A DNA stretch of 64,000 nt, taken from the NCBI RefSeq assembly GCF_000739575.1, contig NZ_BBJO01000042.1, positions 1 through 64,000 of the forward strand, read 5' to 3'. Source of the stretch: Halobellus rufus (lineage in GTDB: Archaea; Halobacteriota; Halobacteria; Halobacteriales; Haloferacaceae). The notes beneath the pieces were generated by a model. The model ran no database searches. It was not told the origin of the DNA and saw nothing but the letters and a program-made list of their open reading frames with translations. This document shows positions 1-64,000 of this stretch, one piece after another. A program made the position numbers and the translations under genes. Numbering within the stretch: the stretch's first letter is position 1; each line of letters starts with the position of its first letter.

Positions 1-2
1 GG

Positions 3-260
3 GGGGACGAGGACTCGGACCCGACGGCGGAGTCCTCGCCGGTCGACGCCGAGACCGCCTGGCGGGAGCAGAGCGTTCCGACGCCCGTGACCGCGCTCGA
101 CGGCGTCGACGCCGCGACCGCGCGAACGCTCAGACAGGCGGGGATCGGCTCGGTCCGACGCCTCGCCACGGCCGATCCGTCGAGCGTCGCCGACGCGCTC
201 GACGTCGACCGCGAGCAGGTCGAGGCGTGGTGTCGACTCGCGCGGGCTCACGAGTCCTGA
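3..260 (+). CDS. C-terminal end of a helix-hairpin-helix protein (partial)
   Basis: The frame ending in TGA at 258-260 is open to the left edge of the window, so only the last 85 residues are present. The visible part reads as an acidic linker (rich in D, E, S, T) followed by a small helical domain of the type VTALDGVDAATARTLRQAG, then SVRRLATADPSSVADALDVD. This spacing of hydrophobic residues around GV/AG turns is typical of helix-hairpin-helix domains that bind DNA non-specifically and occur at the C-terminus of several haloarchaeal proteins. The N-terminal part, which would define the function, is outside the window. The domain type is moderately sure; the protein identity is unknown. Confidence 0.6.
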   Translation, partial: GDEDSDPTAESSPVDAETAWREQSVPTPVTALDGVDAATARTLRQAGIGSVRRLATADPSSVADALDVDREQVEAWCRLARAHES

Positions 261-277
261 TCTGATCGGTTCGCGGA

Positions 278-285
278 TATATAAA
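278..285 (+). promoter_or_regulatory. Strong TATA box with operator-like inverted repeat, far from any start codon
   Basis: TATATAAA at 278-285 is one of the best TATA-like boxes in the window. About 22 nt downstream, where transcription should begin, lies a perfect 6-bp inverted repeat, AGTGAA (300-305), CTA, TTCACT (309-314). The next annotated gene, fbp, starts only at 463 and has its own nearer TATA-like element. The box therefore drives either a long fbp leader or a short untranslated RNA; the sequence alone does not decide. Confidence 0.45.
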
Positions 286-398
286 TTTGTACGCAGCCGA
301 GTGAACTATTCACTAATTACTACTTCCACATTTTAGCCGCTGTAATCGCTGAATTCTGGCGTTCAGCTCGATCCCGAATCCGGTGGCGGTAGCAAAGA

Positions 399-404
399 TT
401 TTAT
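399..404 (+). promoter_or_regulatory. Probable proximal fbp promoter element
   Basis: TTTTAT at 399-404 lies about 60 nt before the fbp ATG. A start of transcription some 27 nt downstream would leave a short leader of about 30 nt. This is a weaker match than the box at 278-285. Confidence 0.35.
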
Positions 405-462
405 CCCCTCTGTCGTCGCATATCGAACCGACCACACCGCCCCCCGCGGGACGATTGATTCG

Positions 463-1371
463 ATGGCCACGAACAACGACTCCTCGCCGACCGAGCCCGC
501 ACCGACTAACGAAACAGTCAACGCCGTCCTCGACACCGTAGCGCGCTCCGCGCCCGACATCCGGAACGGTCTCCCCGGCCGGCGCGTCGCGATCGAGGGC
601 AGGAATCCCTCCGGAGAGGCGCAGAAGGCCGCCGACGTCTACGCGGACGAGCTCCTCTGCGAGCGGATCGGCGAGATCCCGAACGTCGGCGAGTACGCCA
701 GCGAGGAGCGCGAGTCGGTCGTCGACGTCGGCTCTGGGCTGTCGGTCTGCGTCGACCCGCTCGACGGCTCCTCGAACCTCGAACCCAACGCCGCGATGGG
801 AACGATCGTGGCCATCTACGACGCCCCGCTGCCGGCGACGGGCCGGGACATCGTCGCCGCCGCGTACGTCCTCTACGGCGCGACGACGACGATGATCGTC
901 GCCTTAGAGAACAAAGACACCGTCGCCGAATACGTCATCCACCCCGACGGCAACTACCAGATCGTGCAGGGCGAGATGACGATTCCCGACGGACCGTCGG
1001 TGTACGGCTTCGGCGGGCGCGTCCCCTACTGGGTCGACGAGTTCGAGTCGTACGTCGAGGAGATCGAGTCGGACCCGGGGATGAAACTGCGCTACGGCGG
1101 CGCGATGATCGGGGACGTCAACCAGGTGCTCACCTACGGCGGCATCTTCGGCTACCCGACGCTGACGAACGCGCCGGAGGGCAAACTCCGCGTCCAGTTC
1201 GAGGGCTACCCGGTCGGTTACATTATGGAAACCGCCGGCGGGGCCTCCTCCGACGGGCAGCAATCGCTTCTCGACGTGGAGAAGGACGACCTCCACGCCC
1301 GGACGCCGGTGTACGTGGGTAACGAGGGCCTGATCGACGACTTGGAAAGCGCGCTCGCCGACCGCGACTGA
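463..1371 (+). CDS. fbp: Class I fructose-1,6-bisphosphatase
   Basis: The 302-residue protein hydrolyses fructose 1,6-bisphosphate to fructose 6-phosphate in the cytoplasm, a step of gluconeogenesis. The diagnostic metal-binding motif DPLDGSSN is at about residues 99-106, preceded by the acidic pair in [10 protein letters not shown]. The segments [14 protein letters not shown] and [20 protein letters not shown] follow, as in class I FBPases, where they contribute to substrate and metal binding. The length fits the family, although bacterial and eukaryotic members are slightly longer. The N-terminal 20 residues are a Thr/Asn/Pro-rich acidic tail. It is monocistronic: the next gene is convergent. 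A gluconeogenic phosphatase suits an organism growing on aromatic or organic acids, but it is a housekeeping gene and need not belong to the catabolic island. Confidence 0.95.
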
Positions 1372-1411
1372 TCCCGTGTCGGAACGTCGATCCTAGGCGC
1401 GAGAGGAGAAC

Positions 1412-1440
1412 ATTTCTAGCGTTTATTCATATTTTCTTTA
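1412..1440 (+). terminator. T-rich tract after fbp
   Basis: A T-rich stretch about 40 nt past the fbp stop contains several short T runs (including TTTATTCATATTTTC). Haloarchaeal terminators are usually such U-rich tracts without a strong hairpin. The assignment rests on composition and position only. Confidence 0.35.
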
Positions 1441-1497
1441 CTGATTCGACCGAGATGCGTCTCTGGAACCGGTTTAATCTGCTCTTCAGTGCACTTT

Positions 1498-1513
1498 ATC
1501 GAAAAATAAATAA
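1498..1513 (-). terminator. T-rich tract after the DUF3179 gene
   Basis: On the minus strand the sequence beyond the stop at 1538 reads ATTATTTATTTTTCG, a U-rich run suitable for archaeal termination. It faces the fbp terminator in the convergent 166-bp gap. Confidence 0.35.
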
Positions 1514-1537
1514 TCTGTCGGAAAACTATATTGCCGT

Positions 1538-3037
1538 TTATATTTTAGGTTGACCGACCACGTGCGCCGTCTCGTAGTGGGTGCGGAACGCGAACCAGAG
1601 TCCGTGCCGACCGGGGATCCGACCTCGGGTCTCCCCGTCCTCCGAGCAGAGTTCGTTCCGAGCGAGCGTCCACCGCGTGCCGTCGGCGTCGACGAGTCCG
1701 ATCTCGGCCCCGTCTTCGACTCGTTCGACCGGCGTCGGCGGCGCGTCGTAGACGGCGACGTCGTCGGTCGCATCGAGCGTGACGACCACCTCGCGACCGG
1801 CGATCTCGCCCGTTACGAGCGGCACGTCGCGCTCGCGGAGGTCGTCGATCGAGACGACCCAGACCTCGTCGGGGTCGTCGTCGACGACGCCGTAGACGGA
1901 CGCCTTCTCGGGGAGCGGCCCCTCGGTCTCCCGTCGCACGCCGGGCTGGACGATCTCCTCGCGGTTCCAGTAGTGCTCGAAGAAGTCGACGTTGCCGTCG
2001 TAGTACGAGTAGTCGTAGCCGTACCCGGTTTCGAGGTTCAGTGCGAGCGTGTCGGGGTACTCGGCCTTCCACGCCCCCCACTCTGTCTGGGTCACCGCGA
2101 ACTGATCGAGGAACATATCCGGACTCGACTCCAGTTCGGGCCCGCCGATCGGCGTCCCGCTGTGTTGGTCCCACAGCGTTTCGGTCTCCTCGTCGTACAT
2201 CACCTTGTTGCCCGAGGCGAGCATCCCGCTGCTGCCGAAGGTGCGGACGTCGGGATCGTCCGCTTCAGCGCCGTTCAGCCGCCGGTCGTAGAGGATCGGC
2301 GCGTTGCAGAGCGTGCAGTAGGTGAGACTCACCGGCACGCCCTGTAACTCGGCGTTCAGCAGCTCGTGCGGGAACAGCACCCACCGCGGGACCGCGTACG
2401 CGACGCCCTCGATCTCGAAGCCGAAGACGACGTGGTCGTCTTCGAGGTAGCGCTCGGGGGCGTCGTCGACAGCGGAAGCGTCTTCGGACGCGCCGCTCGC
2501 GTCGACGGCGTCGCCGGGGACGAACCGCGGGCCGTTCAGCGCCGCGAGGAACGAGCGGTCGCAGTTGCCCCAGCGGATCTCCTGCAGGTCGAACTCGCGG
2601 GGCTCACAATCGAGCAGGCCGCCCACGGGCGGCAGGTACGAGCGGTAGAGGCGCAGTTTCCAGTCGTCGAAGCCGTCGAGCGGTTCGATGTCCTGCTGGG
2701 AGTACCACGACTCCCACTCGACCCACGCGTGCGCCGAGTCGAAGTCCGGCTCCGCGAGGGTCGCGAGCGCGTCTCGGACCCCGGGCCAGCGGACCTCCGG
2801 CAGTTCGAGGTACCGCGGCGGGTCGCGACCGCGGAGCGCGGCGGGGAAGCCGAACTGCTCCCAGTCGTTCGCGATGCTGTCGATCACCAGTAGCTCGACG
2901 AGGTGCGGGACGACGCGCTCGTCGCCCTCCGCCGCAAGCGCGTCGATCGTCGTCGCGTGGACGTCAGCGTCGCGGACGAGCAACTGTTCGGTCAGCCACC
3001 GGAGCCGCTCCGTCTCGGTCTGGTCACTCTGTGTCAC
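1538..3037 (-). CDS. DUF3179 domain-containing protein
   Basis: This 499-residue protein matches the DUF3179 family of unknown function, recognised by the block VPVSLTYCTLCNAPILYDRR with its CxxC-like Cys pair, then FGSSGMLASGNKVMYDEETE and LWDQHSGTPIGG. The N-terminal 100 residues form a helical region that may be a separate repeat-like domain, with the DUF3179 core from about residue 180 onward. There is no signal peptide or membrane segment. The GTG at 3037 is taken as start because the peptide VTQSDQTETERLRWLTEQ begins the acidic protein; upstream in-frame sequence offers only a TTG. It is monocistronic and convergent with fbp, and head-to-head with the FAD/Fe-S oxidoreductase, so the two could share a control region. 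The Cys residues could bind a metal or haem, but no function is established. Confidence 0.85.
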   Translation of the reverse strand: MTQSDQTETERLRWLTEQLLVRDADVHATTIDALAAEGDERVVPHLVELLVIDSIANDWEQFGFPAALRGRDPPRYLELPEVRWPGVRDALATLAEPDFDSAHAWVEWESWYSQQDIEPLDGFDDWKLRLYRSYLPPVGGLLDCEPREFDLQEIRWGNCDRSFLAALNGPRFVPGDAVDASGASEDASAVDDAPERYLEDDHVVFGFEIEGVAYAVPRWVLFPHELLNAELQGVPVSLTYCTLCNAPILYDRRLNGAEADDPDVRTFGSSGMLASGNKVMYDEETETLWDQHSGTPIGGPELESSPDMFLDQFAVTQTEWGAWKAEYPDTLALNLETGYGYDYSYYDGNVDFFEHYWNREEIVQPGVRRETEGPLPEKASVYGVVDDDPDEVWVVSIDDLRERDVPLVTGEIAGREVVVTLDATDDVAVYDAPPTPVERVEDGAEIGLVDADGTRWTLARNELCSEDGETRGRIPGRHGLWFAFRTHYETAHVVGQPKI

Positions 3038-3165
3038 GATACCATAGTCGACTCGGCGACGCGTCAAAACGGTTGCTCATCGATCGGCGGCCGACGCACC
3101 GGAGCCCGGGCGTTCGGATTGCTGCGGTTGTCACCGCCGTCACTACGATCGCCGACAACGGCGGG

Positions 3166-3171
3166 TATAAG
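3166..3171 (+). promoter_or_regulatory. TATA box of the FAD/Fe-S oxidoreductase gene
   Basis: TATAAG at 3166-3171 is centred 29 nt upstream of the ATG at 3198, the spacing expected for a leaderless mRNA. It supports choosing that ATG over the in-frame ATG at 3171, which overlaps the box. Confidence 0.6.
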
Positions 3172-3197
3172 TGGCTGTTTCACACAGTCATACGCAT

Positions 3198-6100
3198 ATG
3201 CCCAACCGCGACAGCGATGCCGTTCCCGACGGCGGAGTGGCTCGCGCCTCGGCGGCGAGAGACGCCCGGTCGGAATACCAGTACGTCTCCGAGTCGGTCG
3301 AGCGACCCGACCTCGTCCGGGCGCTCGAATCGCGCGTCGACGGCGAAGTCCGCTTCGACACCTACACGCGTCAGATGTACGCCACCGACGCCAGCGCCTA
3401 CGAGGTGACGCCGATCGGCGTCGTCTTCCCGACGTCGACCGACGACGTCGCGAGCGTGGTCTCCTACTGCGCCGAGGAGGAGATCCCGGTGCTCCCGCGG
3501 GGCGGCGGAACGAGCCTCGCCGGACAGACGGTCAACGAGGCGGTCGTCCTCGACTTCACGCGCCATATGGACGCCGTCCGCGACGTCGACCCCGACGCCC
3601 GCGAGGCGCGCGTGCAGGCCGGGACCGTGCTCGCGACGCTCAACGACCGCGCCGCGGAGTACGGCCTGACGTTCGGCCCCGACCCGGCGGCCGGCAACCG
3701 CAGCGCGATCGGCGGGGCGATCGGCAACAACTCCACCGGCGCGCACTCGCTGGTCTACGAGAAGACCGACCACTACGTCGAGGAGGCCGAGGTCGTCCTC
3801 GCGGACGGCACCGTCACGACGTTCGGCGAGGTCGCGGTCGACGACCTCCGAGAGCGCGCGAACCCCGACGGCGACGCCGAAGCGCGCGTCGCCGCGGGCG
3901 TCGTCGCCGTCCTCGACGAGCACACCGGCGAGATCCACGAGCGATTCCCGGAGATGAAGCGCAACGTCTCGGGGTACAACCTCGATCGACTCGTCGCCGA
4001 GGCGGAAGGCGAGTACGGCGAGGAGGGCGTCGTCAACCTCGCGCGCCTGCTCGCGGGCTCGGAGGGGACGCTCGCGGTCGTCACCGAGGCGACCGTCTCG
4101 CTGGAGCCGCTGCCGGAGACGAAGTCGGTCGCGCTCCTGACGTACGACAGCGTCGTCGAGACCGTCAGCGACATCGTCCACGTGCTCGAACACGACCCCG
4201 CGGCGGTCGAACTCATCGACGACGTCCTGATCGAGTTGGCCGCGAACACGACTGAGTTCGCCGACGTGGCGGCGAAACTCCCCGAGCGGACCGAGGCCGC
4301 GCTCCTCGTCGAGTTCTACGCCGAGAACGACGAGGAGGGGCGAGAGAAGGTCCGGGAACTCCTCGAAGACCGCGTGCCCGGCCGTGCGGACGCCGACGGG
4401 GACGACGACAGCGGCGATGGTGACGACGACGGCGCGTCCGCGGACGCCGACCCCGACCGCTACGCGTTCGACGCCTTGGAGGCGCACGAGGAGGCGGACC
4501 GAAAGGAGCTCTGGAAGCTCCGGAAGTCGGGGCTGCCGATCCTGCTGGGTCGGACCAGCGACGCCAAGCACATCAGCTTCCTCGAAGACTGCGCCGTCCC
4601 GCCGGAGCATCTGCCCAGATTCGTCACGGAGTTCCAGTCGGTGCTCGAAGAGCACGACACCTTCGCGTCGTTCTACGCGCACGCCGGGCCGGGCGTGCTC
4701 CACGTCCGCCCGCTCGTCAACACCAAGTCCCAGACCGACCTCGACGCGATGGAGGCCATCGGCGAGGCGGTGACCGACCTCGTCGTCGAGCTCGGCGGCT
4801 CCGTCTCCGGGGAACACGGCGACGGCCGCGCGCGGACCCAGTGGAACCGGAAGCTCTACGGCGACGACCTGTGGTTCGCGTTTCAGGACCTCAAGACGGC
4901 GTTCGACCCCGACTGGCTGCTGAACCCCGGGCAGGTCTGCGGCGACGTCGCCCTGACGGAGAACCTCCGGTTCGACCCCGACTACGAGTTCGACGCCGGG
5001 TTCGACTCGGCGCTGAACTGGGAGAACGAGAACGGGATGCAGGGGATGGTCGAACTCTGTCACGGCTGCGGCGGCTGCCGCACCCAGCAGACCGAGGGCG
5101 GCGTGATGTGCCCGACCTACCGCGCGGCCGACGAGGAGATCACCGCGACGCGCGGGCGGGCGAACATGCTCCGGCAGGCGATGAGCGGCGACCTCCCGGA
5201 CGACCCCACCGACGAGCGGTTCGTCACCGAGGTGATGGACCTCTGTATCGGCTGTAAGGGCTGTGCGAACGACTGCCCGAGCGAGGTCGACCTCGCGAAG
5301 CTGAAGGCCGAAGTGACGCACGCGTACCACGAGGAACACGGCTCCTCGCTGCGCTCGAAGCTGTTCGCGAACGTCGACTCGCTCGCGAAGTTGGGCAGCA
5401 CGTTCGCACCCGTCTCGAACTGGGCCGCGAAGGTCCCGGGCGCGCGGGCGGTGCTGGAAAAGACCATCGGCATCGCGAGCGACCGAACGCTCCCGACGTT
5501 CGAGCGCGAGACGCTGCAGGACTGGTTCGAGGCCCGCGGCGGGTGCCGGGTCGCCCCCACCGAGGCCGAACGCCAAGCCGTTCTGCTGCCCGATACCTAC
5601 ACGAACTACAGCCACCCCGCAGTCGGGAAAGCAGCTGTGAGGGTCCTCGAAGCGGCGGGCGTGTATGTCGACGTCGCGGACGTGACTGACAGCGGCCGCC
5701 CGGCGTTCTCGAAGGGCTTCCTCGACGTCGCCCGCGAGACCGCCGCGGAGACGGTCGACGCGCTCGCGCCCCGGATCGAGGACGGCTGGGACGTCGTCGT
5801 CGCCGAACCCTCGGACGCGGTGATGCTGCAGTCCGACTACGGCGACCTCCTCTCGGGACCCGAGGTCGAGTCCGTGCAGGCGAACAGTTACGGGGTCTGC
5901 GAGTATCTCGACGCGTTCCGCCTCGACGAGGGCATCGACTTCGACGTCCCCGATCGCTCGGTGGCCTACCACGGCCACTGCCACCAGAAGGCGACGAAGA
6001 AGGACCACCACGCGGTCGGAGTCCTCCGCCGAGCGGGCTACGCGGTCGACCCGCTCGACTCGGGCTGTTGCGGGATGGCCGGCAGTTTCGGCTACGAGGC

Positions 6101-6320
6101 CGAACACCGCGCGATGAGTCGAGCCATCGGCGACACGCTGAAGGGGCAGGTCGACGCCAGCGAGGCGGAGTCGGTCGTCGCGCCCGGCGCGTCCTGCCGC
6201 ACGCAGCTCAACGACCTCGGAGCGACGATCGATCAGTCGCTGCTACCCGAGCCCGACGCGGACCGAGAGGGACCGCCGACGCCGATCGAGGCGCTCGCGG
6301 CCGGGCTGAGCGGGAACTAA
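3198..6320 (+). CDS. FAD-binding and (Fe-S)-binding oxidoreductase (GlcD-GlcF fusion, D-lactate/glycolate dehydrogenase type)
   Basis: The 1040-residue protein fuses a GlcD-like flavoprotein to a GlcF-like iron-sulfur part. It probably oxidises a 2-hydroxyacid such as D-lactate or glycolate and passes electrons to the respiratory chain. The N-terminal FAD domain shows LPRGGGTSLAGQTV and GPDPAAGNRSAIGGAIGNNS. The FAD-oxidase C domain contains ASFYAHAGPGVLHVRP and GGSVSGEHGDGRART. Two ferredoxin-like clusters follow, CHGCGGCRTQQ...MCPTYR and CIGCKGCANDCPSE, then CCG-type segments (GHCHQK and SGCCGMAGSFGYE) that bind a further cluster. An acidic insert rich in D and G (about residues 395-420) interrupts the FAD-oxidase domain; such inserts are common in halophiles. 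No membrane segments are visible. Substrate specificity cannot be read from sequence. Confidence 0.9.
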   Translation: MPNRDSDAVPDGGVARASAARDARSEYQYVSESVERPDLVRALESRVDGEVRFDTYTRQMYATDASAYEVTPIGVVFPTSTDDVASVVSYCAEEEIPVLPRGGGTSLAGQTVNEAVVLDFTRHMDAVRDVDPDAREARVQAGTVLATLNDRAAEYGLTFGPDPAAGNRSAIGGAIGNNSTGAHSLVYEKTDHYVEEAEVVLADGTVTTFGEVAVDDLRERANPDGDAEARVAAGVVAVLDEHTGEIHERFPEMKRNVSGYNLDRLVAEAEGEYGEEGVVNLARLLAGSEGTLAVVTEATVSLEPLPETKSVALLTYDSVVETVSDIVHVLEHDPAAVELIDDVLIELAANTTEFADVAAKLPERTEAALLVEFYAENDEEGREKVRELLEDRVPGRADADGDDDSGDGDDDGASADADPDRYAFDALEAHEEADRKELWKLRKSGLPILLGRTSDAKHISFLEDCAVPPEHLPRFVTEFQSVLEEHDTFASFYAHAGPGVLHVRPLVNTKSQTDLDAMEAIGEAVTDLVVELGGSVSGEHGDGRARTQWNRKLYGDDLWFAFQDLKTAFDPDWLLNPGQVCGDVALTENLRFDPDYEFDAGFDSALNWENENGMQGMVELCHGCGGCRTQQTEGGVMCPTYRAADEEITATRGRANMLRQAMSGDLPDDPTDERFVTEVMDLCIGCKGCANDCPSEVDLAKLKAEVTHAYHEEHGSSLRSKLFANVDSLAKLGSTFAPVSNWAAKVPGARAVLEKTIGIASDRTLPTFERETLQDWFEARGGCRVAPTEAERQAVLLPDTYTNYSHPAVGKAAVRVLEAAGVYVDVADVTDSGRPAFSKGFLDVARETAAETVDALAPRIEDGWDVVVAEPSDAVMLQSDYGDLLSGPEVESVQANSYGVCEYLDAFRLDEGIDFDVPDRSVAYHGHCHQKATKKDHHAVGVLRRAGYAVDPLDSGCCGMAGSFGYEAEHRAMSRAIGDTLKGQVDASEAESVVAPGASCRTQLNDLGATIDQSLLPEPDADREGPPTPIEALAAGLSGN

Positions 6321-6374
6321 CCGCCTGGCGACGGGAAACGGAGTCACGAGCGGATTTTTTCGAGCCCGCGAGGG

Positions 6375-6382
6375 TTTATATA
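6375..6382 (+). promoter_or_regulatory. TATA box in front of a possible 38-codon ORF
   Basis: TTTATATA at 6375-6382 is a strong TATA-like element in the 251-bp gap between two convergent genes. It is centred 31 nt before a GTG at 6410 that opens a 38-codon frame. Confidence 0.4.
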
Positions 6383-6409
6383 CGATCCCGGGACCACAGC
6401 CCCCGTGAC

Positions 6410-6526
6410 GTGAACGTTCTCCCGCGCCGTTCCGCGGTTGTTCGGCACGCCGGCGTGGGAATCGAACGGGTCGGGCTCGACGGGTGGCCGATCCGTTGCG
6501 GGTGCCGACTGTTCGCCATTTTGTAG
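6410..6526 (+). CDS. Possible 38-residue small protein of unknown function
   Basis: A GTG start at 6410 opens a short frame ending at TAG 6524-6526. The predicted peptide starts MNVLPRRSAVVRHAGVG and ends with a CGC motif and a hydrophobic tail (RLFAIL). The only support is the well-placed TATA box upstream. The peptide is basic, which is atypical for haloarchaeal proteins, so the transcript could equally be non-coding. Nothing else was recognised in the gap at 6321-6571. Confidence 0.2.
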   Translation: MNVLPRRSAVVRHAGVGIERVGLDGWPIRCGCRLFAIL

Positions 6527-6571
6527 CGACGCGCTCGCACCGGACGTTTTATGCGGTTCCGAGACGGCGTC

Positions 6572-7765
6572 TCACGCCGACTGCGAGGCAGTCCCGCGGT
6601 AGAACAGCGCCGCGCCGAGGAGCGTCAGCGCCGTGACGACGACGAGGGGAACGGTGTAGCCGCCGGAGAGGTCCCGGAGGACGTTCAAGAGCAGCGGGAT
6701 CGAGATCGCGGTCGTCGCCTCCGCGATCGTGAAGACGCCGATGATCGCGGTCGCGTTGGTCGCGCCGAACCGTTCGAGGATGATGGGCGAGAACAGCGAC
6801 GCCGCCACGCCGAGTCCGACGCCGAAGAACGCCAGGAGGACGTACATCGCGAGCGTCGTCGTCGCCAGCGGGAGCCCGCCCATCCCGATCGCCGCGAAGA
6901 CGACTCCGGCCGTCATCGTCACGCGGAGGCCCAGCCGATCGGCGACCGCGCCGCCGGCGACGCGGGTGACGACGCTGATCCCGCCGACGATGCCGAACGC
7001 GGTCGCGGCGACGGTTCGTCCGATGCCGTTCTCCGTGAGGATCCCGACGAAGTCCGCCGAGAGCACGAAGTACCAACTCCACAGCAGCGCGAACCCCGCG
7101 ATCGCCGCGAGGAACGCGCGATCGGTCAGCCGCGCGCGCAGCCACGCGGTGTCGACCGGCGTCGACGCGGCGGCGCGGACGCCCGGCGGACGGCGGTAGA
7201 GCAGGCTCGAAAGCAGAATCACGGCCGCCGTCCCCCACCCGACGACGACGAACGCCTCCGTGATCGACATCCGTTCGAGCAGGAACACCCACACCGGCGG
7301 CAGGACGAACACGCCGAGTCCGTTGCCGATCATCGTGACGCCCATCGCGCGGCCCTGGTACTCGTCGAACCACTGCGGGACCAACGAGACCACGACGACG
7401 AAGATCGTTCCGCCCGCCGTCCCGAGGAGCGCGAACGCGAGCAACACGCCCGGGTACGACGAGACGACCTCGAGGAGACCGGCGGCGATAGCGAAGACGA
7501 GTCCGCTGACGGCGACGACGGGACGCAGCGGCGCGCGGGAGATGACGACGCCGATCGCACCCCCCGCGATGTAGAAAGTCGCGGTCGTGATCGAGAAGAC
7601 CGACGAAACGCGGAGGCTCGACAGTCCGAACGCGGCCTCGATGGGCTGGGAGTACACCGTGAACGTGAAGATCATCCCCCAGATGAGGACGAGAAGCACC
7701 ATTCCGAGGAGGGCGACGAGCCAACTGGTGAGCGAATCGAGCGCGGTGTCGTGTGAGGTTGTCAT
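6572..7765 (-). CDS. MFS transporter (oxalate/formate antiporter-like or monocarboxylate type)
   Basis: This 397-residue protein has about 12 hydrophobic segments, beginning with LVALLGMVLLVLIWGMIFTFT and ending near LTLLGAALFYRG. The opening TVYSQPIEAAFGLSS resembles the start of OFA/MCT-type major facilitator carriers, which import or exchange small carboxylates. The loop between helices 2 and 3 carries a short basic patch, as in MFS proteins. The gene is monocistronic, convergent with the FAD/Fe-S oxidoreductase and divergent from the aldehyde dehydrogenase at 7974. Uptake of an organic acid used by its neighbours is a reasonable inference, but the substrate is unknown. Confidence 0.85.
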   Translation of the reverse strand: MTTSHDTALDSLTSWLVALLGMVLLVLIWGMIFTFTVYSQPIEAAFGLSSLRVSSVFSITTATFYIAGGAIGVVISRAPLRPVVAVSGLVFAIAAGLLEVVSSYPGVLLAFALLGTAGGTIFVVVVSLVPQWFDEYQGRAMGVTMIGNGLGVFVLPPVWVFLLERMSITEAFVVVGWGTAAVILLSSLLYRRPPGVRAAASTPVDTAWLRARLTDRAFLAAIAGFALLWSWYFVLSADFVGILTENGIGRTVAATAFGIVGGISVVTRVAGGAVADRLGLRVTMTAGVVFAAIGMGGLPLATTTLAMYVLLAFFGVGLGVAASLFSPIILERFGATNATAIIGVFTIAEATTAISIPLLLNVLRDLSGGYTVPLVVVTALTLLGAALFYRGTASQSA

Positions 7766-7946
7766 ATCAATGCCTGGTTGCGATCGGGCGATCGACCACC
7801 GCCGACGCGTGAGTTCGACACAACCCTGTCGGTATCAGCGTTTAGTGTTTTCCTCTTTCGTCCCGACACCGCGGTCCCGCGCTGAACCACTATCATCGGT
7901 GTAACCGGGTGACAGAGGGGAAATCTGGTGATCTGACCAAACTTTC

Positions 7947-7956
7947 ATTAGTGAAT
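7947..7956 (+). promoter_or_regulatory. Promoter region of aldehyde dehydrogenase with shared 10-mer
   Basis: The segment ATTAGTGAAT overlaps the TATA-like sequence (about 7942-7950) that lies about 28 nt upstream of the ATG at 7974. Its reverse complement, ATTCACTAAT, occurs at 308-317 just after the promoter at 278-285. A shared regulator site is possible but unproven. Confidence 0.3.
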
Positions 7957-7973
7957 CACGGTAACAATGTAGT

Positions 7974-9473
7974 ATGGCACTTGAAGGCCAGTCACCGTAT
8001 AGCATCGATGCGGATTGGAACAAACTCTACATCGGCGGTGAGTGGATCGACTCCGAGAGCGGCGAGTCGACGCCGGTCGAGGACCCCTCGACTCGCGAGG
8101 TCGTCACGGAGGTGCCCCGCGGCACCGAGGGCGACGTCGACGCCGCCTACGACGCGGCCGTCGAAGCCCAGAAGGAGTGGGGTGAGACACCGCCCGCCCG
8201 CCGCGAGCAGGCCGTACAGGGACTCATCGAGGCCCTCGAGGAACACCAAGAGGAGATCATCGAACTGATCACGACCGAGATCGGCGGCATCCACGGGGTC
8301 GGCGAGACCTCGATCCAGATCACGCAGGACCACCTCGCGGAGGCCGCGACGCTCCCCCGCCGGATGAAGGGCGAGACCGCCGCCTCGAACATCCCCGGCA
8401 AGGAGAACATCGTCTACCGCGAACCCGAGGGCGTCGTCACGGTCATCTCGCCGTGGAACTTCCCGCTGAACCTCACGGCTCGGGCGCTCGCGCCAGCGAT
8501 CGCCGCCGGCAACTCGGTCGTCCTCAAGCCCGCGACGGACGCGCCGATCGTCGGCGGCCTCGTGTGGGCCCGCCTCGCCGAGGAGGCCGGAATTCCGGAG
8601 GGCGTCGTCAACGTCGTCACCGGCAAGGGCTCGGAGATCGGCGACCACATCGCCAGTCACCCCGACAGCGACGTCGTCGCCTTCACGGGGTCGACGGAGG
8701 TCGGCCAGCACGTCGCGGGCCTCGCAGCGGAAAACCTCGCGGTCCCCGCGATGGAACTCGGCGGCAACAACGCCCACATCGTCACCGAGGACGCCGACCT
8801 CGATCAGGCGATCGACGCCGCGGTGTTCGGCTCGTTCATCCACCAGGGACAGGTCTGTATCTCGATCAACCGCCACCTCGTGCAGGACACCGTCTACGAC
8901 GAGTACGTCGAGCGACTCACCGAGCGCGCGGAGCAGCTCCCCGCGGGCAGCGCACACGACGAAGTCGTCCTCGGACCCATCATCAACGAGTCCCAGCGCG
9001 ACGAGATGCTCGACTACGTCGAGCGCTCGATCGAGGACGGCGCGACGCTCGAAACGGGCGGCGAGACCGTCGACCTCGACGGCGTCGACGACTCGCTGGT
9101 CGTCCGCCCGACGGTGCTCTCGGACGCCTCGAACGATATGCCCGCCGCGTGCAACGAGCACTTCGGTCCCATCGCTCCTGTGATCCCCTTCTCGGACGTC
9201 GAGGAGGCGATCGAGATGGCAAACGACACCGAGTACGGCCTCACCGGCTCGGTCCACGCCGGCGACATCGGCGCCGGACTCCAGATCGCAAAGCGGATCG
9301 ACTCCGGCAACATCCACGTCAACGATCAGGGCATCAACGACGAGGCGCACGTCCCCTTCAGCGGCACGAAGGCCTCGGGCCTCGGCGGCTACAACAGCGA
9401 CGACTTCCTCGACGAGGTCACCGAGAAGAAGTGGATCTCGCTGCAGCACGAGCCGCGAGAGTTCCCGTTCTGA
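7974..9473 (+). CDS. NAD(P)-dependent aldehyde dehydrogenase
   Basis: The 499-residue protein belongs to the ALDH superfamily, oxidising an aldehyde to a carboxylate. The catalytic residues are visible: the general base Glu at about 261 in MELGGNNAH and the nucleophile Cys at about 295 in HQGQVCISINR. The cofactor-binding part contains VVTVISPWNFPLNL and the FTGSTEVGQ loop. The C-terminal motif HVPFSGTKASGLGGY is also typical. The ELGGNNAH sequence (instead of ELGGKN/S) is a feature of the subgroup containing benzaldehyde, vanillin and salicylaldehyde dehydrogenases, so an aromatic aldehyde is a plausible substrate in this context. The gene is followed after 3 nt by the SDR gene, which makes a two-gene operon likely. 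It is preceded by a leaderless-type promoter. Confidence 0.9.
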   Translation: MALEGQSPYSIDADWNKLYIGGEWIDSESGESTPVEDPSTREVVTEVPRGTEGDVDAAYDAAVEAQKEWGETPPARREQAVQGLIEALEEHQEEIIELITTEIGGIHGVGETSIQITQDHLAEAATLPRRMKGETAASNIPGKENIVYREPEGVVTVISPWNFPLNLTARALAPAIAAGNSVVLKPATDAPIVGGLVWARLAEEAGIPEGVVNVVTGKGSEIGDHIASHPDSDVVAFTGSTEVGQHVAGLAAENLAVPAMELGGNNAHIVTEDADLDQAIDAAVFGSFIHQGQVCISINRHLVQDTVYDEYVERLTERAEQLPAGSAHDEVVLGPIINESQRDEMLDYVERSIEDGATLETGGETVDLDGVDDSLVVRPTVLSDASNDMPAACNEHFGPIAPVIPFSDVEEAIEMANDTEYGLTGSVHAGDIGAGLQIAKRIDSGNIHVNDQGINDEAHVPFSGTKASGLGGYNSDDFLDEVTEKKWISLQHEPREFPF

Positions 9474-9476
9474 ACC

Positions 9477-10373
9477 GTGCAGGAGGCAGTCTGCGTCGTC
9501 GCCGGTGGGGGTAACGGCCTCGGTCGGGCCGCGGCCCTCGAACTCGCCGACCACGGCGCGCGCGTCGTCGTCAACGACCTCGGCTGCGAGGTCGACGGCA
9601 CCGGCAGCGACGCGTCCGTCCCCGAAGCGGTCGCCGAGGAGATCCGCGACCGCGGCGGCGAGGCGATCGCCCACCACGGCGACGTCAGCGACTTCGAGTA
9701 CGCCGAGTCCCTGATCGCGGACACCGTCGACGCGTACGGTCGCGTCGACTTCGTCTGCAACTTCGCGGGCATCCTCCGCGACGGGATCAGCTACAAGCTG
9801 ACGGAGGAGGACTGGCGCGAGGTCGTCGAGACGAACCTCACCGGACAGTTCGCGCCGCTCCGCGCGGCCGCGAAACACTGGCGAGAGGCCAGCGAGGACG
9901 CCGGCGAGGACGGATTCGACCGCCAGCGCTCGTATCTCGCCGTCAGCGCCGGCGCGGCCCGCGGCAGTCTCGGCCAGGCGAACTACGCGGCGTCGAAGGC
10001 CGGGATCCTCGGGATGGTCCGGACCGTCTCGAACGAGTTGGTCCGCTCGAACGTCCGCGTCAACGCGCTGATTCCGAACGGCTACACGCGGATGACGGAG
10101 ACGGTGCCCGAGGAGCACCGCCCGTACACCGAAGCGGAGATGCCCCCCGAGAAGGTCGCGCCGCTTGTCGCCTACCTCGCGAGCGAGGCCGCCGAGGACG
10201 TCACGGGCTGTACGCTGTACGCGGGCGGCGACCGCGTCGGCGTCCTCTCCGACCCGGCGATGGAGGCCGTCGGCGTAGCCCCCGACGGGTGGTCGCTGGA
10301 GTCGCTCTCGGAGCACTTCCGCGAGGACGTCGCGAGCGACGTCGACCTCTCGCGCACGGAGAGTTACCTGTAA
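9477..10373 (+). CDS. SDR family oxidoreductase
   Basis: The 298-residue protein starts with GTG only 3 nt after the aldehyde dehydrogenase stop and so is almost certainly cotranscribed with it. The NAD(P)-binding motif is GGGNGLGRAAA, the structural motif is NFAGILRDG in place of NNAG, and the active site is S (residue in YLAVSAGAARG) with YAASKAG. An Asp (VVVNDLGC) after the second beta strand suggests NAD preference. The stretch RVVVNDLG and the insertion after it resemble the dehydrogenase part of peroxisomal multifunctional enzyme 2 and other SDRs that handle 3-hydroxyacyl-CoA. It may therefore serve a beta-oxidation-like step or oxidise an alcohol to the aldehyde used by its partner; which of the two cannot be decided. 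Confidence 0.85.
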   Translation: MQEAVCVVAGGGNGLGRAAALELADHGARVVVNDLGCEVDGTGSDASVPEAVAEEIRDRGGEAIAHHGDVSDFEYAESLIADTVDAYGRVDFVCNFAGILRDGISYKLTEEDWREVVETNLTGQFAPLRAAAKHWREASEDAGEDGFDRQRSYLAVSAGAARGSLGQANYAASKAGILGMVRTVSNELVRSNVRVNALIPNGYTRMTETVPEEHRPYTEAEMPPEKVAPLVAYLASEAAEDVTGCTLYAGGDRVGVLSDPAMEAVGVAPDGWSLESLSEHFREDVASDVDLSRTESYL

Positions 10374-10458
10374 GCGAGCGGTCGGACGGCGGCGCGTTCC
10401 CGTGCGCGACTCGTCCCGAAAGGCATCTTTTATCACGGTTTCCGCCGATGACACGCGT

Positions 10459-11337
10459 ATGCGATTCGTCCGCTACGACGACAACCAGCTCGGACTGCTC
10501 ACCGAAGACGGCAGCGGGGTCATCGACCTCTCGGAGCGACTCGGACTCGACGGGGACGAACCGCTCGTCGAGTACATCGAGGGCGACTACGACGCCGCCG
10601 AGTACGAGGGCGAAGACCCCGATTACGACGTCGACGACGTCGAGATCGGCTCGCCGGTCGGCCGACCGGGGAAGGTCATCGCCGCGCCGCTGAACTACGA
10701 GAACCACATCAAGGAGGCCATCGCGGACAAGGACATCACCACCGACGAGTGGTTCTCGATCAAGGACAAGGGCTACTTCCTGAAGGCTCCCTCCAGCGTC
10801 GTCGGGCCCGACCACGGCATCGAACTCCCGTTCAGTGACCGACGTACGGACCACGAGATCGAACTCGCGTTCGTGATGGGCGAGGAGGCCAAGGACGTCT
10901 CCGCCGAGGAGGCGTGGGACCACATCTTCGGGTACACGATCCTGCTCGACATCTCCCTGCGCGGCGACCAGGACCGCTCGAACCGGAAGTCCTACGACAC
11001 GTTCACCGTCATCGGCCCGTGCGTCGTCACGGCCGACGAGATCGACGACCCGCAGGACCTCCAGATGGAACTGCAGCTCAACGGCGAGCGCCGCCAGTAC
11101 GAGAACACCGGCGACATGGTCTACACCTGCGCGGACGTCGTCCAGTACGCCTCCCTCGGCGCGACGCTGGAAGTCGGCGACGTCATCACGACGGGCACGC
11201 CCGAGGGCGTCTCGGAACTGCACGACGGCGACACGATCGAGGCCGAGATCGAGGACGTCGGCTCGATGACCGTCGACGTCACCGGCCGCGACGTCAGCTA
11301 CGCCGACGCGAACGTCACGAAGGGCGGGCAGGAGTAA
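10459..11337 (+). CDS. Fumarylacetoacetate hydrolase family protein (candidate fumarylpyruvate or maleylpyruvate hydrolase)
   Basis: This 292-residue protein has the FAH C-terminal fold from about residue 70: KVIAAPLNYENHIKEA, then PSSVVGPDHGIELP, DHEIELAFVMGEEAKDV with the acidic metal ligands, and TTGTPEGVSELHDGDTIEAEIE. Members hydrolyse C-C bonds in beta-diketo acids or tautomerise and decarboxylate them with Mg or Mn. Because gentisate dioxygenase is encoded 4.4 kb away, hydrolysis of fumarylpyruvate (or directly of maleylpyruvate) to pyruvate and a C4 acid is the leading guess. The start at 10459 is supported by a TTTTATC box about 28 nt upstream (10428-10434). It is probably a separate unit from the preceding SDR, from which it is 85 nt away. 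Confidence 0.85.
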   Translation: MRFVRYDDNQLGLLTEDGSGVIDLSERLGLDGDEPLVEYIEGDYDAAEYEGEDPDYDVDDVEIGSPVGRPGKVIAAPLNYENHIKEAIADKDITTDEWFSIKDKGYFLKAPSSVVGPDHGIELPFSDRRTDHEIELAFVMGEEAKDVSAEEAWDHIFGYTILLDISLRGDQDRSNRKSYDTFTVIGPCVVTADEIDDPQDLQMELQLNGERRQYENTGDMVYTCADVVQYASLGATLEVGDVITTGTPEGVSELHDGDTIEAEIEDVGSMTVDVTGRDVSYADANVTKGGQE

Positions 11338-11473
11338 GCGACGGCGGCGTCACCGACGCCGTCAACGACCGGATCTTCGTTCTTTCGACACGGTGAGCAG
11401 CCCCGCTCGTCGTCGCGCCGAGACCGCCGAAAGGTAGGCTTAAGAAAGGCCACGATAAATCACGTGGTAATCG

Positions 11474-12178
11474 ATGTCACTGCTCGAAGTAGACGCAATA
11501 GACGTCGCGTACGGTAACGTACAGGTACTCTGGGACGTGAGCCTCTCCGTCGAGAAAGGCGAGACGGTGGCGTTGCTCGGCGCGAACGGCGCGGGGAAGA
11601 CGACGACGCTGAAGACCATCTGCGGCGACCTCTCGCCGACGGACGGGGAGGTCCGGTACAAGGGCGAGTCGATCGGCGACCTGCCGCACGAGGACGTCGT
11701 CGCGAAGGGCGTCGCCCACGTGCCGGAAGGCAGAGAGGTGTTCACCGAGAGCACCGTCAAGGAGAACCTCGAACTGGGGGCGTATCTCGACCGAAGCGGG
11801 ATGGACGAGCGGCTCGGACGCGTCTACGACATCTTCCCGCGGCTCGAAGAGCGGTCCAAACAGCGCGCAGGCACGCTCTCGGGCGGGGAACAGCAGATGC
11901 TCGCGATCGGGCGCGGACTGATGAGCGACCCGGATCTGCTGCTCCTCGACGAGGCGAGCCTCGGTCTCGCGCCCGTCCTCGTCGACGACGTCTTCGAGGC
12001 GATCCAGCGGATCAACGACGAGGGGACGACGGTGCTCCTCGTCGAGCAGGACATCTACAACGCGCTCCGCGTCGCCGACCGCGGCTACGTCATCAAGACG
12101 GGCGAGATCGCGCTCTCGGGGACCGCAGAGGAACTCGCGAGCGACGAACGCGTCGAAGAGTCCTACCTCGGCGCGTAG
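11474..12178 (+). CDS. livF: Branched-chain amino acid-type ABC transporter ATP-binding protein LivF (system 1)
   Basis: The 234-residue ATPase has Walker A GANGAGKTTTLK, the signature LSGGEQQMLAIGRGLM and Walker B DLLLLDEASLGLAP, with the switch His replaced by LVEQD, as is normal for LivF. It would energise the permeases LivH/LivM encoded from 14202 down to 12296 on the opposite strand, together with LivG at 20022. In haloarchaeal aromatic clusters, this class (HAAT) often imports aromatic acids rather than amino acids; that is inference here. It is transcribed alone toward LivM, so the two units converge with a 117-nt gap. A CTTAAGAA element at about 11439-11446 lies 31 nt before the ATG. 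Confidence 0.92.
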   Translation: MSLLEVDAIDVAYGNVQVLWDVSLSVEKGETVALLGANGAGKTTTLKTICGDLSPTDGEVRYKGESIGDLPHEDVVAKGVAHVPEGREVFTESTVKENLELGAYLDRSGMDERLGRVYDIFPRLEERSKQRAGTLSGGEQQMLAIGRGLMSDPDLLLLDEASLGLAPVLVDDVFEAIQRINDEGTTVLLVEQDIYNALRVADRGYVIKTGEIALSGTAEELASDERVEESYLGA

Positions 12179-12295
12179 CGACGGACCGGTTTCATCGCTG
12201 TTTCCTCGTGGTCGGTAGCGGAACGTCGCTCAGACAGTGCGGCAGAAGGGTAGTCAAAAGAGCGGGAGAACGCGACTGAGTGGGATGAAACCGCC

Positions 12296-13321
12296 TTACT
12301 CAGTCTGAGCGGCGTCGCTTCCGGAGACCTCCTCGACGAGGTACTCCTTGATGAGGCCGTACAGCCCCGTCGGCAGGAAGATGATGAAGAGGATGATGAG
12401 AATCCCCTCGACCGCCTCGGAGTAGCCGCTGACGACCGCCGAGAGGCCGTTGTCCAACACGAGGAACAGCCCGGCACCGAAGATCGGCCCCGAGAACGTC
12501 CCCATCCCGCCGAGGATGACGACGACCAGCGAGTCGATCGTCCACGACACCGCGAGCGTCGACTGCGGGTTGATGTACAGCGTGTAGTGACCGTACAGCG
12601 CGCCCGCCAGCCCCGCGAAGAACGATGAGACGACGAACGCGTACATCTTGTACTTCAGCGGGTTGACGCCGAGACTGCTCGCGGCGTCCTCGTCGTCGTG
12701 GATCGCCTTCATCCCGAGCCCCGTGGGCCCGCGGACGATGAGGTACGTGATGACGACGGTCGCGATCGTCGCGATGACCGTCAGGTAGAACATCACGTCG
12801 CCGTGAGAGAGCAGCTCGCCGATCGAGAGATCCGCCTGGATGTAGTAGCCGGTCGCGCCGCCGGTCAGTTCGCGCTGGTCGAGCATCACGAGCTCGATGA
12901 CGGCCGCGAGCGCGAGCGTCCCGATGGCGAAGTAGTGCCCGCTCAGCCGGAAGATGATCGGCCCGATGACGAGCGCGATCAGCGCCGCCGCGAGCGCGCC
13001 GATCAGCATCGCGGGGATGAGCGGCACTTGGATCGATTCGGGGAATCCGGCCCCCGTCGGCGTCGACAGCCACGCGGTGACGAACGCGCCCATTCCGAAG
13101 AACGCGGCGTGGCCCAGCGAGATCTGGCCCGCGTAGCCGGCGAGCAAGTTCCACGAGACGCCGAGCATCACGAAGACGAGCCCCGTCAGGATGAGCCCCG
13201 TCAGCGAGTCGGTCGTCGTGAACGGGACCGCGACGAGCCACAGCACGACGAGCGCCGAGATGGCCAGCACGCGGCGGTCGGTCGCGAGCGACTCGCCCGG
13301 TTTCTTCTCGAGGAACGCCAC
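12296..13321 (-). CDS. livM: Branched-chain amino acid-type ABC transporter permease LivM (system 1)
   Basis: The 341-residue membrane protein has about 9-10 hydrophobic segments and the LivM hallmark NLLAGYAGQISLGHAAFFGMGA near residue 60. The EAA-like loop GMKAIHDDEDAASSLGVNPL contacts the ATPase. It starts with GTG and overlaps the livH stop by one nucleotide (TAG/GTG), which shows a tight operon SBP-livH-livM. The C-terminus is short and acidic. It forms the channel with LivH in the cytoplasmic membrane. Confidence 0.92.
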   Translation of the reverse strand: MAFLEKKPGESLATDRRVLAISALVVLWLVAVPFTTTDSLTGLILTGLVFVMLGVSWNLLAGYAGQISLGHAAFFGMGAFVTAWLSTPTGAGFPESIQVPLIPAMLIGALAAALIALVIGPIIFRLSGHYFAIGTLALAAVIELVMLDQRELTGGATGYYIQADLSIGELLSHGDVMFYLTVIATIATVVITYLIVRGPTGLGMKAIHDDEDAASSLGVNPLKYKMYAFVVSSFFAGLAGALYGHYTLYINPQSTLAVSWTIDSLVVVILGGMGTFSGPIFGAGLFLVLDNGLSAVVSGYSEAVEGILIILFIIFLPTGLYGLIKEYLVEEVSGSDAAQTE

Positions 13322-14202
13322 TACTCACCACCTCCGGAGCCGCCGAACAGCCCCTCGGGCTTGATCAGCAGGACGCCCAGGAAGATGAGGAGGCTCACCA
13401 CGTTGCGGTAGCCCCCGCCGAGGTACAGCGCGCCGAGGTTCTCTGAGACCCCGAGCACGAGCCCCCCGACGAGCGTCCCGAGGACGCTGCCGACGCCGCC
13501 GAGGACGACCACGGCGAACGTCTTTAACAGATAGGACCAGCCGACGTACGGGTCGATGGGGAACAGCATCGAGAGCAGCGCGCCGGCCGCCCCGGCCAGC
13601 GCCGTCCCGATGCCCAGCGTGATGACGTAGATTCGGTCGGTGTTGATCCCCATGTACTTCGCGGCCGTGCGGTTCTGCGCGGTCGCTCGAATCGCCTGCC
13701 CCGTCTTCGTGTACTGCAGGAACGCCCACGTCGCGGCGATGAGGAGGACGGCCACGACGAACGTCACCGTCCGCGGGAACGACAGGAACGCGACACCGAC
13801 GTCGAACCCGTTTCCGGGGATGCCGATGTCGGCGGTCCGGGCGTCGCCGCCGAGGATGACGCGGCCGAGGTTCTGCAGGATCAACGCGAGGCCGAACAGC
13901 ACGATGATCGGCTGTTCGAGCCCCTCGTCGACGACGAACTGCAGGAGCACCTTCTGCAGCAGGACGCCGAGCCCGAACATCAGCGCCATCGCGAGCAGCA
14001 TCCCCACGAGCGGCGTGATGCCGGTCGCCGCGAAGAGGAGGATCGCGATGTACGCGCCGACCATCAGCATATGGCCGTGCGCGAGGTTGACGATGTCCAT
14101 GATCCCGAAGACGAGCGAGAGACCCAGGGCTGCGAGGGCGTAGATGCCCCCGAGCAACAGCCCGTTCACGATCGTTTGCGTGGCGAGATCGCTGAGGACC
14201 AT
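13321..14202 (-). CDS. livH: Branched-chain amino acid-type ABC transporter permease LivH (system 1)
   Basis: This 293-residue permease shows the LivH start, TIVNGLLLGGIYALAALGLSLVFGI, followed by MDIVNLAHGHMLMVGAY, and the coupling loop GQAIRATAQNRTAAKYMGI. About eight membrane segments are visible. It lies 34 nt downstream of the binding-protein gene and overlaps livM by one base. The C-terminus FGGSGGGE is glycine-rich. It partners with LivM at 12296-13321. Confidence 0.92.
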   Translation of the reverse strand: MVLSDLATQTIVNGLLLGGIYALAALGLSLVFGIMDIVNLAHGHMLMVGAYIAILLFAATGITPLVGMLLAMALMFGLGVLLQKVLLQFVVDEGLEQPIIVLFGLALILQNLGRVILGGDARTADIGIPGNGFDVGVAFLSFPRTVTFVVAVLLIAATWAFLQYTKTGQAIRATAQNRTAAKYMGINTDRIYVITLGIGTALAGAAGALLSMLFPIDPYVGWSYLLKTFAVVVLGGVGSVLGTLVGGLVLGVSENLGALYLGGGYRNVVSLLIFLGVLLIKPEGLFGGSGGGE

Positions 14203-14236
14203 TTTCAGGCGTGAGTGCTGTCAGTCGAGTGGCTGC

Positions 14237-15571
14237 TCATCGCTCGCTCCACGGCAGAATCGGGTACTGGAAGTCGATGGCCTGCTCGGAGTCCGTGTCC
14301 GGGTACGCGAGCCGCTGTGCGCCTTCCCACCACTGGCCGGTCGGGGCGGTCAGTTCGCCCTCCGCGGGCAGCCCGTTCTCCTCGAAGCTGAACGTTCCGA
14401 TGACCGTCTCGAACTCCTCGCTGCGGAGCGCGTCGCGAACCGCAGTCGGGTCGACGGAGCCGGCGGCCTCGACGGCCTGCTGAGCGACCTGCGTCAGGTT
14501 GTACGAGCCCCCGACGTTCGCGGGCATGTAGTCGGCGTCGGTGTCGTACTCGTCGAAGAACGCCTCGCGGAGTTCGGCGTTGCCGTTGCCGGTCAGCCCG
14601 GGCACCCAACCGGGGCACATCAGCGCGTACGCGCCGTCCTCGCCGAGCGCGGACCACCAGGCCGAGGGGTCGGCACCGCGGACGAACTTCAGCATCTTCG
14701 GCGCCCAGTTGCTGTCGCGCATCTGGTTGACCGCGGTGATGCCGCCCGGCGGCGTCGGGTTCGACAGCAGGACTTCGACCTCGTTGCTCTCCGCTTGGTT
14801 GATGAGCGTCGAGAAGTCCGAGGAGCCGAGCTCGAAGACCTCGCGCATCACGACGTCGTACCCGGCTTCGCCGAGGACGTCCTCCCAGTACTGAGCCTGC
14901 TCTTCGCCCCACCCGGAGTTCGGCTCCCAGATGCCGACGTTGGTCGGACGGTCTTCCTCGGGGATGAGTTCGAGCGTGCCGAGCGTCGAGCGGGCGACGT
15001 CGCGGGACTTCGGGAACGGCGCGAACGTCCACTCGTAGTTGTCGTTCCGGTGCGGCTCCTCGTAGGCGAACGCGATGCCGAGGAACGGCAGCCCCTGGTT
15101 CTCCGCGAACGCGCTCCCGGCGGTGACGAGCAGACTGGAGAAGCTCCCCCAGATCATGTTGACGTCGTTGTTGCTCACGATCGCCTGAAGCTGCTCGCGG
15201 AGCGTCTGTGCGTCGCTCTCGTCGTCGCGGAGGATGAGTTCGACCTCGCGGTCGAGCTGTTCGTTCATCCGGGCGACGCCGAGTTCGTAGCCGCGGCGGA
15301 GGTCCTCGCCGAGCGAGGAGAAACTGCCCGTGTCCGGGACCGTCCCGGCGATGGTCAGCGGCGTCGCGTCCCCGCCGCTGTCGCCCCCGCTGTCGCCGCT
15401 GCTGTCGGAGTCGCCGCCGCTGTCGCCCCCACTGTCGCCACCGCTGTCACCGCCGTCGTCGCCGCCCCCACCGAGCGTACAACCGGCGAGTCCGGTGATT
15501 GCGAGGGTACCGGTCGCACCGGCACCTTTCAGATACGTTCGTCGTCGGATCGATGTGTCATCACGAGCCAT
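14237..15571 (-). CDS. Substrate-binding lipoprotein of Liv-type ABC transporter (system 1)
   Basis: The 444-residue precursor has a Tat signal (RRRTYLKGAGATGTLAITG) with an archaeal lipobox LAGC, so it should be exported folded and anchored outside the membrane by a lipid. A linker of about 35 residues made of GGDS-type repeats follows. The mature part is a periplasmic-binding-protein type 1 (LivK-like) fold: TPLTIAGTVPDTGSFSSLGED, then NMIWGSFSSLLVTAGSAFAEN. It captures the ligand for LivH/LivM/LivF/LivG. The ATG at 15571 is 27 nt downstream of an AT-rich TATA-like segment (15591-15602). The ligand is unknown; the flanking gentisate genes suggest an aromatic acid. Confidence 0.9.
   Translation of the reverse strand: MARDDTSIRRRTYLKGAGATGTLAITGLAGCTLGGGGDDGGDSGGDSGGDSGGDSDSSGDSGGDSGGDATPLTIAGTVPDTGSFSSLGEDLRRGYELGVARMNEQLDREVELILRDDESDAQTLREQLQAIVSNNDVNMIWGSFSSLLVTAGSAFAENQGLPFLGIAFAYEEPHRNDNYEWTFAPFPKSRDVARSTLGTLELIPEEDRPTNVGIWEPNSGWGEEQAQYWEDVLGEAGYDVVMREVFELGSSDFSTLINQAESNEVEVLLSNPTPPGGITAVNQMRDSNWAPKMLKFVRGADPSAWWSALGEDGAYALMCPGWVPGLTGNGNAELREAFFDEYDTDADYMPANVGGSYNLTQVAQQAVEAAGSVDPTAVRDALRSEEFETVIGTFSFEENGLPAEGELTAPTGQWWEGAQRLAYPDTDSEQAIDFQYPILPWSER
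15367..15468 (+). repeat. Short tandem codon repeats encoding the Gly/Asp/Ser linker
   Basis: Near-repeats of the unit CCGCTGTCGCCC (and variants) encode the GGDS-rich tether between lipid anchor and binding domain. The same kind of tract is found in the two other binding-protein genes, at 43272-43383 and 58856-58972. Confidence 0.7.
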
Positions 15572-15590
15572 ACCGTGTGGCACAATGATG

Positions 15591-15602
15591 ATAATACAAT
15601 AA
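15591..15602 (-). promoter_or_regulatory. Promoter of the system 1 binding protein-livHM operon
   Basis: On the minus strand the segment reads TTATTGTATTAT and is centred about 26 nt before the ATG at 15571. A run of eight A on the plus strand lies immediately upstream. The spacing fits a leaderless operon. Confidence 0.5.
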
Positions 15603-15750
15603 AAAAAAGTATACGGTTCTACACGGCGTGACCGGGGGTCACGCACCGATTCTGGACGGGCCTCCGTCGCGATCTGTGTGGCGACGCTCGGGAGCGGCGC
15701 ACGGTATCTGGACGAAAGACAGAACGGCGGGAGAGAGTCGGCAGAGCCCC

Positions 15751-16827
15751 TTACGAGGAAGGCTCGGCCTCGGCGTAGAGGTTGAACGCCTCGAAGACGG
15801 GGCGGTCGGTGATGCCGAGCAGCGTCGCCTCGCCGTCGGGTTCGTGGTGGTGGATCTCGTCCGGCGGGACGACGAAGATGTCCCACTGGCTCCACTCGAA
15901 CGCCTCGTCGCCGACGTGGGTCGCGCCCTCGCCGTCGATGACGAAGTACACCTCGGTCGCGTTGTGGAAGTGCGGGTCGGTCTCCTCTAAGAGCAGTTGC
16001 GCGCGGAACGACATCGTCGGGAACAGCGGCGGCTTGCCCGTCGCTGGGTTGACGTACGAGAGGCTGTACCCGTCGTTCGGGTCGGGGTCGTCGTTGTCGG
16101 CGCGCTGGCGGAGCGACTCGACCATCTCCTCCCACTCGAAGCGATACGGCGGCGTCGCCTCGTGGATGCCCTCGAACGGTCCGGGGATGCCGTCCTGCTT
16201 CACCTCTTCCTGCGGTCGGCCGCGGCCGTACTGGGAGGCCCAGTAGCCCTGGCTCTTCGTCACCGGCTGGCGTTCGAGTTCGTGGTACTCGAAGGTGTTC
16301 TTGGCGTTCAGCGAGTCGAGGACGAGCGGCAGGTCGAGCACGTCGAGCCACGCGGCGGTCTCGTCGCTCTCGTTGACGTGGTCGTGCCACTCCCACTGCG
16401 GGGTGGTGATCAGGTCGTTGTCCTTCATCGGGAACTCCTCGCCGGCGACGACGGTCTTCATGTCCTCGTGGCCGTCGATGGTGAACCGGAGCGCGTTCGC
16501 ACCGTGTCGGTGCGAGGGCGCGGTCTCACCCGGCGAGACGGTCTGGATCCCGACGTAGATCGTGTTCGAGATCGCGTGCGCGGCGTTGATCGGCACGGCG
16601 ACGCGTCGCTGGAACCCCGGTGGGAGCTCGGCGATCGGCACGTCGCGCTCGATGGCGTCGATCGCCTCCTTGATGTCCTCCCACTTCCAGATGTCCGCTC
16701 CGGGGTCGGTGAGGGCGTGGCCCATATCGTCTTCGACTTCCCAGAGCGGCTGGAGACTGTGCTCCTCGAGGATACTCCGGGTCTCGGAACTCATCTCTAG
16801 GAGTTCCTCCGGCTCTTCCTGTGCCAT
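15751..16827 (-). CDS. gdoA: Gentisate 1,2-dioxygenase
   Basis: This 358-residue bicupin opens the aromatic ring of gentisate (2,5-dihydroxybenzoate) to maleylpyruvate using Fe(II) and O2. The N-terminal cupin carries the metal ligands in SHRHGANALRFTIDG (His at about 106 and 108) and the C-terminal cupin has DPHFHNATEVYFVIDGEG. The phrase LPPGFQRRVAVPINAAHAIS precedes the first cupin. Gentisate dioxygenase is known from haloarchaea growing on benzoate, 3-hydroxybenzoate and phenylpropionate, where gdoA occurs with acyl-CoA synthetase (acdB) and thioesterase (tieA) genes; both are present just upstream here. The start at 16827 is backed by a TATA box about 26 nt upstream. It appears monocistronic. 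Confidence 0.9.
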   Translation of the reverse strand: MAQEEPEELLEMSSETRSILEEHSLQPLWEVEDDMGHALTDPGADIWKWEDIKEAIDAIERDVPIAELPPGFQRRVAVPINAAHAISNTIYVGIQTVSPGETAPSHRHGANALRFTIDGHEDMKTVVAGEEFPMKDNDLITTPQWEWHDHVNESDETAAWLDVLDLPLVLDSLNAKNTFEYHELERQPVTKSQGYWASQYGRGRPQEEVKQDGIPGPFEGIHEATPPYRFEWEEMVESLRQRADNDDPDPNDGYSLSYVNPATGKPPLFPTMSFRAQLLLEETDPHFHNATEVYFVIDGEGATHVGDEAFEWSQWDIFVVPPDEIHHHEPDGEATLLGITDRPVFEAFNLYAEAEPSS

Positions 16828-16848
16828 ACACGATTGTTGGCGAAACTC

Positions 16849-16857
16849 GATAATAAG
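16849..16857 (-). promoter_or_regulatory. gdoA promoter TATA box
   Basis: On the minus strand the sequence is CTTATTATC, centred 26 nt before the gdoA ATG at 16827. The spacing indicates a leaderless transcript and rejects the longer in-frame reading that would start at 16875. Confidence 0.6.
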
Positions 16858-17009
16858 TGTGTTGGACGGTTTCACTTGTCATTCGCGGCCACGCGTCGCT
16901 CTGAGACCCTGCTCGTCGGATCGCTACCGCTCGTCTGCGACTCTGCTGCCCTGCGTCGACGCGCCTTCGGCAGTCGACACGGCGCGTCCCCTCCCCAGAC
17001 GCGAACGGA

Positions 17010-17192
17010 TTACGCCGAGGCCTTCGCCTGCGCCTCGAAGACCTCCTCTGTCTTGAAGAGCGTCCGGCAGTCCTCACACACCATCCGCCGCTGGATCCCG
17101 TACTCCCAGAGCTTTCCGCCGCAGTTCAGACAGTCGAAGTGCGCCTCGACGAACGGATCCTCCGTCGCGTATGGATTCTCGAACTCCGCCAT
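17010..17192 (-). CDS. Small zinc-ribbon-like protein of 60 residues, function unknown
   Basis: The 60-residue acidic protein has two Cys pairs, CLNC (about residues 21-24) and CEDC (about 39-42), spaced as in a zinc ribbon. A His precedes the first pair and a helical, Ala-rich tail ends it (EVFEAQAKASA). Small CxxC zinc-finger proteins are frequent in haloarchaea and some influence biofilm or metabolism, but this one was not recognised as a named member. It lies between gdoA and the thioesterase on the same strand, with gaps of 130-180 nt, so it may be the last gene of the acdA-acdB-tieA unit or independent. It could act as a small regulator or an adaptor for an enzyme. Confidence 0.7.
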   Translation of the reverse strand: MAEFENPYATEDPFVEAHFDCLNCGGKLWEYGIQRRMVCEDCRTLFKTEEVFEAQAKASA

Positions 17193-17321
17193 ACCCAGGG
17201 GTACTCACGTAATTCCTAAAAGCGTATCGCCAGTCCGTAAGCCAGGGCCGCAGGACGCCGGAATCGACGCCGCTGATCGACTCGGAGACGCCCCCGAGGG
17301 GCGACGCTCGCCCGCGGCGGC

Positions 17322-17723
17322 CTACTCCTCTGCGTACTCGACGAACTTCTCGCGGATCTCGTCGGGGATCTCGACGGCCCCGCCGCCGCCGGTCTTCGCA
17401 CAGACCCGCTGCTCGTAGCCCGAGAAGGCGAGCGTGTCGCCGTTGTAGGCCTCGTACTCGAATCGAACGGCGCGCGTGCTCGGGTCGGGCGTCAGCGTGA
17501 TGCGGACGTCGTCGCCGGCGTGGAGCGGCGCTTTGAACTCGAACTGCATATCGACGAGCGGGAAGCCGAAGTCGTAGTCGCCGGTGAGTTCCCAGAACGG
17601 GAAGCCGATCTCCTGCATAAACATGTCCGACGTCTCGTGGAGCGCGTCCACGATGCGGGGGTAGTGAGCGATACCGTGCGGGTCCGTGTCCGAGAACCGA
17701 ACGGTCCAGGTGCGTTCGTACAT
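17322..17723 (-). CDS. tieA: Acyl-CoA thioesterase of the 4-hydroxybenzoyl-CoA thioesterase family
   Basis: The 133-residue hot-dog-fold protein carries the family motif FSDTDPHGIAHYPRIVDALHE, including the Asp that activates the attacking water or residue. It should release free acid from an aryl-CoA, most likely a hydroxybenzoyl-CoA or gentisyl-CoA, in the cytoplasm. The ATG at 17723 overlaps the stop of the ATP-grasp synthetase gene by one base (TAATG), so the two are translationally coupled. In haloarchaea the equivalent gene is found with gdoA and acdB and is induced by benzoate, cinnamate and phenylpropionate, but not by 3-hydroxybenzoate, in one characterised strain. The order synthetase-thioesterase here fits a pathway that hydroxylates the ring as a CoA ester. 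Confidence 0.85.
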   Translation of the reverse strand: MYERTWTVRFSDTDPHGIAHYPRIVDALHETSDMFMQEIGFPFWELTGDYDFGFPLVDMQFEFKAPLHAGDDVRITLTPDPSTRAVRFEYEAYNGDTLAFSGYEQRVCAKTGGGGAVEIPDEIREKFVEYAEE

Positions 17724-18430
17724 TATCGTTCCTCCAGTACGACGAGTGCGTCGAGCGCTATTACTCCATCGGAACTCGCAAGAACCGGGTTGACGTCCAG
17801 TTCGGCGATCGGGTGATCGGAGACGAGGTCGCCGACGGCCGAGATGGCGGCGGCCAGCGCGTCGACGTCGGCCGGCTCGCTGCCGCGATAGCCGGAGAGC
17901 AGCGGCGCGGACTGGAGCTCCTCGATCGCGGATCTGGCCTCCGCGCGGTCGATCGGCGCGATCCGGTGGCTGGTGTCCTCGAAGATCTCGGTGAACACGC
18001 CGCCGAGGCCGGTGAGGACGACGGGGCCGAACGACGGATCGCGGAGTCCGCCGACGATCACTTCGGTGCCGCGCTCGACGTCCATCGCCTCCTCGACGAG
18101 CACGTCGGCCGCGACGCCCGCCTCGTCGGCCGCGTCGAAGATCGCCACGGCGGCGTCCCGAACCGCAGACTCGGAGTCGAGCCCGACGGCGACGCCGACG
18201 CCGCCGGCCCAGTCGCTCTTGTGCGTGACGGCGGGCGAGGACACCTTCACGACGACGGGGTAGCCGATCCGCTCGGCCGCCTCGACGGCCTCGCCGACGT
18301 CGGCACACACCTCGAAGTCTGGCGTCTCGACGCCGACCGACGACAGCAGCGCCTTCCCCTCTGCCTCCGTCAGCGTCTCGCGACCGTCGGCGCGCGCGGA
18401 CTCGATCGGTTCCGGGACGGCGTCACTCAT
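17723..18430 (-). CDS. acdB: Beta (ATP-grasp) subunit of ADP-forming acyl-CoA synthetase
   Basis: The 235-residue protein is the ATP-grasp subunit of an NDP-forming acyl-CoA synthetase. The family start, LTEAEGKALLSSVGVETP, is followed by YPVVVKVSSPAVTHKSDWAGGV and FGPVVLTGLGGVFTEIFED, all standard ATP-grasp blocks of this enzyme, and the C-terminal AELDVNPVLASSDGVIALDA. With the alpha subunit it converts an acid, ATP and CoA to acyl-CoA, ADP and phosphate. It overlaps the alpha gene by 8 nt (ATG at 18430, alpha stop at 18423-18425) and tieA by 1 nt, so the three genes are one operon. The likely substrate from context is benzoate or a related aryl acid. Confidence 0.9.
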   Translation of the reverse strand: MSDAVPEPIESARADGRETLTEAEGKALLSSVGVETPDFEVCADVGEAVEAAERIGYPVVVKVSSPAVTHKSDWAGGVGVAVGLDSESAVRDAAVAIFDAADEAGVAADVLVEEAMDVERGTEVIVGGLRDPSFGPVVLTGLGGVFTEIFEDTSHRIAPIDRAEARSAIEELQSAPLLSGYRGSEPADVDALAAAISAVGDLVSDHPIAELDVNPVLASSDGVIALDALVVLEER

Positions 18431-19853
18431 CGGCACTCACCTCCTCGTCGGCGACGGCGTCGGGCAACACGCCGCCACCAGCGGCGACGCCGCCGTCCGC
18501 GAGCGCGTCGTCGTCGTTGAGGAGCGCGTACCGGGCGAGCGCTCCCGCCGCGTCGGCGGCGCGCTCGGGGGTCTCGAAGACCGGAATGCCGGCGTCTCGA
18601 AGCGCGTTGCGCTGTCCCGCGAGGTCTTCCTCGATTCCCTCGGTGGCGAACAGGACCGGCTTGTCGACCCGTTCGGCGAGCCCGTCGAGTTCCTCGACCG
18701 GGTAGCCGAGCGCGGCCTCGAACAGCTCGTAGACCAGCACGATGTCGACGCGCTCGTCCTCGGCGACGGCCGTGACGATCTCGCCGAACTCCGGCATCGG
18801 CCGCCCGGTGTCGACGGGGTTGTCGGCGTAGGTGATCCCCGGCAGGATCTCGTCGACGCGCGCTTGGGTCTCCTCGGTGAGCTCCGGCAGGCGACCGCCC
18901 GCACGCTGGATCCGGTCGGTGATGATGATGCCCGGTCCCGCCTGCGCGGTGACGACGCCGACGTTCGGGCCGTCTGGCGTCGGCGAGTTGCCCAGCGCCG
19001 CCGCGGCGTCGAGGAGGTCGTCCGTCGCGTCGACCGTCGGAACGCCGTACTGGGCGAACCCGGCGGTGTAGAGTTCGTGATCGCCCGTCAGCGCCCCCGT
19101 GTGCGACTCCGCGAAGTCGCCGACGTCCGACTGTCCGACCTTGTAGGCGACCACCGGCGTGTCGCTCTCGCGGCAGGCCTCGAGCAGCCGCCGCCCGTCG
19201 TCGGTCCCCTCGACGTGGAGGACGATCGCGTCCGTCCGGTCGTCGCCGTCGAAGTACTCGATCGCCTCGGCGAACCCGACGTTCGCGCGGTTCCCCAGGC
19301 CGACCTCCGCGGAGACGCCGCGGCCCTGCCGCCGGGACTGGAACGCCAAGACGAGTCCGACGCCCCCGCTCTGGGCGACGACCGCGACGTTGCCCTCCGG
19401 GATCTCCTCGACCCCGCTCGCGAACGAACAGCGGAGGTCGATCCCCGGGACGAGAAAGCCGCTGGTGTTGGGGCCGAGGAGCGAGATGTCGTGTTCCTCG
19501 GCGGCCGCCACGGTCGCCTCCTGCAGTTCTTCGCCCTGCCCGCCCGCCTCGGCGAACCCGCTGGCGTAGATGACGGCGGCTCCGATCCCCGCCTCGCCGC
19601 ACTCTTCGAGGACCTCCGGGACCGCCGGTCCCGGCACGCACAGGAGCGCGAGGTCGACGTCGTCGTCGATCTCGGTCACCGACGCGACGAACTCCGCGCC
19701 GAACAGTTCTCCCTCCGTCGACGGGTTCACGGGGTAGACCGGCCCGTCGAACGCCGCGGCGTTCGCCATCGCTTCGTATCCGATCTTGCCCTCGGTCGCC
19801 GAAGCGCCGACGACGGCGATCGCCGAGGGGTCGAACAACTGTCTGAGAGTCAC
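18423..19853 (-). CDS. Alpha (CoA-binding) subunit of ADP-forming acyl-CoA synthetase
   Basis: The 476-residue protein has a CoA-binding Rossmann domain at its N-terminus (LFDPSAIAVVGASATEGKIG, then GPVYPVNPSTEGELFG) and succinyl-CoA-synthetase-like flavodoxin domains. The phosphohistidine site appears in DFAESHTGALTGDHELY and the ligase part includes VAVVAQSGGVGLVLAFQSRR. It starts with GTG at 19853, chosen because the CoA-binding domain begins directly after it and the sequence further upstream is Pro/Arg-rich and unlike the family. It is the first gene of an operon with the beta subunit and the thioesterase. It is divergent from livG, with 168 nt between the start codons for both promoters. 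Confidence 0.9.
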   Translation of the reverse strand: MTLRQLFDPSAIAVVGASATEGKIGYEAMANAAAFDGPVYPVNPSTEGELFGAEFVASVTEIDDDVDLALLCVPGPAVPEVLEECGEAGIGAAVIYASGFAEAGGQGEELQEATVAAAEEHDISLLGPNTSGFLVPGIDLRCSFASGVEEIPEGNVAVVAQSGGVGLVLAFQSRRQGRGVSAEVGLGNRANVGFAEAIEYFDGDDRTDAIVLHVEGTDDGRRLLEACRESDTPVVAYKVGQSDVGDFAESHTGALTGDHELYTAGFAQYGVPTVDATDDLLDAAAALGNSPTPDGPNVGVVTAQAGPGIIITDRIQRAGGRLPELTEETQARVDEILPGITYADNPVDTGRPMPEFGEIVTAVAEDERVDIVLVYELFEAALGYPVEELDGLAERVDKPVLFATEGIEEDLAGQRNALRDAGIPVFETPERAADAAGALARYALLNDDDALADGGVAAGGGVLPDAVADEEVSADE

Positions 19854-19990
19854 ACGCGGACATATATCGAACGTCCTCAAAGCGTTTTCCCCCTGCGTTG
19901 GCGGTGCGGGGCGTGGCGGTGACAGCTCTCTGCTGCAGCCCTCGACGTGCGTCGCTGTCGCGCGTGGCACGCGTCAGCGTATTCCGTAAG

Positions 19991-19996
19991 TTTATC
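19991..19996 (+). promoter_or_regulatory. livG (system 1) promoter
   Basis: TTTATC at 19991-19996 is centred about 29 nt before the ATG at 20022, matching leaderless spacing. It lies in the divergent region shared with the acdA-acdB-tieA operon. Confidence 0.5.
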
Positions 19997-20021
19997 ATCG
20001 TTGCTTGGATATCGAACGATA

Positions 20022-20771
20022 ATGACGTTACTGGAAGGCCGAGGGCTGACGAAGAAGTTCGGCGGGGTCGTCGCCATCGAGGACGTCTCCTTCACCGTCG
20101 AACGGGGCGAGGCCGTCGGGCTCATCGGACCGAACGGGGCCGGCAAGAGCACGCTGTTCCGGACGATCACCGGCGTCCACCCGCCGACGGAGGGCGAGGT
20201 GTTCTTCGACGGGGAGGAGATCACCGGGCAGTCCCAACACGAGATCTGTCACCGCGGGCTGGCGAAGACCCACCAGATCGTCCGCCCGTTCGGGAGCCTC
20301 TCGCTGCTCGAAAACGTGACTGTCGGCGCATCCTTCGGCGGCCGGAAGTTCGACGACCCGCGCGAGCGCGCCGCGGAGATGATCGAGTTCGTCGGCCTCG
20401 AAGACCAGATGCACGCCGATCCGGGCGAACTCAGCGTCGGACAGCTCAAGCGCTTAGAGATCGCGCGCGTGCTCGCGACCGACCCCGAGATGGTGCTGTT
20501 CGACGAGGTCGCCGGCGGACTCGACCCCGAGGAGACGGAGGGCATCATCGACCTCGTCGGTGACATCATCGACGAGGGCAAGACGGTGTTCCTCATCGAC
20601 CACGTGATGCGCGCGCTGATGAGCGTCTCAGAGCGCGTGATGGTCCTCGACAACGGCAAACTCATCGCCCAGGGAACGCCCGAGGAGATCCAAAACGACG
20701 ACACGGTCATCGAGGCGTACCTCGGCGAACACGCCGGCAAGGACCTCTCGGACGCGATCGCCGAGAACTGA
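20022..20771 (+). CDS. livG: Branched-chain amino acid-type ABC transporter ATP-binding protein LivG (system 1)
   Basis: The 249-residue ATPase starts LLEGRGLTKKFGGVVAIEDV, with Walker A GPNGAGKSTLF, the signature LSVGQLKRLEIARVL and Walker B MVLFDEVAGGLDPEET. The sequence THQIVRPFGSLSLLENVTVG is the LivG-type Q-loop region. It completes transporter system 1 but lies 8.5 kb from livF, beyond livHM and the gdoA/acd genes. The in-frame ATG upstream at 19947 is discarded because the TATA box sits between it and 20022. The C-terminus includes the LivG tail QNDDTVIEAYLG. Confidence 0.92.
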   Translation: MTLLEGRGLTKKFGGVVAIEDVSFTVERGEAVGLIGPNGAGKSTLFRTITGVHPPTEGEVFFDGEEITGQSQHEICHRGLAKTHQIVRPFGSLSLLENVTVGASFGGRKFDDPRERAAEMIEFVGLEDQMHADPGELSVGQLKRLEIARVLATDPEMVLFDEVAGGLDPEETEGIIDLVGDIIDEGKTVFLIDHVMRALMSVSERVMVLDNGKLIAQGTPEEIQNDDTVIEAYLGEHAGKDLSDAIAEN

Positions 20772-20791
20772 ACTCTTCTATCCGCGCACGA

Positions 20792-21430
20792 TCAGCGCTT
20801 TCCGTTGAAGTCGACGAACGCTGCGATCTTTTCGCTCGCGCCCTCGGTCACGCTCGATCCGTGATAGACGAGGCCGACCTCGAAGTCGTACGCGAGCAGC
20901 CGTTCCAGCGAGTCGTCGGCCGCGGCCAGATCTGCGGAGTAGTGCGCCGTCGGGAGCACGAAGTACCCCGCGGGGAGCCCCCGGGCGTCGGATCCGAACA
21001 GCGCGTCGCCGATGACGGCGACGCCGGCTGCCTCGTCGACGAGCGCGTGGTGCGCCGCGGTGTGACCGGGCACGTGTACGGCGGTGAACTGCCCGACGCG
21101 GTCGCCGTCGCCGAACCGGTGGTCCACGTCGACGTCGACCTCGACGCCCTCGGGCACCCACGTTTCGAGATCGAAAACGCCGACGAGTCCGGCGAGACCG
21201 CCGACGTGGTCGGGGTCGCCGTGCGTGACGACGATCCGTTCGGGCGTGATCCCCAGTTCCGCCAGCGCGTCGGCGACGACGTCGACGGTGTCCTCGAAGC
21301 CGGCGTCGACGAGCGTCGGCGTCTCGCCGTCGAAGCAGAACACTCGCCAGCGAGCGTCCGGCGCGGTCTTCACGGTGATGTCGTAGACGTCCGGTGCGAT
21401 CTCGGTGATCGCGGTATCTGTGTCGGGCAT
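20792..21430 (-). CDS. MBL-fold metallo-hydrolase with a modified metal motif
   Basis: The 212-residue protein has a metallo-beta-lactamase fold: DVYDITV at the N-terminus, TPTLVDAGFEDTVD, then the motif THGDPDHVGGL and HVPGHTAAHHALV with a later His/Asp (VAVIGDALFG). The standard motif is HxHxDH; here the second His is Asp (HGDPDH), a variant found in part of the superfamily and compatible with metal binding. The substrate is unknown; hydrolysis of a thioester or lactone is possible given the neighbourhood. It is convergent with livG, 20 nt apart. The ATG at 21430 lies about 26 nt downstream of an AGTTTAACAC element. Confidence 0.8.
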   Translation of the reverse strand: MPDTDTAITEIAPDVYDITVKTAPDARWRVFCFDGETPTLVDAGFEDTVDVVADALAELGITPERIVVTHGDPDHVGGLAGLVGVFDLETWVPEGVEVDVDVDHRFGDGDRVGQFTAVHVPGHTAAHHALVDEAAGVAVIGDALFGSDARGLPAGYFVLPTAHYSADLAAADDSLERLLAYDFEVGLVYHGSSVTEGASEKIAAFVDFNGKR

Positions 21431-21652
21431 CGCCCGTACGTACGGTGGCGTGGGTGTTAAACTGTCCCGTCGCGAGCGGGCGTAACGCGTCCCGACGTGG
21501 CCGTAACGCGTGGCGTCGGACTTGGTTTCGACGCCGCCGGTCGCCGTCCGTGCCTCTCCCCGTCCGTGCCGCTCCGATCGACGCCCAGATCCGAAGACTG
21601 CGGGCACACCGATACCCCTATTGTGGTCCACGGTGACACGTGCGACACAACG

Positions 21653-23062
21653 ATGACTGATGGACTCTCGGCGCGGGTGAACGCGACGCTCCCGGTGGAT
21701 CCGTCGTGGCTCGCCCTGCCCGCCGGCGCGCTCGCCGCGGGGGCGGTCCTCCAGTTCGCGCCGGTGAATCCGGACGCGGCCCGGATGCTCGCGATCACCC
21801 TCTTCTGCGTCGCGATGTGGATCGGCTCTCCCGTGCAGCCGTGGTTCACGGCGCTGATCGGGATCGGACTGATGGGCGTGGGATTCTCGACGGAACTCGC
21901 GCTGACGGGCTTTCGCTCGCCCGCGACGTGGCTCGTCGTGGTCGGACTACTGATCGGGGAGGCTGCCACCGCGAGCGGACTCGCCGGGCTCGTCGAGCGA
22001 ATCGCGCTCTCTCGGATGCCGGAGCGAATCACCGCGGACGCAGTCGCCGTCTACCGGTACCTGCTCGTCTCCCTCTCGATCGGCAGTTTCGCGCTCGCCG
22101 TCCTCGTCCCCTCCTCGCTCGTCCGCGTGCTCATCCTCGCGCCGATCCTCAAGTCGCTCGGGGACCTGTTCACCGAGCGGAGCGCGAAGATCGGCCTCTT
22201 TCTCGGGCCGCTCTTCGCGACCTACTACGGCGCGTCGGGCATCCTGACGGGGTCGCTCGCGAACATCATCGTCACCGGTCTGGTCGAGTCCAGCGGCGGC
22301 CCCGCGATCACGTGGACGGAGTGGACGGTCTGGATGGGCCCGGTGATGGGCCTGGGCCGCGTGGCCGTCGTCGTCGCCGTCACCTACCTCCTGTATCGAC
22401 CCAGCGATCGGGACGCGATCGACGCACCCGACACCGTCGACACGGTGGCGCCGACGACGAAAGAGCGCCGGATGCTCGCGTTCCTGCTCGTCGGCGTGGC
22501 GATCTGGGCGACCGACTTCGTCCACGGCCTCCACCCGATGTTCGGCGCGGTCGTCGTCGCGCTGCTGGCGTTCACGCCGGGAATCGGCGTCATCGACCAC
22601 GACGCCATCGGCGAGACCGACTTCTCGATCCTGTTTTTCCTCGGGGCGATCTTCGCCATCGCGGAGGGGCTGCAGCGCACGGACTTCACCGACCTGGCGG
22701 CCGAGACGATGCTGTCGTACCTCCCGAGCGATCCGTCGCTCCCACTCGTGCTCCTCTTCGTCGTCGGCGTCTCGATGCTCCTGGCGTTCGTGATGGAGGG
22801 GATGGCCGTCGCGAGCGTCATCACGCCGGTCTTCGTCTCCTTCGCGACCAGCGCCGGGATCCCGCTGGTCCCGGTGGCGATGATCGAGAGCGTGGCGCTG
22901 AACGCGTACTTCTTCCCCTATCAGTCGGCCGTGTTGGTCGCGATGCTCGGCCTCGGCGTCGTCGACACGATGGAACTCAGCCGGATGGCGACGGTGTGCA
23001 CGATCGCGACGATGGTGATCCTGCTCCCGATCCAGATCGCCCTGTTCGTGTTTTTCTTCTGA
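21653..23062 (+). CDS. SLC13/DASS-family sodium:anion symporter
   Basis: The 469-residue protein has about 12 hydrophobic segments and resembles the divalent-anion:sodium symporter family that imports dicarboxylates or sulfate. Typical elements are LGPLFATYYGASGILTGSLANIIVTGL (the SNT-like loop), FFLGAIFAIAEGLQRTDF and ALNAYFFPYQSAVLVAML near the C-terminus. The first helix starts at about residue 18. It is monocistronic and is transcribed toward the AMP-ligase gene. A dicarboxylate such as succinate or fumarate, the end product of ring degradation, is a plausible ligand but is inference. Confidence 0.85.
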   Translation: MTDGLSARVNATLPVDPSWLALPAGALAAGAVLQFAPVNPDAARMLAITLFCVAMWIGSPVQPWFTALIGIGLMGVGFSTELALTGFRSPATWLVVVGLLIGEAATASGLAGLVERIALSRMPERITADAVAVYRYLLVSLSIGSFALAVLVPSSLVRVLILAPILKSLGDLFTERSAKIGLFLGPLFATYYGASGILTGSLANIIVTGLVESSGGPAITWTEWTVWMGPVMGLGRVAVVVAVTYLLYRPSDRDAIDAPDTVDTVAPTTKERRMLAFLLVGVAIWATDFVHGLHPMFGAVVVALLAFTPGIGVIDHDAIGETDFSILFFLGAIFAIAEGLQRTDFTDLAAETMLSYLPSDPSLPLVLLFVVGVSMLLAFVMEGMAVASVITPVFVSFATSAGIPLVPVAMIESVALNAYFFPYQSAVLVAMLGLGVVDTMELSRMATVCTIATMVILLPIQIALFVFFF

Positions 23063-23110
23063 AAACGGCCGCAACGCGCGAAATGCGGTTCCCTCCTCGA
23101 CGCGTCGCCC

Positions 23111-24658
23111 TCAGGCGAAGTGCTTCTGAATCAGGTCCTCGCGGACGATGGTCCCGGTGTCGGTCCGCGGGAGCGGCTCGTCGGTCAGCGCGTAGTTCCG
23201 CGGCCGCTTGAAGTCCGCGAGGCCGTCGTGCTGGAGGCAGTACTCGTCGAGTTCCTCCTCAGTGAGGTCGCTCTCGGTCACCACGACGGCGGTGACGATC
23301 TGGCCCCACTCCTCGTCGTCGAGGCCGAACACGCAGGCCTCCGTCACTTCCGGGTGGTTGCCGAGGACCCGCTCGACCTCCGCGGGGTAGACGTTCTCGC
23401 CGCCGCTGTTGATCATGTTGTCGACGCGGTCGACGATGTAGAGGTAGCCGTCCTCGTCGACGCGGGCGACGTCGCGCGTCCGGAGCCAGCCGTCGAAGTA
23501 CGACTTCGCCGAGGCCTCCTCGTTGTCGATGTACTCGTGGGACATCCCCGGACCGCGGGCGATGACCTCACCGCGCTCGCCGGGATCGACGGTCGCCTCG
23601 GGATCGGGGTGCTCGGAGACCGGGACCGACTCGACGACGCGGATCTCCCAGGAGAACGCCTCCTTGCCGATCGTGCCGGGGTGTTCCTCCTGCACCTCGG
23701 GGTGTGCGAAGGTGAGGTCGGGCCCGGCCTCGGTCATCCCGTAGGTGTTGTAGAGGTGCTCGCTCAGGTGCTCGTGAGTCGCCTCGATGAGGTTCTCGGT
23801 GACGATCGCCCCGCCGGTGCGGATGTACGAGAGGGAATCGCTGTCGTAGGGCGTCTCCTTCGCGCGCTGGACGTCGTTGAGCGCTTTCAGCTGGGTCGGC
23901 ACGGCGAGCAGTCCGGTCACCTCGTGGGACTCGATGAGTTCGAGCGCCTCCTCGGGGTCGAACGTCGAGTGCAGCACGACCGTCGCACCCGCGACGAAGT
24001 GCGGGTAGAGCCACGCGTCGGTCGTGACCATGTGGTACCACGGCGACGTGCACAGCGCGACGTCCGTCTCGTCGATGCCGTGCTCCATCACGCCCTGAAT
24101 CGCGCCGTACCAGAGCTGATCCTGATCGAACTGCACCATCTTGGGAACGCTCGTCGTCCCGCTGGTGTGGAGGATCGCGCACTCCTCGCCGTGGGGGTGA
24201 GCGTCGTTCGGATCGGGGCTCGCGGCGTCGAGGACCGCCTCGTAGGACTCGACGTCCTCGTGATCGACGTCGCGGTCGCCGGCGTGGATCGCGACGTCGA
24301 ACGCCCCGCGATCGAGGAGTTCGAGCGCGTCGTCGGCGTTGTGGTCGTCGAAGAGGAGCGCCTCGGCGTCGGCCGTGTCGGCCATCTGTTCCAGTTCGCC
24401 GACGGTCGCCCGGTAGGAGAGCTGGACCGTCGAGCGTCCGCGCTTGTTCCCCGCCCACATCGATTCGATCGCCGAGACGTCGTTGACCGTGAGGACGGCG
24501 TACCGCTCGGCCCCGATCCGATCGGTGATCGCGTTCGCCAGTCGGGTGCTTCGCTCGTCCAGTTCGGCGTACGTGAACGACCGACCGTCGTCGGTTACGA
24601 GCGCGAGTTTGTCGGGATAACAGCGGACCGTCCGAGCGAGGGCGTCACCAAGTTTCAT
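23111..24658 (-). CDS. AMP-forming acyl-CoA ligase (FadD-like)
   Basis: The 515-residue enzyme belongs to the ANL superfamily and converts a carboxylate to acyl-CoA through an acyl-adenylate. The phosphate-binding motif is HTSGTTSVPKM (Ser instead of the usual Gly after TSGTT). Later blocks are YNTYGMTEAGPD, WLRTRDVARVDEDGYLYIVDR and the hinge-containing DNMINSGGENVYPAEVE, with the catalytic Lys region near the C-terminus (PRTDTGTIVREDL), where the usual GK is GT, so the Lys in adenylation is not obvious. It is monocistronic, between an anion carrier and a divergent UbiA-family gene. The substrate could be a fatty or aryl acid. Confidence 0.88.
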   Translation of the reverse strand: MKLGDALARTVRCYPDKLALVTDDGRSFTYAELDERSTRLANAITDRIGAERYAVLTVNDVSAIESMWAGNKRGRSTVQLSYRATVGELEQMADTADAEALLFDDHNADDALELLDRGAFDVAIHAGDRDVDHEDVESYEAVLDAASPDPNDAHPHGEECAILHTSGTTSVPKMVQFDQDQLWYGAIQGVMEHGIDETDVALCTSPWYHMVTTDAWLYPHFVAGATVVLHSTFDPEEALELIESHEVTGLLAVPTQLKALNDVQRAKETPYDSDSLSYIRTGGAIVTENLIEATHEHLSEHLYNTYGMTEAGPDLTFAHPEVQEEHPGTIGKEAFSWEIRVVESVPVSEHPDPEATVDPGERGEVIARGPGMSHEYIDNEEASAKSYFDGWLRTRDVARVDEDGYLYIVDRVDNMINSGGENVYPAEVERVLGNHPEVTEACVFGLDDEEWGQIVTAVVVTESDLTEEELDEYCLQHDGLADFKRPRNYALTDEPLPRTDTGTIVREDLIQKHFA

Positions 24659-24780
24659 AGTCTCGTGTTAGGCGTCACCAAGCCAACTGTCGCATTAATT
24701 GTTTTGATCGGATGTGGCCGCTGCGTCGATTCGCGCGGCGACGCGGCGGATTTATCACGGGCCGGACGGACCGTTGGTCT

Positions 24781-25674
24781 ATGACGTCCGTGCGCCGCGG
24801 TCTCGCCGGGTTGCTCGCGTACGTTCGCCCGACGTTTATGCTCCCGGCCGTCGGAATGGCCCTCTACGGCGCGGCGCTCGCTCCCCTCCCGACGTTCGAG
24901 TGGCCGATCGCGGCTCTTCACGCCGCGACGGTCGGCCTCGCGCTCCTGGTCGCGCACCTGCGCGACGGGTACGTCGACGGTCACCAGCGCGGCGAGGAGA
25001 CCCCGCGGCTCGACGTCGGAGCGTTCCGGTGGAGTATCGGGATCGGTTCGGTCGCGGTCCTGCTGCTTTCGGCCGTTCTGGCGGCGAGGGCGGGGGTCCT
25101 CGCAGGACTGTCGACGACCGTCCTCCTCCTGCTCGCGCTGTCGCACGCGCCGTATCTGGATCGACACCCCGTGACGGTCACGGCGGATTACCCCGTCGGG
25201 ATCGCGACGGCGCTCGTCGGGGGATACGCCGCTCAGACCGCCGGCGTCGAGTCCGTCGTCGCCCTGACCGCGTTGCTCTTCGTCGGGTTTCTCTCGGGGG
25301 TCAAGATCGGGATCGACCGGCTCGACCGCGCCTTCGACGCGTCGATCGGCAAGCGAACCGTCCCGGTCGTCCTCGGTACCCGCGGGGCCGAACGCGCCGC
25401 CGTCGCCGTCTTCCTCTTCACCGCGAGCGCGACCGCCGCGCTGGGCGTCGCCGGCTACGTGGAACTCCTCCCCGTCCGACCGCTGTACGCGCTCGTCGCC
25501 GCGCTCGCGCCGCTGGCGGGACTGGTCGCGACGGTAGCGCTGCGCGCAGAGTGGGTCGTGCGCGTACAGATGGCGTCGTCGTACGTCTTCGCCGTCGGTC
25601 TCTTCGCCGCCGTCTGTAGCGGCGGGTGCGTCGGGAGCGAAATCGCCCACGGAGCACTCGAAGCACTCCTCTGA
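24781..25674 (+). CDS. UbiA-family membrane prenyltransferase-like protein
   Basis: This 297-residue protein has about nine membrane segments. Two polar loops resemble the UbiA superfamily aspartate motifs: LRDGYVDGHQRGEE after helix 2 and GVKIGIDRLDRAFD after helix 6, followed by GKRTVPVVLG, which in UbiA proteins holds Mg and the isoprenoid diphosphate. The first loop differs from the usual NDxxDxxxD, so the acceptor substrate and activity are uncertain. Related haloarchaeal enzymes act in lipid and quinone biosynthesis. A TTTAT promoter element at about 24751-24757 is about 28 nt upstream of the start. It stands alone between the AMP ligase and the convergent IclR gene. Confidence 0.7.
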   Translation: MTSVRRGLAGLLAYVRPTFMLPAVGMALYGAALAPLPTFEWPIAALHAATVGLALLVAHLRDGYVDGHQRGEETPRLDVGAFRWSIGIGSVAVLLLSAVLAARAGVLAGLSTTVLLLLALSHAPYLDRHPVTVTADYPVGIATALVGGYAAQTAGVESVVALTALLFVGFLSGVKIGIDRLDRAFDASIGKRTVPVVLGTRGAERAAVAVFLFTASATAALGVAGYVELLPVRPLYALVAALAPLAGLVATVALRAEWVVRVQMASSYVFAVGLFAAVCSGGCVGSEIAHGALEALL

Positions 25675-25713
25675 TGAGTCGGGTCGGCCACCCGGACGAG
25701 CGGCACGCGGGGA

Positions 25714-26481
25714 TCAGCGGTACGCGATCGTGACGTCGATCTCGTCGGTCGCCGCGCGGAGGTGATCGAGGATCTCCCCTTCACAGCGGTCTTTCGACAT
25801 CCGGTGGGCCGGTCCTGCGACGCTCAGCGCGCCTTGGATCTCGCCGTCGACGGTCAGCGGCACGCCGATGGCCTGGATGCCTTCGAGGTCCTCGCTGAGA
25901 TTGAGCGCGTACCCCTGTTCGCGGATCCGTTCGAGTTCGTCTTTCAGTCGCTCGCGATCGGTGATCGTGTTCTCCGTGCGCGCAGGCAGGCCGTGTTGGT
26001 CGACGATCCGGTCGACCTCCTCCTCGGAGAGGTGCGCGAGGATCGCTTTCCCGCCGGAGTTGTAGTGCATGTGGACGCGGGTTCCGAGGATCGTGTTGAC
26101 GTTGATGTCGTTCTTGCCGCCGCGACCGTACACGTAGATCGCCTTGCCGTTCTGGTGGGTGATGAGCCACGACATCTCGCCGGTTTCACGTTCGAGTCGG
26201 TCGACGGCTCTGAGGCCGGACTGGAAGATTTCGAGCTGTCCGCGGACGTACTGGCCGTACTCGAAGAATCGGAGTCCGAGGTGGTACTCCCGGCCGTGTT
26301 TGACGACGAACCCGCGGCGGAGGAGCGTCGTCAGGTGGCCGTGGACCGTGCTCTTGGCGATTTCCAGCCTGTCGGCCAGTTCGGTGACACCGGCACCGTC
26401 GAGGTCCCGAAGGAGTTCGATGACGTCGAATAGCGTCTCATCGGACTGTATCCCCCGACTACGGTCCGGTTCTCGTGCCAT
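25714..26481 (-). CDS. IclR family transcriptional regulator (regulator 1)
   Basis: The 255-residue protein has an N-terminal winged helix (ETLFDVIELLRDLDGAGVTELADRL, then IAKSTVHGHLTTLLRRGFV) and a C-terminal IclR effector domain (MSWLITHQNGKAIYVYGRG, YNSGGKAILAHLSEEEV, IQAIGVPLTVDGEIQGALSV). IclR proteins often control aromatic or acetate catabolism by binding small carboxylates. It is the downstream gene of the gamma-carbonic-anhydrase-like protein, across a 298-nt gap that contains two copies of a TCGAACA/TGTTCGA palindrome, the likely operators. Three IclR regulators occur in the window, at 25714, 45411 and 49829. Confidence 0.92.
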   Translation of the reverse strand: MAREPDRSRGIQSDETLFDVIELLRDLDGAGVTELADRLEIAKSTVHGHLTTLLRRGFVVKHGREYHLGLRFFEYGQYVRGQLEIFQSGLRAVDRLERETGEMSWLITHQNGKAIYVYGRGGKNDINVNTILGTRVHMHYNSGGKAILAHLSEEEVDRIVDQHGLPARTENTITDRERLKDELERIREQGYALNLSEDLEGIQAIGVPLTVDGEIQGALSVAGPAHRMSKDRCEGEILDHLRAATDEIDVTIAYR

Positions 26482-26563
26482 ATCTGTACTCGTCGGTCGA
26501 GAAGCAAGTAAGTGTCGTGTGTGTCTCGTGGACGACTGGCGGGTGAATCACTCATCGTCGTGG

Positions 26564-26591
26564 TCGAACATTTGTTCGATCAGGTCGAATA
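26564..26591. promoter_or_regulatory. Operator-like palindrome cluster upstream of IclR regulator 1
   Basis: TCGAACA (26564-26570), TT, TGTTCGA (26573-26579) forms a perfect 16-nt palindrome. A third half-site, TCGAATA, follows at 26585-26591. It begins about 83 nt upstream of the regulator's ATG. Confidence 0.6.
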
Positions 26592-26748
26592 TCTCTGTTA
26601 CACACCCGTCACATAACAACCGTACGGGTGTTACCGTCGTACCGTCCAGATTCCGCGTTCGGTGAGTCAGTTGGCCTGGCGTCTTCACGGTTGCGTATCG
26701 CTACCGCGAGGGTGTGCAACGGATATCGTGGCCCACGCAGATCGCTAG

Positions 26749-26779
26749 CTGTTCGCTGCTGTCGAACAGATGTGTTCGA
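26749..26779. promoter_or_regulatory. Second copy of the operator-like palindrome
   Basis: CTGTTCG (26749-26755) and CGAACAG (26763-26769) form one inverted repeat, and TCGAACA (26762-26768) and TGTTCGA (26773-26779) form another with a 4-nt spacer. It sits directly next to the stop codon of the gamma-carbonic-anhydrase-like gene. Confidence 0.6.
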
Positions 26780-27292
26780 TCAGTCTCCGGTCCGAACGTC
26801 GAGTCCGGCCTCGCGGAACCGGGCAGCCAGTTCGACGTACGTGTCGTGGATACGGTCGATCGCTTCCAGTTGTGAGTCGGTGAGCGGTCGGGTCTTCGCG
26901 GGCGTCCCATACGCCAAGTGGCCCGACGGGACGGTCTGGTCGTGGGTGACGACCGCGTTGGCTGCGACGATGCACCGGTCCTCGACGGTGGCTCCCTTGA
27001 GCACGGCGCTCTGCATCCCGACGAGACAGCGGTCCCCGACCGTCGCGTAGTCGACGACCGCGCCGTGACCGACGCTGACGGCCTCACCGAGTTTCGCGCC
27101 GTGGAGCATCGTGAACTCCTGGACGTTCGTCTCCGCACCCACTTCGACCGCCGTCCCGTGGCCCCGGAGGCAGGTGAAGGGCCAGAGACTCGCCCGCGCG
27201 TCGACGTCGACGTCGCCGACGAGATACGCCATCTCCGAGACGAACGCGTCGTCGTCGACCCTCGGTTCCGCCTCCTCGAACCGTCGTAGCAT
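26780..27292 (-). CDS. Gamma-carbonic anhydrase-like hexapeptide-repeat protein
   Basis: The 170-residue protein has a left-handed beta-helix built from hexapeptide repeats, with metal-ligand-like His in EFTMLHGAKLGE and VSVGHGAVVDY and the family segments VEVGAETNVQ and AYGTPAKTRPLT. Proteins of this group (PaaY/CaiE/YrdA type) occur in aromatic-acid degradation clusters, where they may act as carbonic anhydrase or thioesterase. The catalytic Glu and Asn of characterised gamma-CAs cannot be placed by eye. ATG 27292 is chosen because a GGATTTATG box (about 27318-27326) is 30 nt upstream; the first in-frame ATG at 27319 lies within that box. Confidence 0.8.
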   Translation of the reverse strand: MLRRFEEAEPRVDDDAFVSEMAYLVGDVDVDARASLWPFTCLRGHGTAVEVGAETNVQEFTMLHGAKLGEAVSVGHGAVVDYATVGDRCLVGMQSAVLKGATVEDRCIVAANAVVTHDQTVPSGHLAYGTPAKTRPLTDSQLEAIDRIHDTYVELAARFREAGLDVRTGD

Positions 27293-27453
27293 AGGGGCAC
27301 TACGTGCGTCCGACGGCATAAATCCGGGTACTCGGTGCGGTCGACATCCACGCTTTCCTGCCGACTCTCGCGGGAATCTCGCCGTGTGAGACGCTTAGGA
27401 TCTATCTGCCGCACGGGGGGGAACAGGGGGCTGCAAGGGAGCAATCGATACAA

Positions 27454-27474
27454 TTGTTCGACAATGTCGAACAA
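27454..27474. promoter_or_regulatory. Third, 21-nt palindrome of the operator family
   Basis: TTGTTCGACA (27454-27463), A, TGTCGAACAA (27465-27474) is a perfect palindrome of 21 nt. It lies 103 nt upstream of the stress-protein ATG and 162 nt upstream of the divergent gamma-carbonic-anhydrase-like start, so it could serve both. Confidence 0.6.
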
Positions 27475-27545
27475 ATACTCGGGTGCACTGATTTTAGTGC
27501 CGATACGCGCCCAAACCACGTGACGAGCCGGGAATCGTCGCTGAA

Positions 27546-27552
27546 TTATAAG
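27546..27552 (+). promoter_or_regulatory. Promoter of the universal stress protein gene
   Basis: TTATAAG at 27546-27552 is centred 28 nt before the ATG at 27577, giving a leaderless transcript and excluding the in-frame ATG at 27556. Confidence 0.55.
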
Positions 27553-27576
27553 TAGATGGGCGCTCCACTCACCGGT

Positions 27577-27975
27577 ATGGTCCGAGTACTACTCGCACTG
27601 GACGACGATATCCCGCAGGCACACGCACAGACGAACGCGATCGAGGCGATGGTCGAGGACGCGAGCGGCGCCGAGGTGTACATCCTGCACGTGTTCAACG
27701 ACAACCCCGAGGGAGCGTCGGTCAACCAGGTCGAGGCGGTTCGCGAGGCCGCCGACCGACTGGAGGAGGTCGGCGTCGAAGCCGAACTCCTGGAGGCGAG
27801 CGGCTCTCCGTCCGACGAGATTCTCCGGTACGCCGACGACCTCGACGTCGACCAGATCTGCGTCGGGGGGCGCAAGCGCTCGCCGGCCGGAAAGGCGCTG
27901 TTCGGCAGCGTGACGCAGGACGTGATCCTCGGCACGCACCGGCCGGTCCTCGTCTGCGGCAGCTCCGAGGAGTAG
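27577..27975 (+). CDS. Universal stress protein (UspA family)
   Basis: The 132-residue protein has the alpha/beta UspA fold: RVLLALDDDIPQAHAQ at the start and the ATP-binding motif GGRKRSPAGKALFGSVTQ (G-2x-G-9x-G-S/T) near the end, so it probably binds ATP. It is cytoplasmic and monocistronic. UspA proteins are numerous in haloarchaea and their specific targets are rarely known. The position 103 nt downstream of a 21-nt palindrome suggests control by IclR regulator 1. A second, longer UspA protein is at 61429. Confidence 0.9.
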   Translation: MVRVLLALDDDIPQAHAQTNAIEAMVEDASGAEVYILHVFNDNPEGASVNQVEAVREAADRLEEVGVEAELLEASGSPSDEILRYADDLDVDQICVGGRKRSPAGKALFGSVTQDVILGTHRPVLVCGSSEE

Positions 27976-28015
27976 ACTTTCGATCGTTCCCGGGACGACC
28001 GCCCGCGTCCCCGCG

Positions 28016-29389
28016 CTATTCGGTTTGAATCGCCGAGGAGAGGTTGCGTTCGAGCGCCTCCACGCTGCGGCGGATCTCCGCGACCTGCTCTGTCTGCTGT
28101 TGGTTCGCGGTCGCGAGTTCGGCGACCTCGGTCGCGATCTGTTCGACGCCCTCGACGGTCGTCCCGAGCATCGCCGAGATGTCCTCGGCGCTCGTGGCCT
28201 GCTCGTCGGTCGCGGTCGCGATCTGTTCGAGCTGCTCGGAGACGTCCGCGATCGACGCCTGGATCTCGCGCTGGTTCTCGTTGACCGTCTCCATCTGCGA
28301 TTCGATGGCCTCGACCCGCTCGGTCGTCTGTTCGACGCCCTCGACGGTTTCGGTCGCGATCGTCGCGATCGACTCGACCAGCCCCTCGATGCGGTCGGCC
28401 TCGTTCTTCGACTCCGCCGCGAGCGACTTCACCTCGTCGGCGACGACGGCGAATCCCTCGCCGGCCTCGCCCGCGCGCGCCGCCTCGATCGACGCGTTCA
28501 GCGCGAGAATGTTGATCTGATCGGCGATGTCGTCGATCACGGCCACGACGTCGTCGATCTCCTCGACGCGCTCTGCGAGGTGTTCGGCGTCCGTCGCCAT
28601 CTTGTCGCTCGCCTGCGCGACGTCCTCGACGGTCTCTAAGAGCGCCGTCGTCGAGTCCTCGGACTCGGTCGCCAGTTCGGCCGTCTCGGAACTCTGCGTG
28701 CTGATCGTCTCGACGCTGGCGGCGACCTCCTCGGTCGTCGCGCTGAACGTCTGGATCTCGTCGTCGACCTCGCGGACGTGCTCGGCCTCCTGCTCGGCGA
28801 CTTCCGCGATCACGTCGACGTTCTCGGTCACCTGCGAGGAGGCTTCCTCCAGTCCGCCGACGGTCCGTTCGAGCTCCTCGCGGACCTGCGTCTGGACGTG
28901 TTCCATCGACTTGCGCTGTTCGACGAGGTCTGTCACCTGATACAGCACCTCGAAGGAGCCGACGACGGAGCCGTCGGTGCCGGTGAGCGGCACGCCCATC
29001 GCCCGTCCGTGCCCCTTCTCGCCCGCGGTGTTGGTGATCGTTCGGACCTCGTCTTCCCTGATCGTCTCACCGGTTCGGGCGACCTTCTCCGCGAGCGTCT
29101 CGGTGACCGCCTCGGTCCCGATGACCTCGTGGGCGGGTCGATCGAGCGCCTCCTCGGCCGCGAGGCCGACGAAGGAGGCCTGTTCTTCGTTCCAGTGGGT
29201 CAGGCGACCGTCGTCGTCGACGACGATCACCGGTTCGGGGAACTCCGCGGCGAGTTGATCGAACATGTGTTGCCAGTGGTCGCGCTCGGCGCGGAGTCGC
29301 TCGGTCTCTCCCATCTCGTCAGGGAGGTCCGGGGCGAGCGAGGCCGGTTCCGGCGCGGCCGATTCGGCGGCGGGCGGGTGGTGTGCCAT
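28016..29389 (-). CDS. Soluble chemotaxis transducer (PAS plus methyl-accepting signalling domain)
   Basis: The 457-residue protein lacks membrane segments. An N-terminal PAS domain ([20 protein letters not shown] onward, about residues 50-160) is followed by a long coiled coil of acidic heptads and the conserved chemotaxis tip [18 protein letters not shown] and [12 protein letters not shown], about residues 290-330. It should control CheA and thereby flagellar (archaellum) rotation in response to a ligand or redox state sensed by the PAS domain. The start at 29389 is favoured by an AATTATATA element (about 29411-29420). No other chemotaxis genes are nearby. In bacteria, aromatic-acid chemoreceptors often sit next to degradation genes, which makes such a role conceivable. 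Confidence 0.9.
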
Positions 29390-29410
29390 TGCGAGGGTGT
29401 GGACCGTGTC

Positions 29411-29420
29411 AGTATATAAT
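29411..29420 (-). promoter_or_regulatory. Transducer gene TATA box
   Basis: On the minus strand the sequence reads AATTATATA and is centred 27 nt before the ATG at 29389. Confidence 0.5.
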
Positions 29421-29485
29421 TCGCCCGCCGTCATTTTCACTCGTGATACTGGGCCGACAACCGCCGTCGAGGGCGTTCTCCGGCG

Positions 29486-29935
29486 TTACTGGTCGTCGTA
29501 CGACCGGCGCTTCACGAGCGCCGTCGCGTCGAATCGGACGACGGTCTCTCCGTCCTGGTTCACCGCCTCGACGTGCGTGGTGACGTAGCCGCGGTCCTCG
29601 TGGCTGGACGAGGGGCGCTTCTCGATCACCTCCGTCCGAAGCGACAGCCGATCGCCGGGCCGTACGGGGTTTACCCACCGGAGGTTGTCGGCCGCGACAC
29701 CCGCTAAGGCCGCGAGCGCGTCGGGCCGTTCGGCGGTCAACCGCATACACATCGCCATCGTGTGCCACCCCGACGCGACCAGTCCGCCGAACATCGACTC
29801 GGCGGCGGCCTCCTCGTCGGTGTGGAACGGCTGTGGATCGTACGTCTCGGCGAACGACTTGATCTCCTCGGCCGTGACTTCGTACTCCCCGAACGTCGCG
29901 GTCGAGCCGACCTCGACGTCCTCGTAGTATTGCAT
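29486..29935 (-). CDS. MaoC-like (R)-specific enoyl-CoA hydratase
   Basis: The 149-residue hot-dog-fold protein begins VEVGSTATFGEYEVTAEEIK and shows the catalytic Asp/His motif DPQPFHTDEEAA, with GGLVASGWHTMAMC downstream. MaoC-type hydratases hydrate enoyl-CoA with R stereochemistry and are used in polyhydroxyalkanoate synthesis and in side-chain degradation of aromatic acids. It is monocistronic, convergent with nothing and divergent from the hypothetical gene at 30120. Its role in the CoA-dependent degradation encoded nearby is likely but not proven. Confidence 0.88.
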   Translation of the reverse strand: MQYYEDVEVGSTATFGEYEVTAEEIKSFAETYDPQPFHTDEEAAAESMFGGLVASGWHTMAMCMRLTAERPDALAALAGVAADNLRWVNPVRPGDRLSLRTEVIEKRPSSSHEDRGYVTTHVEAVNQDGETVVRFDATALVKRRSYDDQ

Positions 29936-30087
29936 ACGCGACTAACGGACGGCTCCCGAAGAAAATCCTTCGCTCGGGACCGTGTGTCGCTTTCTGAAGT
30001 AACGGCGTGACACATACTGTGCTAAAATGTGGCACGAATCGGGCCTATAGACCGAGTGCGTGTATGTCGCTGACACGCGTACCGCAA

Positions 30088-30096
30088 GGATTTATG
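30088..30096 (+). promoter_or_regulatory. Promoter of the hypothetical gene at 30120
   Basis: GGATTTATG around 30088-30096 is centred 28 nt before the ATG at 30120. This favours that start over the in-frame upstream ATG at 30060. Confidence 0.5.
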
Positions 30097-30119
30097 TACA
30101 GCGCTCCGAAGCGGGAAAC

Positions 30120-30443
30120 ATGCCCAGAGACTCAGCACTCGAAGAGGCTGCTGAAGCGGCGTCGGACCTTCCGGACCCCAGAGACGTCGTCGACAAGGAC
30201 GAGGAGATCCCGCTCGTCGAGGTCTTCGACGAGGCGTTCATGCGGGAGAACACCGACTTCGACACCTTCGACGAGATGGTCGCCGCGAGCCCGTCCGACG
30301 CGACGTCGGCGGACGAGCTGGAGAAGATTCCCCGCGGCGAGTGGGACGACTTCGTCGCGGAAACGACGGTCTTCGCCGACGAGGAGGAGTTCGTCTTCGC
30401 CGGTCGGGACCACTGGGTCGGCAAGAAGCTCGGACTGAACTGA
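30120..30443 (+). CDS. Acidic hypothetical protein of 107 residues
   Basis: The 107-residue product is highly acidic and contains no Cys or membrane segment. Its blocks are DVVDKDEEIPLVEVFDEAFM, then FDTFDEMVAASPSD and VFADEEEFVFAGRDHWVGKK at the C-terminus. It resembles the conserved small hypothetical proteins of haloarchaea, but I do not recognise a family. It has its own leaderless promoter and lies between the MaoC hydratase and the FAD monooxygenase, both of catabolic type. Its start is supported by position of the promoter; function is unknown. Confidence 0.7.
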   Translation: MPRDSALEEAAEAASDLPDPRDVVDKDEEIPLVEVFDEAFMRENTDFDTFDEMVAASPSDATSADELEKIPRGEWDDFVAETTVFADEEEFVFAGRDHWVGKKLGLN

Positions 30444-30609
30444 ACCGGGCGCGCCACCACGGCGAACCCGACTGACGGTCGCCTGGCCCCGTGATTTGCG
30501 GTCGTCTGAGCGTTGCCGCTATCCGACGGAAATGGCCGTTTCCGGCGCTCTCGCGTCGATGCAACCACAACGATTATGAGGGACGTGTGGTAACAGTCAG
30601 ACAGACACG

Positions 30610-31851
30610 ATGAGTTCAACTGACATCGACCCAGTGCTGATCGCCGGTGCCGGACCGACGGGGATGACCGCCGCGCTCGCGCTCCGCGCACGCGGGATCC
30701 CCGCGGCGATCCTCGAGGCGGACTCCGAGGACCGCGACCGCGCCGGGAGCCGCGCGATCTACGTCCACGGCTCGACGTTGAAGACGCTCGAACGCAACTA
30801 CCCCGGACTCGGGAAGGACCTCGTCGACGAGGGGCTCGTCTGGCCCACCCGCCACACGATGTGGCGCGGCAAGACGGTGTTCCGACGCACCTATGACAAC
30901 CCCGGCGGCAGCGGCGAGTTCCCCCACTTCTCCAGCCTCCCGCAGGTCACCACGGAGAAGTACATGCACGAGGCGCTGGACGAACTCGGCGTCGAGATCC
31001 ACTGGGACGCCGGCGTCGAGTCCGTCGAGTCCACCCCGGACGGCGTCCACGTCGAGACGACGGACGGGCAGGAGTGGGAGACGCCGTACCTCATCGGCGC
31101 GGACGGCGGCGGCTCGCAGGTCCGAAAGGAGATCGGCTCGCAGTTCGAGGGCGATCAGTCGGAGAACTCCTTCATCATCGTCGACGTCGAGACCCTCGAG
31201 GGCAACACGATCGAGGAGGAGCCGATCCCGTTCGAGCGGCTCTTCCACTACGACGATCCGGCCGCGGGCGGCCGCAACGTGATGCTCGTGCCCTTCTCCG
31301 GCGGATGGCGACTCGACATCCAGTGCCTCGGCGACGACGACCCCGAGGAGATCGCCAGCGACGCGGAGATGCGTAAGTTCGTCCGCGAGATTATGGGCGA
31401 GGAGTACGTCGACAACATTCAGTGGACCTCGACGTACAAGTTCCTGCAGGTGATCGCCGACTCCTTCGTCGACGAGCACCGCCGCGTCCTGCTGGCGGGT
31501 GAGGCGGCCCACCTACTCGCACCGTTCGGCGCGCGCGGGATGAACTCCTGCGTCGCCGACGCCGACGAGGCGGCCTCCGCGATCGCGGTCGCCGCGCGGG
31601 CCGAACAGCCCGCCGTCGCCCGCAACGAGGTCGAACTGTACGCGGCACGCCGCGAGCGCGCCGCCGAGTACAACATCGACGCCGCCGGGCAGGCCCTCGA
31701 TTACCTTCAGGGCGACACCCCGGTCACCGTGCTCCGTAAGGAAGTCGCCGCGTCGCTCGCGGACTACTTCGAGCCCGCCGGCGAGTACCTCGACGACGCC
31801 CCGTACGGCCCGCACGACGCGCCGCCGATCGCGGCGACCGGCAACTACTGA
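30610..31851 (+). CDS. FAD-dependent aromatic ring monooxygenase (class A)
   Basis: The 413-residue protein has the PHBH fold of group A flavin monooxygenases that hydroxylate aromatic rings with NAD(P)H and O2. It shows the FAD motif GAGPTGMTAALALR (residues 13-25), the DG motif GADGGGSQVRKEIG, and the distal GD-like motif LLAGEAAHLLAPFGARGMNS, in which the usual GD is GE. These motifs bind FAD and NADPH. A role in forming gentisate from 3-hydroxybenzoate or another hydroxybenzoate is attractive because gdoA is in the same window and no other ring hydroxylase is visible. A TATA-like element at about 30572-30580 suggests its own promoter. Confidence 0.88.
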   Translation: MSSTDIDPVLIAGAGPTGMTAALALRARGIPAAILEADSEDRDRAGSRAIYVHGSTLKTLERNYPGLGKDLVDEGLVWPTRHTMWRGKTVFRRTYDNPGGSGEFPHFSSLPQVTTEKYMHEALDELGVEIHWDAGVESVESTPDGVHVETTDGQEWETPYLIGADGGGSQVRKEIGSQFEGDQSENSFIIVDVETLEGNTIEEEPIPFERLFHYDDPAAGGRNVMLVPFSGGWRLDIQCLGDDDPEEIASDAEMRKFVREIMGEEYVDNIQWTSTYKFLQVIADSFVDEHRRVLLAGEAAHLLAPFGARGMNSCVADADEAASAIAVAARAEQPAVARNEVELYAARRERAAEYNIDAAGQALDYLQGDTPVTVLRKEVAASLADYFEPAGEYLDDAPYGPHDAPPIAATGNY

Positions 31852-31945
31852 ACCCGCGGTCGCGCTCTCATCGTTTTTCTCCCAGGAGGCAGCGGCAGGT
31901 CCGAGACGACACAGCCCCGAGATCGGAAAACCGGCCAGCTCGCCT

Positions 31946-33096
31946 TCAGAAGTTCCGGTAGATCAGGTCGCGCTGCACCGCACCGACGCCCTCGTAGGTC
32001 ATCGGCATCCGGACGTCCCGGTAGACGCGGGTGATCCGCTCGTCGTTCAAGAGCGCCCGTCCGCCGTGGAGTTTGATCGACGCCTCGGCGCACTCGGCGG
32101 CGACCTCCGTCGCCTTCGCTTTCGCCATCGCGGCCCAGCGCTCGGCGTCCTCGCCGCGCTGGACGTGGTCGACCGCCTGCCACAGCAGCGCGCGGGCGCT
32201 CTCGAACTCCATCCGCATCTCCGCGAGGTCGTGTTGGACCGACTGGAAGTCCGCCACGTCCCGGCCGAACTCCTCGCGCTCGTGGACGAAGTCCCACGCC
32301 TCCTCGATGGCGGCGGCCGCGAGGCCGATGCCGTGGGCGGCCACCCGGACCCGCCCGGCGTTGAAGAACTCCGCGACCATCTTGAAGCCGTTCCCGCGCT
32401 CGCCCACGAGGTTCTCCGCCGGCACGCGGCAGTCGTCGAAGACGATGTGCGCCTGCTCTGAGGCCCGGTAGGCCATCTTCTCTGGGATCGGCTCGGCCTC
32501 GTAGCCCGGCGCGTCGGTGGGGACGAGGATGAGCGAGTGATTGCCGTGGCGGTCGTCGGTGTCCTCGGTCTTCGCGTAGACGGTGATGTAGTCGCCGGAG
32601 ACGCCGTTGCCGATCCAGTACTTCTCGCCGTTCAGGACCCACTCGCCGGCCTCGAGCGTCGCCTCCGTCTCCATCCCCGCGAGGTCGCTCCCCGTGTCGG
32701 GTTCGGAGATGGCCATTCCGGTCCGCTTCTCGCCGCTGGCGACGGCGGCGAGGTACGTCCCTTCTGCTCCTCGCTGCCGAACTTCTGGAGGATCTCGGTG
32801 CCGAAGCTCTGACTGACGACGCCGAGTCCGAGGCCGGCGTCCGCGCGGAAGAACTCCTCGACGGTCGCGACGATCTCGTCGAGCGACCGACCGGGACCGC
32901 CGTACTCGGCGTCGATCTCCTGGGCCACCAGTCCGGCGTCGTGAGCGGCCTCGACTACCTCGTCGGGGTACTCCCCCGAGCCGAAGTACTCGGCCGCGAC
33001 CGGTTGCATCTCCTCGCGCGCGAACGATCGCGCGCGGTCTTTCAGGTCGTGCGCTTCCTCGGGGACGACGGTGTGGGTGAGTATGTCGGATTCCAT
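31946..33096 (-). pseudogene. Acyl-CoA dehydrogenase, interrupted by a frameshift
   Basis: Two minus-strand frames together cover an acyl-CoA dehydrogenase of about 380 residues. The first begins MESDILTHTVVPEEAHD at 33096 and runs through GPGRSLDEIVATVEEFFRAD to SEEQKG; the second frame holds MAISEPDTGSDLAGMET (FAD/acyl-CoA binding), the core and the C-terminal RAALLNDERITRVYRDVRMPM with MTYEGVGAVQRDL, where a catalytic-base-like Glu sits. The break is in a short run of G on the coding strand (CCC at 32759-32761 on the plus strand), where one base appears to be missing. Restoring it gives a continuous reading frame. It would catalyse dehydrogenation of an acyl-CoA in beta-oxidation. Real inactivation or a sequencing error cannot be separated. 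Confidence 0.8.
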
Positions 33097-33149
33097 ATGT
33101 CTTCTCGGTTACTATCGAATGCGGAGAGGTCTTCTCGCCGACGGACGGT

Positions 33150-34775
33150 TCAGTCTTCCAGCGGAAGTTCGCCGTGTTCGTCGATGAACTGCTCTCTCAG
33201 ATCCTTCTTGTTGAACTTGTGCGTCGTCGTCTTCGGGATCTCGTCGACGAACCGGAATACGTCCGGAAGCCACCACTTCGGGAACGTCTCCAGGAGGTGC
33301 TCGCGCAGGGCCTCCTCGTCGACGCTGGGGTCGTCGACCACGACGAACGCGACGGGTCGTTCCTGCCACTTCTCGTGGGGGACGCTGACGACGGCCGCCT
33401 CGGCGACGCCGTCGGCGTCGATGATCGAGTTCTCCAGTTCGACCGAGGAGATCCACTCGCCGCCGCTCTTGATCGCGTCGTCGATGCGGTCGACGATGTC
33501 GAGGTAGCCGAACTCGTCGATGGTGGCGACGTCGCCGGTCTTGAACCAGCCGTCGTCGGTGAACGACTCCTCGTTCGCCTCCGGGCGCTTGAAGTAGCCG
33601 TCCGTGAGCCACGGCGAACGCGCGTGGATCTCGCCGGGCGTCTCGCCGTCGTGCGGGACCGGCTCGCCGTCGGTGTCGCGCAGGCGGATCCGCGCGCCGG
33701 GCGCGGGGATGCCCGCCTTCCGCTTGAGTTCGTAGCGCCGCTCCTCGTCGAGCCCCTGCATCTCCGTCGTCTCGAAGGTGTTCGCCAGGTGCGGGGAGGC
33801 CTCGGTCATCCCGTAGCCCTGATAGATCGGTGCCTCGTACACCTCCTCGAACTTCTGCATCAGCGACGCGGGCGGCGCGCTGCCGCCGGTGAGAACGCGG
33901 TCGAGGCTCTCCAACGGCTCGCCCTCGACGGATTCGAGGTAGCCGTCCATATCGATCCAGACGGTCGGGACCGCCGCGGCGACGGTGACGTCCTCGGCGT
34001 CGATGAGGTCGGCGACGTCCTGCGGGGAGGTGTGTTGCCCCGGCAACACGAGCTTCGAGCCGTAGAACGTCCCCGAGTAGGGGAAGCCCCACCCGTTGAC
34101 GTGGAACATCGGCACGACCGGCATCACCGTGTCGTTCTCGCTGACGCCGAAGACGTCGACGTGGCCGTGGACCAGCGTGTGCAGGAACATCCGCCGGTGG
34201 CGGTACTGCACGCCCTTCGGCAGGCCGGTGGTCCCCGAGGTGTAACACAGCGCGAACTCCCGTTCCTCGTCGAGTTCGGGCCAGTCGTACTCGGTGTCGT
34301 AGCCCGAGATGAACGACTCGTAGTCGACGACGGGGTCGAGGCTCGTCTCCGGCACCTCGTCGTCGAGGACGACGTACTGCTCGACGGTTTCGAGGTCGTC
34401 GGCGACGGCCTCGGCCGTCTCGACGAACTCGGGGTCGACGAACAGCAGGCGGTCCTCGGCCTCGTTGATGATCTCCGTGAGGTGGTGTTCCGGCAGTCGG
34501 TGGTTCGTCGTGTGGATGCTCCGGCCGCTGCAGGAGGGGCCGAAGTACAGCTCGTAGTGACGGTAGTGGTTGACCGCCATCACCGACACGCGGTCGCCCA
34601 TCTCCAGCCCGTAGTCGTCGAGGGCGTGGGCGAGCTGACAGATCCGCTCGTAGGCGTCGCCGTACGTGTAGCGGTGGACGGACCCGTCCGAGAGCTTCGA
34701 GACGATCTCCTTGTGGTCGAAGAGATCGACCGCCCGTTGCAGGAACTTCGTGATCGTGAGTTCGTAGTCCTTCAT
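33150..34775 (-). CDS. AMP-forming fatty-acid/aryl-CoA ligase (AlkK-like)
   Basis: The 541-residue ANL enzyme has the phosphate loop CYTSGTTGLPKGVQYRHRR, then MFHVNGWGFPYSGTFYGSK, typical of AlkK-type medium-chain acyl-CoA synthetases, and YQGYGMTEASPH, GWFKTGDVATIDEFGYLDIVDR and KTTTHKFNKKDLRE with the catalytic Lys near the C-terminus. It activates the acid for the beta-oxidation enzymes encoded next to it. The ATG at 34775 follows the DUF35 gene by 14 nt. It is in the same operon as the thiolase/DUF35 pair and the fused dehydrogenase. Phenylpropionate or a fatty acid are candidate substrates. Confidence 0.9.
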   Translation of the reverse strand: MKDYELTITKFLQRAVDLFDHKEIVSKLSDGSVHRYTYGDAYERICQLAHALDDYGLEMGDRVSVMAVNHYRHYELYFGPSCSGRSIHTTNHRLPEHHLTEIINEAEDRLLFVDPEFVETAEAVADDLETVEQYVVLDDEVPETSLDPVVDYESFISGYDTEYDWPELDEEREFALCYTSGTTGLPKGVQYRHRRMFLHTLVHGHVDVFGVSENDTVMPVVPMFHVNGWGFPYSGTFYGSKLVLPGQHTSPQDVADLIDAEDVTVAAAVPTVWIDMDGYLESVEGEPLESLDRVLTGGSAPPASLMQKFEEVYEAPIYQGYGMTEASPHLANTFETTEMQGLDEERRYELKRKAGIPAPGARIRLRDTDGEPVPHDGETPGEIHARSPWLTDGYFKRPEANEESFTDDGWFKTGDVATIDEFGYLDIVDRIDDAIKSGGEWISSVELENSIIDADGVAEAAVVSVPHEKWQERPVAFVVVDDPSVDEEALREHLLETFPKWWLPDVFRFVDEIPKTTTHKFNKKDLREQFIDEHGELPLED

Positions 34776-34789
34776 GTCTCGTTTCTTGT

Positions 34790-35323
34790 CTACTCCTGTG
34801 GTTCGAACCGGTAAAAAACCCGCTCGTGGTCGACCGGACCGTCGATTTCGACGACCTTCATCTCGACGGGGTCGCCGATCTCGAGGTCGTCGTACTCCGC
34901 GTCGTCGAGGTGCGCCGACAGCTTGACCGGCCCGAGGTCGACGATGCCGAGCACGAACGGCACCTCGTCTTCCATCCCCATCGGCGCGCCCGCACGGACC
35001 GTCGAGAAGGCGAACAGCTCGCCCTCGTGCGGCAGGTCCACGTACTCCAACTCGTCGCTGTGGCACTCCGGACAGACGATCCGCGGCGGGAAGTGCAGTT
35101 CGTCGCACTCGGTGCACCGCGTCGTCGTCAACTGCCCGTCGGCGAGGTTGTCGTAGAACTCGCTGATCTGGGTCGTCTCCTCGGTCTGGAGCTCGTAGAA
35201 GTCCAGCATCCGAGGGAGTTCGACCTGGTCCGGCAGTTCGACGACGTCCCTGTCGGTGCCGCCGTCGGTCGCGATGTCCGATCCACCCGTCTCCTTCGTC
35301 GTCTCGTCGTTGTGCTCGTTCAT
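34790..35323 (-). CDS. DUF35 (OB-fold, zinc-ribbon) acyl-CoA-associated protein
   Basis: The 177-residue protein has an N-terminal acidic segment, a zinc ribbon (CTECDELHFPPRIVCPECHSD, Cys pairs at about residues 79-97) and an OB fold (ELFAFSTVRAG, then VPFVLGIVDLGPVKLSAHL). Proteins of this family form complexes with thiolases or ketosteroid-type enzymes and channel or activate acyl-CoA substrates. It overlaps the thiolase stop by four bases (ATGA at 35320-35323), so the two are translated in tandem and probably interact. The acidic N-terminal 50 residues are a halophilic extension. Confidence 0.9.
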   Translation of the reverse strand: MNEHNDETTKETGGSDIATDGGTDRDVVELPDQVELPRMLDFYELQTEETTQISEFYDNLADGQLTTTRCTECDELHFPPRIVCPECHSDELEYVDLPHEGELFAFSTVRAGAPMGMEDEVPFVLGIVDLGPVKLSAHLDDAEYDDLEIGDPVEMKVVEIDGPVDHERVFYRFEPQE

Positions 35324-36510
35324 GGTCGTCCTCGCGCGAGAGTCATCACGCTGTGCACCGAGGCGCTGCCGCTGAGGTTGTGGATCAGCCCCGTCTCGGG
35401 GTCCGGCACCTGTCGTTCGGGTTCGACCGTCCCGCGGAACTGGTTGAACACCTCCAGCGCTTGGGAGACGCCGGTCGCACCCAGCGGGTGCCCGCAGCCG
35501 AGCAGCCCGCCGCGAGGGTTGACGGCGATGTCGCCGTCGAGTTCGCTGCGTCCCTCCTCGATGAATTTCCCGCCTTCTCCCTTCTCGACCCAGCCGAGGT
35601 CCTCGTACTCGACGATCTCGCTGATCGAGAAGCAGTCGTGGACCTCGGCGACGTCGAGTTCCTTCAGGGGGTCGTCGATCCCGGCCTGCTCGTAGGCCTG
35701 CTCGGCGGCCTTCGTCGCCTGCGGCCACGCCGAGAACGACGGGAGGTTGTTGATGGAGTTGCTCGCGAGGCAGGTCTGCCCGCTGCCGGTGACCCACGCG
35801 ACCTCGTCGGTCACTTCTCTCGCTTTCTCCTCGCTCATCAGGATCAGCCCGGCCGCGCCGTCGGTGACGCCGCTGCAGTCGTACAGACACAGCGGGGGCG
35901 ACAGCGGGAACGACTCGACGACGTCGTCGACGGAGACCTCCTTCTGGAACTGCGCGAACGCGTTGTTCGCCGCGTGGGTCTTGTTCTTCGCGGCGACGAG
36001 CGCGAGCTGTTCGCGCGTGGTGTCGTACTCGTGCATATGCCGCTGGGCGATCATCGCGAAGTACGGCGGCGCGTTGAAGCCGTTGACGCCGTCGAACTCC
36101 CGGTCCATCACGTTGGCCATACTCGTCTGGGCCTCGGCGTCGTACTGCCGCGGGAGGTTCATCTTCTCGACGCCGAGCACGAGGGCGGTGTCGATCTGTC
36201 CGGCGGCGATCGCGAGCCACGCGTACCGCAGCGCGGCCTGCCCGCTCGCACACGCCAGTTCCGTCCGCGCGATCATGCTGTCGACGTCGATGCCGAGAAG
36301 CTCCGCGACCATCGGCGCGACGTGCGTCTGGAAGGCGAACCGCTCGGGCTGGACCGACCCGACGAACAGCCCCTCGATGTCGTCGGGCGTGACGTCGGAG
36401 ACGTCCTCGAAGGCCGCCTTGCCGGCCTCCTGGATCAGATCCTTGTAGCTGGCCTCGCGGACGCCCCACTTCGTGTGGCCGCCGCCGACGATGCCGACGT
36501 TCCGCGTCAT
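35320..36510 (-). CDS. Thiolase family protein (SCP-2-like)
   Basis: The 396-residue thiolase carries the active-site Cys at about residue 87 in RTELACASGQAALRYAW, EVHDCFSISEI with the His region, and the C-terminal GGLLGCGHPLGATGV. Haloarchaeal thiolases of this group are usually encoded with DUF35 proteins, as here, and cleave 3-ketoacyl-CoA or condense acetyl-CoA units. It is one nucleotide downstream of the fused dehydrogenase/hydratase stop, so the operon order is dehydrogenase-hydratase, thiolase, DUF35, ligase, and acyl-CoA dehydrogenase further down. This gives a complete beta-oxidation set, apart from the frameshift in the acyl-CoA dehydrogenase. Confidence 0.92.
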   Translation of the reverse strand: MTRNVGIVGGGHTKWGVREASYKDLIQEAGKAAFEDVSDVTPDDIEGLFVGSVQPERFAFQTHVAPMVAELLGIDVDSMIARTELACASGQAALRYAWLAIAAGQIDTALVLGVEKMNLPRQYDAEAQTSMANVMDREFDGVNGFNAPPYFAMIAQRHMHEYDTTREQLALVAAKNKTHAANNAFAQFQKEVSVDDVVESFPLSPPLCLYDCSGVTDGAAGLILMSEEKAREVTDEVAWVTGSGQTCLASNSINNLPSFSAWPQATKAAEQAYEQAGIDDPLKELDVAEVHDCFSISEIVEYEDLGWVEKGEGGKFIEEGRSELDGDIAVNPRGGLLGCGHPLGATGVSQALEVFNQFRGTVEPERQVPDPETGLIHNLSGSASVHSVMTLARGRP

Positions 36511-36511
36511 C

Positions 36512-38458
36512 TCACTCGCCCCCGAAGTCGGCTTCGCGGTCCTGGTTGAACGCCGCGACGCCTTCGAGCATGTCGTCGGTCGTCGCCAACAGTCCGAAGC
36601 CCTGACTCTCCAGCGTGAGACCCGTGTCGAGGCTCGCGTTCTGCCCCTGCTGGATAACCTTCTTCGCGACTTCCAGGGCGGTCTGGGGCCCGTTGGCGAG
36701 GTCGCTCGTCACGTCGTCGATCAGCTCCTCGAACTCCGCTTCCTCGACCGCGCGGTTGAGGATGCCCCACTCCTCGGCGCGCTCGGCGGACAGTTGCATC
36801 CCGCGGTAGACCATCTCCTTCGTCCGCGGCTCGCCGACGAGGCGGACCAGCCGCTGGGTGCCGCCGCCGCCGGGGATCAGGCCGAGATCGATCTCGGGGC
36901 TGCCGAGCGTCGAACCCTCGGTCGCGTAGCGGAGGTCGCAGGCGAGCGTGATCTCCAGTCCCGCCCCGAGACAGAAGCCGTCGATCTTCGCGATGGTCGG
37001 CCGCGGGTACTCGTAGATCGTCTGCACGGTTTGATCGACCTTCGCGAGGTCAGTCGGGTCCGCAGTCGTGAAGCCGGTGATGTCCGCGCCCGCGCTGAAC
37101 GCGCGGTCGCCCGCGCCCTCGAAGACGACGCAGGCGACCTCCTCGTCGTCGACGGTTTCGAGCACGCGCGTGACCTCGTCGAACATATCCGTCGAGAAGG
37201 CGTTGAGCCGCTCCTCGCGGTCGAAGAGCACGGTGAGGACGCCGTCGTCGCTCAGGTCGTGGCTGATGTAGTGGTAGGGGCCGCCGTCGCTGTAGTCGTA
37301 GAAGCCGCGACCGGCCTTCTCGCCGGTGTGGCCCTCCTCGACCAGGTCGACGAGGTAGTCGGCGGGTTCGTAGCGCTCCGCGCCCGTCCGCTCGTGGAGG
37401 TCGCGGAGTTTTTCTAAGACGTTGTCGAGACCGAGCTTATCGCCGGTCCGACAGGTCCCCTCGGGCAGACCGCCGCCGAGGCGCATCCCGATGTCGATGT
37501 CCTCTGGATCGGCGACGTCGTCGCCGATCAGCTTCGCCGCCTCGTTGATCATCCGCGCCTCGATACGGAGGGTGTCGATCCCCTCGCCGTCTGTCGGCTC
37601 GTAGTTGACGCCCTCGCCGTCCTCGTAGTCGTAGAACCCCTTGCCGGTCTTGCGGCCCAACTCGTCGTTCTCGACCCGCGAGCGAATCGAGTCCGGCACG
37701 GGCAGGTCCCACTGGTCCCGCGAGTGCGTGAAGATGTCCAGTCCCCCGAAGTCGTTGAGCTCGAACGGTCCCATCGGGTAGCCCCGCTGGAACACCATCG
37801 CGGCGTCGACGTCCTGAATCGTGACGTCGCCCTCGTCGAGCATGAAGCCCGCCTCGCCCATCAGCGGCGTCAGGACGTTGTTGACGACGAACTGCGGGAC
37901 GTCCTTTCGGACTCTAATCGGCGTCTTGTCCAGCGACTCGACGAACTCGACGGCGGCGTCGACGACGTCCTCGCGGGTCGCTTCGCCGGAGGCGACCTCG
38001 ACGAGGTCCATCTTCACCGGCGGGTTGAAAAAGTGCATCCCGCAGACGTACTCGGGCTGGTCGGTCGCCTCCGCGATGTCGCTCACGCGGAGGCTGGAGG
38101 TGTTCGTCGCCATGATCGTCTCGTCGCCGGACGCGGCGTCGACCTCGGCGAAGATGTCGCGCTTGAGGTCGAGATTCTCCGGCGCGGCCTCGATTACGAG
38201 GTCGACGTCGGAAACGGCGTCGGCGAGGTCGACCGTCGTCGAAACCCGGGCCAACACGTCCTCGGGGTCCTCGTCGATCTGGCCTTTCTCCGCCAGCTTG
38301 CCGAGACTCCACTCGATCTGGTCGTACCCGTCTTCGACCAGTTCCTCCTCGATGTCTCGCATCACGACGTCGTAGCCGGCGATGGCGGCCACTTCCGCGA
38401 TGCCGTGGCCCATACTGCCGGCTCCGAGAACCGCAACGCTATCGATATCAGCGGTCAT
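36512..38458 (-). CDS. Fused 3-hydroxyacyl-CoA dehydrogenase/enoyl-CoA hydratase
   Basis: The 648-residue protein has an N-terminal NAD-binding 3-hydroxyacyl-CoA dehydrogenase domain (VAVLGAGSMGHGIAEVAAIA, the catalytic region IMATNTSSLRVSDIAEAT, HFFNPPVKM), a second C-terminal dehydrogenase piece, then an enoyl-CoA hydratase/isomerase domain from about residue 390 (FSTDMFDEVTRVLETVD, then RAFSAGADITGFTTADP and CLGAGLEITLACDLRYAT). It catalyses hydration and oxidation steps of beta-oxidation. This order, dehydrogenase before hydratase, is opposite to bacterial FadB and is the common haloarchaeal arrangement. The ATG at 38458 is preferred over the GTG at 38461. It heads the beta-oxidation operon. 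Confidence 0.93.
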   Translation of the reverse strand: MTADIDSVAVLGAGSMGHGIAEVAAIAGYDVVMRDIEEELVEDGYDQIEWSLGKLAEKGQIDEDPEDVLARVSTTVDLADAVSDVDLVIEAAPENLDLKRDIFAEVDAASGDETIMATNTSSLRVSDIAEATDQPEYVCGMHFFNPPVKMDLVEVASGEATREDVVDAAVEFVESLDKTPIRVRKDVPQFVVNNVLTPLMGEAGFMLDEGDVTIQDVDAAMVFQRGYPMGPFELNDFGGLDIFTHSRDQWDLPVPDSIRSRVENDELGRKTGKGFYDYEDGEGVNYEPTDGEGIDTLRIEARMINEAAKLIGDDVADPEDIDIGMRLGGGLPEGTCRTGDKLGLDNVLEKLRDLHERTGAERYEPADYLVDLVEEGHTGEKAGRGFYDYSDGGPYHYISHDLSDDGVLTVLFDREERLNAFSTDMFDEVTRVLETVDDEEVACVVFEGAGDRAFSAGADITGFTTADPTDLAKVDQTVQTIYEYPRPTIAKIDGFCLGAGLEITLACDLRYATEGSTLGSPEIDLGLIPGGGGTQRLVRLVGEPRTKEMVYRGMQLSAERAEEWGILNRAVEEAEFEELIDDVTSDLANGPQTALEVAKKVIQQGQNASLDTGLTLESQGFGLLATTDDMLEGVAAFNQDREADFGGE

Positions 38459-38586
38459 CACTGTAAAATTCGAACAACAGGTAAAGAAAGTACCGGTGTG
38501 ACAGCGGCAACCACACGCGCGTTCAGTGGGCCGTAAGCGGGGTCGGACGCCGGATCGCTATCGGGCGACAGGCGGTAAGTGCCGCC

Positions 38587-39606
38587 TCACTCGCCGCTTC
38601 GGAGTCCCGCGAGACGGTCGCGGATACCTCGTTCCTCGTACACCGACTTCGCCATCGGCAGCACGCCGTCTTGGAAGTAGATGAACAGTATCGTGAGCAG
38701 CAGTCCGAACGTGACCGTCCGCCACTGGCCGAACTGCGAGAGCAGGTTGTCGAGGTAGATCACGATCGCCGCGCCGACGAGCGGGCCGAACCGCGATCGA
38801 AGCCCACCGAGGACGAGGATGATCAGCACGAGGACGTCGACGCCGTTGAAGCTGAACAGCCCCGGAATCACGATCCCCGTCGCCTGCGCGTAGAAGGGAC
38901 CGACGAAGCCGATGATGGCCGTCGCGAGGAACCCGGCGAACACCTTCAGTTTGATGACGTCGATCCCGGTCGCGCGGGCGGCGAACTCGTCCTGCCTGAT
39001 CGCGGCGAACGCCAGCCCGTACTTCGAGTTGGTCAGCCAGGTGTAGACGCCAAACACGACCGCGAAGACGCCGACGAGGACGTAGAACTGGATGGCGAAC
39101 GCGCCCATCCCGGTCAGATTCTCGACGGCGGGCAGAGCGAGGTCGCGGAACGGGATCCCCGTCGTGCCGCCGGTGACGTCTCGAAGCCCGACGATCACCT
39201 CCATAATGATCATCTGGAACGCGAAGGTCACGATCGCGAGGACGATGACGGTGAACTGCCTGCGGGCGGCCACGTAACAGATCAGCCCGCCGAACGCGCC
39301 GGAGACGAGCGCCCCCACGAAGAGCGTGAGCCACGGAGAGACGGCGAAGTACTCGGCCGTCAGGACGGTCGTGTACGACCCCACCGCGGCGATGCCGCCC
39401 ATGAAGAGGATCAGCTGATCGGTCTCGCCGAAGATGATGTTGAGCGCCATCGCGAAGATGGCGAAGATCATCACGGTGATGAACCGACGCGACAGGTACG
39501 TGGTCGACGGGTCGAAGAACAGCGGCGGCACCAGTAGGAGTGCGGCGAACACCGCGACGACCGGCAGTTGACCACGCAGCGACGAGAGGGTGTTGTCGAC
39601 GTTCAT
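38587..39606 (-). CDS. livM: Branched-chain amino acid-type ABC transporter permease LivM (system 2)
   Basis: The 339-residue membrane protein has about nine hydrophobic segments and the coupling loop GLAFAAIRQDEFAARATGIDVI. The hallmark LGGLRSRFGPLVGAAIVIYL lies near the C-terminus. It overlaps the livH stop by four nucleotides (ATGA), so the two are cotranscribed. With LivH it forms the pore of a second Liv-type transporter; ATPases follow on the opposite strand at 40580-42006. Confidence 0.92.
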   Translation of the reverse strand: MNVDNTLSSLRGQLPVVAVFAALLLVPPLFFDPSTTYLSRRFITVMIFAIFAMALNIIFGETDQLILFMGGIAAVGSYTTVLTAEYFAVSPWLTLFVGALVSGAFGGLICYVAARRQFTVIVLAIVTFAFQMIIMEVIVGLRDVTGGTTGIPFRDLALPAVENLTGMGAFAIQFYVLVGVFAVVFGVYTWLTNSKYGLAFAAIRQDEFAARATGIDVIKLKVFAGFLATAIIGFVGPFYAQATGIVIPGLFSFNGVDVLVLIILVLGGLRSRFGPLVGAAIVIYLDNLLSQFGQWRTVTFGLLLTILFIYFQDGVLPMAKSVYEERGIRDRLAGLRSGE

Positions 39607-40457
39607 GAGATCTGCTCCGGTTTGTAAATCAGCACGGCGATCGCAGCCGCGAACAGCGTGACAGTCGCCAAGTACGATCCGAACAGCGATCCGGCGACCG
39701 TCATGATGATTCCGAGCACGATTCCGGCCGCCACGGTCCCCGAGATGCTATCGACGCCGCCGACGATCGAGACCATGATCGCGAACGACGTCAGCGTGAA
39801 GGAACTCGCCGGGGTGACTTCCGCGTCGAGCGCGTAGAACACGCCCGCGACGCCCGCGATAGCGGCGCTCAACACGAAGATGATCGCCTGCACGCGACGG
39901 GGCGGAATCCCGCAGAGCACCGCGCCCGTCTCGTCTTGGATCACCGTCTGGGTACCGATTCCCAGATACGTGTGATTGAAGAAGTAGTAGATGAGTCCGA
40001 ACAGCACGGCCGCGGCCCCGATCACTGCGACCGACGAGCCGGTGAGGTTCGCGCCCGCGACGCTGATCGACGGCACGGCGACGTCGAGGAACACGCTCCC
40101 CGGGTAGTAGATGAAGAGCAGTCCTTCGAAGAACAGCGACAGTCCGAGCGTCACGAAGATCCCCAGCAGGATCCGGTCTTCCCCATCCTCTCTGTACACC
40201 AAGGAGATGACCGTCCGATCCAGTACCAACGCGAAGAGCGCGACCAATGCGACGGCGATCAACCCCGCGAACACTACTCCCGGGACCGCTCTCAACAGCA
40301 GCGAACACGCGATGACGGCGACGACGGCGAAGACGCCGAGGAGCAGATTGAGGATCTCACCCAATCCGAACACCAACGTGATTCCCAGTCCGAACAGCGA
40401 CAGGATCACGCCTCTGGCGAGGCCGTCGATAAGCAGTTCTAACCCCTGTGCTAACAT
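39603..40457 (-). CDS. livH: Branched-chain amino acid-type ABC transporter permease LivH (system 2)
   Basis: The 284-residue protein begins MLAQGLELLIDGLARGVILSL, then GITLVFGLGEILNLLLGVFAV, characteristic of LivH, with about eight membrane segments and the polar coupling region TQTVIQDETGAVLCGIPPRRV. The start at 40457 is chosen because a TATA-like CATAAATAT (40482-40490) lies 29 nt upstream. The upstream in-frame ATG at 40484 is within that box. It shares a 122-bp divergent promoter region with livG (system 2). Confidence 0.9.
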   Translation of the reverse strand: MLAQGLELLIDGLARGVILSLFGLGITLVFGLGEILNLLLGVFAVVAVIACSLLLRAVPGVVFAGLIAVALVALFALVLDRTVISLVYREDGEDRILLGIFVTLGLSLFFEGLLFIYYPGSVFLDVAVPSISVAGANLTGSSVAVIGAAAVLFGLIYYFFNHTYLGIGTQTVIQDETGAVLCGIPPRRVQAIIFVLSAAIAGVAGVFYALDAEVTPASSFTLTSFAIMVSIVGGVDSISGTVAAGIVLGIIMTVAGSLFGSYLATVTLFAAAIAVLIYKPEQIS

Positions 40458-40481
40458 ACTCCTGCATCGTTTGAGGGTATT

Positions 40482-40490
40482 CATAAATAT
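40482..40490 (-). promoter_or_regulatory. livHM (system 2) TATA box
   Basis: The plus strand reads CATAAATAT, giving ATATTTATG on the minus strand, centred 29 nt before the livH ATG at 40457. Confidence 0.5.
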
Positions 40491-40544
40491 TGTGGATAGT
40501 TCCGGTGTCGTCTCACCGACGCACGTTCCGCGCTGTCGCCACCG

Positions 40545-40555
40545 AATTATTTATG
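40545..40555 (+). promoter_or_regulatory. livGF (system 2) TATA box
   Basis: AATTATTTATG at 40545-40555 is centred 30 nt before the GTG at 40580. It forms a face-to-face promoter pair with the livHM box 60 nt away. Confidence 0.5.
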
Positions 40556-40579
40556 TAGAATCGTCAGCAACCTCGGATC

Positions 40580-41305
40580 GTGTTAACCGCCACCAACGTC
40601 ACCAAGAAGTTCGGCGGTCTGGTCGCCGTCGACGACGTCGACTTCTCCATCGACGACGGGGAGATCGTCGGGCTGATCGGTCCGAACGGGGCCGGCAAGA
40701 CCACCCTGTTCAACACGATCACCGGCGTCCACCCGCCGAACACCGGTTCGATCACGTTCGAGGGCACGGAACTGGTCGGGAAGTCGCCCAACGAGGTCGC
40801 CCAGCTCGGCATCGCCCGCACGTTCCAGGCAGTTCGGACGTTCAACGAGTCGACCGTCCTCGACAACGCGATGATCGGTGCCATCTTCGGCAACGACGAG
40901 TCGATCTCGAAGGACGAAGCGACCGACCGCGCCCGCGATGCGCTCGCGTTCGTCGGGCTCGACGACAGACGGGACGAGGAGGCCGGCGGGTTGACGATCG
41001 CCGATCGGAAGCAGCTCGAACTCGCGAAGGCGCTCGCCGCCGGGCCCGATCTCATCCTCGTCGACGAGATCGGCGCGGGGCTGACCCCGACCGAGATCGA
41101 CGAAATCACCAGAACGCTCGAACGCGCACGCGACGACCGCGGCGTCTCGGTGTTCTGGATCGAACACATCATGGAGGCGATCATGAGCGTCACCGACCGG
41201 ATCATCGTGCTCAACCAGGGCGAGAAGATCGCGGACGGAACGCCCGCGGAGATCCAAAACGACGACCGCGTCACCGAGGCCTACCTCGGGGAGGTCGAGT
41301 CGTGA
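40580..41305 (+). CDS. livG: Branched-chain amino acid-type ABC transporter ATP-binding protein LivG (system 2)
   Basis: The 241-residue ATPase starts with GTG. It has Walker [15 protein letters not shown], the signature [15 protein letters not shown] and Walker [17 protein letters not shown], all of LivG type. The stop overlaps the start of livF by four bases (GTGA at 41302-41305), so livG and livF form a coupled pair. The D-loop and Q-loop ([18 protein letters not shown]) are intact. It works with LivHM of system 2. Confidence 0.92.
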
Positions 41306-42006
41306 GCCTGATCGACGTCGACGGGTTGAACGTCCACTACGGCGACCTCCAGGTGCTGTGGGACGTCTCCTTCGAGGTCCGCGAGGACGATTCGGTCGTC
41401 ACCATCGTCGGGCCGAACGGGGCCGGGAAGACGACCATACTCAAGACGCTCTCCGGGATCCTCACCCCGACGAGCGGGAGCGTCGAAGTCCTGGGCGCGG
41501 ACGTCGCGAGCGTCCCCGCCAGCGAGATCGTCGACCGCGGGTTCGTCCACGTCTCCGAGGAGCGGAACCTCTTCGGCGACCTCTCCGTCGAGAAGAACCT
41601 CCAGATGGGATCGTACACCAAACGGGAGACGTTCGAGGAGAAACGCGACGACGTCTTCGAGATGTTCCCCGTCCTCGAGGACCGACGCGACAAGAACGCC
41701 TCGACGCTCAGCGGCGGGGAACAGCAGATGCTCGCGATCGGCCGCGGGCTGATGGCCGAACCCGAGGTGCTCGCGCTGGACGAACCCTCGAACGCGCTCG
41801 CGCCGCAACTCGCCGAGCAGGTGTTCCGAACCATCGAGGAGATCTCCGACGACGTGACGGTCGTGCTGGTCGAACAGCACGTCGACAGAGCGCTCGGCCT
41901 CGCAGACCGCGGCTACCTGCTCGAAAACGGGCGGATCGAGACCGAGGGAACCGGGCAGGAACTGCTCGAGAGCGACGCGATCAGAGAAGGCTACCTGCGC
42001 GGGTAA
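41302..42006 (+). CDS. livF: Branched-chain amino acid-type ABC transporter ATP-binding protein LivF (system 2)
   Basis: The 234-residue ATPase starts with GTG overlapping the livG stop. It has Walker [14 protein letters not shown], the signature LSGGEQQMLAIGRGLM and Walker B VLALDEPSNALAP. It is convergent with the system 2 binding-protein gene at 42170-43485. Since livHMGF are all intact, the transporter could function if the binding protein is made, or with another binding protein. Confidence 0.92.
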   Translation: MSLIDVDGLNVHYGDLQVLWDVSFEVREDDSVVTIVGPNGAGKTTILKTLSGILTPTSGSVEVLGADVASVPASEIVDRGFVHVSEERNLFGDLSVEKNLQMGSYTKRETFEEKRDDVFEMFPVLEDRRDKNASTLSGGEQQMLAIGRGLMAEPEVLALDEPSNALAPQLAEQVFRTIEEISDDVTVVLVEQHVDRALGLADRGYLLENGRIETEGTGQELLESDAIREGYLRG

Positions 42007-42169
42007 CGAAAACGCTCGTCTCGCCGCGGGTCGTGCTCTCTTCTCTTGGTCGCCCCGCGTCTCTTTTCCGCGCTGACTGGACACCTCGAAGCGCCGACGC
42101 TACCGGTTGCGAGTGATGGTATGGGCAACAGCCGACGACAAAAATGCGAGAACAGCGTGCGGGCGCTGC

Positions 42170-43485
42170 TTAGGAGAGGATGTCGCTGGAGGGGTCGTAC
42201 GCCGGCAGCGGCTCCGAGCGGAACTGCTCGGTCAACTGGACGCTCCCGTCGGGGTAGTACTCAGGCGTCCCCGACTCGAAGCCGACCATAAGCTGAACGA
42301 GGTTCTCCAGTTCGCCCCACTCGGTGTACTGGATCGGCGAGGCGAACAGCGTGTCGAGTTCGATGTTCCGGATCGACTCGGCGACCGAGACCGGGTTCGC
42401 CTCGCCGGCGTCTTCGATGGCGGCACCGACGAGGTCGCCGACGACGTACCCGACGGCGTTGAGGACGCCGAACCACTCGCCCGTCTCGTCGTAGTACCGC
42501 TGTCCGACCTCGGCGTACCGATCGGAGAACGGATCGGGCTGGGTCTGCGCGATGAAGCCTTCCGTGACCGAATCGCCCAGGGCGTTCGCCGAGAGCTTCG
42601 CGTCGCTGCGCCCGATGACGTAGTCGGGGTTGACGTCAGAGAGGTCCTGAAGCTGGTTGTAGATCGTGAACACGCCCGGCGGGTGGCTGGCGGTGATGAG
42701 CAGATCGAGGTCCTCCGGCATCGAGCGGAGGTAGGTCGTGAAGGAGCTCTCGCCGAACGGAGCGACCTCCATATGCACGTCGACGTCGTCCGGGAAGACT
42801 GCGTTGATGCTCTGCTCCCAGGCGCGGCCGTACGAGTAGTCGGCGATGATCGCGCCGACGCTCTGGAAGCCTGGTCCTCGATGAACTGACTCACCGCGCG
42901 AGCGTTGGTCGGAGCGGGAGCGAGTCCCATCCGGAAGTTGTAGCGGGACTCCCGCGAGAGGAATTCGGAGCTCCCGACGAACTGCGGGATGTGCGGAACC
43001 TGATTGTCTTCGGCGATCGGCGCGACAGTGAGCCCGATGTCGCTGGAGATCGATCCGGTCAGCACCACGGCGTCCTCCGCCTCGATCAGCTCAGTGGCGA
43101 TGCTCGTCGCCTCGGCCGGGTCGAGTTGGGTGTCGCGGTCCACGAACGAGAGCTCGCGGTCCAAGACGCCGCCGTCGGCGTTGATCTCGTCGATCCGGAA
43201 GTTGAGCCCGTCGACGAACTGCTGGGTCGTCTGGGCGTACGGACCCGTGTAGGGCTGGAGTCCGCCGATGACGATGTCCCCCTCACCGCCGCTGTCTCCG
43301 GCGGTCGCGCCGTTGCCGTCGCCACCGCTGTCTCCGCCGCCGTCGCCGCCGCCGTCGCCACCGCCGTCGCCACCGCCGTTGTTCATACAGCCGGCGAGCG
43401 ACCCGGCAACGACCGTCGCCCCCGTCAGTTTCAGGAAGTTCCGCCTGTCAGTCGCACTCCGCTCACTGGTGTTACCAGATGGCAT
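42170..43485 (-). pseudogene. Substrate-binding lipoprotein of Liv-type ABC transporter (system 2), interrupted by a frameshift
   Basis: Two overlapping minus-strand frames together encode a Tat-exported lipoprotein of about 438 residues. The N-terminal frame has DRRNFLKLTGATVVAGSLAGC (Tat signal and lipobox), a Gly/Asp linker and the PBP type 1 part up to AVSQFIEDQ. The other frame continues with the C-terminal part, MEVAPFGESSFTTYLRSMPE through EWFGVLNAVGYVVGDLVG to the stop at 42170. The break is near 42870, where one C of a short C run on the plus strand seems to be missing. The TATA-like element (43506-43520) is 27 nt before the ATG at 43485. Frameshift or sequencing error cannot be told apart. 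Confidence 0.8.
43272..43383 (+). repeat. Tandem codon repeats encoding the Gly/Asp linker of binding protein 2
   Basis: Units such as CCGCCGTCGCCA are repeated several times. They encode GGGDGGGDGGGD-type sequence between the lipobox and the binding domain. Confidence 0.65.
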
Positions 43486-43577
43486 ACTGGTCAATCATAA
43501 TCGTCAATATTTATATTTTTCTACTACGCGGGTCAGCCGGTGGGGTCTCCCCCTCCCGCTCTCGACTCTCTTGCGCC

Positions 43578-45266
43578 TCACTCCTCGTCGATCCCCTCCC
43601 GGGCGCGGAGCGACTGTCGGCGGACCTTCCCCGTCGTCGTCGTCGGGATCTCGTCGGTGAACTCGATCTCTCGGGGGTACTCGTACTTCGCGAGCCGGTC
43701 TTTGACGTGTGTCTGGAGTTGTTCTTTCAGCTCCGCCCCGGCGTCGTACCCGTCTGCGAGAACCACGAACGCCTTCGGGATCTCACCTCGGGTGTCGTGG
43801 GGCACGCCGACGACGCCCACGTGCTGGACCGCCGGATGCGTCAGCATCGCCTCCTCGATCTCTTTGGGGGCGATGCGGTAGCCGGAGCTGATGATGATGT
43901 CGTCCGAGCGCGAGTGAAAGCGGAAGTACCCGTCCTCGTCCATCGAGACGAGGTCGTCCGACAGCAACCACCCGTCTCGGATCGTCTCCGCCGTCTTCTC
44001 CGGGAGCTCGTGGTAGTGTAGAAAGAGCATCGGGTCGTCGCCGTAGCGGACTGCGAGTTCGCCGATCTCGTGCGGTTCGTCGATCCGCTCGCGGGTCTCG
44101 GGGTCGAGGATGGCGACCTCGTGACCCACGGAGGGGATCCCGAAGTAACCGAGTCGGTGGTCGAACCCGACGGCCGGATCGTCGCAGACGAGCCCGCCGA
44201 TCTCGGAAGTCCCGTAGCCTTCGAGGAAGGCGGCGTTCTCGAACGTGTCCGTCACCCACTCGATGATGCGCTCGTCCGCGGCTTCCCCGCCGGTCGTGAG
44301 CGATTGGAGGCTGGTGAGGTCGTACGTCTCGGCGGGGTCGTCGACCTGCATCATCATCCGGACGGCCGTCGGCGGGAGGTTGAGGTGCGTGACCTCGTAG
44401 TGCTCGATCAACTCGAACTCCCGCTCGGGGTCGAACTCCTTCCCGGCGTACCCGACCACGGGGATCCCGTAGAACATCGCCGGGAGGACCACGCCGGGAA
44501 GCGACATAATCCACGACCACTCCGAGACCGTGCGGAGGACCTGCCCCTCGCCGGTCCGGTGACACTGCAGGCTGAGGAACTGCGGCAGTTCTCCCAGAAG
44601 GTGCCGGTGCGCGTGGACGACGCCCTTGGGCTTGCCGGTCGTCCCGCTCGTGTAGATGATGAACGCCTCGTCGTCGGCGTCGGTGGTGGGTCCCTCGAAA
44701 GCGCCCGAGACGCCGTCGATCGCATCGTGGAAGTTGACCTCTTCGCCGCGGTCGAAGTCGTCGTAGGTGACGGTCAGTTCCAACGAGTCGACGTCGTCTC
44801 GGACCGTTCGGAGGGCGTCGATGGCGGCCTCGTCCGCGAGGAACACGGTCGCGTCGCAGTCACGAAGCCGGTATCTGAGGCCGTCTGAGCCGAGCAGAAC
44901 TGTCAGCGGGACCGACACCGCCCCGAGTTTGAACGCGGCGAGGTTGCCGGCGAGGGACTCGACGCACTGCGTCCCGTTGATCGCGACGTGGTCACCCGCG
45001 CCGACGCCCTGTTCGGAGAGGTACGTCGCGAGCTTGTTCGCCAGCCGGTTCAGTTCCTCGTAGGTGTACTCCGAGCGTTCGCCGTCGAGGCGGTCGAGCG
45101 ACAGCGCGACGCGGTCCGGTTCCGCTCTCGCCCAGCGCTCGCAGGTGTACTCGGCGATGTTGAACGTGTCTGGAACCTCCCACGAGAACCACTCGTCGAT
45201 CTCGTCGAGGCTCTCGAACCCCTGCTGGTGGAAGTAGTAGTTCTCCAGTTCTGCGGGTACGGTCAT
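43578..45266 (-). CDS. AMP-forming acyl-CoA synthetase (AcsM-like, possibly aryl-CoA)
   Basis: The 562-residue ANL enzyme has the phosphate loop IIYTSGTTGKPKGVVHAHRH, GYGTSEIGGLVCDD, the Arg/Asp-containing GWLLSDDLVSMDEDGYFRFHS and the catalytic region TTTTGKVRRQSLR with its Lys. The region between motifs resembles medium-chain and aryl acyl-CoA synthetases such as benzoate-CoA ligase, but the acid-binding pocket cannot be read reliably. ATG 45266 is chosen since TATTAAAA (45291-45298) lies 28 nt upstream; an in-frame ATG at 45281 is possible. The regulator at 45411 is upstream on the same strand, with a gap of about 130 nt, suggesting local control. Confidence 0.88.
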   Translation of the reverse strand: MTVPAELENYYFHQQGFESLDEIDEWFSWEVPDTFNIAEYTCERWARAEPDRVALSLDRLDGERSEYTYEELNRLANKLATYLSEQGVGAGDHVAINGTQCVESLAGNLAAFKLGAVSVPLTVLLGSDGLRYRLRDCDATVFLADEAAIDALRTVRDDVDSLELTVTYDDFDRGEEVNFHDAIDGVSGAFEGPTTDADDEAFIIYTSGTTGKPKGVVHAHRHLLGELPQFLSLQCHRTGEGQVLRTVSEWSWIMSLPGVVLPAMFYGIPVVGYAGKEFDPEREFELIEHYEVTHLNLPPTAVRMMMQVDDPAETYDLTSLQSLTTGGEAADERIIEWVTDTFENAAFLEGYGTSEIGGLVCDDPAVGFDHRLGYFGIPSVGHEVAILDPETRERIDEPHEIGELAVRYGDDPMLFLHYHELPEKTAETIRDGWLLSDDLVSMDEDGYFRFHSRSDDIIISSGYRIAPKEIEEAMLTHPAVQHVGVVGVPHDTRGEIPKAFVVLADGYDAGAELKEQLQTHVKDRLAKYEYPREIEFTDEIPTTTTGKVRRQSLRAREGIDEE

Positions 45267-45410
45267 CGTCTGCGTCTTCATAACGATCGATATTAAAAAT
45301 ACAGTCTGGTCGCGGTGCCGTCGTCGGACGATCCACCGGCGTGACTGCGCGGAGAGAACGTGCCGGATCCCGAGCGGATATTCAAACAGAAAACATCCGA
45401 TATGGGCCCG

Positions 45411-46172
45411 TTACGGCGCGTACTGGTAGTTGACAGAGATGATGTTGGCAGATTTCTGGACCTCGTCGGCGAGTTCCTGTCTGTAGTCCTCGTCGCGCAG
45501 CCGGTCCGAGGGGCAGACGATACCGATCGAGCCGAGCACCTCGTCGCCGACGCGGACCGGTGCGGCGACCGTTCCCATCCCGACGACCTGTTCGTTGCGG
45601 TCGATCCCGTATCCCTTCTCGCGGATCGCCTCCAGTTCGGCTTCGAGTCGCTCGCGGTCGGTGATCGTGTGCTCCGTGCGCGGCGTGAGCCCGTGTTCGT
45701 CGATAATCGATTCGATGCGCTCCTCGCCGAGGAATGCCAGTATCGCCTTGCCCCCGGCGTGCGTGTGTATCGGCGTCTTCAGCCCGGGGTAGATTCCCAA
45801 CCGGAGCGACTCGGAGCCGAACTCCGTGTGGAGGATGACGAACTGTCCCCGCTCTTCGACGTTGACACTGACCAGTTCGCCCGTGCTCTCCACTAACCGC
45901 TCCAGTTCGGGTTTCGCGACGTGAAACAGACGATTTCGGTACTTGACCTGTCCGCCCAACTCCAACAGTTGAAACCCGAGTCGGTAGGTCCCGTCGTCGT
46001 TGATGACGTAGCCCATCGTCCGCAGCGTCCGGAGGTAGTCGTGGACGGTGCTCTTCGGCAGGTCGAGTCGACGCGCGAGCTCCGCGACGCCGACCTGTTT
46101 CTGCTCTTTGAGCACGTCCATTATCTCGAACGCCCGTTGTATCGTTTTCAGCGGCGTCGTGCTGTCGGTCAT
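45411..46172 (-). CDS. IclR family transcriptional regulator (regulator 2)
   Basis: The 253-residue protein has an N-terminal winged helix (TIQRAFEIMDVLKEQKQVGV, then LDLPKSTVHDYLRTLRTMGY) and an IclR effector domain (FVILHTEFGSESLRLGIYPG, HAGGKAILAFLGEERI, GMGTVAAPVRVGDEVLG). It is transcribed in the same direction as the AMP-ligase gene that follows it and may control that gene. Its upstream region includes the apparently gene-free interval 46173-47101, with a TCGAAC/GTTCGA inverted repeat at 46512-46527. Confidence 0.92.
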   Translation of the reverse strand: MTDSTTPLKTIQRAFEIMDVLKEQKQVGVAELARRLDLPKSTVHDYLRTLRTMGYVINDDGTYRLGFQLLELGGQVKYRNRLFHVAKPELERLVESTGELVSVNVEERGQFVILHTEFGSESLRLGIYPGLKTPIHTHAGGKAILAFLGEERIESIIDEHGLTPRTEHTITDRERLEAELEAIREKGYGIDRNEQVVGMGTVAAPVRVGDEVLGSIGIVCPSDRLRDEDYRQELADEVQKSANIISVNYQYAP

Positions 46173-46511
46173 GGCTACGTAGAGGGTGTTATCGAACCAA
46201 CGTAAATACTGCGGTCATCTCGAACGATCGAAGGTACCGTACTGGCTCAGCCGTCGGCGCGTGAGGTGCCAGTAGAGACACACTAGGAACCGTCAGGCGG
46301 TCAGTAGTGAAATATATCCACCGGGGTCGAACCCGACGGTCGTCGTTCTTCCCGTTCGATGCTTGCCAGACCTCGACGGTGGGGCTCGCTCGTCGAAAGG
46401 GCCGAATCGTGCCGTTCACTGCACTATATCGTGCGCTACGCGCGTCCGACTCTCGAACACACAGTTGTGAGTTGACCCCGGTCCCGCCCCCGACAGTACG
46501 CTACGGGTAAA

Positions 46512-46527
46512 TCGAACAGTCGTTCGA
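46512..46527. promoter_or_regulatory. Inverted repeat related to the IclR-1 palindromes
   Basis: TCGAAC (46512-46517), AGTC, GTTCGA (46522-46527). It shares the core of the palindromes at 26564, 26762 and 27454 and lies 340 nt upstream of IclR regulator 2. Confidence 0.4.
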
Positions 46528-46850
46528 GACACCGTCGTCAGCCCTGGGAACTCCCGTCGACTCGGCGGGTGTATGCAGCGTAGCGCCACCGACTCACGGA
46601 CGAGGCTGAGACCGTTTGCGTCTCTCGATGGCCTTTAGCACGTGGTTGCCCGCAGCGTTGCCTCGAAATAACGGAAGTACGATTGTTATGAGAACGTACT
46701 TCGTGGTAGACGACACAGGGGTTCGCACTGCAGGAGATCCCCGATGCGACTTCGTTCTGTGGGGATTCGAACCGGTTGCGTCAGCGTTGGTGCTATCGCC
46801 CTCGACGTCGCCGATGGCGTGATATCTGTCCCCACTACACAAACATTCAT

Positions 46851-46865
46851 AATTATACTTATAGG
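46851..46865 (-). promoter_or_regulatory. Leftward TATA-like box in the gene-poor interval
   Basis: On the minus strand the sequence reads CCTATAAGTATAATT, with its centre about 25 nt before the GTG at 46835. No known gene lies downstream. Confidence 0.4.
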
Positions 46866-47069
46866 ATTTTTTCCAAAACACGTTGGAACAGTTCTACCGA
46901 CTGTGTAGACGCCACAGAAAAGTACCAATACATCTCAGAAATCATATTATTCTTCGTGAGGCGGGCCCGGATGGACGGAGACAGTCCGCGGAGACGACGC
47001 ACCGTACGGCGATTTCGGACGGATCGGGCGGCGAGGAAGTGTTTACTCGCTGGTGAGTATCCTGCACAA

Positions 47070-47080
47070 AGCATATATAC
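47070..47080 (+). promoter_or_regulatory. Promoter of the SMC-related gene
   Basis: GCATATATAC around 47071-47080 is centred 26 nt before the ATG at 47102, giving a leaderless transcript. Confidence 0.55.
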
Positions 47081-47101
47081 ACAAGACCGGATACAACATG
47101 T

Positions 47102-49045
47102 ATGGCGACTTCCGAACAACTGACTGACTCCGCTCATTTCTCTGTCGAGAATATCGGCGGTATCGACGACACTGAAGTAGACATCCCACCCGGCGTGACG
47201 GTCCTCACGGGCAAGAACGCGACCAACCGTACCTCGTTCCTCCGGTCGATTATGGGCGCGATGGGTAGCCAACGCGTCTCGCTGAAGGGCGACGCCGACA
47301 CCGGCCGGATCGAACTCACGCTCGACGGGACGACGTACGAGCGTACGCTCACCCGCGCGGGCGACGGCGTCAGCTTCGAGGGCGACGCCTACCTCGACGA
47401 CCCCGAGGTCGCGGATCTGTTCGCGTTTCTCTTAGAGACCAACGACGCCCGCCAAGCGGCCGCTCGCGGCGAACAGCTCCGAGACGTCATTATGCGTCCC
47501 GTCGACGTCGACGCCATCCGCTCGGAGATCCGCCGCCTCGAAGAAGAGAAAGGCGACATCAACGACGAACTCGCGCGCATCGAATCGAAGAAACGCGAGC
47601 TCCCCGAACTCGAACAGCGCCGGACGCAACTCCGCGAGAAGATCGAGGACAAGCGCGAGGAACTCGCAGACCTCGAAACGGACATCGACGACAGCAGCCG
47701 CGACGTCGAGGAGGGCCGCAAAGAGCAAGCGGAACTCGAAGAGAAACTTCAGGAGCTGCGCGAGACCCGCTCGGAGCTGGAGTCCGTCCGCCGGAAGATC
47801 GAGCGACAGGAGGAGAGCATCTCCTCGCTGAAGCGCGAGCAGAACGAACTCGAAGCCGACCTCGAGGAGCTTCCGGACGCCCCGATGGGCGAGCACCGCG
47901 ATCTCGAATCGGAGATCGAGCGCCTCCGCGGCGAACGACAGGACCTGAACTCCGAGATCAACGAGCTCCGCAGCCTCATCCAGTACAACGAGGAGCGGCT
48001 CGAAGCCGAAGACTACGAACTCCTCGAAGACGGCGGCGCGGCCGCCGAAAGCGAGGGCTCGCTCACGGACCAGCTCGTCGACTCGGACGCGGAGACCGTG
48101 GTCTGTTGGACCTGCGGCTCCTCGGTCGAGCGCGAACAGATCGAGTCGACGATCGAGCGGCTGAAGTCGATCCGCACGGAGAAAGTCGAGGAGCTCAACG
48201 AGGTCAAGAGCGCCCTCGAAGAGAAGAAACAGGAGCAACAAGAGGCGACGAAAAAGCAGCGCCAGCGCACCGAGATCGAGCGGAAACTCGACGACATCGA
48301 CGGGGAGCTGGACCGCCGCGACGAACAGATCGACGCGCTGAAAGCGAACCGCGAATCCCTGACTGAGGAAGTCGAAGACCTCGAATCCGAGGTAGACAGC
48401 CTCGAATCGGCGGACTTCGACGAGATCCTCTCGCTGCACAAGGAGGCGAACCAACTGGAGTTCGAGATCGACAGCCTCGAATCCGACCTCGACGAGGTGA
48501 CCGAGGAGATCGAGGAGATCGAAGACGACGTCGAACGCGCCGAAGACCTCCGCGAGAAGCGCGCGGAGTTAGTCGACGAACTCACCGACCAGCGGACGAA
48601 GATCGATCAGATCGAGGCGGAAGCGGTCGACTCGTTCAACGAACACATGGAGTCGATCCTCGATCTGCTGGGCTACGAGAACATCGAACGGATCTGGATC
48701 GAGCGGATCGAGGGCACCGGCGCGAGCGAGGGGCAGACGCGCTTCGAGCTCCACATCGTGCGGACGACCGAAAACGGCGCGGCCTACGAAGACACGATCG
48801 ACCACCTCTCGGAAAGCGAACGGGAGGTCACGGGGCTGATCTTCGCGCTGGCTGGCTATCTCGTCCACGACCTCCACGAGACGGTGCCGTTCATGCTGTT
48901 GGACTCGCTGGAGGCGATCGACTCCGACCGGATCGCCAGACTCGTCGAGTACTTCGCCGACTACGCGGACTACCTCGTCGTGGCACTGCTGCCCGAGGAC
49001 GCCCAAGCGCTCGACGACGACTTCACGCGTGTGACGTCGATCTAA
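47102..49045 (+). CDS. Archaea-specific SMC-related coiled-coil protein (Sph-type)
   Basis: The 647-residue protein has the SMC/Rad50 architecture. The N-terminal head contains a degenerate Walker A, TGKNATNRTS (residues about 36-45, with NRTS in place of GKS/T). Two long acidic coiled coils run from about residue 140 to 320 and 345 to 520. They flank a zinc-hook-like CWTC at residues 335-338. The C-terminal head has LSESEREVTGLIFALAGYLV (signature) and PFMLLDSLEAID (Walker B, with Ser after the Asp instead of Glu). The Sph proteins of haloarchaea have this layout, and at least one is linked to cell shape. It is followed 76 nt later by an rdfA-like gene, a pairing that supports a role in shape or chromosome organisation. 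Confidence 0.9.
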   Translation: MATSEQLTDSAHFSVENIGGIDDTEVDIPPGVTVLTGKNATNRTSFLRSIMGAMGSQRVSLKGDADTGRIELTLDGTTYERTLTRAGDGVSFEGDAYLDDPEVADLFAFLLETNDARQAAARGEQLRDVIMRPVDVDAIRSEIRRLEEEKGDINDELARIESKKRELPELEQRRTQLREKIEDKREELADLETDIDDSSRDVEEGRKEQAELEEKLQELRETRSELESVRRKIERQEESISSLKREQNELEADLEELPDAPMGEHRDLESEIERLRGERQDLNSEINELRSLIQYNEERLEAEDYELLEDGGAAAESEGSLTDQLVDSDAETVVCWTCGSSVEREQIESTIERLKSIRTEKVEELNEVKSALEEKKQEQQEATKKQRQRTEIERKLDDIDGELDRRDEQIDALKANRESLTEEVEDLESEVDSLESADFDEILSLHKEANQLEFEIDSLESDLDEVTEEIEEIEDDVERAEDLREKRAELVDELTDQRTKIDQIEAEAVDSFNEHMESILDLLGYENIERIWIERIEGTGASEGQTRFELHIVRTTENGAAYEDTIDHLSESEREVTGLIFALAGYLVHDLHETVPFMLLDSLEAIDSDRIARLVEYFADYADYLVVALLPEDAQALDDDFTRVTSI

Positions 49046-49121
49046 TCCGGATCGGTCGTCTCCCAATTCCTCGCCGACGAACCCCAGTACATTTTTCAGC
49101 CTCTTCGGCGAAGAGGTGGCA

Positions 49122-49739
49122 ATGACAGATGCGACCGACAATCGGCCGTCGAGCAAGGTGGCGCGGCTGATCGACCAGTACGAACTCGACGGGCTCGGCG
49201 ACGAACTGGAGGCTCGGTGGACGGGCGACGGCGTCGAACGAACGAGCCTCCGCGACCTCGCCGACTACTTCAACGAGCGCCTGCTCGAACAGACGCTCAT
49301 CGACGCCGGAATGAGCGCACTGGAGAGTGACGTCTCGACGACCTACCAGAACCTCACCGACGACGACGTGAGTACGGGTGTCCGAACCGACGCGCGGAGT
49401 CGACTCGAACAGAACGGCGTCGACGTCGACGCGCTCGAATCGGACTTCGTCAGCTATCAGGCGATCCGCTCGTATCTGACCGAGTATCGCGACGCGGAGT
49501 ACCGGCGACTCTCCGACGAAGAGAAAGTCGAGAAGGACCTTCAGAGCATTCAGCGACTGATGACGCGAACGCTCTCTGTGACCGAAGAGCGGATCGAAAA
49601 GCTCAGAGAGACGGACCGTATCGACGTCGAGGAGTTCGAAGTGCTGCTCGACCTGCAGGTGTTGTGTCAGCGGTGCGGTGCACAGTACTCAGTCGCCGAA
49701 TTTCTCGAAAACCGCGGGTGTGACTGCCAGCAGGCGTGA
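49122..49739 (+). CDS. rdfA: RdfA-like rod-determining factor
   Basis: The 205-residue protein resembles the haloarchaeal rod-determining factor RdfA, a cytosolic protein needed for rod morphology. The N-terminus has SKVARLIDQYELDGLGDELE, then SLRDLADYFNERLLEQTLI, a likely HTH-like region. The C-terminus has EFEVLLDLQVLCQRCGAQYS and CDCQQA, a Cys-rich zinc-finger end. The start is ATG 49122, preceded by an in-frame GTG at 49116. It probably forms an operon with the SMC-related gene, from which it is 76 nt away. The assignment is based on similarity recalled from the family, so paralogues of other function are possible. Confidence 0.85.
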   Translation: MTDATDNRPSSKVARLIDQYELDGLGDELEARWTGDGVERTSLRDLADYFNERLLEQTLIDAGMSALESDVSTTYQNLTDDDVSTGVRTDARSRLEQNGVDVDALESDFVSYQAIRSYLTEYRDAEYRRLSDEEKVEKDLQSIQRLMTRTLSVTEERIEKLRETDRIDVEEFEVLLDLQVLCQRCGAQYSVAEFLENRGCDCQQA

Positions 49740-49828
49740 CATCGCTTTGGCTCGGTGTAGATCGTGTATTGTAGCAGATACGTTTTAGCGCGTTTCCGAC
49801 GTGTTTTGCCAGGCCTCTCGATCCGGGC

Positions 49829-50593
49829 TCAACTCTGGCTCAGCTTTAGCTCCAGTTCGTTCGCGGCCCCGCGGATCTGATCGACGATACCATCTGCGAG
49901 TTGGTGGTCCGTCAGCCGGTTCGCCGGCCCGACGACGCTTATAGCTCCGACGACCTCACCCGCGACGACGACCGCTTTTCCGATCGCTCGCGCTCCCTCC
50001 ACCGCCTCTTGATCGTTGATCGCGTATCCTCGTTCACGCGTCGCTTCGAGTTCCTCGAACAACGCCTCTCGAGTGTCGATCGTTCGGGAGGTACGCTGCG
50101 GCAGGCCGTGTCTGTCGACGATTTCGTTGACTCGTTCTTCGGAGAGGTACGCGAGGATGCTCTTGCCCGAAGCGAGCTGGTGGAGATACGATCGAGTGCC
50201 GATACGTGCGTGTGTTTGCACGGCGTGCTCGCCGTGCGCGTAATCGAGGTAGACGGCCCGGCCGTGCTCTTCAGTCACGAGATACGTCGCCTCGCCGGTA
50301 CCTTGTGCCAGCGAAGCGAGTGTCTGCTTACCGATCGACGCGATCGGGTGACGGTCCCGAGCGGCCATCCCGTGATCGAGTAGTCTGAGTCCCAAATCGT
50401 ACTTCCGATCGGTCTTTACCAGATACTCGAGGTTGTGCAACGACGAGAGGTAGTCGTGTGCGGTGCTCGTCGGGATATCGAGCGCCTCGGTGATCTCCGT
50501 GGCGCCGAGCGGTCCGTTCCGCTGTAGCAATTCGATAATCTCGGATACCCGCTCGACAGATTGTAATTTGACGGGTTCGTCTGTCATTGTCAT
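49829..50593 (-). CDS. IclR family transcriptional regulator (regulator 3)
   Basis: The 254-residue protein has a winged helix (VERVSEIIELLQRNGPLGAT, then LDIPTSTAHDYLSSLHNLEY) and the IclR effector domain (YLVTEEHGRAVYLDYAHG, LASGKSILAYLSEERVNEI, RAIGKAVVVAGEVVGAISVV). It is convergent with rdfA and lies just downstream of the O-demethylase region on the same strand, 450 nt away from that gene. It is a good candidate for the regulator of the methoxy-aromatic genes at 51048-56909. Confidence 0.92.
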   Translation of the reverse strand: MTMTDEPVKLQSVERVSEIIELLQRNGPLGATEITEALDIPTSTAHDYLSSLHNLEYLVKTDRKYDLGLRLLDHGMAARDRHPIASIGKQTLASLAQGTGEATYLVTEEHGRAVYLDYAHGEHAVQTHARIGTRSYLHQLASGKSILAYLSEERVNEIVDRHGLPQRTSRTIDTREALFEELEATRERGYAINDQEAVEGARAIGKAVVVAGEVVGAISVVGPANRLTDHQLADGIVDQIRGAANELELKLSQS

Positions 50594-51047
50594 ACGAGGG
50601 GTTTGTAGTCACACACCCTTACTGTTGCGGTCTCGGATAACAGATATCGGTATCGAAATGATCGGATAGGATGCACCTCTGCGTGGAAGATCGCCGTCAC
50701 AAGTCGCCTCGTGCCTGGTATTTTCGGGACTGACAAAGTAAGACCACAATCGGTACGAACCCGATTTCACGGCATAGCATATTTGTTTGGTCAAATCTAG
50801 GGTTTGGAATCCGACCATCTCGGAATAATTCATCATCATTTTTCGGGATCTGCCCCTCGTCTGAGTCCGTCAACGAGGGAAACTGACAAGAGTACATCTG
50901 TTATTCGCGTCTCGGGTATATAAAGTTCTATCACTATCGTTCAGGTCAAATCTTCCGAGACTGTCGGAAGATGGATGCAGCGCGATTTTACACCGAAACG
51001 CGGTCGCATCGCTATGCGGGTGAAAAACGGAAGATGCGGGTGCGGAT
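50594..51047. other. 454-bp interval with a TATA box and hairpin, no clear gene
   Basis: The interval between IclR regulator 3 and the O-demethylase gene is AT-rich. On the plus strand TATATAAA (50917-50924) would start RNA near 50950, immediately at a hairpin of 8-bp stem and 5-nt loop (50951-50971). A plus-strand transcript would run antisense to the 3-prime end of the demethylase gene at 51048. Minus-strand frames of 66-76 codons are present but have no recognisable features. Confidence 0.4.
50951..50971 (-). terminator. Hairpin with 8-bp perfect stem (possible terminator of the demethylase gene)
   Basis: TCTTCCGA (50951-50958), GACTG, TCGGAAGA (50964-50971). It lies 77 nt beyond the demethylase stop on the minus strand. 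It may end that transcript, or be the start of a plus-strand RNA driven by the TATA box 50917-50924. Confidence 0.4.
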
Positions 51048-52391
51048 TTACTCGCCTTTCCGGCGGTCCGCGGAGTACGGGACATCGCCGACAGTAGCGG
51101 TGATCTCGCACTGTTCGTGCCGTTCGACCTTCGGGTTCGGCGAGTCGTCCTCGCCCCAGATCAACGTGACCTCGGTTCCGGGCTCGGCGTACTCGGTATC
51201 GAGACTGCACAGCGAGATGACGGTGCCTGCGTCGTACTCGTACGAGCGCGAGTGCGACAGGCCGACCCGTTCGCCATCGATGCGCACTTCGTCGTAATTC
51301 GCCCGTCCCCACCCGATTCGCGGGAGTTCCATGAATTTCTTCGTCTCGCCGGCGCGGAACAGCGAGGCGTAGACGTCGATCACGTCGTCTTCGTCCCACG
51401 CCAGCGACACCAACGTTCGGTCTGGATCGTCTGCCATCTCTTCGAGCGCCTCGCGACCGACGAACTCGTGATCGAAGCTGATGAGCTTCCCGTAGCCGAG
51501 CTCGAACGGGTCCATATAGTACGCGGAGATGCCGTCGGCAACGAAGCTCCCGTCGATCGAGTACGTCGCTTCGCGGCTGTCGGCGTCGAGCCACTCGCGG
51601 TAACCGCCCATCTCGTCGACGTCGTAGATCGGCGGGACGCCAGGGGGGACCCAGCCGAGTTTCACCGAGAGGGTGTGGTAGGCTTTCGACCCGAGCTGCT
51701 TGAGACCGTGTTCTTCACCTGCTTCGACGATGGCGTCGCGTACCTGATCGGCGTGCTCGAACGGACCGATGAACTCGAATCCGAACTCCGTCGACATCCC
51801 GTGTCCGAGGGCGATGGTCTCGACACCCGCGAGATCGATCGTCTCGAAGTGATAGAAGGGAATCGAGTCCAAGTCCGCGTCCGTGACCTGTTCGAGTACC
51901 GGTCGCGCGTTCGGTCCCTGCACTTGAAACACGAAGTTCTCGGGATCGCCCTCGTGCGCCGACGTTCGGGGTTCGGTCTCGACGGTAGCGTCGTAATCCC
52001 CCGTTTCGAGGTTGTATCGAACCCAGTTCGCCGAGAGCATCCCGGCGCTGTAGTACTCCTCGTCGTCGAGCCGAAGCATCGGACCGTCGCCGATGATGTG
52101 TCCGTTTTGATTACACATCACGAGTTGCTTGGCGCGGCCGACGTCGTAGTTCTCGAAGCTGTTGACGCTGAGATCGCGCAGTAGATCCTCCGCGTCGGGC
52201 CCGGTAACACGGAGCGCCGTCATGTGGTGTGAGAGGTTCGCGAGCGAGACCGACTCCGTGACCGCCCGCTGTTCGTCCAGCCAGTTCGTTATCTCGTTCG
52301 GGACGACCGGGAAGTTGTCCGTGTAGTCGCCGCCCTTCTGGCGAAGTACCTCGACAGGATCGCCTGACGCCTGAATGGCTTCGGGGTCCAT
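51048..52391 (-). CDS. LigM-like tetrahydrofolate-dependent aryl O-demethylase (GcvT/aminomethyltransferase family)
   Basis: The 447-residue protein has the GcvT fold. Compared with LigM/DesA, the vanillate and syringate demethylases of sphingomonads, it keeps many shared features: DPVEVLR, PNEITNWLDEQ, NLSHHMTALRVTG, GRAKQLVMCNQNGHIIGDG, YREWLDADSREATYSIDGSF, PFELGYGKLISFDHEFVGR and LAWDEDDVIDVYASLF. LigM transfers the methyl group of vanillate to tetrahydrofolate. Glycine-cleavage T proteins are shorter (about 360-400 residues) and lack the YREW/SFDHEF pattern. The gene has a TATA-like element (about 52415-52427) 28 nt upstream. The next genes are an amidohydrolase, an aldehyde dehydrogenase and a ThDP enzyme. 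A dimethylglycine or DMSP demethylase role is possible but less consistent with context. Confidence 0.8.
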   Translation of the reverse strand: MDPEAIQASGDPVEVLRQKGGDYTDNFPVVPNEITNWLDEQRAVTESVSLANLSHHMTALRVTGPDAEDLLRDLSVNSFENYDVGRAKQLVMCNQNGHIIGDGPMLRLDDEEYYSAGMLSANWVRYNLETGDYDATVETEPRTSAHEGDPENFVFQVQGPNARPVLEQVTDADLDSIPFYHFETIDLAGVETIALGHGMSTEFGFEFIGPFEHADQVRDAIVEAGEEHGLKQLGSKAYHTLSVKLGWVPPGVPPIYDVDEMGGYREWLDADSREATYSIDGSFVADGISAYYMDPFELGYGKLISFDHEFVGREALEEMADDPDRTLVSLAWDEDDVIDVYASLFRAGETKKFMELPRIGWGRANYDEVRIDGERVGLSHSRSYEYDAGTVISLCSLDTEYAEPGTEVTLIWGEDDSPNPKVERHEQCEITATVGDVPYSADRRKGE

Positions 52392-52414
52392 ACAGCGAGA
52401 GGGTCACCCCATAT

Positions 52415-52427
52415 ACTTAAATATATC
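52415..52427 (-). promoter_or_regulatory. O-demethylase promoter
   Basis: The minus strand reads ATATATTTAAGTATA, centred about 28 nt before the ATG at 52391. Confidence 0.5.
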
Positions 52428-52532
52428 TTAGGAGGAAATAGCTGGAATTCCCCGAATGACTCGGCTTGGCTGACCCAGGATGGATCCGACGGGAGACACG
52501 GCAATCCGACAGACGATCCGTTCGACGGAGCG

Positions 52533-53522
52533 CTACAGGTCGAGGAGGCGTCGTATATTCCCGGAGAAGATCTTCTCCTTGTCTGTCTCAGAGACGTCGA
52601 GTTCCTCGATCAACGGGATGATTTCGGTCGCCCAGTACTGTCCCTTGTCGGGACCGAACGGGTAATCGGCGCTGTAGACGACGTTGTCCGCGCCGAAGAA
52701 CTCCAGACCGCACTCAAGCGGGTAGGACTCCCCCTGACTGCTGACCGCCGTGTCCCCGTAGATCCGGTCGAAATAGGCGTCCAGCGGCTCTGACAGATCA
52801 GCGATCGCGGGGTTTTGATACAGTTCGGGCTCTTCGCTCCGCGTTTGGTACCACGATCGGATCCGACCGACGAGGTAGGGGAACGACCCACCGAGGTGGT
52901 GTGAGATGATCTCCAGGTTCTCGTGGCGGTCGAGCACGCCGGAGAAGATGAGCCGTGCCAGCGCGATGTTGGTGTCGAACGGCCACGCGAGCATCTTGTA
53001 GATCCACGTGTGAGACTGGTCGTAATCGTGCCAATCGGCGAGTTGCGGGTGAATCCAAATGGGGACGTCGAGGTCGTCGACGGTGGCGTAGAACTCCTCG
53101 AAATCGTCGTCGTCGAGCATTTTTCCGTCGATGTTCGAGAAGATCTGGATGCCGTGCATTCCGAGGTCCTCGACGCATCGGCGGGCTTCGTCGACGTACT
53201 CGTCGGTGAGGAACGGGACCGTTCCGGTCGCGATGAACCGGTCGGGGTGCTCGTCGGCGATCCGTCGGATCTCGTTGTTCGCGACGCGGGTCGCTTCGAG
53301 GGCGTCGTCGGGATCGGCCCCCTGCCACAGCATCGGTGCGGCGAGGTTGATCACCTGTTTGTCGATCCCGTTCTTGTCGAGGTACTCGAGTCGCCCGTCT
53401 ACCTTGAACATCCGCGGCGCGTTCCGGAGGCTATCCAGTTCTGAGCTCGGATGCACTTTCTCCAGTTCGTCGAGCGCCTCGTACGACATAATGTGCGAGG
53501 TCGCGTCTATGATCTCGGGCAT
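52533..53522 (-). CDS. Amidohydrolase (ACMSD/LigW-type decarboxylase family)
   Basis: The 329-residue TIM-barrel protein belongs to the amidohydrolase-2 group, including 2-amino-3-carboxymuconate semialdehyde decarboxylase, gamma-resorcylate decarboxylase and 5-carboxyvanillate decarboxylase (LigW). Probable metal or catalytic residues are His10 in IIDATSHIM, His158 in PIWIHPQLADWH, His208-209 in IISHHLGGSFPYL and Asp286 in VYSADYPFG. The first motif is TxH rather than HxH, so one metal ligand differs from ACMSD. It could decarboxylate an aromatic acid produced by the neighbouring enzymes. It is on the same strand as the demethylase, 141 nt upstream of it, with its own promoter-like AT-rich stretch. 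Confidence 0.82.
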   Translation of the reverse strand: MPEIIDATSHIMSYEALDELEKVHPSSELDSLRNAPRMFKVDGRLEYLDKNGIDKQVINLAAPMLWQGADPDDALEATRVANNEIRRIADEHPDRFIATGTVPFLTDEYVDEARRCVEDLGMHGIQIFSNIDGKMLDDDDFEEFYATVDDLDVPIWIHPQLADWHDYDQSHTWIYKMLAWPFDTNIALARLIFSGVLDRHENLEIISHHLGGSFPYLVGRIRSWYQTRSEEPELYQNPAIADLSEPLDAYFDRIYGDTAVSSQGESYPLECGLEFFGADNVVYSADYPFGPDKGQYWATEIIPLIEELDVSETDKEKIFSGNIRRLLDL

Positions 53523-53660
53523 CGTTCGCCGATTGGAGTAATAATACTTAAATTATTGTGTGCCTGGGGTGAATCCTCCTTCCAGTGACGACGGTTCGGT
53601 CCGTGCTCGGGGAATTTCGATCCACGATCTCGAGGCAGTCCACTATGCGGATTGGTCGCA

Positions 53661-53670
53661 AAGCCTAATA
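53661..53670 (+). promoter_or_regulatory. Promoter of the second aldehyde dehydrogenase
   Basis: AAGCCTAATA at 53661-53670 is centred about 28 nt before the ATG at 53694. It supports this start over the in-frame ATG at 53652. Confidence 0.45.
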
Positions 53671-53693
53671 CCAATAGCCGGATACTGCAAGAT

Positions 53694-55133
53694 ATGTCTC
53701 AGGAGCGCGCCGAGCAGCGTGGGATGTTTATCGACGGCGAGTACCACCACACCGACGAAACGTTCTCGGTCGACGATCCGTCGACGGGCGAGACGATCGC
53801 ATCAGTGACGGACGCGGGCGAGGCCGGCGTGGACGCCGCGCTCGAATCCGCGGAACGCGCCCACTCGGAATGGGTCGCGATGGACCCCGTCGAGCGCGGT
53901 CGGATACTCCGTGACGTCGCCCGGGGGCTGGAATCCCACGTCGACGAGTTAGCCGAACTCGCGACCCGAGAGATCGGTCGCCCGATCGGCCAGTCGAAGG
54001 GACTAGTCGCCAACGCGGTCGACTACGTCGACTACTACGCGGGGATGACCGACAAGATCGAGGGAGAGACGTATCCGTTAACGCAGTCGAATCAGGCTTT
54101 CAGTCGGAGGGAACCCATCGGGATTAGCGCGCAGATCGTCCCGTGGAACGCCCCGGTCCTGCTCTGTTTCCGTGGCGTCGCTCCGGCGCTGGCCGCCGGA
54201 AACGCGGTCGTGGTCAAACCGTCTCCGTTCGCTCCGGGGATCATCCTCAAACTGGCGGAGATCGCGAGCGAGGCGAGCCTGCCCGACGGCCTGTTCAACG
54301 TGGTCCCGGGGCTCGTCGAAACCAGCAAAGCGCTGACGACGGACTCTCGGATCGGACAGATAACCTTCACCGGCTCTGTCTCGACCGGACAGATCGTCGG
54401 AAAGACAGCGCTCGACCAGGTCGTTCCGACGGTGCTGGAACTGGGTGGAAAGAGCCCCGCGGTCGTCTTCGACGACGCCGATCTGGAGGCCGCACTCGAC
54501 GGTGCGATGAAGGCCATCACGCTCGTCAACGGTCAGGTGTGCTTCGCGACGACGCGGATCTTCGTCCACGAGGACGTCTACGACGAGTTCAAGCAGCGCT
54601 ACGTCGACGCCGTTGAATCCATCACGCTTGGTCCCGGATCGGAGGACCCCGATCTGGGCCCCGTGATCTCCGCCGACGCCGTCGAAGAGATCGACAGCTA
54701 CGTCCAGAGCGCCATCGAGGGGGGCGCGCGTGCCCTCACCGGCGGCAGGCCGGCGGACCGCGCGGGCAACTTCTACGAACCGACCGTCATCGAGGGGGCG
54801 GCGGACGACGCGCCCATCTCCTGTGAGGAGGTGTTCGGCCCGGTCATCAACCTCTACTCGTTCTCCGACGAGGAGGAGGCAATCCGCCGTGCGAACGACA
54901 CGGAGTTCGGTCTCTACGCGACAGTATGGACGAACACGCTCGACAGGGCCCACCGCGTCGCCAACGGTATCGAGGCCGGGAGCGTGATGGTCAACCAGTA
55001 CGCCGGCTCGCGCCCGCAAACTCCCTTCGGCGGCTACAAGAAGAGCGGTCTCGGTCGAGAGAAGGGGATGCAGGCCGTCGAACACTACACTCAACAGAAA
55101 ACGATCAACATCGAGATCGGCGGCGACGAGTAG
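53694..55133 (+). CDS. Aldehyde dehydrogenase (aromatic aldehyde candidate)
   Basis: The 479-residue ALDH has the general base Glu at about 249 in LELGGKSPAV and the nucleophile Cys at about 283 in NGQVCFATTRIF. The cofactor loop FTGSVSTGQ and C-terminal PFGGYKKSGLGREKG are intact. It sits between the amidohydrolase (divergent) and the ThDP enzyme (convergent), so the three could catalyse successive steps: ThDP-dependent decarboxylation gives an aldehyde, this enzyme oxidises it, and the resulting acid is demethylated. NAD or NADP preference is not resolved. Confidence 0.9.
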   Translation: MSQERAEQRGMFIDGEYHHTDETFSVDDPSTGETIASVTDAGEAGVDAALESAERAHSEWVAMDPVERGRILRDVARGLESHVDELAELATREIGRPIGQSKGLVANAVDYVDYYAGMTDKIEGETYPLTQSNQAFSRREPIGISAQIVPWNAPVLLCFRGVAPALAAGNAVVVKPSPFAPGIILKLAEIASEASLPDGLFNVVPGLVETSKALTTDSRIGQITFTGSVSTGQIVGKTALDQVVPTVLELGGKSPAVVFDDADLEAALDGAMKAITLVNGQVCFATTRIFVHEDVYDEFKQRYVDAVESITLGPGSEDPDLGPVISADAVEEIDSYVQSAIEGGARALTGGRPADRAGNFYEPTVIEGAADDAPISCEEVFGPVINLYSFSDEEEAIRRANDTEFGLYATVWTNTLDRAHRVANGIEAGSVMVNQYAGSRPQTPFGGYKKSGLGREKGMQAVEHYTQQKTINIEIGGDE

Positions 55134-55178
55134 GCGCTGTCGTCGGAGGGACCAGGCGGTGACGAGTTCGCTCGCGTG

Positions 55179-56909
55179 TTACGGCCGTTCGACCGTGACG
55201 TCGAGAACGGCGGGCGTTCCGCTGTCCACCGCGGCGGCGGCCGCCTCCAGCGCCTGAGGGAGTTCGTCAGGGTCGTCGACGGTTCGCGTGTGCGCGTCGA
55301 CGAGCGTCGCCGGCGCTGAGAGGTCGACGCGCGTCTCGATGTGACTCTCGGGAACCGCGTCCGCGGCCGCCGCCCCCTCGGGGTACTGCGCCTTCGTCGC
55401 ACCTTCGACCGCGTTCCACCCTTGGTTGTCGTACACGACGGTGAGCGTCGGGGCGTCGTATTCGGCCGCCAGCAGCGCACACGCCGACGGGTTCGCGAAC
55501 AGATAGGAGCCGTCGCCGACGAGGGAGATCACACGGCTGTCCGGCGACGCGAGTTTCGCACCGACCCCCGCCCCGCCGGCCCAGCCGAGTCCGGCACCGC
55601 CCTTCCAGAAGTAACTCCCCGGCTCCGAGAGCCGGATCTGAGACATGATCGCGGGGCGGCTGGTCACCGCGTCCTCGACGACGATCGTGTCGTCGTCGAC
55701 GATCGAGGAGACGGCGGCGGAGAGTACGGTCGGGGTGAGCCGCCCTGCCGACTCATCCGCGGAAAGCCGGTCGGCAGCGTCTGCACGTCGCTCGGCGGCC
55801 ACGTCGCGCCAGAAGGACCCGCTCGTTTCCGTCGTCTGACTCAGTCGGTCGGCGACGGCTTCGAGCGTCGTCGCCGCATCGGCTTGGATCGTCTCGTCGA
55901 TCGCGAACGGCCAACGGGGGTAGGTAGGTTTCGTCGGGGCGGGATCGATCTGGACGACGGTCGCGTCCGTCGGTGACTCGCGCTCGTCGGGTATCCACGG
56001 AACGTCCGTCTCCGCGAGGATCACGAGATCCGCGCGATCCAAGGCCACTTCCGGGTCGTATCCGATGTGGTGGTCGTGGTCCCGTGGGAAACACAGCGTC
56101 GTCGGAGTCTGCTCGACCACCCCAGCACCAGCAGCCTCGGCGAACGCGACGACTGCTCCAACGCGGTCGTCGGCCGGAGCCCGTCCGATGTCGCTCGTGA
56201 TCACTGCCGGTCTGTCGGCGTCTCGCACGTACGAGAGGAGCCGTTCGATTTCGCTTGCGTCGGCACCTCCCGGCCCGACACGCCGTCGAGAAGTGGTGAC
56301 GGGGGCGGCGTTCACCGTCTCACTGAGCGCCTCTCTCGTCGCCGTGACGTAGACCGGACCCGGCGGGTGAGAGACTGCGCGTTCCAATCCGCGGCGGACG
56401 GTTTCAGCGGGATCTGCGGGCGGTCGGTACTGGTCACTCCACCGGCAGTACTCGCGCACGATTCCCGGCTGGTCAAACACGTCTTGGAAGTAGTGGACCG
56501 GATGGTCGCGGGATCCCGAGTGGCCGGCGTCCGTCACCGGCGCGAGACCGGCGAGGACGAAGACGGGGGCCCCTGCACGGTGAGCGTTGTGCATCGCGGC
56601 TCCGAGGTTCTGGGTCCCGACGTCGACGTGAACGAGCACGACCTGTGGTTCGCCCGTCACGGCCGCGTATCCGTGCGCCGCGCTCATCGCGGCGAACTCG
56701 TGCGGACTGGAGACGATATCGGGGATTTCGTCCTCATCGCCGGCTCGGCGGACGGCAGCCGCCGCCTCCAAGAGCGGCGTGTGATCGGTCCCGAGGTTCG
56801 CGAAGACGCGGTCCACGCCGTAGCTGTGAAACGCGCGAAGGAATCGCTCTGCGGCGGTACGGTCGACTGCCGTCGGATTTGAATCGGGTTCTGACACGGG
56901 ATTGGTCAC
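55179..56909 (-). CDS. Thiamin-diphosphate enzyme, benzoylformate decarboxylase-like
   Basis: The 576-residue protein has three domains of the pyruvate-oxidase/ALS-like superfamily. The activating Glu is at about 71 in SSPHEFAAMSAAHG, and the ThDP-Mg motif GDGSYLFANPSACAL with DNQGW is at about residues 465-498. Domain 2 contains HIGYDPEVALDRADLVILAE. It is not acetolactate synthase-like at the C-terminus. Benzoylformate decarboxylases and related enzymes convert arylglyoxylates to aldehydes, and the neighbouring ALDH would take the aldehyde; this is inference. The gene starts with GTG, about 31 nt after a GTTATATCC element (about 56936-56944), and it is convergent with the ALDH gene. Confidence 0.82.
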   Translation of the reverse strand: MTNPVSEPDSNPTAVDRTAAERFLRAFHSYGVDRVFANLGTDHTPLLEAAAAVRRAGDEDEIPDIVSSPHEFAAMSAAHGYAAVTGEPQVVLVHVDVGTQNLGAAMHNAHRAGAPVFVLAGLAPVTDAGHSGSRDHPVHYFQDVFDQPGIVREYCRWSDQYRPPADPAETVRRGLERAVSHPPGPVYVTATREALSETVNAAPVTTSRRRVGPGGADASEIERLLSYVRDADRPAVITSDIGRAPADDRVGAVVAFAEAAGAGVVEQTPTTLCFPRDHDHHIGYDPEVALDRADLVILAETDVPWIPDERESPTDATVVQIDPAPTKPTYPRWPFAIDETIQADAATTLEAVADRLSQTTETSGSFWRDVAAERRADAADRLSADESAGRLTPTVLSAAVSSIVDDDTIVVEDAVTSRPAIMSQIRLSEPGSYFWKGGAGLGWAGGAGVGAKLASPDSRVISLVGDGSYLFANPSACALLAAEYDAPTLTVVYDNQGWNAVEGATKAQYPEGAAAADAVPESHIETRVDLSAPATLVDAHTRTVDDPDELPQALEAAAAAVDSGTPAVLDVTVERP

Positions 56910-57008
56910 TCCAACGTGAGATATCCACAGTCGACCCGGATATAACTATGTCGCCAACGGAACGAGCGATATTAAATGCCCGGAGAAGAGGTGCCTGACA
57001 GCTCGCGA

Positions 57009-57830
57009 TTACCGTGGACCGGTGCCCATAGAGGATTTCACGTTCTCGCGCCAGTGGAAGAGGTACTTCTCCAGCTTGCTGAAGACTCCGTACTCGATGA
57101 GCATCATCACGATAACGAAGAGTACCACGTACTGGAGTACGCCGACCATCGAGAATCGACTCATATTGTCCCGAATGAGGAATCCGATTCCGACGTTCGA
57201 GATGACGACTTCCGCGAGGATGGTCACCTTCCACGCGACCGAGAACGTGAATCGAATGCTCGAGAACACCTCGGGGAGGATCGACGAGAACAGGACTCGC
57301 CTGTACACGCGTGCTCGCGAAACGTCGAACGCGCTCGACATATCGAGCAGGTCCGAGTTGACGTTTTCGACGCCGCTTTGGATCATATCCACGACGAACG
57401 GTGCCGTGATGATCGCCGTTGCGAGCATCGGCGTCGTGTCGCTGATACCGAACGCCATCGCGGTGAAGATGACGACGAACAACCCCGGCACGGCCATCCC
57501 AACGAGAACGTAGTATCGGAGCACTCGTCCCCAGAAGCTGCTCACGCCGAGGACGATTCCGCCGATAACGCCGACGACGAGGGCTGCCACGAACCCGTAG
57601 AGAATCCGCTTCATCGAGGCGACGAAGTGCATCACCCAATCGCCGGTCTGGAGCATTCCGTACATCGACGAGCCGACGAGAAGCGGAGAGGCGATGAGGT
57701 CGGTGATTCCGAAGACGCGAGCGCCCAGCTCCCAGACGAGGACGAGCAGGAGGATGGACTCGACGAAAACGACTCTCCGGTTGCCTAGGAGGACACCTTC
57801 GACCGTCCCACGTAACTGTGAAGTGCTCAT
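57009..57830 (-). CDS. ABC transporter permease (taurine/nitrate-type, system 3)
   Basis: The 273-residue protein has about six membrane segments and the EAA-like loop DMSSAFDVSRARVYRRVLFSSILPEVFSS. The N-terminal part reads VFVESILLLVLVWELGARVFG. It belongs to the SsuC/TauC permease family and lies 6 nt beyond the binding-protein gene, so the two are cotranscribed. A second, related permease is at 60497. Either the two form a heterodimer or only one is used; both belong to a single cluster with one ATPase. Confidence 0.9.
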   Translation of the reverse strand: MSTSQLRGTVEGVLLGNRRVVFVESILLLVLVWELGARVFGITDLIASPLLVGSSMYGMLQTGDWVMHFVASMKRILYGFVAALVVGVIGGIVLGVSSFWGRVLRYYVLVGMAVPGLFVVIFTAMAFGISDTTPMLATAIITAPFVVDMIQSGVENVNSDLLDMSSAFDVSRARVYRRVLFSSILPEVFSSIRFTFSVAWKVTILAEVVISNVGIGFLIRDNMSRFSMVGVLQYVVLFVIVMMLIEYGVFSKLEKYLFHWRENVKSSMGTGPR

Positions 57831-57836
57831 CTGACC

Positions 57837-59075
57837 TCAGACCATCTCTTCGAGGTCGGAAACCGTCATAAACGTGAGGTGGTCTTCCCAACCGGAGGGG
57901 ACTTGACCGAGTTCTTCCATCACGTTCATAACGCTCCGAGCGTCCTCGACGGATTCGTCGTCCAGCCCGACTTCGGAGTACAGAGCGGACCGCGAGAGGC
58001 TCTGGATCTGTTCGACCTCGTTACCGGAGAACAGGTCCATCAGGAACCGCGCTTCCTCTTGGCTCTCTGCTTCGAGGGTTTCCTGTCCGGCCGGGTCTTC
58101 AGCGATCTCCGGAATGTTCTCTTGGACGTAATTGAGGCCCTCGCTCCACATATTGATCATATTCAGGAGGACCTCGGGGTTTTCCTCGGCGAAGTCGAGC
58201 CGCGTCGAGAGGCTGACGAGCGGCGGCCGTCCCCAGTCCTGTTCGAGGTAGTCGTTCCAGATCCACAGCAGCGGCTTGAGTTCGCCGTTGACGATTTCGG
58301 TGAGCCCGGCGGACGAAGCCGAGTGAACCGCCGTCGCGAGGTCGCCGCGGAGCGTGAGTTGCGGCATCGTTCCGCGGTCAGCGGTCTGGACGTTGAAATC
58401 CCCGCCGTCCTGCGCGAGGTTGTACCCGTACTTCTCCTGGATGATGTTCTGGAGGTGCGGTACGGCACCGGCCGCCCAGCCGGGGATGCCGAATCGGGCC
58501 TCTTCCTCGACGATCTTGTCGAGCGACGCCTGAACGCTCCCGGTCTCGTCGGGGTCGTACGGTCCACCCACCTCCACCCACGGGGTCGAGACGACGCCCT
58601 CGATGTTTCCGAACGTGACCAACTGCTGGTCCTGTTCGACGCCGAGCCGTGCGTCCTCGACCCAACTCACAGTCCCCATATCGATCTGCCCGGAGGCGAA
58701 AAGCGTCGCGTCCTCGAAGGTGAGTTCGTAATCGAGCTGGTACCCGTCTTCCTCGAAGCGGGGCTGAATGAGGTCGTTCTCCGCGAGGTAGTACTCCATC
58801 ACGATGTTGACCGGCATCCCGACGGGTGGCGTCGCGAACGATACGGTGGTCAGATCACCGCCACCGTCGCCGCCGCTGTCACCGCCGCCACCGTCACCGC
58901 CGCTGTCACCGCCGCCACCGTCACCGCCGCTGTCTCCGCCGCTGTCACCGCCACCGTCTCCACCACTCGTACAGCCGGCGAGCGTCGCTGCGACCGCACC
59001 GGCACCTGTGGCTTTGATGAATTTCCGTCTGTTTATACGACCGACTGATTGAAACGACTGGTCATCCCGTGGCAT
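57837..59075 (-). CDS. Substrate-binding lipoprotein (NMT1/SsuA-type, system 3)
   Basis: The 412-residue precursor has a Tat signal and lipobox (RRKFIKATGAGAVAATLAGC), a Gly/Asp/Ser linker of about 40 residues, and an NMT1/THI5-like binding domain: TTVSFATPPVGMPVNIVMEY then DATLFASGQIDMGTVSWV. This class feeds importers of sulfonates, nitrate, phthalate-like acids or pyrimidine precursors. A TTTATAATG element (about 59098-59106) on the minus strand precedes the ATG by 27 nt. An aromatic ligand would fit the enzymes encoded at 51048-56909, but the ligand is not determined. Confidence 0.9.
   Translation of the reverse strand: MPRDDQSFQSVGRINRRKFIKATGAGAVAATLAGCTSGGDGGGDSGGDSGGDGGGGDSGGDGGGGDSGGDGGGDLTTVSFATPPVGMPVNIVMEYYLAENDLIQPRFEEDGYQLDYELTFEDATLFASGQIDMGTVSWVEDARLGVEQDQQLVTFGNIEGVVSTPWVEVGGPYDPDETGSVQASLDKIVEEEARFGIPGWAAGAVPHLQNIIQEKYGYNLAQDGGDFNVQTADRGTMPQLTLRGDLATAVHSASSAGLTEIVNGELKPLLWIWNDYLEQDWGRPPLVSLSTRLDFAEENPEVLLNMINMWSEGLNYVQENIPEIAEDPAGQETLEAESQEEARFLMDLFSGNEVEQIQSLSRSALYSEVGLDDESVEDARSVMNVMEELGQVPSGWEDHLTFMTVSDLEEMV
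58856..58972 (+). repeat. Tandem codon repeats encoding the Gly/Asp/Ser linker of binding protein 3
   Basis: About ten copies of related units (CCACCGTCACCGCCGCTGTC and variants) encode the tether. The tract is the longest of the three linker repeats in this window. Confidence 0.7.
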
Positions 59076-59462
59076 ACGGTAGCAAGTCAGTATCGATCAT
59101 TATAAACCCATCGATTGTGGGTACGGACACCACAGTACCGCGACCGCTGACAGGAGCGTGGCCACGGGGCCTTCTGTCGAATGCCGTCGAGGTCCCACGA
59201 AACGAAGTTCGTTCAGATTCGCCTCTGTCCTCACACCGTCGTGCCGGTTTTCTTGTCGACGCTCGGGTGCGTGCGTGGGTAAGGGACTCGCCTCCGATGT
59301 GGAGAGTAATCACTCGAGCACGTGAATAAGAAACGGACGGAGCGACAAGGTGCGAACCCCACTCAGATGCGAAAGGTCAATCGGGTTTCAAAATCCAGTG
59401 CCTTGGGATGATATCGCGTAGCAAATCTAAAGTACACCGACTAACTATAGGCGATCACAGCT
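59076..59462. other. 387-bp interval between divergent ABC genes
   Basis: This stretch holds the binding-protein promoter at about 59098-59106 (minus) and is otherwise without a credible gene. Its composition is more AT-rich toward the right end, where TCTAAAG (about 59426-59432) and CTATAG (59445-59450) are candidate promoter elements for the ATPase operon. Confidence 0.4.
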
Positions 59463-59546
59463 ATGAAAGAGAGCAACTCTCACACAACCCGTATTCGACC
59501 GTCTTCTGAGGCCTCGGGTAGTAGAGGTGACGCTGATGGCGTCTGA
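59463..59546 (+). CDS. Possible 27-residue leader peptide upstream of the ABC ATPase
   Basis: The frame ATG 59463 to TGA 59544-59546 encodes MKESNSHTTRIRPSSEASG plus eight residues. It ends 11 nt inside the ATPase coding region, which starts at 59536 in another frame. A candidate TATA-like element lies 30-35 nt upstream. The overlap would couple translation of the leader to the ATPase. A second short frame in the same transporter is at 60404. Confidence 0.3.
   Translation: MKESNSHTTRIRPSSEASGSRGDADGV
59524..59530 (+). promoter_or_regulatory. Shine-Dalgarno site of the ABC ATPase gene
   Basis: GAGGTGA at 59524-59530, 5 nt before the ATG at 59536, is one of the few strong ribosome-binding sequences in the window. 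It favours ATG 59536 over the in-frame GTG at 59527 and implies a transcript with a leader. Confidence 0.55.
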
Positions 59547-60333
59547 AGTACAGCAATCGACCGAATCAGACGATTCAGCGGGGATCGCTCACGGAACCTC
59601 GACGGCCGGAGCGATCCACGTCAGAAACCTCACGAAGGAGTTCGACACCGAGGAGGGAGTCGAGCGGGTCTTCGAGGACGTTAGCTTCGACATCGAACCG
59701 GGTTCGTTCGTGACGCTCATCGGCCGCTCGGGAAGCGGGAAGTCGACGATGCTGAACATCATCAGCGGGGTCCTCGAACCGACTGCAGGACGCGTCGACT
59801 TCGAGGCGACCCAGGACAGCGACGTGACGCTGGGCCACGTCTTCCAATCACCGCGGCTACTGCCGTGGAACACCTGCGTCGAGAACATCGAGTACGTTCA
59901 CGAGAATAACCCCGAGTACACTAGGGAGTTAGCCGAAGAGTATCTCGATCTCGTTGGCCTCTCGAATCACTACGACAAATACCCGTCTCAGCTGTCGGGC
60001 GGACAGCGCCAACGCGTCGGGATCACTCGGGCGCTGAGCATCGATCCAGAGATTCTGATTATGGACGAACCGTTCAGTAACCTCGACGAGATCACGGCCG
60101 AGTCGCTCCGCGAGGAACTCATCAGCATCTGGCAGAAGCTCGGGAAAACCGTGTTCTTCGTCACTCACGATATCACCGAGGCGATCGAGCTCTCCGATCG
60201 AATCCTGATGCTCGGTAACGGAACGATCTTCGACGACATGTCGATCGATCTCGAACGCCCTCGCGACGTCGACTCCGAGGAGTTCCTGAAGGTTCGACAG
60301 GACGCGATCAACCGGTTCCACTCGGTAAAGTGA
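59536..60333 (+). CDS. ABC transporter ATP-binding protein (TauB/SsuB-type, system 3)
   Basis: The 265-residue ATPase has Walker A GRSGSGKSTMLNII, the signature LSGGQRQRVGITRAL and Walker B EILIMDEPFSNLDEIT, with switch His THDITEAIEL. It is the sole ATPase of the cluster and pairs with the permeases at 57009 and 60497 and the binding protein at 57837. The N-terminal 27 residues are acidic and not conserved. The C-terminal part (FDDMSIDLERPRDVDSEEFL) is typical of TauB-like proteins. Confidence 0.92.
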   Translation: MASEVQQSTESDDSAGIAHGTSTAGAIHVRNLTKEFDTEEGVERVFEDVSFDIEPGSFVTLIGRSGSGKSTMLNIISGVLEPTAGRVDFEATQDSDVTLGHVFQSPRLLPWNTCVENIEYVHENNPEYTRELAEEYLDLVGLSNHYDKYPSQLSGGQRQRVGITRALSIDPEILIMDEPFSNLDEITAESLREELISIWQKLGKTVFFVTHDITEAIELSDRILMLGNGTIFDDMSIDLERPRDVDSEEFLKVRQDAINRFHSVK

Positions 60334-60372
60334 GACGTCAATGAGATGTGCATCGACGGGTTTGAAGCAAAG

Positions 60373-60379
60373 TATTAAG
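60373..60379 (+). promoter_or_regulatory. TATA-like box for the downstream permease
   Basis: TATTAAG at 60373-60379 is centred 28 nt before the ATG at 60404. It places a leaderless start at the short 28-residue frame rather than at the permease ATG. Confidence 0.45.
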
Positions 60380-60403
60380 TCTATAAGCGTAATTCGTGAT
60401 CGT

Positions 60404-60490
60404 ATGCGTGTGAGAGACACACAGTTACTTCGAGAGCGGGCATCGACCGGCGGCGGTGCCGACAGATCATCGATCGGACCGGTGGAGTGA
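60404..60490 (+). CDS. Possible 28-residue leader peptide upstream of the permease
   Basis: The frame ATG 60404 to TGA 60488-60490 encodes MRVRDTQLLRERASTGGGAD plus eight residues. It is in the same frame as the permease and ends 6 nt before its ATG. The well-placed TATA-like box upstream suggests that translation of the mRNA begins here. The GTGTG/CACAC inverted repeat at 60409-60423 lies near its 5-prime end. Its function would be regulatory, if translated at all. Confidence 0.3.
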   Translation: MRVRDTQLLRERASTGGGADRSSIGPVE

Positions 60491-60496
60491 CACCCA

Positions 60497-61306
60497 ATGT
60501 CGACAAGTAATCGTTCGCTGCCGACGCCGCTACGCTCGACTCTCGGTGATAAGTGGGCTGCGGCGCTCATCAGCGGTATACTCGGTTTGGCCGCTTGGTG
60601 GTTAGTTACCGTAATTTTCCCCCGCGGACTCTTTCCCGGACCGGTAGAGACGGTGAACGCCTCGGTAGAACTGCTCGCATCGGGCATCGTCTGGACCCAT
60701 ATGGAGGCCACGTTCTTCCGGACGTTCCTCGGGTTCATCGGTGCGTTCTTCGTGGGTGGGGCACTCGGCGTCGCGATGGGGATCAACAACTTCGGCGAAC
60801 ACTTCTCGACACCGATCATCATTATCGCCCTCTCGATCCCCGGCATCGCGTGGGCGGCGATCACCACGATCATTTTTGGGTTCGGCGTGGCTGCCCCGGT
60901 CGTCGCCACTGCCGTCACCGTGTTCCCGTACATCTCGCTTCGAATCTGGAAGGGGGTCGAGGACATCGATCCTAACCTCATTCGGATGAGTCGGTCCTTC
61001 GATATCTCGAAGGCGCGCCTGCTCCGCCGGATGATCCTTCCCAGCATCGCGCCGGCGCTCTTCACCGCCGTCCGGTTCGGACTGGCGATCTCGTGGAAGA
61101 TCGAGACGCAGGCGGAGATATTCGCCTCGAACTCGGGCGTCGGCTACCGAGCGATCGAGGCGTTCTCGCGATATCAGTACGACACTGCGATGGCGTGGGC
61201 CGCCGTGTTCGTCGTCATCGTCTTCCTCCTCGAGATGGCGGTTTTACGGCCTCTCGAACGGAAGGTGTTCGCCTACCGGAAAGAGGCGGACTTCGGCGTC
61301 CTCTGA
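60497..61306 (+). CDS. ABC transporter permease (taurine/nitrate-type, system 3)
   Basis: The 269-residue protein has about six membrane segments and the coupling loop RMSRSFDISKARLLRRMILPSIAPALFTA. The start LRSTLGDKWAAALISGILG leads into the first helix. It resembles the permease at 57009. The ATG at 60497 is preceded by a GGAG sequence (60484-60487) and by an in-frame 28-codon leader. It may form a heterodimer with the first permease. Confidence 0.9.
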   Translation: MSTSNRSLPTPLRSTLGDKWAAALISGILGLAAWWLVTVIFPRGLFPGPVETVNASVELLASGIVWTHMEATFFRTFLGFIGAFFVGGALGVAMGINNFGEHFSTPIIIIALSIPGIAWAAITTIIFGFGVAAPVVATAVTVFPYISLRIWKGVEDIDPNLIRMSRSFDISKARLLRRMILPSIAPALFTAVRFGLAISWKIETQAEIFASNSGVGYRAIEAFSRYQYDTAMAWAAVFVVIVFLLEMAVLRPLERKVFAYRKEADFGVL

Positions 61307-61396
61307 ACGCCGGCGTTCGCTTCTACTGACTTTCGCACTCGTTATCCGTCGTGCTCTCAGCCCAATCGACGGCGCTCGACCTCAGTCAGAGGGGGG

Positions 61397-61404
61397 TATT
61401 AAAT
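61397..61404 (+). promoter_or_regulatory. Promoter of the second universal stress protein gene
   Basis: TATTAAAT at 61397-61404 is centred 29 nt before the ATG at 61429, which makes this ATG preferable to the in-frame ATG at 61351. Confidence 0.5.
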
Positions 61405-61428
61405 ACGTGGCCGGAGAAAACCGAAAGT

Positions 61429-61947
61429 ATGTCCGTTCTCGCAGCAACCGACGGATCGTCGGTGCCGGACCGCGTCGTTGAGGTGGCCGCCGAACTCGCA
61501 GCAGCGCACGGGGAGGAGCTAATCGTCCTGCACGTAATCCCGACAGACGTCTTCGAGGAGCAGCGGAAGTCGTCGGTCGAGAGCACCTCCGATCTCGCGC
61601 TGACCTTCGCCCCGGAGATCACCTACCGCGAACTCGGCGATCAGACCGGAACGCCCGGCGGTAGCGACAAACGGTACTCGCTGGAACACGCCCAGCGCGA
61701 CGCGGCGGGCGTCGCAGAGGACGTGACGAACGGGACCGTCGAAGACGTCGAAGCGGCCTCGTATCGGGGGCGAGTTGGTAACGTCACCGAGGAGATACTC
61801 AACGTGGCGAGCGAGGAGGACCCGCGGTACCTGGTCGTCGGCGGGCGAAGACGGACACCCGTGGGGAAGGCGATCTTCGGGAGCGTCACCCAGTCCGTCC
61901 TGCTCGAAGCCGACCGCCCAGTGGTCTCGGTGATGTCCGACGAGTGA
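61429..61947 (+). CDS. Universal stress protein (UspA family), longer type
   Basis: The 172-residue protein has MSVLAATDGSSVPDRVVEVA at the start and the ATP-binding motif GGRRRTPVGKAIFGSVTQ near the end. A loop of about 40 residues (FEEQRKSSVESTSDLALTFA and what follows) separates the strands and makes it longer than the paralogue at 27577. It is monocistronic. A specific link with the transporter upstream is not evident. Confidence 0.9.
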   Translation: MSVLAATDGSSVPDRVVEVAAELAAAHGEELIVLHVIPTDVFEEQRKSSVESTSDLALTFAPEITYRELGDQTGTPGGSDKRYSLEHAQRDAAGVAEDVTNGTVEDVEAASYRGRVGNVTEEILNVASEEDPRYLVVGGRRRTPVGKAIFGSVTQSVLLEADRPVVSVMSDE

Positions 61948-62017
61948 CGATACTGCGTGCGGTCGACCCGCGCCGACCGAACGATTATAGCCACCCGGCG
62001 CAAACTCCGCGTCCGAG

Positions 62018-62743
62018 ATGAACGAGACGACTGCAGTGGTGACAGGAGCGGCGACCGGAATCGGACAGGCGATCGCAGAACGTCTCGCGGCCGACGGGGC
62101 GCACGTCGTCGTCGCTGACGTCGCGGACGGGGCTGAAACCGTCTCGCGGATCGAGGGCGCGGGCGGCAGCGCCGAGTTCCGCGAGGCCGACGTAACCGAC
62201 GAATCCGCGATGCAGTCGCTTTTCGAGGGGCTCGAACTCGACGTACTGGTCAATAACGCCGCTTACTACGCGCCGCTTGTCACGGACAAGAAACGCTTCG
62301 ACGAAATCACTAGCGAGGAGTGGGACACGGTGCTCGCGGTGAACACCAAAGGGACTTTCCTCGCATCGAAACACGCGCTCGACGCGTTCGACGACGGCGG
62401 GAGCATCGTCAACATCTCCTCGTCAGTTGTCACGATGGGCGTACCGGGCTTTCTGCACTACGTCGCCTCGAAGGGCGCGGTGCTCGCGATGACGCGCGCG
62501 ATGGCGGCCGAAGTCGGCGATATCGGCGTTCGCGTGAACGCCGTGATGCCGGGATTCACGTGGTCTGAGGCGTCCCAGCAGGCCGGTGACGAGTACCTCG
62601 AAGAGTACGTCGACAAACAGGACCTCGATCGCGTGGTCGAACCCGAGGACATCGCGAGCGTCGTCTCGTTTCTCGCCGGTCCCGACAGCGGCATTATGAC
62701 AGGACAGGCGGTCAACGCGGACCCTGGGCTTTCGTACTACTGA
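62018..62743 (+). CDS. SDR family oxidoreductase
   Basis: The 241-residue protein has the cofactor motif TGAATGIGQAIAERL, the acidic NAD-type residue after the second strand (VVVADVADG), the structural NNAAYYAP (in place of NNAG) and the active site SSSVVTM with YVASKGAVLAM. FabG-like SDRs oxidise or reduce alcohols, 3-ketoacyl thioesters and aromatic dihydrodiols. The C-terminal GPDSGIMTGQAVNADPGLSYY is standard. The GATTATAG element at 61983-61990 is about 31 nt upstream of the start. It is monocistronic and convergent with the DMT carrier. Confidence 0.88.
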   Translation: MNETTAVVTGAATGIGQAIAERLAADGAHVVVADVADGAETVSRIEGAGGSAEFREADVTDESAMQSLFEGLELDVLVNNAAYYAPLVTDKKRFDEITSEEWDTVLAVNTKGTFLASKHALDAFDDGGSIVNISSSVVTMGVPGFLHYVASKGAVLAMTRAMAAEVGDIGVRVNAVMPGFTWSEASQQAGDEYLEEYVDKQDLDRVVEPEDIASVVSFLAGPDSGIMTGQAVNADPGLSYY

Positions 62744-62784
62744 CTCGGGAGACTACCGGGATCGAATTGCACTCGACATCGACT

Positions 62785-63693
62785 TCAGCTCAGAAGCGTC
62801 ACACCGATCGCACCCGCGACGGCGACGAGCGCACCGACCACCAGCCGCGGGGTGATTCGTTCGAGGTTGTCGCTCACGAAGAGCACCGAGAGAAGGATGA
62901 CCACGAGCGGGCTCGACTGCACGAGCGGGACGACAAGCGACACCGGTTCTAACTCCAGCGCCCCGTAGTAGCCGAGCAGGAAGACCGTATTCGAGAGTCC
63001 CGCACCGACCAACCATGGGAGCTCGCGCGTCTCGATGCCCCGGGGATCTGGAAGCCCTCGAGTCCACCAAAGGTAGACAATAAATCCGAGGCCGGCGCTG
63101 ACCGTCTTGACCGTCAGCCCCGTGAGCACCGTCGCGCCCTCAGCGAACCCCAGTTTGGCGAACGTCGGCTCGATCCCGTAAAAGAACGCGGCCGTGAAGG
63201 GAAAGGCGAGGCCAACGTACCCGCTTTCGGCGTCGCTTCGCTCGGACCGACCGTGTTCGTACGTGATTATCGCGATGCCGAGGACGATGGCGACCATCGA
63301 GAGGAAGTGGCCACCGGTGACAACCTCTCCGAGCACAACCACGGCGATGAGCGACGCGTGCAGCGGTTGGGAGGCCTTGATCGGTTCGGACCGACTGGAG
63401 CCAATTCGCTTGATACCCTCGAAGTGCATCGCTCGTCCGACCATCGTCCCCAGTAAACCTGCAGCGGAGAACGCTGCCAGAGATCTGAGAGTCAGGTCTT
63501 GGATCGGGGAGCCGAGAAGAAACGCCGCCGGCACGAGGACGAGAATATTCACTGCGAGAACGACGACGAGTGCGTCCGAAGAATCGCTGGTGATCGTCCC
63601 GTATCGGATCGACAGCGACTGTACTGCGAGTGCGATAGCGCCGAGAACTGCCAAAAAGATACCGAGAGAAAGGACCTCACCTCCGGGAATCAT
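62785..63693 (-). CDS. DMT superfamily (EamA) transporter
   Basis: The 302-residue membrane protein has about ten hydrophobic segments arranged as two EamA repeats, for example LGIFLAVLGAIALAVQSLSIR and the second repeat around WLVGAGLSNTVFLLGYYGAL, with conserved LQSSPLVVILLSVLF-type segment near its end. EamA proteins export or import metabolites. The ATG at 63693 is chosen because GGAG lies about 8 nt upstream, and the upstream residues (MWSSRYRSRSDG) are polar and not part of the first helix. No substrate is indicated. Confidence 0.82.
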   Translation of the reverse strand: MIPGGEVLSLGIFLAVLGAIALAVQSLSIRYGTITSDSSDALVVVLAVNILVLVPAAFLLGSPIQDLTLRSLAAFSAAGLLGTMVGRAMHFEGIKRIGSSRSEPIKASQPLHASLIAVVVLGEVVTGGHFLSMVAIVLGIAIITYEHGRSERSDAESGYVGLAFPFTAAFFYGIEPTFAKLGFAEGATVLTGLTVKTVSAGLGFIVYLWWTRGLPDPRGIETRELPWLVGAGLSNTVFLLGYYGALELEPVSLVVPLVQSSPLVVILLSVLFVSDNLERITPRLVVGALVAVAGAIGVTLLS

Positions 63694-63868
63694 CCCATCG
63701 CTCCTGGATCGGTACCGGGACGACCACATCTCGAAAGGTAGGGACTACCCACAGTGCTGCGATGCATCGAATCCGACGTCACCGCGTCGTAATATAATAG
63801 TTGGCATTCGGGGGCTATCACAGGCGTCCGCGGGTAGAAACGGCCGTCGTCGAGAAGCGGTGATCGAC

Positions 63869-64000
63869 TTACCGCCACCGCATAAGACGATGTTCGGCGG
63901 CTCGTAGCCCTTCCTGTCCAACGATTATTAGGATGACGGGGATTACGATCCAACCGAGCAGGAGGTCGACTCGCTGCTGTTGGAACCAGTAGTTGACCAT
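63869..64000 (-). CDS. C-terminal end of a membrane protein (partial) or a very small complete protein
   Basis: The minus-strand frame ends at TAA 63869-63871 and reaches the right edge with ATG at 63998-64000. Its 43 residues include one hydrophobic helix (LLLGWIVIPVILIIVG) and a basic tail (EHRLMRWR). The sequence is either the end of a larger membrane protein continuing outside the window or a one-helix protein that starts exactly at the edge. The identity cannot be settled. Confidence 0.45.
   Translation of the reverse strand: MVNYWFQQQRVDLLLGWIVIPVILIIVGQEGLRAAEHRLMRWR

Follow-up and report, generated by a model that had tools for sequence, protein, structure and literature searches.

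Gene content and conservation of the locus

The window analysed here, a stretch of 64,000 nucleotides from Halobellus rufus (contig NZ_BBJO01000042.1), contains four neighbouring genes for a predicted LigM/DesA-family O-demethylase, an amidohydrolase, an aldehyde dehydrogenase (ALDH) and a ThDP-dependent enzyme (Table 1). Genome comparison identified the host of the locus as Halobellus, consistent with the haloarchaeal setting put forward in the initial annotation. All four open reading frames were confirmed where that annotation had placed them, and its family assignments (LigM/DesA, amidohydrolase_2, ALDH and a ThDP enzyme resembling benzoylformate decarboxylase, BFDC) were borne out by profile searches. 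As it had also claimed, an IclR gene and an ABC system (57009-61306) flank the four genes. The mechanical ORF of the ALDH begins at a TTG at position 53652; the gene is given from 53697. Because the ALDH gene lies on the strand opposite to the other three, the four core genes cannot form a single operon. The ThDP gene is collinear with the solute-binding protein (SBP) gene and one permease gene.

Table 1 Genes of the locus and its surroundings, with positions within the window
Feature	Position	Strand	Details and basis
AMP-dependent acyl-CoA synthetase-like protein, recurrent in synteny	43578..45281	-	name from sequence
Second IclR-like regulator, recurrent in synteny	45411..46172	-	by similarity
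IclR-family regulator adjoining the LigM gene	49829..50593	-	profile scan and synteny
LigM/DesA-family THF-dependent O-demethylase, predicted	51048..52391	-	447 aa; profile and structure-profile matches
Amidohydrolase_2 (LigW/ACMSD-like), probable aromatic-acid decarboxylase	52533..53522	-	329 aa; PF04909, profile comparison
Aldehyde dehydrogenase (ALDH)	53697..55133	+	PF00171
ThDP-dependent 2-oxo acid decarboxylase-like protein, PRK08327 family, BFDC-like	55179..56909	-	profile scan
ABC permease, SsuC/TauC type	57009..57830	-	profile scan
ABC solute-binding protein (SBP), Tat signal	57837..59075	-	profile scan; same position in 6 other Halobellus genomes
ABC ATPase	59527..60333	+	profile scan
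Second ABC permease	60497..61306	+	profile scan
UspA-like protein, between ABC and SDR genes	61351..61947	+	name from sequence
SDR dehydrogenase	62018..62743	+	profile scan

An orthologous LigM locus was found in 8 of the 99 genomes searched, every one of them Halobellus. Synteny of the LigM, amidohydrolase and ALDH genes was retained in all seven other genomes with an orthologue, and the ThDP gene and ABC system were also present in six. The ALDH thus accompanies LigM and the amidohydrolase in 8/8 genomes; since these genomes are closely related, this and the other co-occurrence counts given below are not independent. In H. clavatus, genome comparison found neither the ThDP gene nor the window's ABC transporter, the rest being retained, and the SDR gene follows immediately after the ALDH. 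Because the ThDP gene is absent there, the genomes do not support the enzyme as an essential pathway step.

Family membership of the encoded proteins

The LigM-like protein matched the solved LigM 5x1i over residues 5-444 in a profile search (2.5e-96). Among NCBIfam models it scored 435.7 bits with DesA and 403.4 with LigM, compared to 86.8 with the best GcvT model. Both scores fall below the equivalog cut-offs, with 403 vs 580 for vanillate demethylase and 436 vs 800 for syringate demethylase (DesA). None of ten matches to the DesA model in genome G000 reached the curated cut-off, and the model gave matches in none of 14 control genomes. Across the folate-binding domain (221 columns after trimming), the protein was 37% identical to LigM.

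The initial annotation had proposed a phylogenetic check, and the resulting tree did not place the demethylase among glycine-cleavage or dimethylglycine enzymes: no GcvT-family tip fell within the 28 LigM-family tips, with modest support for the split (FastTree 0.67, UFBoot 79). Identical copies and LigM-family ORFs with fewer than 300 aligned residues were left out of tree and alignment, the bacterial sequences came from plasmids only, and DesA itself was absent. For the outgroup, 12 ORFs passed from 18 loci (L013-L030), two of which (L016 and L027) looked mis-framed and were later removed. Judged by its sequence, the window protein is a full-length member of the LigM/DesA family and not a GcvT.

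In the alignment, the window protein retained the equivalents of Tyr247, His60, Glu215 and Trp256 (LigM numbering), of which Tyr247 is the methyl-transferring residue and Glu215 presumably has a role in the folate site. The equivalent of Arg122, which we take to be the LigM residue binding the carboxylate of the aromatic acid, was missing; it was found in 0/81 aligned archaeal homologues and in 11 of the 15 bacterial ones, including LigM. The literature describes a methyl-transferring Tyr that is conserved (PMC9296663). Vanillate or another benzoate-type substrate is not supported for the window protein by these comparisons.

The ThDP enzyme passed the cut-off of PRK08327 (546 vs 456 bits) and failed the BFDC model PRK07092 (127 vs 493 bits). 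Its best characterised match in profile comparison was benzoylformate decarboxylase with 209.7 bits, followed by BbmA (179), 2-hydroxyacyl-CoA lyase (176) and acetolactate synthase (151). Equivalents of Glu47 and His70 were present in the alignment and that of His281 was not, in what we take to be the BFDC numbering. An annotated 'thiamine pyrophosphate-requiring protein' adjoins a LigM-like gene in Thermomicrobium roseum; we discounted it as an independent ThDP-LigM pair because the protein is 24% identical to that of the window and has no His70 motif.

For the amidohydrolase (PF04909), the named solved relatives are ACMSD, LigW and gamma-resorcylate decarboxylase (gamma-RSD), and the closest solved relative, 3ij6, is uncharacterised. 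The family profile gave 178.6 bits for LigW, 156 for ACMSD and 142 for gamma-RSD, whereas LigY-type meta-cleavage hydrolase reached 65 and 4-oxalomesaconate hydratase 73; the protein is probably an aromatic-acid decarboxylase. LigW/ACMSD decarboxylases carry an N-terminal metal motif of the form HxH, ExH or ExA, and the best-known phenolic-acid decarboxylases of the family act on substrates with a hydroxyl group ortho to the carboxyl. The window protein has TxH, and the first motif position was never His or Glu in its homologues wherever the alignment held letters. H158, H208, H209 and D286, presumably the remaining metal or active-site residues, were invariant in 11/11 aligned sequences. Because the first metal ligand is missing, activity as a standard LigW decarboxylase is not supported.

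LigM paralogues, folate genes and meta-cleavage genes

The eight Halobellus genomes each hold at least 6-15 LigM-family sequences, and 6-11 proteins per genome have the catalytic Tyr; these paralogue counts are lower bounds, since no more than 17 candidates were scored in each genome, as are counts of genes neighbouring the paralogues, where some stretches end early. A gene for methylene-THF reductase (MTHFR) lies 171-423 bp from one LigM paralogue in 8/8 genomes. None was found adjoining the LigM gene of the window, nor adjoining the LigM-family genes of genomes G003, G004, G014 and G053. Folate genes also occur near LigM-like genes on plasmids of two other haloarchaea, Halosolutus and Halostagnicola, and together with the MTHFR gene they support the tetrahydrofolate route that had been suggested from the window. 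Near one paralogue group, matches to 'purU' seem, to judge by a single short ORF, to be ACT-domain proteins and were excluded as folate genes.

Past the window, a catechol meta-cleavage set is encoded on the same contig (C40:72691-80773), 20-28 kb from the four genes, which agrees with the aromatic fate proposed earlier. Two of its proteins exceeded their cut-offs, the HOA aldolase (472.9 bits vs 286) and the acylating acetaldehyde dehydrogenase (384.6 vs 282, scored on the copy in genome G005, with the same ORF on the window's contig). The C23O-like protein stayed below the cut-off of its best model, TIGR03211 (241.7 vs 320.2), and so did the hydratase-like protein below its own. An HOA aldolase above cut-off was found in 10/99 genomes, namely the eight with an orthologue of the window's LigM plus G014 and G084, in the last of which no LigM was found. 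The distance from HOA aldolase to LigM gene was 12-25 kb in 8/8 genomes. Of 33 C23O-like genes in the eight genomes, 21 have a LigM-family gene within 25 kb, compared to 3.1 expected, and only 4 have one within 5 kb.

Predicted pathway and comparison with known systems

We hold with moderate confidence that these four genes form the upper section of a Halobellus island for aromatic catabolism, in which folate-dependent aryl demethylation would feed meta-cleavage. The pathway that we predict, in its reactions, substrates and order, would begin with the import of an aromatic acid by the ABC system. The ThDP enzyme, if present, would decarboxylate an aryl 2-oxo acid to the aldehyde, and the SDR and ALDH would yield the acid by oxidising an alcohol or aldehyde. 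Next, the LigM-family enzyme would transfer the O-methyl group to tetrahydrofolate, and the amidohydrolase would remove the carboxyl group of the hydroxy-aromatic acid to give a catechol, which the C23O-like enzyme and the meta-pathway genes of the same contig would degrade. Reoxidation of the 5-methyl-THF would fall to the MTHFR whose gene adjoins a different LigM paralogue. From the arylglyoxylate-to-phenol pathway of the initial annotation, this keeps the conserved gene set, the folate route and the aromatic fate; vanillate as substrate, a standard LigW step and an essential ThDP enzyme are not supported. A broader proposal has about even chances: the LigM-family proteins of the Halobellus group, 6-15 in each genome, would have arisen by radiation of a folate-dependent demethylase of bacterial type. 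Each would be adapted to another aromatic with methoxy or methylenedioxy groups, and several would be coupled to a dedicated regulator and transporter and to extradiol ring-cleavage genes of their own. With the LigM-linked MTHFR, this would amount to a folate-based, oxygen-using archaeal catabolism of methoxy-aromatics, apart from the corrinoid systems of anaerobes.

Two merely adjacent modules could also account for the layout, with LigM and amidohydrolase (plus ALDH and SDR) as a demethylation unit and the ThDP enzyme with the ABC system serving another aromatic 2-oxo acid of the mandelate/benzoylformate type, so that the steps would not be consecutive. We regard this as unlikely. The gene content of H. 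clavatus and the collinearity of the ThDP gene with SBP and permease genes speak for it, as do an ALDH-ThDP pair on Comamonas pBHB, with no LigM in the stretch examined, and, in Sagittula, the grouping of ThDP, amidohydrolase and ALDH genes with a gene for an alpha-hydroxy acid oxidase. Contig C44 points both ways: it carries a second copy of LigM (96%) and amidohydrolase (95%) with no orthologue of the window's ALDH or ThDP directly adjoining, but an ALDH with 38% identity is encoded 3 kb away from the LigM copy and a ThDP enzyme with 57% identity about 12 kb away, and therefore relatives of all four genes are present there. The constant place of the ALDH beside LigM and amidohydrolase, and the adjoining amidohydrolase and ALDH genes in Haloarcula sp. 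GH36, argue further against separate modules.

A somewhat stronger possibility than two modules, though still an improbable one, is that the amidohydrolase acts on a ring-cleavage product, as a LigY/LigJ/LigI-like hydrolase or hydratase, and not as a decarboxylase, which would otherwise be compatible with the demethylation pathway. The missing first metal ligand in the close homologues aligned favours this, and so do neighbouring VOC genes, one adjoining a homologue in Halobaculum, its product 52% identical to the C23O-like protein, and one close to a homologue in Rhizobium etli; the profile scores, however, rank LigW, ACMSD and gamma-RSD far above LigY-type hydrolase and hydratase. We give little credence to the idea that the LigM-family enzymes take other methyl donors, such as neutral methoxy-aromatics, methylenedioxy or non-aromatic methyl compounds, which would make the lignin-acid reading wrong. 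The Arg122 column and the two missed equivalog cut-offs are in its favour, but aromatic ring-cleavage genes lie close to LigM paralogues, and the four enzymes that excerpts of PMC9404685 name (LigM, DesA, Dmt and Dmt50) work on methoxy-aromatic acids. Dicamba, one of the substrates, is itself such an acid. More distant THF-dependent relatives act on the methylenedioxy rings of berberine and sesamin (PMC5547118), which again favours other donors. A GcvT, dimethylglycine or sarcosine enzyme shares PF01571 with the LigM-like protein; considering the DesA and GcvT scores, the tree and the presence of Tyr247, we rejected this identity as exceedingly improbable.

If haloarchaea demethylate by way of folate and go on to open the ring, salt-tolerant single-protein demethylases would be available, and salterns would harbour an archaeal consumer of lignin-type carbon. 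The paralogue set is a natural series on the determinants of substrate choice in the LigM family, and Halobellus limi, held in a culture collection, makes the reading directly testable. The chemistry of folate demethylation and ring opening is best known from bacteria. In the portions of the literature consulted, archaeal O-demethylation appears as a trait of anaerobes, using corrinoid or other methyltransferases, and titles and abstract openings among the matches listed in an open-access search held no report of LigM-type demethylation in haloarchaea.

The known archaeal system, MtoABCD of Archaeoglobus and Methermicoccus, demethylates methoxy-aromatics with a corrinoid protein, and in Archaeoglobus most probably with H4MPT, as far as the excerpts go (PMC8359953, PMC8630106); in contrast, Halobellus has a predicted single-protein THF-type enzyme and ring-cleavage genes. 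The gentisate route of Haloferax sp. D1227 differs in its ring cleavage, and the excerpts describing it do not mention O-demethylation (PMC4005966, PMC6486533). Novelty of the whole combination, as first supposed, is not supported: a plasmid of Sagittula stellata E-37 (NZ_CP155730 50856-67854) likewise groups ThDP (34%), amidohydrolase (34%) and ALDH (35%) genes with a transporter, although the 17 kb examined contain no LigM and instead a TRAP transporter, the alpha-hydroxy acid oxidase and an FAD monooxygenase. Benzoylformate decarboxylase of the mandelate pathway is the best solved-structure profile match of the ThDP enzyme and shares its His70 and Glu47 equivalents, whereas the latter belongs to PRK08327, lacks His281 and scores under the BFDC cut-off. 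With LigW (5-carboxyvanillate decarboxylase), ACMSD and gamma-resorcylate decarboxylase, the amidohydrolase shares the Amidohydrolase_2 family and His158, His208, His209 and Asp286; unlike LigW and ACMSD, it has Thr rather than His or Glu first in the N-terminal metal motif. The closest parallel to the demethylase comes from Sphingobium lignivorans SYK-6, in which LigM (vanillate/3-O-methylgallate) and DesA (syringate) are THF-dependent O-demethylases operating with S6MTHFR, and in which LigM and MTHFR are paired (PMC12585457). The Halobellus protein is a full-length homologue with the catalytic Tyr, His and Glu retained, and a similar LigM-MTHFR pairing exists at a LigM locus other than that of the window. 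In contrast to LigM and DesA of SYK-6, it is archaeal, lacks Arg122, stays below the cut-offs, has many paralogues and is encoded near a catechol-type meta-cleavage set.

Gene content and arrangement of the proposed catabolic cluster

ORF reading of the window recovered all four enzyme genes where the initial annotation had placed them, and searches against Pfam, NCBIfam, and PDB sequences bore out the proposed families. The solved LigM aligned with residues 5-444 of the LigM-like protein, which scored 435.7 bits with the NCBIfam DesA model and 403.4 bits with the LigM model, below their equivalog cut-offs (800 and 580), and 86.8 bits with the best GcvT model. The ThDP protein passed the cut-off of PRK08327, a family without stated function (546 versus 456 bits), and missed that of benzoylformate decarboxylase (127 versus 493 bits); the nearest match of its family profile was benzoylformate decarboxylase. 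The amidohydrolase matched no NCBIfam model, and its family profile came nearest to the uncharacterised 3ij6 (209 bits), followed by LigW (179 bits).

On the minus strand, genes for a solute-binding protein, a permease, and the ThDP enzyme are in line, and the amidohydrolase gene lies ahead of LigM. The plus strand carries the aldehyde dehydrogenase (ALDH), an ATPase, a second permease, a UspA-like protein, and an SDR. As the four enzymes are encoded on both strands, they cannot form a single operon. At the start of the catabolic part (window about 40000-64000), G+C drops from ~0.66-0.68 to 0.60-0.64, which may mark an acquired island.

Locations of genes considered in the window, on contig C40, and at other compared loci (L)
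Feature	Location	Strand	Remarks
FAA-hydrolase family protein	window 10402-11337		further candidate aromatic-catabolism gene
FAD-binding_3 monooxygenase	window 30610-31851		further candidate aromatic-catabolism gene
SMC-related gene	window 47102-49739		archaea-specific; between two IclR genes; rdfA-like gene (named from sequence) accompanies
LigM-like protein	window 51048-52391	-	
Amidohydrolase	window 52533-53522	-	
ALDH	window 53697-55133	+	
ThDP enzyme	window 55179-56909	-	
Catechol 2,3-dioxygenase (C23O)-like gene	C40:72691-80773 set		best model TIGR03211, 241.7 bits, under cut-off 320
Two DmpE/DmpH hydratase/decarboxylase-type genes	C40:72691-80773 set		260 and 190 bits, under cut-offs
HOA aldolase	C40:72691-80773 set		472.9 bits, over cut-off 286
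Acylating acetaldehyde dehydrogenase	C40:72691-80773 set		384.6 versus cut-off 282, scored on the G005 copy; G000 has the ORF
Second ALDH and second amidohydrolase	C40:72691-80773 set		
LigM-like proteins without catalytic Tyr and His60	L098, L096, L097, L099, L101, L048:10401-11714, L059:10118-11440, L094:14301-15674		archaeal

Active-site residues

By alignment, the window LigM-like protein keeps the equivalents of His60, Glu215, Tyr247, and Trp256 and lacks that of Arg122; we take these numbers to be those of LigM, and Arg122 to be its aromatic-acid binding residue. Across 96 aligned sequences, Arg122 was present in 0 of 81 archaeal (Halalkalicoccus included) and 11 of 15 bacterial sequences, and Tyr247 in 73 of the 81. 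One study describes a conserved Tyr that transfers the methyl group (PMC9296663). Both the catalytic Tyr and His60 are missing from eight archaeal LigM-like proteins, as from one Agrobacterium homologue, and some of these genes lie close to IclR or SDR genes. These proteins could represent a non-demethylase offshoot.

In the amidohydrolase family, D6, H10, H158, H208, H209, and D286 were invariant in 11 sequences, and the first His/Glu of the N-terminal metal motif was replaced in every aligned homologue with residues there. The ThDP protein retains equivalents of Glu47 and His70 and does not retain that of His281 (presumably benzoylformate decarboxylase numbering).

Distribution, meta-cleavage genes, and folate genes

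At E 1e-40 or better, LigM-family genes were found in 12 of 99 genomes, the window's own included (11 Halobellus and G053). A wider draw across the phylum, in which few candidates per genome were scored, gave at least 4 of 392, again including the window's genome; among plasmids, those of Halosolutus and a Halalkalicoccus also have such genes. Orthologues of the window gene (84-100% identity) occur in eight Halobellus genomes; in G009 and G013 the contigs that carry them measure 3.0 and 3.1 Mb, so there the gene is chromosomal. Each of the eight holds at least 6-15 distinct LigM-family sequences. The lower bounds, with those retaining the catalytic Tyr in brackets, are 15 (11) in G002, 11 (10) in G009, 9 (9) in the window's genome G000 (3.85 Mb, 81 contigs; a 96% copy and a frame-broken gene counted), 8 (8) in G005, 8 (6) in H. 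clavatus (G006), 7 (7) in G007, 7 (6) in G013, and 6 (6) in G011.

The order IclR-LigM-amidohydrolase-ALDH-ThDP-permease-solute-binding protein-ATPase-permease recurs in G002, G005, G007, G009, G011, and G013, where the four enzymes are 78-98% identical. The H. clavatus locus retains LigM, amidohydrolase, ALDH, and SDR; it has no ThDP, orthologous ABC, or UspA-like gene, and the whole genome gave no ThDP match at 1e-60. A second contig of G000, C44, carries another LigM (96%), amidohydrolase (95%), and SMC-like gene (96%). Directly beside this LigM-amidohydrolase pair there is no orthologue of the window ALDH or ThDP gene; an ALDH (38% identical) lies 3 kb and a ThDP gene (57%) ~12 kb from its LigM. 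The pair may be a true duplicate or may reflect strain mixing in the assembly. By eye, genes in its surroundings (L033, L034) resemble UbiD, UbiX, and HpaB; the region also encodes a C23O-like protein, a further LigM paralogue, an ALDH, and a ThDP enzyme.

Contig C40, of which the window is positions 1-64000, continues beyond it into a meta-cleavage gene set. HOA aldolase exceeded its cut-off in 10 of the 99 genomes and in none of the 14 controls. The ten are the eight with the window LigM, G014 (two LigM-family genes), and G084 (no LigM-family gene). In all eight genomes with the window LigM, the aldolase gene lies 12-25 kb from that LigM gene, and within Halobellus it was found in 8/8 of these versus 1/9 others (Fisher p 0.0004, kinship ignored). 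C23O-like genes (E at most 1e-60) from these eight genomes were within 25, 15, and 5 kb of a LigM-family gene in 21, 13, and 4 of 33 cases (3.1, 2.0, and 0.8 expected); given the kinship of the eight, the binomial p values for these counts exaggerate the significance. Within 8 kb, the 77 LigM neighbourhoods of the searched archaeal genomes held IclR-like genes in at least 49, AMP-ligase-like genes in at least 33, ALDH in at least 17, and methylene-THF reductase (MTHFR) in at least 15. The SMC-related gene recurs in at least 16 of the 77.

PF02219 matched genes in 36 of the 99 genomes and in 11 of the 14 controls. Each of the eight orthologue-bearing genomes carries two such genes, and one lies 171-423 bp from a LigM paralogue; among the other nine Halobellus, only G016, itself without a LigM-family gene, has two. 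No MTHFR gene lies beside the LigM-family genes of G003, G004, G014, and G053. In G000 and H. limi, the LigM-linked MTHFR proteins cluster with the near-LigM copy of Halostagnicola, not with the other copies. On a Halostagnicola larsenii plasmid (L063), a LigM-like gene, folD, folP, pabAB-like genes, MTHFR, and purU lie within ~14 kb, and on a Halosolutus plasmid (L062) folD, pabAB, and folP accompany two LigM-like genes. In SYK-6, the partner of LigM is an MTHFR homologue oxidising 5-methyl-THF (PMC12585457).

The most economical reading is aryl demethylation of the folate type that supplies a catechol meta-cleavage route. This pathway would serve some methoxy-aromatic, and the ThDP enzyme may or may not be one of its steps. 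LigW-type chemistry favours ortho-hydroxy acids, e.g. 2,3-dihydroxybenzoate. Together with the missing Arg122, this preference would weaken the earlier choice of vanillate or vanillin as substrate.

Comparison with known clusters

Sagittula stellata E-37 holds ThDP (34%), amidohydrolase (34%), and ALDH (35%) genes together, as in the window, adding a TRAP transporter, an alpha-hydroxy acid oxidase, and an FAD monooxygenase; LigM was not found in 17 kb of this cluster. An ALDH-ThDP pair occurs on Comamonas pBHB, and Haloarcula sp. GH36 has adjoining amidohydrolase (45%) and ALDH (40%) genes. The trio is therefore not peculiar to the Halobellus cluster. On a Thermomicrobium roseum plasmid (L111), a LigM-like gene has as neighbours an ABC solute-binding protein gene and a ThDP gene whose product belongs to another subfamily. 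What is new in Halobellus is the joining of LigM to the trio, and its haloarchaeal setting.
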